From the IMG/VR virus record IMGVR_UViG_3300031706_000070, positions 1-20,008 of that record: 20,008 nucleotides of DNA. The stretch is one strand, 5' to 3'. This DNA comes from a virus. Each line of letters opens with the position of its first letter. Position 1 is the stretch's first letter. This document shows positions 1 to 20,008 of this stretch, in pieces. A model generated the notes under the pieces. It was not told the origin of the DNA and searched no databases. It saw only the letters and a program-made list of their open reading frames with translations. The translations under genes and the position numbers were made by a program.

Positions 1-3000
1 TTAAATCATATATAAAATTCTTTATTCTAGCTGGAAACTTTAAAAATTCTGCACTATCTGCATCAAGCCTAGAAGCTGCATAAATATTATAAGTTCCTTT
101 TTTATCTCTTAAATCAGATCCTTGCAAAGAGAATTGTATAACATCAAAACCTTTGGCTTCACCTTTATATCTATCAATTTTAGATTCTAAATCGTTAATT
201 TGAGCATCGATAACTATTTTATTAGCTATATCTATAGCAGTTTCAGGAGCAATAGATTGTCTTGCTATTAAGTTAGAAATATTTTCTTCAGTAGCATAAT
301 CAGCTACGATCTCTTTAGTAATAGGAGTTATTATTTCTCTGGCTAATTGCTTTTGTCTTTCTAATATAGTATTCTTTTTACCTTTAAGAAAATAAGTTAA
401 AAACGTTGTCTTATCTGTAGGCGGTATTTTATATATAGGATTACCTTCAGCAGTTAATTCTCTACCTAATCTTTCTATTTTAAATAAATTACCATAACTT
501 TTTTTAATAGTTTTTATAGGCAAAGCTTTAGTAACAATGTCAAAAGATTTTTTACTATTTAAAAAATCTATATAACCAGCAGGTATAACAACATTACCTT
601 TAGATTCGCCAATAGCTCCCCATTTCTTTAAAATCTTTTTAAATAATGTTTTATCTATATAATTTTCTAACCAAGATATAATATAAGTATCTCTACCTTT
701 TTTAACTGAAACCATTTCAGATAATGTACCTTTGGCTGCACGTGTTTTAAGCTCCTTATCTAGCTCTGATTCTATCTCTAATATAAGTTTATCATCAACC
801 ATATCAAGCTGATCAAACGTGGCCTGACCACGCTCTACTGTTCCAGATCTGTCAATGCTTTGTGTATCTACTGTAGAAACAACGTCTTTTGCCGCATCTA
901 CATCCTTTTTAATACCTCCGTCTTCTTGAGATTCGATACCCAATCGTTCAGCTAAATCATTTGCTCTTAAGTAACTTCTGTTTACTATAAATTTTTCTAA
1001 TTCCTGGGAACCGTTATACTCATTCAAAGTCATAGCTTCAATGTCACTACGCATAGATTCTTTAAATGAATCCCTAGTTACATTTCTTTTTGCGTCTTCT
1101 GCAATTGGATCATATAAAGCCTTTGTTCTATTTGTAACAACTTTGTCTATAATTTCTTTAATGCTTAATAAAACTTTTTGTTCTAATCTAGCCTGCTTAG
1201 GATTTAAAGCTAGATCAAGTACAGGGTTACCTTTTTTATCTTTTAAAATATTACCTTTGTTGTCTTTTTTATACTTTTTATATTTTTTAGCTAAAGCTGC
1301 ATTCTCTTCTGCTAATTGTTTAATAATAGCTATATCAGCCGATGTTTCAGTACTTTGTTCCGGCGTTAAAGTTTTAGATAAATTCATATCTACTGAAGAA
1401 GAATCAGATAAATCTATATCACCTAAAGCTTTAGATGCAGCCTCTGTTAAAGACCCTTGCTCTGCACTTATATCATATTCTTTTACAAAGTTATATACAT
1501 CTTTACCAGACTCAAAAGATATATTGTCATAACCTTTGCTTTTAAACACACCTGTAATAGCCCCACTTATTTTTTCAAAAGTGGTTTTATCATAGTTAAT
1601 TTGTTTTTTTCTTAAAGCATCTGCAAAAACATTTATATATTCAGTATTGTATTGATTAGCTGTAGTATAACCTCTAGTTCTCATTGATTTATCTACAAAA
1701 GCTCTTTGAGAAGAAGTCATAGCTCTTCTAAATTGTTTTACAATTTTACCTTGTTGTTTTGAATCCCCTATAAGTTTATTAAAAACAGGATGTAATACTT
1801 CGTGAGCTCCTACATTTATTGCTCCTTGTTCTCTTGCAACTTCTTTATTTATTAGTATTTGATTGCCAATGGAGAATCCGTGAATATTACCTTTTGAATC
1901 TTTAAATGTTTTTCTATCTTTAGCGGATACATTCTTAAGTTTATTTACTGCTCCTTGTATTGCTTTTGTACTTTCGTAAACTTTAAAAATTAAGCCTCTG
2001 CTTTCAGCTTCCGTTTTAGCAAATTCTATATTTTTATCAAACTCCATATTAACAAGAGATTTACGGGAAGCATCGTATTCTGCTTTAAATCCTGCAGCTC
2101 CAGCGTTGTATTGATCTTCTGTAATTTCTCCTTTTCTAAACTTTTTATTAAGATCAGTAATTTTATAGGCTGCGGCGTCCGCTAAATCAGTTAAGCTTTC
2201 AATCTCACTTAATTGTTCTTTGCTTAAGCTATTATAAATATCATTACCTTTTCGTATTGAATCTGCAATATCGCTTTCGGTTAAATCTATTTCTTTTTGT
2301 ATACCTTCTTTAACAAGTTTGTCTTTAGTGGTATTATATTTTGTTCTTAGTGAAGCTAATTTATTTATGTTTTTATTTACAGCATCCCCATCAACAGTTG
2401 TCCTAATAGAATTCATAGCCTTAACTGAATAAGTAGAAGCCGTCATTCCGCTACCACCTATAAAACCTTGAAGACCAGCTTCTAAACCTTCCTGACTAGT
2501 TACAGCATCTACAACTGTTTTCATTATTTGAGATTCATTATCCGTACCAGCTACAGATCCTAAATTATTGTTAACCTCATCAGCAGCATGTTGTAGTATT
2601 TCTGTAGTAAATTCAGTTGCTCCAGTAGCAAACATATTCATCGCAGACCTTGCTCCTTTATTATATATAAGTTTTTCAGCAAGATATTTACTACCCATAC
2701 CCATCAAGCTGTTTCCTCCAGATCCTTTTAACGCACCTTTCGCTCCTTTAGCAACTGCTCCAAGACCTATAAATTCTAAGGCAGTAGATATAGCTCCCAT
2801 ACCAATAGGTATTGCTTCGTCTGCTTGATCTGATAAAACTAATTCATTAAAAGTAACACCTAAGTTTTCAGCTTTTAATTTATTAAAGTTAACATAGTTT
2901 TCAGCAACATAATCCATAAAAAAACCAACACCAACTGTACCAGCTCCAAAACCGATACTACCTATCATACTAGTAATAGCATTTACTCCCCCAGCTAAAG

Positions 3001-3589
3001 CTCCTCCAACATCACCGTTTTTAACACTTTCAATAATACCTAATGTTTCTTTGGATTGTAATTTTTCTTCCTTATATTTATCTAAAGACCCACCTTCTTC
3101 AAGCATATCTTTAGACCCTATTCCTTCTACTAGCCATTGAGGTTTACCGTCAACAAATTTATCAACACCTTCTTGGCCAAATAAACCGGAGTACACTGCA
3201 TTGGTAGCTATATCTAAAGAAGCGTTAGCTCCTTCGTCGGTAAACCAAAATTCATATACATCTTCTAGCTGCTCTCCCATATTAGAGAAAGAATTTTTAA
3301 TCGATTGCCAAGCCGATAAACCACTTTCCGATTCTGAACCCGTATCTTTTTTTCCTGACTCCACACTTGGATTCGCACTTGCAGAGTCGTTTGTCTTTGC
3401 TACAAGAGCATTGCTTTTCCATTCGCTAAATTCGCTTTTTGTATAATCGTTATCCTTTAAATAATTGTATACATTAGCTTGCACATCTTCATTTTCATTT
3501 AGATTTGTTTGCCATGCATCAAAGTCTGAATCCGTTTTACCTTTTGAAGATAACTCGTTCCATATGTTTTTTAAAATATCGTCTGCCAT
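1..3589 (-). CDS. Giant putative ejection (internal virion) protein with zinc-metallopeptidase motif; partial, C-terminus beyond left edge
   Basis: I read this frame codon by codon: 1196 sense codons without a stop from the ATG at 3587-3589, still open at position 2, so the C-terminus is missing. Residues 8-61 hold two diverged 31-residue-spaced copies of a Trp/Phe motif. Residues about 190-229 and 254-300 are Gly/Ala-rich and hydrophobic, as in membrane-active ejection proteins. Residues 596-600 read HEVLH, and Glu650 sits in NTEYINVFADAL, which fits a gluzincin-like zinc site (two His plus a downstream Glu). The rest is charged and helical, with a Lys-rich stretch near residue 775. It starts 10 bases after the 480-residue gene and ends a likely ejection module, the place where T7-like phages encode gp16. 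Peptidase function is inferred from the motif. No transglycosylase motif was recognised in the visible part. No Shine-Dalgarno precedes the start. Confidence 0.8.
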   Translation of the reverse strand, partial: MADDILKNIWNELSSKGKTDSDFDAWQTNLNENEDVQANVYNYLKDNDYTKSEFSEWKSNALVAKTNDSASANPSVESGKKDTGSESESGLSAWQSIKNSFSNMGEQLEDVYEFWFTDEGANASLDIATNAVYSGLFGQEGVDKFVDGKPQWLVEGIGSKDMLEEGGSLDKYKEEKLQSKETLGIIESVKNGDVGGALAGGVNAITSMIGSIGFGAGTVGVGFFMDYVAENYVNFNKLKAENLGVTFNELVLSDQADEAIPIGMGAISTALEFIGLGAVAKGAKGALKGSGGNSLMGMGSKYLAEKLIYNKGARSAMNMFATGATEFTTEILQHAADEVNNNLGSVAGTDNESQIMKTVVDAVTSQEGLEAGLQGFIGGSGMTASTYSVKAMNSIRTTVDGDAVNKNINKLASLRTKYNTTKDKLVKEGIQKEIDLTESDIADSIRKGNDIYNSLSKEQLSEIESLTDLADAAAYKITDLNKKFRKGEITEDQYNAGAAGFKAEYDASRKSLVNMEFDKNIEFAKTEAESRGLIFKVYESTKAIQGAVNKLKNVSAKDRKTFKDSKGNIHGFSIGNQILINKEVAREQGAINVGAHEVLHPVFNKLIGDSKQQGKIVKQFRRAMTSSQRAFVDKSMRTRGYTTANQYNTEYINVFADALRKKQINYDKTTFEKISGAITGVFKSKGYDNISFESGKDVYNFVKEYDISAEQGSLTEAASKALGDIDLSDSSSVDMNLSKTLTPEQSTETSADIAIIKQLAEENAALAKKYKKYKKDNKGNILKDKKGNPVLDLALNPKQARLEQKVLLSIKEIIDKVVTNRTKALYDPIAEDAKRNVTRDSFKESMRSDIEAMTLNEYNGSQELEKFIVNRSYLRANDLAERLGIESQEDGGIKKDVDAAKDVVSTVDTQSIDRSGTVERGQATFDQLDMVDDKLILEIESELDKELKTRAAKGTLSEMVSVKKGRDTYIISWLENYIDKTLFKKILKKWGAIGESKGNVVIPAGYIDFLNSKKSFDIVTKALPIKTIKKSYGNLFKIERLGRELTAEGNPIYKIPPTDKTTFLTYFLKGKKNTILERQKQLAREIITPITKEIVADYATEENISNLIARQSIAPETAIDIANKIVIDAQINDLESKIDRYKGEAKGFDVIQFSLQGSDLRDKKGTYNIYAASRLDADSAEFLKFPARIKNFIYDL
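1790..1804 (-). other. HEXXH putative zinc-binding/catalytic motif in the giant ejection protein
   Basis: Codons CAC GAA GTA TTA CAT on the minus strand encode HEVLH, residues 596-600, preceded by NVGA and followed by PVF. HEXXH is the zincin signature: the two His bind zinc and the Glu is the general base. A candidate third ligand, Glu650 (codon at 1640-1642), lies 50 residues downstream in a helical Glu-Tyr context. Short HEXXH matches can occur by chance, so the hydrophobic context before it and the well-placed Glu are the main support. Confidence 0.6.
3407..3568 (-). repeat. Tandem 31-residue protein repeat at the N-terminus of the giant protein
   Basis: Residues 8-30 and 39-61 align without gaps. 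Conserved positions are N8/N39, I/V, W/Y, N11/N42, L13/L44, T19/T50, S21/S52, F23/F54, W26/W57 and N29/N60. The repeat is visible at protein level only; the DNA has diverged. It may be a small helical docking module that packs the protein in the virion. This role is inference. Confidence 0.6.
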
Positions 3590-3599
3590 AAAATTTGAT

Positions 3600-5042
3600 T
3601 TAACCGAAGTTACCTGTTGATTCTACTTTTTCTTCTTTAACTATTACCTCTTCATTATTCTGCTCTTGCTTTTGACCTCTGCCGCTATAAGTATCGTATT
3701 GACCTAAATGATAGTTTTGAGCTTTGCCAGAGAAGCCTGAGTTTTGTATGTAAAATTCATATAAAGCTTGAGGATTATTTGCATCTATATTTATTCCATA
3801 AGAATACGCAGGTTTTGAAGCATTAAATTTAAATATTTGAGCATTACCGTATTCTTTAGTAAACTCTACATCTGCTTCTTCCATTTCGTCATCATCAAAA
3901 CCATTTCCTGCTGCCCATTGAACAAGCATTCTATCTCTACTAATATAAGGATTTGATTTAGCTGTAGGATCAATAGCATTTATTTGATTAACTATAATGT
4001 TGTTTTTATCAATACCAGGAGTTCCATTTGCTAATTCAGAGAATCCCATTGCCTTATTAATAACAGGACCTGATAAATCAATTTCATCATTTAAAGCTCC
4101 GCTAAAACCAGTCTTGCTTCCTCTTCTTCCGCTTCCACTATTTGCTGGCCTTTTTTCAGCAGCACCTTGAGCAGCACTATCTACCATCGCATCCATATAA
4201 CTATTAAGAACTTGTTCTCTTAATAAATCTTCATTAGCCGGTTCAAAAAGTGATGGATCTTCTAAATTTAAACCACCTTCAATTAAAAAATCATCAGATG
4301 ATAAAGATAGTAATGTATCTCTACCTCCTGAATTTATCATGTTTTTTAGTTTGTTCCTAACCATATTTTGCCTAGCGCCACTTAAAGATTTACCTGCGCT
4401 ATACACGCTCTCGTTTAGTTGCAAAATTTTATCAGCAGAAGCAAAGTCTTTTAAGAAAGGTTTTTCTATAGTAGCATAGTTAGAATACTTACCATCACTT
4501 TCATTCCAAAAGTTTAAGTTACCTCCTTCACCAATTCCCATTATGCCTTGATCTGTAAATATATCGCCAGCACTTTTTAAAGCACCTAATTTATTACCAT
4601 CAGATAATCGTTGATCATCAAAATTTTTTAAATAAGCTATTTTTTCTTGCTTGTATGTACCCATTTGACCGGCTAAGTTCCTAAAGCTGCTTTGAATACC
4701 ATTCATTTTGTCTCTAAGTTCCATGTACATCCCAGAAGAAGGATCATCTATTTTAGCTATTTGAGTAGCATACTCCGCATATTTTTGTTTGTTTTCTACT
4801 AAGTAGTTAGAAACTGCTGAATTTTGTTCTCCTGTTAATTGAGTTAAATCAATATCAGAGTTTAATGAATTTATATAAGCACCTACTTTATTATTAACTA
4901 AAGCTTTTTTAGCTATATTTTGAGCAGTTATTATAGCTAATTCCTGTCCTGTCTCTTTTGCTACGGCTTGAGCACGAGCTCCCCAGGTAGATTCTTTACT
5001 CTGACCTAACGCAGCGGCACCTCTTACTAAATTTATATTCAT
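3600..5042 (-). CDS. Putative internal virion/ejection protein of unknown family, 480 residues
   Basis: I do not recognise the family. The protein is mostly helical and polar, with Ala-, Gln- and Lys-rich N-terminal segments (residues 1-150) suited to coiled coils. A low-complexity basic stretch with NSGSGRRGSK lies near residue 305, and the tail is rich in Gln and Glu. There is no signal peptide or clear membrane segment. It lies between the glycine-rich 214-residue protein and the giant peptidase-like protein, so it may be the middle member of a three-protein ejection set, comparable in position to T7 gp15. That comparison rests on gene order and composition, not on recognised homology. The ATG at 5040-5042 directly abuts the A-rich element AATAATAAAACT, and the stop is TAA. 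Confidence 0.85.
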   Translation of the reverse strand: MNINLVRGAAALGQSKESTWGARAQAVAKETGQELAIITAQNIAKKALVNNKVGAYINSLNSDIDLTQLTGEQNSAVSNYLVENKQKYAEYATQIAKIDDPSSGMYMELRDKMNGIQSSFRNLAGQMGTYKQEKIAYLKNFDDQRLSDGNKLGALKSAGDIFTDQGIMGIGEGGNLNFWNESDGKYSNYATIEKPFLKDFASADKILQLNESVYSAGKSLSGARQNMVRNKLKNMINSGGRDTLLSLSSDDFLIEGGLNLEDPSLFEPANEDLLREQVLNSYMDAMVDSAAQGAAEKRPANSGSGRRGSKTGFSGALNDEIDLSGPVINKAMGFSELANGTPGIDKNNIIVNQINAIDPTAKSNPYISRDRMLVQWAAGNGFDDDEMEEADVEFTKEYGNAQIFKFNASKPAYSYGINIDANNPQALYEFYIQNSGFSGKAQNYHLGQYDTYSGRGQKQEQNNEEVIVKEEKVESTGNFG

Positions 5043-5054
5043 AGTTTTATTATT
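5043..5054 (-). promoter_or_regulatory. A-rich start leader element, copy 1
   Basis: Reads AATAATAAAACT on the minus strand, directly adjacent to the ATG of the 480-residue gene. An identical 12-mer lies in the leader of the next gene upstream (5721-5732). No Shine-Dalgarno is present, so this may act as an unstructured A-rich translation leader. Confidence 0.4.
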
Positions 5055-5060
5055 TATCCG

Positions 5061-5705
5061 TTAAACCCCGTTTCCAGGTGCGCCTAAAAATTCTCCAAAA
5101 GCACTACCTTTACCAATTGTTCCATCAGCAAACCCTCCTAATGTTGCACCAACTGCTCCAGTAACACCACCTACTATACTATTAGTAGCATCTTGTCTTG
5201 CTTTATTTGCTGCACCTAATCGTTGTTGCGACATACCTAACAATGTTTCTGTTTTGTCTTTTTCAGCGTCTCTAGATATTAATTCACCTTTTCTTTCGTA
5301 TAATTGTAAATTCCCAGCTTGTTTACGTTCAGCTGCTTGATTGTTTTGTTCTTGTCTTCCAATATCCAATGAAGCTTGTTGTGTTTGTGACTGTTGCTGA
5401 TTGGCTAATGATTGAGCTAAAGCAGCAATTCCAGATCCACCTGCCGCACCCTGAAGTCCTGACATAACATTAGACAATCCTTGATTAGATTGTTGAGCAG
5501 CAAACTGCGCAGCGCCTTGATTAACCGTAAGGTCTTCTTGGGTATTTTCCATATTTTGATAAACATTAGACGTATCTAAGCCTTCAAATTGTGCTTTTCT
5601 ATTATTGTATTCTTCTTGAGCTACGCGTTGCTCACGCTTTCTTTTTCCGCTACCTATTATTCCGCTAGCTATTCCGGTAAGACCACCCACTATTTGTCCT
5701 ATCAT
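5061..5705 (-). CDS. Glycine-rich putative ejection/DNA-transfer protein, 214 residues
   Basis: Both ends carry Gly/Ala-rich hydrophobic segments with small-residue spacing (GGLTGIASGIIGSG at residues 7-20 and VGGVTGAVGATLGG near residues 178-191), able to form glycine-zipper membrane helices. Between them lies a long Gln/Ala/Asn-rich helical region with little hydrophobic content. This layout, the size and the position at the start of the ejection module match small internal virion proteins such as T7 gp14 or P22 gp7, which enter the cell envelope and help form a DNA channel. The assignment rests on composition and position; no specific motif proves it. The start at 5703-5705 is preceded by an A-rich leader, and the stop is TAA, 18 bases before the next ATG. 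Confidence 0.85.
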   Translation of the reverse strand: MIGQIVGGLTGIASGIIGSGKRKREQRVAQEEYNNRKAQFEGLDTSNVYQNMENTQEDLTVNQGAAQFAAQQSNQGLSNVMSGLQGAAGGSGIAALAQSLANQQQSQTQQASLDIGRQEQNNQAAERKQAGNLQLYERKGELISRDAEKDKTETLLGMSQQRLGAANKARQDATNSIVGGVTGAVGATLGGFADGTIGKGSAFGEFLGAPGNGV

Positions 5706-5720
5706 TTAATTAAGTTTTAT

Positions 5721-5732
5721 AGTTTTATTATT
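5721..5732 (-). promoter_or_regulatory. A-rich start leader element, copy 2
   Basis: Reads AATAATAAAACT, identical to 5043-5054, and is followed by a near copy (TATAAAACTT). It sits 15 bases before the ATG of the 214-residue gene, in a 32-base intergenic gap. Confidence 0.4.
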
Positions 5733-5737
5733 ACGTA

Positions 5738-6064
5738 TTATTTGCTACTCTCAAATACCTGCGAACCAACCAAAAACAATTCCGCGTAATCAACGGAATC
5801 ATTCTTGAACTGCATTTCGGCATAGTACCCCTTCAGGCTATTAGTGTTTACACTAGCGGTTTTACTAAAAAGTATAAAGCTAGTTAATACAGGTCTAATT
5901 TGGCTTGGACTTATTTCAGCAGTAATAGACGTTGCTGTCAATGCTGTTATTAAACCTATAACCTTAATGTCTTTACCATTAATGTCGTTAGTATAATAAA
6001 CAGTATCACCTATTTGAACAGAAGTGTTTAACGGTTGTAAGAATGTTAATGTTATTGAATCCAT
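5738..6064 (-). CDS. Small conserved tail-region protein, 108 residues
   Basis: A small, beta-rich soluble protein. Residues 15-50 (GDTVYYTNDI, then VIGLITALTATSITAEI) read like an SH3/OB-type barrel. The C-terminus, GYYAEMQFKNDSVDYAELF followed by VGSQVFESSK, resembles the end of small proteins I associate with tail-fibre genes of marine phages. It sits between the 710-residue tail protein and the ejection genes, so it may cap or connect a tail component. No enzyme motif is visible, so function is not assigned. The start follows an A-rich leader that overlaps the stop of the preceding gene. Confidence 0.85.
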   Translation of the reverse strand: MDSITLTFLQPLNTSVQIGDTVYYTNDINGKDIKVIGLITALTATSITAEISPSQIRPVLTSFILFSKTASVNTNSLKGYYAEMQFKNDSVDYAELFLVGSQVFESSK

Positions 6065-6068
6065 AATT

Positions 6069-6085
6069 AGTTTTTATTTTATTAT
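6069..6085 (-). promoter_or_regulatory. A-rich start leader element, extended variant
   Basis: Reads ATAATAAAATAAAAACT on the minus strand, ending four bases before the ATG of the 108-residue gene. It shares ATAATAAAA and the terminal AACT with the copies at 5043 and 5721 and overlaps the in-frame TAA TAA that ends the 710-residue gene. Confidence 0.35.
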
Positions 6086-8214
6086 GTACAGCTACTATCA
6101 GGGCAGCATATTCTAAGAAGTAGCCATTGTGTTCCGCTTGCTCCTGTTACTCTAACTGTAACTTGTGAGTTTGTTTGATAATCCGCTGCTGTATATGGCC
6201 ACCATACAATCTGCTGATAACTACCAAGAGTTGCTGTATAACCTGTATCGTTATAAAATTCAGTTGTTCTAAGTGGAGCTGGGTTTACTGCTTGCGTACC
6301 TATAAAGTAGGCATTTGCGTTTGCTTGAGCTGCAGTAGGGATTGTGTTTGAAGGCTCTGTACCGTAAACGTTATCAAAAGCTGGTGTTCCAAAATTACCA
6401 CCTGCAAACCAACCAGTTGTTGCTTTTTTAGTTCCGCTAGCTGTACCATGTATAATCTCTAACTTATCCCCAACACCATACGCGTTAAGAGCAAAAGATA
6501 TAAGACCTCCAGCACTATCTAAACTTACGCTTAAATCTGTTATACCCGTGCCACCAGATGAAACACTCGAGTTACAAGGAACAGATACATTAGCAGCAAA
6601 TGTTAATACTGCACCATAACCTAAGCCACCTTCATTCCTAACAAAAGCTCTAACGTAATAAGTGCTACCAGCAGTTAAACCTGTAATGGAACTAGCAAAC
6701 CCGGCGGTACCACCACCTTGAGTTGTTGCTCCAAGTATTGTAGCAAAATTAGCAACTGCACTCCATTGTATACCTTTGTCTGATATAGTTCCACCACCGT
6801 CTGTTATGGTTCCACCTCCACTTGTTGCTGTGGTGCCTGTTATATTTGTAACTGTAGTAGTTATAATCGTAGGAGTAGTAACTGACTGTAAAAAGTTATC
6901 AAGATTAAGTTCGCTTAATAAAGCCTGAGTTCCTACCGTACCGATGTCTGTGTCTAAACCTATTACTAAAGTTTTAGGATCTGAGGCGTTATTTATTGTT
7001 ATAAGCAATGGATCTTGCACTGTTTGATTAGTTATAGGATCTCCTAATCCTTGATTTGACCAATCAGTATTAATAGGAGTTGTAGTAAAAATAAAGTCCT
7101 GACTACTTCCAGGCCTAGAAGCCGATACACTATAAGAACGAATCCCAGGAATTGTAAAAGGAGTAAAAGCTTTAGTATTCGCTGAACCAGTAGTTATACT
7201 TGAGCTGGTGCTAGTTAAAACAAAGCTAACGTTTTGTGATGTATATTGATATAATTGCCAAACAGAAGGTTGTCCTGCAACGCAAGGAATATATGGTGAT
7301 GTTGTGCAAAAAGAACTGGCTAAATCTCCAGTTAATGTGAATGTATAAATAACATTAACCAATGATGCTGGAAAAATTACGCTTTCAGCATCAAAGCCAG
7401 TACTATCTATTGTTCCTGAAAATTGACCAATCGTTGTGCCCCCAACACTTTCTGTAACTTGCAAAGCCCATGCCGCTCCAGTTATACCGGAAATTGTAAT
7501 GACCCTGGTTTCACCAGATGTAAGTACATCCGTTGAATTTATAGAATAAGATTGTATTTTTACAGATGGGCTATATATTACTGTTGCATTAGCTGTTAAG
7601 CAAATTTCATCTCCGCTAACACTTGTTTGTGGAAACTTATATACAACAGTAAAAACAACTTGCGTTAATTGATTAGCAGCATTATAAGTCTTAACACTTG
7701 TAATAGTATAATTACTTACAATACCTATATTTAAAGCTAATACGGGTTCTACCTCAAAGAAAAAACCTGTGCTAGCAACAACACTTTGTGTTAATACTGT
7801 AGCTGTTGTATTAAAATCGCCATTAACAGCGTAAGCAGAAGGAAGATCTCCTGAAGCCGGTAACGATACATTAGATGTACCACAAGCTTTTAATGTACCA
7901 GATAATGTAACTTGGGTTTGCTCAGCATAACCAGTAGCGCAAATGTCTATTAAGACATCGTTAGCAGGCATTACACTAGGCGAAATATAAGTAACCAGGC
8001 ATGTTATGTTTGCTCCCGATTGTGAAAAAACAACGCTACTCACATTGGTTGGCAATGGAGCTGTTGCAGAAAAATTGCTAGCATTTATAGTAAATCCAGT
8101 GTTTGGTGTTAATAATAAAGCAACAGACGGATTATCTAATGTCCAGTCTACTCCGGTGGTTTCATCGAAGCTTACTATGGTTGCTGAAAAGTTACTTATA
8201 TTTATTGATGCCAT
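6082..8214 (-). CDS. Beta-rich tail fibre/adhesin-like protein with Ig-like and Fn3-like domains, 710 residues
   Basis: A Thr/Ser/Val/Gly-rich protein with many predicted strands and almost no helix. Residues about 40-100 and 150-215 look like two diverged copies of one Ig-like domain (TGF starts; matching D-I-C and E-I-C near residues 90 and 203). Residues about 444-542 form an Fn3-like module (TGTTATSGGG, DGGGTISDKGIQWS, ITGLTAGSTYYVRAFVRNEG) of a kind common in Bacteroidota surface proteins. Residues about 545-710 form another beta domain rich in Trp/Tyr and ending ICCPDSSC, a candidate surface-binding tip. It starts two bases after the stop of the hub-protein gene, so the two are probably translated together. 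Receptor binding is inferred from domain type and position. It ends with TAA TAA. Confidence 0.85.
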   Translation of the reverse strand: MASINISNFSATIVSFDETTGVDWTLDNPSVALLLTPNTGFTINASNFSATAPLPTNVSSVVFSQSGANITCLVTYISPSVMPANDVLIDICATGYAEQTQVTLSGTLKACGTSNVSLPASGDLPSAYAVNGDFNTTATVLTQSVVASTGFFFEVEPVLALNIGIVSNYTITSVKTYNAANQLTQVVFTVVYKFPQTSVSGDEICLTANATVIYSPSVKIQSYSINSTDVLTSGETRVITISGITGAAWALQVTESVGGTTIGQFSGTIDSTGFDAESVIFPASLVNVIYTFTLTGDLASSFCTTSPYIPCVAGQPSVWQLYQYTSQNVSFVLTSTSSSITTGSANTKAFTPFTIPGIRSYSVSASRPGSSQDFIFTTTPINTDWSNQGLGDPITNQTVQDPLLITINNASDPKTLVIGLDTDIGTVGTQALLSELNLDNFLQSVTTPTIITTTVTNITGTTATSGGGTITDGGGTISDKGIQWSAVANFATILGATTQGGGTAGFASSITGLTAGSTYYVRAFVRNEGGLGYGAVLTFAANVSVPCNSSVSSGGTGITDLSVSLDSAGGLISFALNAYGVGDKLEIIHGTASGTKKATTGWFAGGNFGTPAFDNVYGTEPSNTIPTAAQANANAYFIGTQAVNPAPLRTTEFYNDTGYTATLGSYQQIVWWPYTAADYQTNSQVTVRVTGASGTQWLLLRICCPDSSCT
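6588..6885 (-). other. Bacteroidota-type Fn3-like module inside the 710-residue tail protein
   Basis: Residues about 444-542. The order T-x-T-A-T-S-G-G-G, D-G-G, S-D-K-G-I-Q-W-S, then G-L-T-A-G-S-T-Y-Y-V-R-A-F-V-R-N-x-G-G-x-G-Y-G matches the repeated Fn3-like modules found in many secreted Bacteroidota proteins. In phages such modules are often optional adhesion domains on tail proteins. Confidence 0.6.
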
Positions 8215-8216
8215 AC

Positions 8217-11200
8217 TTATGGTGTTGTAATTATTTCTCCTGTTAATACATTTATAGTTACTGCACTATTGTTTGGTTGTCTTGCTGAATATATTTCTAC
8301 ACCAGACTTAAATACTTGTAAATTTACTCCCGAGCCATGCGTGTTTAAGTTACCTCCTGCGTTAAACGTATCTGATATCAATCCAAAAGAAACAATCTCA
8401 GGATTTGGGCCCGATGTGTTAGCGACTATAGTATTAGCAGTAGCTTGATCAATCGTAATTAAATTATATCTATCTCGCGAAGAAAATGCATCAGTACTTG
8501 TTATGTATTTTTGATACGGTGCAGTTGAATCTAAGTCTGTGCTAGTAGTTCCTTGAGAAACCGCAGAAGGAATTGTAGTTGTACCTTCTACATCACCCGT
8601 AGCACTATTAGCAAATCCGTTAGCGTCTAAAGTAAACGTATCAAAATATCCAGTACTTAATGTATTTCCAACATAAGCTCTAGCTATGTCAGTTGTATTT
8701 CCAACTACTCTATATGTACCTCTATTACAACCATGTGCTGATGAATATGAAGCTTGCATTATTGTTACAAAACCTGTAACAGGATCTACGTAAGATCTCA
8801 AAGCTTGACTACCTCTTGTTGTAACTAAAAATTCTAAGTTTAATAAAGCAGCGTTAATTGTATCTCCTACAATTTGCTGAATGCCAGTATTACCGTCAGG
8901 ATCAACTACAGTTAGTGTAAAATCTATAGCGCTAGCTCCTCCAGTTACTGTACTGTTAGGAATATACCAATTTCCAGTACCGTCATTTAAAGGAAGAGGT
9001 TGATTCATCCAGCTTGGTAAACCAACAACTGTATTTATACTTAAAGTAGTAGAAGCATGGTCAGGATCTGCGATACCTATAGGATTATATGTGTAAACAT
9101 CTCCATCTACTAATCCAGTAATTGCAGGTGAGGTTGTTGTGAAATATGGACCCTCTGCTACAGCTTCTATATTAATACTCATTTGAGTTGGATCGCTACA
9201 AAGACCGGCACAACAAGCTGCTACCGTGAAAGAACCAGCACTACCATTGTAATTTAAACTAGGAGTAAAAGTAAAACTACCCGTAGCATTAAGCACTAAA
9301 ACACCCCCTGTGGTTGAATCAGTTATTAATTGGAAAGTTATAGCTGAAGAACAATTATTTGAATCAGTAATATTAAAATTACCTACAGTGTCTTCTACAC
9401 CTTGAAAACTTTGACTTTGTAAAGTTATAGGTATAAGATCATTAAAACACGTAGCATCTAATCCAGTTGTAACTGTAAAATCTGTTATTGGAGGAACTAC
9501 TATTACTGTGGGCCTACCAATACCTTGTACATTAAATTCTTTAGTGCTAACATTTGTATTACAGTTGTCTATGAAAAAAGTATTTAATCCTTTTATGTAG
9601 TTAAAATATTTACCTTCTTTTTCTACAAATTCAGATACTTGCCCTTCTTGCAAATCTGTTATAATAGAATTAGTATACCAACCTTTAGTTGTTTCAACTG
9701 ATGTGGGTATTAATCTTTTACTTGTAATTTGCGCAAGTGAATACGTTTGTAAACTAGCTCCAACTCTATATATATATTCTTTAGAATTCGTTCCGCTATA
9801 ACTTAAAGTTTTAAATCCTTTAATCGACGCTGGGTCTTCATTAAAAATTGTATTAAAAGAACTTTCGTAATAAGCCCCTAAGCTGGCATTGGATGGACCT
9901 ATACCATAAAAGTTGTTGTACGAAGTATTAGAATTCATTTCCCAAATCCTACCTGATTTGAAAGTGTAGTAAACATTATTTAAACTAACACCGTTTTCTG
10001 GTATATATGTTTTTCTAGAAGTCCAACCGTTTAGATCGTCTTTGAAAGATACCGTAGTCGAATACGTAGGATATTCGTTAATAAATGCACCGCATTCCGG
10101 ATCCTTATTAAGTCTATCTGTTTTACCAGCACCTAACGTTTGTTGCCAATAAGGAGTAAGGCTATTAAAGGTAACATTGTAATTTCTCGCGCCGGCATCC
10201 CAAGAACCAATTATTTTTTTATTAATAGATAAATTATCCTGGAAAAAACCATGCATACCATAATCTGAAACAGGTGTTATTCCGTCATTAGATAACCTTA
10301 TAACAGTTCCTCTATTTGAATCTACAAAATACATTCTAAATCCAAACTCAGCAAATGACTCTGGATTTGTACCAATACCGTACTCTCCTTGATATGTTAT
10401 TGTTTGACCAAGAACAGCTCTATTAGATGTTACGTTTGTACTTCCGTCAGCGTTGAATAGAGCATCCTTATTAGCTAAAATCTTCATAGACTTATTCTCG
10501 CATAGTGTAATCAAATCAGTGTCTCTAGCGTACAGTTTTTGAATTGACCCATACTCTGGATTAACGTCTTTAGTTATACCTTCGGCTTGAATAAATTGAT
10601 TTAAACCATTTACTCCCGATGTTGAATTAAATATTTGTGAAAATATTAATCCATTAGATCTTGTTTCTTGCTGATAAGGTTCGTCAAGAACAGCACTTGC
10701 TTTGACACCATTATTTATAGTGGAAGCATTATAATCATCTCTTATTCTATCGGATTCTACCCCGTTACCAAATGAATAGCAATTAAACCAATCTAAATTG
10801 TGCACATTCCCATGTTCACTCATAGCGTAGTTGCCTGCTATTTCGTAATAAATATCTAGCTCAGCAGCTTCCTTAGGCTCTGTTTCAAAAATGGCCGGGT
10901 TACTACTTGAGAATGAATCATTAGAGGTATCTAACCCTAAAAATTCCATCCCTATAAAATTGTTACCTGCAGCACTTGTTGCTACAGTCCATTCAGCAAT
11001 ACCACTACCGTCTATTTGATCTGTTGGATCCCATTGTAAGCCAAACAAATTGCCTTGTATAGGTTCTATATCTAATACCCAGAAAGTTGTTTGATTTGTA
11101 CCGTTTTCAAAATTATCCCAACTACCACTAGTGTTTTTACAGTCGTAATTAGTTATTTTTCTTTCTACTGTTTTGGTTACCCTGTAAATAGTTCCGTTAG

Positions 11201-14006
11201 GATCAGATTTACCATTACCTGTATCAACAAATCTAAATAAAGAACCTTGGGTGTTTAGCTGAGTTAATAAAGCAGGGTTACTTTTTGCTAAACCATCTTG
11301 TTTACCAGACCCATAACCTCCGGACCATCCAACTCTTATTTTACCGGGTGTACCTGTTCCTCCTAATGCTTCTGTACTTGCTCCCGCAAAGTTGCCCTTA
11401 GTACACTCAGTTGACACCGCAGATATATAAAATCGTTCATTAGAATCTTGAGCATCTTTTTTTGTCCAGTTATTACCGCCTGTATTGCCTTTACCCCAAA
11501 AGCTTCCTGTACGACGATTACCTTTTAGTAAATAAGTATAAGCTAGAGCTTTTCTTAAATAAGAAGTGTTATTATTTGCACCAGCATTTGTTATTTTGCT
11601 TTCAAGTAAAGAATCTTGATTTACTTTAACAAAAAATCTTCCCGTAAATTCCGGTTTATTTAATGTTTGAATTTCAGCTAATTCTAATATTAATCCAGGA
11701 ACTTTGTTACTAAACCCGTAAGGCTCCGTAGAGGTAAAATTCATGTCTGAACCAAAAGAGCTACTACAAATAATCCTTACCTGTTGATTATTAAGGTCAG
11801 TACCACCTCCTTGTAACCCAAAAGACGATATTTTATACCATTCACTAGTAGAATTTGCTGTTAAAACTCTTAACTGTAGTCCAGACTGAGTCCTGGTAAC
11901 GTCTCCAAAATCTGCGTCAAATTTTTTAGCGCTATCAAACCAAATTTCACTAGCTCCTTCTATTGGAAATCCTGCGACGTCCTCCCACCCTGTAGCTTGT
12001 CCTTTAGACAATCTAGTTTCTTTTAAATATTGAGGAGCTTCATTTTCAATAGCTATAACTTTGTATCTAGCTTCTTCCGTTACAGGATTGTCGTTGTCAT
12101 GCTCTTTTTTTAATGTAATAAAAGTTTCTTCATCAATCTTGTTTCTTTCAGCCGAAGGAAACGACAACCAAACGTTGCCATCTTCTGCATCGTAAAATCT
12201 ATCCAAGCATATGTTATAATACTCTTGACTAGTTTCTTTTACATAATATTTAAAGGTTGAAAAAAGTTTATTCTGAGCGTAATAAGGTTTTGTATTAATT
12301 AACTGAGCTGTTATGCTGTTAGCAAATTGAGCCTCTTCTTTTTCAATTATAACAGAAGCGTCCTTACCTGTAAATACAGGTGTAGTTCTTCCGTATTCAT
12401 CCTGGTAAGAAACACCTATTTGGTAGGTTCTAATGCTTTTTAGAGATGGGAATACTCTATTTCCATCTAAGCCAACTCCTTGGGTAACACCTACATCATC
12501 TACTGTTAATATTTCTTGTGAACGAGACGCTACGTTTAGATTAATTTGTAATTGATTAAGATCAGATGACAATACGTTAAAGTTCTGCGTATAATTTGCA
12601 AATACTAATCTATTAGCCACTACTTCCTGTCCTAAAGCAAATCTAGGTACGTTATCGTAGGGTCTTAACAACTGATTACTTTGTACAACGGATGATATTA
12701 TTTCACTCGTTATATTAAATTTATTGTTAGTCCATTCTAAATCTGTTTCTTTAAAAGTGTCAACCACATAAACATTAGCATTGTTTGATGCTTTGTACAA
12801 AATGTCTACACTTGTTACTCCCTTCGGTATATCTGTTGGTATAAAGTTTGAAATTTCCAGCTGCCTTATATTATTAACCATACCTAGGTTATAGCCTTGT
12901 TTAGGCGAATAATTAAACTCTCCTGGCAAAAACGCAGGATTAGTAAAAGGAGAATATGCTGATAACTCGTTATTTTTATATTTATACCTGTAACCAAATC
13001 TAGCAAACCTAAATTCAAAAAAAGGTGGTTTTTGTTCTAAAATAACATTGTAAAGAGATGCTTGTGTAGATTCCCCGTCGTCACCCCTACCTACTGAAAG
13101 AACCGTAACTATTGCTCCTGTTTGATACCCTACTGATCCTATTATGCTATCTATGCTAACACGAACGGTAGCTCCCGGATCCAAAGGATCGGCATCAGAA
13201 CTTGTTAATAGTAACTTTTGTCCCACTCTATAAAAAGGTAAAGTTTGACCCTGCCACGATAAAGTTTGAAGACCATTAGCCGGAGTCATAGGTCCTATTT
13301 CAGTGGCTGCACCTCCAGGTACCTGTGCGTAAAAGCTATATAAAGTAGTAGTTTCTATATTTGCAGGAAGCCCCTGATCATCTACAGCGCTCGTTGAATA
13401 AGCTGTTATTGTAGGCGGCTGCAGTGGAAACTTCTTTATAACAGTAGTATCTGATTCTATAAAATTTCTTCCGTATATTTTTGAATGGAAAATAAAGTTA
13501 GGTGTAGAACCTTCCCATTCAGATATATATATTTGCTTAGGCTCTGTTTGATTGTCTGTCCAAAGCAATATACCTTCTAATATATTTATACCTGTAATTA
13601 AATTATTAACATTAAAATTAAAAATATTTTGAGCATCTACTATTAATGGTAAAGTAACTTGAGTAATAGTGTTGTAACTAACTATTGCATCATTAGTATC
13701 TGAAGTAATAAACCAGTATATTATATCTGAATTAGGCTCCGCAATAGAACCTATACAAGTAGCGTTAGGTAATTGACTTATATACACGCTTGAATCCCAT
13801 ATAGTATTTTTGCCTGTGCTATCATTATAATTAGAATAGGCTTTTTCAGTATTTCCTTTTAAATTCTGAAACGTACCTACCTGAGAAGTATCAGATGAAG
13901 CAACTTCTAAATTTAGAGCATCTCGGTATTGGCCGCTAGGAACAAGTCTTTCATCAAGATCTTTGTTCATTTTTCCAGATTGGAAAGCATGTACAATCTC
14001 TGGCAT
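8217..14006 (-). CDS. Tail hub/nozzle (P22 gp10-like stabilization) protein fused to adhesin-like C-terminal domains, 1929 residues
   Basis: The N-terminus carries NKDLDERLVPSGQYRDA followed by VGTFQNLKGN, a signature I associate with marine-phage tail stabilization proteins compared to P22 gp10 and the T7 gp12 nozzle. Further family-like stretches occur near residue 1265 (IIGSWDAGARNYNVTF) and at about 1320-1360 (GWTSRKTYIPENGVSLNN, then YYTFKSGRIWEMN). Up to about residue 1500 the protein is the hub proper. After a Pro/Val linker (VIVVPPITDF) come a Cys-containing beta domain (about 1510-1612), a cadherin/Ig-like domain with ADPDH, LPSWM and VVDPDGNTG (about 1615-1715), and a terminal Thr/Ser/Asn-rich beta domain of about 210 residues that I do not recognise. 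It should close the portal and form the tail, while the extension probably contacts the cell. It starts four bases after the stop of the preceding gene. Confidence 0.85.
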   Translation of the reverse strand: MPEIVHAFQSGKMNKDLDERLVPSGQYRDALNLEVASSDTSQVGTFQNLKGNTEKAYSNYNDSTGKNTIWDSSVYISQLPNATCIGSIAEPNSDIIYWFITSDTNDAIVSYNTITQVTLPLIVDAQNIFNFNVNNLITGINILEGILLWTDNQTEPKQIYISEWEGSTPNFIFHSKIYGRNFIESDTTVIKKFPLQPPTITAYSTSAVDDQGLPANIETTTLYSFYAQVPGGAATEIGPMTPANGLQTLSWQGQTLPFYRVGQKLLLTSSDADPLDPGATVRVSIDSIIGSVGYQTGAIVTVLSVGRGDDGESTQASLYNVILEQKPPFFEFRFARFGYRYKYKNNELSAYSPFTNPAFLPGEFNYSPKQGYNLGMVNNIRQLEISNFIPTDIPKGVTSVDILYKASNNANVYVVDTFKETDLEWTNNKFNITSEIISSVVQSNQLLRPYDNVPRFALGQEVVANRLVFANYTQNFNVLSSDLNQLQINLNVASRSQEILTVDDVGVTQGVGLDGNRVFPSLKSIRTYQIGVSYQDEYGRTTPVFTGKDASVIIEKEEAQFANSITAQLINTKPYYAQNKLFSTFKYYVKETSQEYYNICLDRFYDAEDGNVWLSFPSAERNKIDEETFITLKKEHDNDNPVTEEARYKVIAIENEAPQYLKETRLSKGQATGWEDVAGFPIEGASEIWFDSAKKFDADFGDVTRTQSGLQLRVLTANSTSEWYKISSFGLQGGGTDLNNQQVRIICSSSFGSDMNFTSTEPYGFSNKVPGLILELAEIQTLNKPEFTGRFFVKVNQDSLLESKITNAGANNNTSYLRKALAYTYLLKGNRRTGSFWGKGNTGGNNWTKKDAQDSNERFYISAVSTECTKGNFAGASTEALGGTGTPGKIRVGWSGGYGSGKQDGLAKSNPALLTQLNTQGSLFRFVDTGNGKSDPNGTIYRVTKTVERKITNYDCKNTSGSWDNFENGTNQTTFWVLDIEPIQGNLFGLQWDPTDQIDGSGIAEWTVATSAAGNNFIGMEFLGLDTSNDSFSSSNPAIFETEPKEAAELDIYYEIAGNYAMSEHGNVHNLDWFNCYSFGNGVESDRIRDDYNASTINNGVKASAVLDEPYQQETRSNGLIFSQIFNSTSGVNGLNQFIQAEGITKDVNPEYGSIQKLYARDTDLITLCENKSMKILANKDALFNADGSTNVTSNRAVLGQTITYQGEYGIGTNPESFAEFGFRMYFVDSNRGTVIRLSNDGITPVSDYGMHGFFQDNLSINKKIIGSWDAGARNYNVTFNSLTPYWQQTLGAGKTDRLNKDPECGAFINEYPTYSTTVSFKDDLNGWTSRKTYIPENGVSLNNVYYTFKSGRIWEMNSNTSYNNFYGIGPSNASLGAYYESSFNTIFNEDPASIKGFKTLSYSGTNSKEYIYRVGASLQTYSLAQITSKRLIPTSVETTKGWYTNSIITDLQEGQVSEFVEKEGKYFNYIKGLNTFFIDNCNTNVSTKEFNVQGIGRPTVIVVPPITDFTVTTGLDATCFNDLIPITLQSQSFQGVEDTVGNFNITDSNNCSSAITFQLITDSTTGGVLVLNATGSFTFTPSLNYNGSAGSFTVAACCAGLCSDPTQMSINIEAVAEGPYFTTTSPAITGLVDGDVYTYNPIGIADPDHASTTLSINTVVGLPSWMNQPLPLNDGTGNWYIPNSTVTGGASAIDFTLTVVDPDGNTGIQQIVGDTINAALLNLEFLVTTRGSQALRSYVDPVTGFVTIMQASYSSAHGCNRGTYRVVGNTTDIARAYVGNTLSTGYFDTFTLDANGFANSATGDVEGTTTIPSAVSQGTTSTDLDSTAPYQKYITSTDAFSSRDRYNLITIDQATANTIVANTSGPNPEIVSFGLISDTFNAGGNLNTHGSGVNLQVFKSGVEIYSARQPNNSAVTINVLTGEIITTP

Positions 14007-14009
14007 AGG

Positions 14010-14912
14010 TTAGTGTTTTATAATTTTAGATTTATTACGCATTACTTGTGTAATTTCTTCAATTTTAATATTAGATAATCTTAATTTAGCATTTCTTTTT
14101 GCAGCTCCTCTTTCTTTTTTAAATCTAGAAACTAAATACTCAGGAACATTTGTTCTTGTTGAAAGTATTGCATAAGCCATGTACTTGTATAAGGCATCTT
14201 CTGCAAATTTATGTACAGACATGTCCTCGTCTTTTTGTACACCGTCTGATATATATTTTAAAGTAACTATTCTTCCAACAAAGCTTGAATCAAAAAATAT
14301 AATACCCTGCAATTGATCTATATAAAATACACCATTTGTTTGAGCTTGCTCTGGTGATAATCCGTATCGTTGCCCGTAATGGTTTATAGCTACAATTTCT
14401 CTTGTAGGTAAATCTAAATTTTGATTAGGTGTACTTCTTTGAAACTTTTTTTGTGTTTCGGATGATTGCGCAGAAACTATTTCACGATCCTGTTCGTCAA
14501 ATAAGTATTCATAGTTATCATCTTGTAATATAGGAAAAGGATTACTTGTTTTCATAGCAGGATATATAACTCTTTCAATACCATTACTATCTGTCCATGT
14601 AAGTTTTACGTAATTTACATAATCTTTTGGCAAAACAAAGTTTAAGTTAGGTCCAACTTCAATTTCTTGACTTAATACTGAAGGTAGTATATCAAAACTA
14701 AATTCTTGTATACCACGTTGAGCGTGAAAAGCAACATCTGTTCTTTTTATTTTTGGAATGATTTTGTCTTCGCCTGTATATGATATAATAAAATTATTAA
14801 TAATATCTTTTATACTGACAAATTGATAATTGCCATAATCTTCATCCCAGCTATTCCATATCCCGTCAGGGCCTAAATAGTATTGTTCGTCTGTTTGATT
14901 TATTAAGCCCAT
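14010..14912 (-). CDS. Head-tail adaptor/tail-connector protein, 300 residues
   Basis: A soluble structural protein resembling connector proteins found next to gp10-like hubs in marine phages. Recognisable blocks are VAFHAQRGIQEFSFDILPS (near residue 60), VLPKDYVNYVKLTW with the following IERVIYPA (about 93-118), and a helical C-terminus with VHKFAEDALYKYMAYAILS and PEYLVSRFKKERGAAKRNAK, ending strongly basic. The basic tail could face DNA in the portal channel. Its neighbours are a second adaptor candidate just upstream and the hub downstream, with three-base gaps on both sides, so the three are probably translated as a unit and assemble below the portal. The exact ring it forms cannot be told from sequence. 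Confidence 0.8.
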   Translation of the reverse strand: MGLINQTDEQYYLGPDGIWNSWDEDYGNYQFVSIKDIINNFIISYTGEDKIIPKIKRTDVAFHAQRGIQEFSFDILPSVLSQEIEVGPNLNFVLPKDYVNYVKLTWTDSNGIERVIYPAMKTSNPFPILQDDNYEYLFDEQDREIVSAQSSETQKKFQRSTPNQNLDLPTREIVAINHYGQRYGLSPEQAQTNGVFYIDQLQGIIFFDSSFVGRIVTLKYISDGVQKDEDMSVHKFAEDALYKYMAYAILSTRTNVPEYLVSRFKKERGAAKRNAKLRLSNIKIEEITQVMRNKSKIIKH

Positions 14913-14915
14913 ATA

Positions 14916-15647
14916 TTATGCTTTTTCTTGTTGGTTAGTTTGATTTTCGATTTGGTTAGCTACTTGGTAAATACCAATATCTTGAACAACTAATCCTGCG
15001 AATGCTAGTATTTTTATTACTAACTCTGTTTCTTCCGACCCATGCAATTCAAAATCAACTGAATTATTAGCATCATATAAAGATTCATCAAATACCATTT
15101 GATAAGCCCACTGCACAGAAGCTGGAGATTTTATATAAAAATATTCTACGTCTGCTATTGCAGTGATTTCTATGTCTCCGTATATTTTAATACCAGATGA
15201 ATTTGATACGAAAACAGGCCTAATGTTTTTGGGTTTTGTGAAAGGTGAAGCATTTATATATAAGAATTCATTAGCGTTTATACGCTCTGCTTCTACATTT
15301 TCTATTGTAGTTATTCCAAACGAGTTTGTTGTGGAGTTTTTATATACTACAGTACCTAATCTATAAAGATCCGGAGGCTGTATAAAGAAGTTACCGGGAC
15401 GAGTTGGCGCGGTTGTTGCTTCAAATATATTAATTTTTTCATTAAGTAAAGTTACCATATCGGAGTACTCTGTACTGTTTCCTGGTATTTTACCAAATTG
15501 ATTTATGTCATAGAAATATTGTTCAAATATATCTTGTTGTGCTTGATTAGCAAAAAGATTAAATTCTTGAGGTGTAACATATCCTCTTTGTTCCTTGTTA
15601 AGGATTGCTAACACTCTCTGATAAACAGTATCTACGCTTACAGCCAT
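14916..15647 (-). CDS. Head-tail adaptor-like structural protein, 243 residues
   Basis: The N-terminal third, with LAILNKEQRGYVTPQEFNLF and the following ANQAQQDIFEQYFYDINQF (residues about 12-50), is a helical signature I associate with proteins just before the tail-connector gene in marine phages. The middle is beta-rich (LYRLGTVVYKN, then GIKIYGDIEITAIADVEYFYI). The C-terminus is a helix (ELVIKILAFAGLVVQDIGIY) followed by a Gln/Asn-rich tail. It is probably one of the rings between portal and tail hub. It is the first gene after the hairpin at 15674-15698 and begins the neck/tail block; its stop lies three bases before the next ATG. Role is inferred from position and family resemblance. 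Confidence 0.8.
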   Translation of the reverse strand: MAVSVDTVYQRVLAILNKEQRGYVTPQEFNLFANQAQQDIFEQYFYDINQFGKIPGNSTEYSDMVTLLNEKINIFEATTAPTRPGNFFIQPPDLYRLGTVVYKNSTTNSFGITTIENVEAERINANEFLYINASPFTKPKNIRPVFVSNSSGIKIYGDIEITAIADVEYFYIKSPASVQWAYQMVFDESLYDANNSVDFELHGSEETELVIKILAFAGLVVQDIGIYQVANQIENQTNQQEKA

Positions 15648-15654
15648 TTGTATA

Positions 15655-15667
15655 TTTTTTATTATTA
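15655..15667 (-). promoter_or_regulatory. A-rich start leader element before the first neck gene
   Basis: Reads TAATAATAAAAAA on the minus strand, seven bases before the ATG at 15645-15647, between the hairpin at 15674-15698 and the start codon. It shares AATAATAAAA with the leaders at 5043 and 5721. Confidence 0.35.
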
Positions 15668-15673
15668 TAATAA

Positions 15674-15698
15674 TTAGGCCACTATTACAGTAGCCTAA
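15674..15698 (-). terminator. Intergenic hairpin between the head genes and the neck/tail genes
   Basis: As minus-strand RNA, UUAGGCUACU pairs with AGUGGCCUAA: ten base pairs including one G-U, closed by a five-base loop (GUAAU). It lies in the 66-base gap after the 269-residue gene. What follows is UUAUUAU rather than a clean U-tract, so it may be a leaky terminator, an RNase-processing site or an mRNA-stabilising 3' end. Confidence 0.45.
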
Positions 15699-15713
15699 CT
15701 ACTATAGAGTAAC

Positions 15714-16523
15714 TTATCTAAGTTTCTTTAATATTGCTTTGTAAACTTCCATTCCATCATCAGTCTTAAAATAAGAAGCTAATGCAGAATAAGGATGTTC
15801 GTCAAAAGGTATTGTCATTAATTTTCTACCACCATCTCCATATGTAAAAGTTCTTTGATCACTAGATAATTGCAAGAATCCTTGCTCTACCGCTTTAGCA
15901 CCAACATTTCTTAATTGTATGTGATCATCACTAGCTAAGTCTAAAAACAATACTGGATCTTTTTTAGCAAATAACATTATGTCTCTTTTAAGTTCACTAG
16001 AAGAAAGATTTGTAACTCCTTCTCCATATTCTGATCTTAAAATTGCTTCAGCGTGATCTATATCTAAGCTTTTAGCTTTAATTAAGGCTTCTAATTCTAA
16101 TTCAATCCAATCTAAATGATTTTCAGAATCTTTTACCTCATCAAGTTCTTTATAAACAAGATCTTTTAAAGGATGATATATTGATAATAATTTTTGTAAA
16201 TTTTGTTGTTCTTTGGGAACACTAATTTGCCCATTTCTTAATATGATACGACCTAAGGTTGATGTACCCATTTGCTCGTCTGCAAATATAGATTTTTGAT
16301 TAGTAGCATATCTAATTTCTCTTTGTGAACCTAATTCTTTATCGAAATAAAGTAAAGGTTTACGAGAAGAATGCTTACATGGTAATGTAAATACTAAAGG
16401 AGAATTACCTGTTATTAAAAAGTATGTTCTATCTTTAAATTCAAATTCCGGTTTTACTTGTTTACTTACTTTTGGTTGAGTCGCAACCTCAACTTGTTTT
16501 GCTACTGTAGCTTGTTTAGCCAT
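15714..16523 (-). CDS. Conserved capsid-region protein of unknown role, 269 residues
   Basis: The first 28 residues form a flexible Lys/Gln/Val arm with a repeating KQ-x-x-V pattern (AKQATVAKQVEVATQPKVSKQ). Then come a beta-rich part with YFLITGNSPLVFTLPCKHS and REIRYATNQKSIFADEQMG, a helical acidic middle (about residues 115-200), and a C-terminus with GDGGRKLMTIPFD and SYFKTDDGMEVYKAILKKL. I associate such proteins with the position after the major capsid gene in marine phages, which suggests a decoration, cementing or head-completion protein, but no function is known to me. A hairpin lies in the gap on each side of the gene, so its dosage may differ from that of its neighbours. Confidence 0.8.
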   Translation of the reverse strand: MAKQATVAKQVEVATQPKVSKQVKPEFEFKDRTYFLITGNSPLVFTLPCKHSSRKPLLYFDKELGSQREIRYATNQKSIFADEQMGTSTLGRIILRNGQISVPKEQQNLQKLLSIYHPLKDLVYKELDEVKDSENHLDWIELELEALIKAKSLDIDHAEAILRSEYGEGVTNLSSSELKRDIMLFAKKDPVLFLDLASDDHIQLRNVGAKAVEQGFLQLSSDQRTFTYGDGGRKLMTIPFDEHPYSALASYFKTDDGMEVYKAILKKLR

Positions 16524-16558
16524 GATATAATAAGATTAAATATTTATAAGAGTAATGA

Positions 16559-16585
16559 TTACCCCCGTAAATACAACGAGGGTAA
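16559..16585 (-). terminator. Hairpin downstream of the major capsid gene, putative (leaky) terminator
   Basis: As minus-strand RNA, UUACCCUCG pairs with CGGGGGUAA: nine base pairs with one G-U, around a nine-base loop. Six G-C pairs stand out in a very AT-rich gap, 24 bases after the capsid stop. Only a mixed sequence (UCAUUACUCUUAU) follows, so classical intrinsic termination would be weak. Many phages place a partial terminator just after the capsid gene to boost its share of transcripts. Confidence 0.5.
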
Positions 16586-16609
16586 AAATTACATTAATTA
16601 ATTATGCTA

Positions 16610-18019
16610 CTAAATTTTCTTTAATAACACAAAATTGTTTGCTGCTTGTACACATAAACATCTTTCTGATAAGAAGTGAACGTTCATTGCATCCTCGTCG
16701 CTTGTATAGTTTCCACCAACAGATCCAGTGATCCAAGATTTCATCTTTCTATCGTCAGCTTCAGAAGCTCTATAACGAATATGTAAGAATGGTCTTGAAA
16801 TATTCTGTCCTAATTGTTGGTCATATACTGTAGACGTTCCAGCTGGAACCATTACACCTTCAATATCGTCAATTAATCCACGAGTAGTAGCATCATTTAA
16901 GTATTTCCAGTCAGTTTTGTAGAAATCATAAGATCCTCTACGGAAACCGCTAAATCCTAAGTTAAGTGCCATGTCTTCTGAATTGTTAAATACTCCGTAA
17001 GAAGTACCACCAGTTCCAAAACCATTTTGAGCAGCTAACATATTGTCAATAGCTAAAGCAGTACCTCTTCCTAAGAACATCATGTTCTCTTCAATAGCTC
17101 CTTGCTTATCAAGTTCCTGTAAAATAAGATCGAAATCAGCTAATCCAGCAGCTCCTCCAAAATCAGCATCAGAATAAACTAATCCTCTAGTTTCTAATGC
17201 AGCAAAAAGTCCATCAGAACCTGTAATAGTTCCTGCAGTACCAAATGATGCTGGTGAAGCAATAGGGTTAGTTGCAGTTTCTGCTTCTAACATAGCCATT
17301 TCTAATTGATCTTCAAAACGAATTCTAGCTTCATGCTCAGACTTTAAATACCATAAGTATCCAGAAGTTCCAGCTTCAGTAGTTACTTCAACCCATCCAA
17401 TTTGAGCAGTATCAGAACCACTTACATTGTATTTATCTCTAAGGATAATAGGTTTGTTGTTAAACTGTTCGAAAGCAGCATCAACTGAAGTACCCGCTTT
17501 TTCAGATCCTTTTGCATATTCAGAACCGTATACAAATACCTTTCCATTAGCTGCAACAGGTGTAAGATTTCCTTTGTAACCTGCTACTGTTAATGTAGCA
17601 ACTCCTGCAGCAACTGCAACACTTTGTACATAAGCTTTTTCAACTACTAGTCCGTTAGCACTAGCACATACGATAGTAGCTCCAGGTCCAATAAGATTTT
17701 GTGATGCTCCTCCTACTGCTGGAATAACTACAGTTGTAGTTGTTATAACAACTGGGTCATATGCAATGTGTAATCTACCTTGCTCAGACCATACTACTCT
17801 GTCTGAAGCCATAGGCATTTCTGCTCCTACCATACGTAAAAATCCAGAGATAGTACGGTTTCCGTATCTTTCTACTTCTTTTTCATATACTTCTGGTAAA
17901 AATTGTTGTGTAAAATCCATATCTGTTAAAGATAGGTAGTTGTCGTTAAACAACGTTTGTGTAGGTCTTGGTGTTAAATGCGCCAATGCGCCAACACTAC
18001 CTGTAAATGTTCCTGCCAT
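16610..18019 (-). CDS. Major capsid protein, 469 residues
   Basis: Length, composition and position after the scaffold gene fit a major capsid protein, probably HK97-fold. The N-terminus reads TPRPTQTLFNDNYLSLTDM, then FLPEVYEKEVERYGNRTISG (residues about 40-59) and ASDRVVWSEQGRLH, a pattern I associate with capsid proteins of uncultured marine phages. A Val/Ala/Thr-rich beta insert follows (about 90-170), then helical segments around residue 230 (LWYLKSEHEARIRFEDQLEMA) and a C-terminal SFxRP-like region with SRPFLHIRYRASEADDRKM. No protease-cleaved delta domain is obvious. It is the only gene here ending in TAG, and a hairpin follows 24 bases later. Its start lies in an A-rich leader overlapping the scaffold stop. 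Confidence 0.88.
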   Translation of the reverse strand: MAGTFTGSVGALAHLTPRPTQTLFNDNYLSLTDMDFTQQFLPEVYEKEVERYGNRTISGFLRMVGAEMPMASDRVVWSEQGRLHIAYDPVVITTTTVVIPAVGGASQNLIGPGATIVCASANGLVVEKAYVQSVAVAAGVATLTVAGYKGNLTPVAANGKVFVYGSEYAKGSEKAGTSVDAAFEQFNNKPIILRDKYNVSGSDTAQIGWVEVTTEAGTSGYLWYLKSEHEARIRFEDQLEMAMLEAETATNPIASPASFGTAGTITGSDGLFAALETRGLVYSDADFGGAAGLADFDLILQELDKQGAIEENMMFLGRGTALAIDNMLAAQNGFGTGGTSYGVFNNSEDMALNLGFSGFRRGSYDFYKTDWKYLNDATTRGLIDDIEGVMVPAGTSTVYDQQLGQNISRPFLHIRYRASEADDRKMKSWITGSVGGNYTSDEDAMNVHFLSERCLCVQAANNFVLLKKI

Positions 18020-18034
18020 AATTGTAATTTTAAA

Positions 18035-18044
18035 TTTTTATTAT
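18035..18044 (-). promoter_or_regulatory. A-rich start leader element before the capsid gene
   Basis: Reads ATAATAAAAA on the minus strand, overlapping the scaffold stop (TAA TAA in frame) and 15 bases before the capsid ATG. It belongs to the same AATAATAAAA-like series as other starts here. The most highly translated gene of the block carries it and no Shine-Dalgarno. Confidence 0.35.
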
Positions 18045-19207
18045 CTTTGTTTTATTCCAAACTTAGAAGAACCTGTAGATGTAACAGATTTAAACGTAGT
18101 TCCTGTAGAATGTTTGACGTTTTCATGAACACCTCTCGGACTCATATCAATATTCTTTGCATTGGTTACGCTTGCTTTCATGGCATCGGTTTTTCCTTGC
18201 TCATAAAAGTGTTTTGCAATTGCATCTGGGTTCATAGCTGTAAATAGAGACTTGTGATAACCCGCGGCGTCATTCATTTCATTTTTATCGTTCAAGAACT
18301 TCTTGACAAAATTATTGATATCTCCCTGGGTGTCTTTTACTTGGTCTGCGTTATTTACTTTGTAACGAAATTTCTTTTCACCAACATTGAAATCAAAACC
18401 TTTGAAATCATTGGAAAAAAGCTTTTCTGTTTTAGCATTAAACGTAGACACTTGATGTTCAGCTACTTTGGTTGCTTCTTGTTTTTCATTATTATAACGG
18501 TTGAAAAACTCTACCGCTTTTTTTGTTTCTGGAGCTAAGTTAGTTCCAGCTTTTATTTCTTTATAGTACTTACTTTTTAAGCCGTCTAGATGATTTTTAG
18601 CATTTGCTAACTCTTCTTTTCTTGCTAATTTTTTTCTACGTATATCTCTTTCTTCATCAACTTCTTCATCATAAGAAAAATTGTCTTCCATTATAAAGTC
18701 AATCTCTTCTCTATCTAAATGAGGTTTTGTATTTTCGTAGAATTCTCTTAATAATTGATTATCATTTAAAGATGAATAATCTGTATTTAATTTTACGTAA
18801 TCTTCCAGGCTTCCACCGGTTTCTTCCATAAACTCAACAACCTTCTGAATATTTTCCGGTAATGGAACTCCAAGATCTTGTTCGACAACAGCTTGCTGAA
18901 TTTCTTCTGCTATTGTTTCTACTTTTTCTTCTATTTCTTCTTCTGTTATTTCTTCAATAACTGATTGGGGAGCATCTTGAACGGCGTCTGGTTGTTGTGG
19001 TATTTCTTTTTCCACTTTTTGTACAGGCTCGGTTGGTTGATCTGCAACCACGTCTGCTGTTTCTTGCTTTGTATTGGCATCTTCGTTTAGTTTGTTTAGT
19101 TGACCTAAATCTACTTTGATGACACCATCTTCCACCGACATAGGTTTTGATTCTTCTGCTTTGATTTCTTCAACAGCAGGTACTTGTTCTTCTGTTTGTT
19201 CTGACAT
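18041..19207 (-). CDS. Putative capsid scaffolding protein, 388 residues
   Basis: It lies between portal and capsid genes, the usual place for scaffold. The first 125 residues are extremely acidic and Gln/Val/Pro-rich, with clusters such as EEITEEEIEEKVETIAEEIQ. The middle (about 130-310) is charged and helical, with DREEIDFIMEDNFSYDEEVD and ERDIRRKKLARKEE. The C-terminus turns basic and Ser/Thr-rich (FKSVTSTGSSKFGIKQR). An acidic elongated helix with a basic C-terminal end resembles P22-type scaffold, whose basic tail binds coat protein; this parallel is inference, not homology. No Ser-His or other protease motif is evident, so I do not call it a prohead protease. It ends in TAA TAA. Confidence 0.75.
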   Translation of the reverse strand: MSEQTEEQVPAVEEIKAEESKPMSVEDGVIKVDLGQLNKLNEDANTKQETADVVADQPTEPVQKVEKEIPQQPDAVQDAPQSVIEEITEEEIEEKVETIAEEIQQAVVEQDLGVPLPENIQKVVEFMEETGGSLEDYVKLNTDYSSLNDNQLLREFYENTKPHLDREEIDFIMEDNFSYDEEVDEERDIRRKKLARKEELANAKNHLDGLKSKYYKEIKAGTNLAPETKKAVEFFNRYNNEKQEATKVAEHQVSTFNAKTEKLFSNDFKGFDFNVGEKKFRYKVNNADQVKDTQGDINNFVKKFLNDKNEMNDAAGYHKSLFTAMNPDAIAKHFYEQGKTDAMKASVTNAKNIDMSPRGVHENVKHSTGTTFKSVTSTGSSKFGIKQR

Positions 19208-19223
19208 GATAAAATATGATTAA

Positions 19224-19241
19224 TTATTACTATTATTATTA
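19224..19241 (-). other. Six consecutive in-frame stop codons ending the portal gene
   Basis: After the last sense codons (GAC CCT AGG) the portal frame reads TAA TAA TAA TAG TAA TAA. The run is part of an AAT-type trinucleotide stretch that fills the 31-base gap before the scaffold start, so it serves as both stop array and A/T-rich leader. Confidence 0.6.
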
Positions 19242-20008
19242 CCTAGGGTCTGACGAACCTAAGTTAAAACCTCCACCCATTGTATCAAACCCACTTGATT
19301 CGAAGTTTTGAGGAGGTGCTTCTGTTTGTCTTTGATTTATTAATTCACTTTGTTGCGTAGCTTGCAATTTAGTTCTTTCGTCTTTTCTGTCTTCTTTTTC
19401 TTTAATTTCTTTTTTAGCACCATTAACTTCGATACCTTTAAGTTGCATATTCATTTCAAACTCTAATTGCATTAACTCTTTTTTCAAAGCAGCTTCTTGC
19501 ATCATTTTTGCTTTGTCTATTTCTGCTTGAGCTTGTACTAATGAAATCTTTTGCTGTATTAAAGCTTGACCTTTCTGAACTTCTGCTTGAGCAGCTACTT
19601 GTTGCGCTTCGGCATTGGCTTTAGCCTGTGCTTGAATATTTTGCTGTTGCATTTCTTGATCCAGCTTTTGCTTAGCTACTCTTCTTATTTTTAGTAATTG
19701 ATTAGCAAGTTTAAGACTTCTTACTTCTCTAAGATCTATAGCATCTGATAAATCTATTAATCCACTTTGAACAGCCGCTTGAATATTGTTTTCTAATATA
19801 GCTCTTTCTTCTTCATCTGGTTTTAATTCAATAAAGATACCAAAGTCATACAAATATAAGTCTTTCATTTCTTCAAGAACTGCTACATTTTGATTACCTA
19901 TTTTATGTATAAAAGCATCTCGTGTTGGAGAGTATTCTAAAATATCAGATATTCTTAATGATAAACCTTCACATAAATCCGATGTTAAAAATAAACTACC
20001 ATCTAATA
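19239..20008 (-). CDS. Portal protein, C-terminal part; N-terminus beyond right edge
   Basis: The frame is open from 20008, giving 255 visible residues before the stop; the Met encoded at 19866-19868 is internal, since codons upstream of it are sense to the edge. Visible blocks are RISDILEYSPTRDAFIHKIG and DLYLYDFGIFIELKPDEEE, then a helix (SLKLANQLLKIRRVAKQKLD) leading into a long Gln/Ala/Lys-rich coiled coil of about 100 residues and a Gly/Asn/Pro-rich tail. A C-terminal Gln/Ala helix is typical of portal barrels that project into the head. The position just before scaffold and capsid genes supports portal. Only the C-terminal part is seen, so the family is inferred mainly from gene order. 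Confidence 0.7.
   Translation of the reverse strand, partial: LDGSLFLTSDLCEGLSLRISDILEYSPTRDAFIHKIGNQNVAVLEEMKDLYLYDFGIFIELKPDEEERAILENNIQAAVQSGLIDLSDAIDLREVRSLKLANQLLKIRRVAKQKLDQEMQQQNIQAQAKANAEAQQVAAQAEVQKGQALIQQKISLVQAQAEIDKAKMMQEAALKKELMQLEFEMNMQLKGIEVNGAKKEIKEKEDRKDERTKLQATQQSELINQRQTEAPPQNFESSGFDTMGGGFNLGSSDPR

Follow-up and report, generated by a model that had tools for sequence, protein, structure and literature searches.

A giant cargo-position protein with a gluzincin-like domain and a repeated tag, possibly a self-cutting polyprotein, in a Crassvirales-like podovirus

Background

Zincin domains are already known from giant multidomain phage proteins that are thought to enter the cell together with the DNA, such as N4 vRNAP and P1 DdrB, described in 2017 among the polyvalent proteins (Iyer et al. 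2017, PMC5512222). In the available part of that account, the zincin core consists of three strands, the HExxH helix, inserts and a Glu-bearing helix, and autoprocessing is already proposed, the zincins of injected giants possibly processing the proteins that carry them; cut sites are not named there. The preliminary description of the locus reported here set its protein apart from ejection proteins such as T7 gp16, which carry a transglycosylase instead, and thereby undersold this precedent.

Two tailed phages provide the closest comparison for gene order. Mass spectrometry of crAss001 virions detected the proteins gp45, gp46, gp47, gp49 and gp50, which are treated as cargo; the available part of the report calls them channel-forming and RNA-polymerase-related and mentions no peptidase (PMC10172136). 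For Cellulophaga phage phi40:1, MS/MS of virions identified the products of the genes that close the syntenic block, among them a giant of 1691 aa.

Gene order and phage affiliation

The window, that is, the whole stretch of DNA analysed here, is a virus record of 20,008 bases. All genes that were recognised in it by family or by position lie on the minus strand, and run from the portal C-terminus through the capsid, ring and muzzle genes to the cargo-position genes and the giant:

19239..20006, minus strand: portal protein, C-terminal part (phrog_6547, E 1.7e-32)
16610..18019, minus strand: major capsid protein (phrog_13704, E 1.3e-97; PF23898, 24.0 bits, below the cut-off of 27)
14010-14912 and 14916-15647, minus strand: two ring-type virion proteins (phrog_13977 and phrog_14543; matching phi40:1 gp096 and gp095)
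8217..14006, minus strand: muzzle-like protein, 1929 aa (PF25729, 29.1 bits, cut-off 27; phrog_14478, E 9e-121)
6082-8214, minus strand: 710-aa protein between the muzzle and cargo genes
5738-6064, minus strand: 108-aa protein (matching phrog_18548)
5061..5705, minus strand: 214-aa protein, cargo-position gene by position only
3600..5042, minus strand: 480-aa protein, cargo-position gene by position only
2..3589, minus strand: likely cargo giant, N-terminal 1196 aa of an open frame that leaves the window at its edge

One further gene separates the portal from the major capsid protein, which is followed by the two ring-type proteins and the 1929-aa muzzle-like protein, and then by proteins of 710, 108, 214 and 480 aa and the giant. 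The 710-aa protein matched no family in Pfam or PHROGs, and the 480-aa protein yielded no significant family match. The muzzle-like protein contains the Crassvirus muzzle C-terminal domain PF25729 above its cut-off, the mark of a Crassvirales-type virion module. The part of it that lies beyond this crass domain has Ig/cadherin-like matches around residues 1526-1597, and phrog_18548 is split over two genes, its positions 3-89 corresponding to the muzzle-like protein and 143-239 to the 108-aa protein. By capsid protein, the closest annotated phages are Manatee Spring podovirus, Maribacter phage Panino, Elemovirus of Flavobacterium and Cellulophaga phages. The source virus is a marine Crassvirales-like podovirus related to gut crAss-like viruses, with flavobacteria as the probable host group.

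The giant is likely to be packaged in the virion and to leave it ahead of or together with the DNA, as its gene comes after the portal, capsid, ring and muzzle genes of such a podovirus. It occupies a place behind the muzzle gene comparable to that of the giant cargo proteins of crAss001, and, like phi40:1 gp101, a giant found in virions by MS/MS, it is encoded by the last gene of the structural block. The pointers to packaging and injection are thus gene order and the phi40:1 proteome, and the evidence is one of position rather than similarity, because the last three phi40:1 proteins have no detectable similarity to those of the window; gp101 itself shows no detectable similarity to the giant in sequence, and has neither an HExxH motif nor the tag described below. 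Unlike the crAss001 cargo, nearly all giants studied here lack the RNA polymerase motif pattern (D.DGD is present in 2/144), and a virion RNA polymerase role, which was also considered for them, is not supported.

Extent of the giant and its exchangeable parts

The giant had been described as having at least 1196 residues, and indeed its frame (2-3589, minus strand) starts with ATG and encodes 1196 aa before running off the window edge. Complete relatives measure 2182-3099 aa. The relative on contig L003, whose best segment shares 67% identity with the window giant, is a complete protein of 2182 aa, so the window probably covers roughly the N-terminal half of its giant. Two parts of this half lie outside the zincin domain:

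2720..3007, minus strand: hydrophobic Gly-rich segments, residues about 195-290 (Kyte-Doolittle windows from residues 207 and 259-262)
815..1357, minus strand: helical-looking conserved block adjoining the zincin domain, residues about 745-925 (alignment of relatives)

The former could possibly be a membrane part. A tblastn search of phage genomes with the giant gave zero matches. A relative was also seen on L251, a 6.9-kb contig that was assigned to an Aliivibrio MAG but may be a misplaced phage fragment.

Relatives combine the zincin and a HAD-like phrog_415 module in one very large polypeptide; the window itself ends before the module region. The HAD-type module, recognised by its phrog_415 match, is found in L007 and L114, and more weakly in L002, L027, L050 and L056. 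The module of the L003 giant matches phrog_26930, a family without known function, and has weak similarity to P-SSM2 hypothetical proteins; judged by eye, its D...ExK pattern looks nuclease-like. The N-terminal part is exchanged as well, with L003 being unlike the window giant there and alike further down. Residues 106-560 of L003, within this exchanged part, match phrog_32588, a 1686-aa family of unknown function.

A gluzincin-like domain with a strictly conserved signature

The HEVLH string and Glu650 noted in the preliminary description are both found at residues 596-600 and 650 of the minus-strand frame 2-3589, within a domain delimited as follows:

1445..2047, minus strand: zincin-like domain, residues about 515-715 (AlphaFold model, pLDDT 79, pTM 0.69; alignment of 74 relatives)
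1790..1804, minus strand: HEVLH, residues 596-600, with predicted zinc ligands H596 and H600 and predicted catalytic base E597 (conservation)
1640..1642, minus strand: E650, predicted third zinc ligand (77/77 nonredundant relatives; 36/36 aligned with an independent seed)
1643..1645, minus strand: T649, candidate specificity residue; the position is acidic in K-tag giants and non-acidic in Q-tag giants (comparison of zincin columns)

To collect relatives of the domain, viral contigs were searched with the whole protein and with two alignments. Among 77 nonredundant domains, counted where aligned, H596 and H600 are each present in 76/76, E597 in 75/76 and E650 in 77/77, with the H600-E650 spacing ranging from 43 to 79 residues, and these four positions are the sole invariant columns in the 74-sequence domain alignment. 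HExxH arises in 0.1% of shuffles of the giant's sequence. Because some of the seeds contained HExxH, we checked for bias by seeding from the giant's C-terminal domain instead, without use of the motif: this recovered 37 domain-bearing giants, all 37 with HExxH intact, and E650 was present in 36/36 aligned. Conservation of HExxH and a downstream Glu across homologues is the gluzincin signature. Homologues lacking these residues had been named beforehand as evidence against a zincin; none was found within the domain family, while the syntenic giants of Panino, phi40:1 and phi13:2 are without any HExxH.

A broader set of 116 nonredundant giants, defined by the C-terminal domain and a closed N-terminus, comprises 96 with this zincin and 12 with another HExxH string. 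In the L225 and L237 giants, EELFH and QEVGH occupy a similar place to HExxH and are possibly degenerate forms. The syntenic giants of elemo (L010:18852-29936), Gundel_1 (L012:20109-27557) and the Manatee Spring phage (L009:741-12320) have HExxH in other surroundings, two such strings being present in the last.

An AlphaFold model built from the 74-sequence alignment (replacing one from 6 sequences, in which the active helix was poorly resolved and the fold matches were meaningless) runs from an N-terminal helix through strands to the HExxH helix, and on through inserted helices to the Glu helix (pLDDT 79, pTM 0.69), and thus appears to follow the zincin order of elements, resembling the polyvalent core with variable inserts. 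Its top matches in Foldseek and VIA-align are gluzincins, the best being of the M34 type (lethal factor catalytic domain, PPEP-1, PPEP-3), which likewise have HExxH and a Glu some 45 residues on; these are weak matches (Foldseek E of at least 0.4, Z 4-5.4, sequence identity about 10%), and we take the gluzincin-first ranking as supportive rather than as proof. A sequence search against solved structures gave nothing sound, and the window's own domain matched none of the Pfam families or solved structures significantly. Weak Pfam hits among the domain members are to the zincin families M78, ATLF, DUF3267 and SprT, with ATLF hit in 4/74 members (E up to 0.1, best 0.002). The MPTase-PolyVal and LPD models of Pfam were unmatched by the window giant, L002, L003 and the domain set; unlike polyvalent zincins, the window domain is not matched by their Pfam models at the cut-offs, and the giant resembles the polyvalent type by architecture only. 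Overall, the initial reading is supported in part: conservation, model, precedent and gene position together favour a predicted gluzincin-like metallopeptidase at residues 515-715 of a giant protein that is probably packaged and ejected.

A repeated tag behind the zincin domain

On reading the relatives, we noticed that one short string recurs, within a single protein, at several of its domain borders. Its consensus, h-[QK]-F-S-[KRL]-[TSN], is repeated within single giants, and a variant and a tag can be located in the window giant:

1367..1387, minus strand: tag-like variant MNLSKTL, residues 735-741, at the slot of QFSKTL in L003
122..142, minus strand: tag VIQFSLQ, residues 1150-1156

When every tetramer was counted over 87 nonredundant giants, QFSK came up 68 times versus 3.1 expected, with at least two copies in 19 giants, and the pattern hydrophobic-[QK]-F-S-[KRL] occurred at least twice in 27 giants versus 0.13 by shuffling. 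The only two QFSK hits among 383 other ORFs were both in sequence resembling pieces of the same giants. Another multi-copy tetramer, AFAN, was discarded, since in L003 it occupies two fixed positions within the C-terminal domain. The [QK]FS[KRL] sites are confined almost entirely to the region between the zincin and the C-terminal domain (159 sites, versus 2 ahead of this region and 1 inside the C-terminal domain), and in 48/69 giants the last tag lies 24 to 33 residues ahead of the latter. Borders of pairwise homology blocks cluster at the tags: the share within 10 residues is 5.0% for inner tags and 22% for the last tag, versus 0.9% for random positions (at most 2.3% over 200 draws) and 1.4% for other FS[KRL] strings. 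The tag serines use both TCN and AGY codons near their usual frequencies, so that the tag is a protein-level repeat, and a DNA-level repeat is ruled out. The tag thus marks module borders, at which cleavage, we infer, may take place.

The strict tag is absent from 30/96 zincin-bearing complete giants, and KFSK tags are present in two giants without HExxH. The zincin-bearing giants of elemo, Gundel_1 and the Manatee Spring phage do not have the tag. L225 keeps two KFSK, and L237 has no tag. No repeated tag was seen in the HExxH-free LPD38 giants of gammaproteobacteria, two of which contain a single RFSRS string. N4 vRNAP also differs from the giants described here in having no repeated tag; a KFSRKLTD string at its residue 2745 (L277), behind the HExxH domain, is a single hit and likely due to chance. 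The available part of the account of polyvalent proteins does not mention a repeated module-bounding tag (PMC5512222).

Tag type and the residue beside the zinc ligand

A single tag type, Q or K throughout, is kept by 37 of the 40 giants that have two or more [QK]FS[KRL] tags, versus 17 expected with random labels, and the two types cluster on the zincin tree (8 changes versus 26 by shuffling). Of about 200 zincin columns, column 649, beside the zinc ligand, separates the types best: the residue is acidic in 31/33 K-type giants and non-acidic in 40/42 Q-type giants, tag type and charge agreeing in 71/75. The link is suggestive only, because the zincin tree has mainly one Q/K switch, with at most 3 supported independent pairs, and because the column was chosen as the best of about 200; a tree-based test of coevolution was set aside as underpowered. 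A substrate lysine facing an acidic pocket residue is one form that a change in recognition could take.

Discussion

The best-supported account is that of a polyprotein-like cargo, probably packaged, with a built-in zincin. That this cargo, probably packaged in a Crassvirales-like podovirus, would also cut itself through a tag-cleaving zincin is a tentative reading of the sequences, to which we give slightly less than an even chance, and self-cutting at the tags as such likewise stands somewhat under even odds. Under this scheme, the N-terminal part and the zincin would remain one unit, and the zincin would cleave at h-[QK]-F-S-[KRL]-[TSN], freeing the middle block, the exchangeable effector modules and the C-terminal domain; the released effectors would be nuclease-like in L003, as judged by eye, and HAD phosphatase-like in others, and cutting could occur during packaging or after entry. 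The fuller version, in which the giants would be true polyproteins whose embedded zincin cuts several tag copies to free swappable effector modules, protease and tags having changed together (Gln/Lys versus charge beside the ligand), is held a shade more tentatively still. Against self-cutting stand the 30 giants without the strict tag, the two tagged giants without HExxH, the weak structural matches, and N4 vRNAP, which according to the available part of PMC5512222 has a zincin yet is packaged uncut. Of the targets listed in the preliminary description, peptidoglycan, host polymerase and defence proteins received no pointer, and the evidence leans to its last suggestion, processing, here of the giant itself.

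A host protein could nevertheless be the substrate, with the zincin acting as an injected effector and the tags serving as plain linkers or as sites for something else. Such a role is proposed for some zincins of polyvalent proteins in the available part of PMC5512222, and would suit a conserved domain that is probably ejected, whereas confinement of the tag to the stretch behind the zincin, and the way its type tracks the residue beside the zinc ligand, are unexpected for a host-directed enzyme; we regard it as unlikely. Comparably unlikely is that the tag is cut by a different phage or host protease, or is a docking peptide for cargo loading or unfolding, the zincin doing something else: module-border tags restricted to the giant suit any linear recognition site, and KFSK persists in the two giants without HExxH, but the Q/K type follows the zincin tree and residue 649.

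The domain may also have ceased to be a peptidase and bind zinc structurally, as needed for packaging or folding of the giant. In N4 vRNAP, the protein with the HExxH domain is packaged unprocessed and the region is required for encapsidation, in the available part of PMC5512222, and the available part of the N4 structure paper reports the motif and gives no activity for it (PMC12633501). Zinc binding alone, however, does not require the base E597, which is kept as strictly as the ligands (75/76; 37/37), making this reading improbable. That HEVLH is a chance motif in a domain that is not a zincin can hardly be credited: the lack of a significant Pfam or solved-structure match for the window's own domain would fit, but the motif's chance of arising is 0.1%, and the four residues alone are invariant in 74 relatives.

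With zincins in injected phage giants already known from polyvalent proteins, what appears to be new here is the repeated module-bounding tag. The giant family supplies candidate cut sites and, in residue 649, a candidate determinant of specificity, both with naturally occurring variants, and the autoprocessing idea therefore becomes directly testable with peptides. If true, self-cutting at the tags would explain how effector modules can be exchanged within one giant gene with their release still possible, and the tag would serve as a marker for module borders in unannotated giants.
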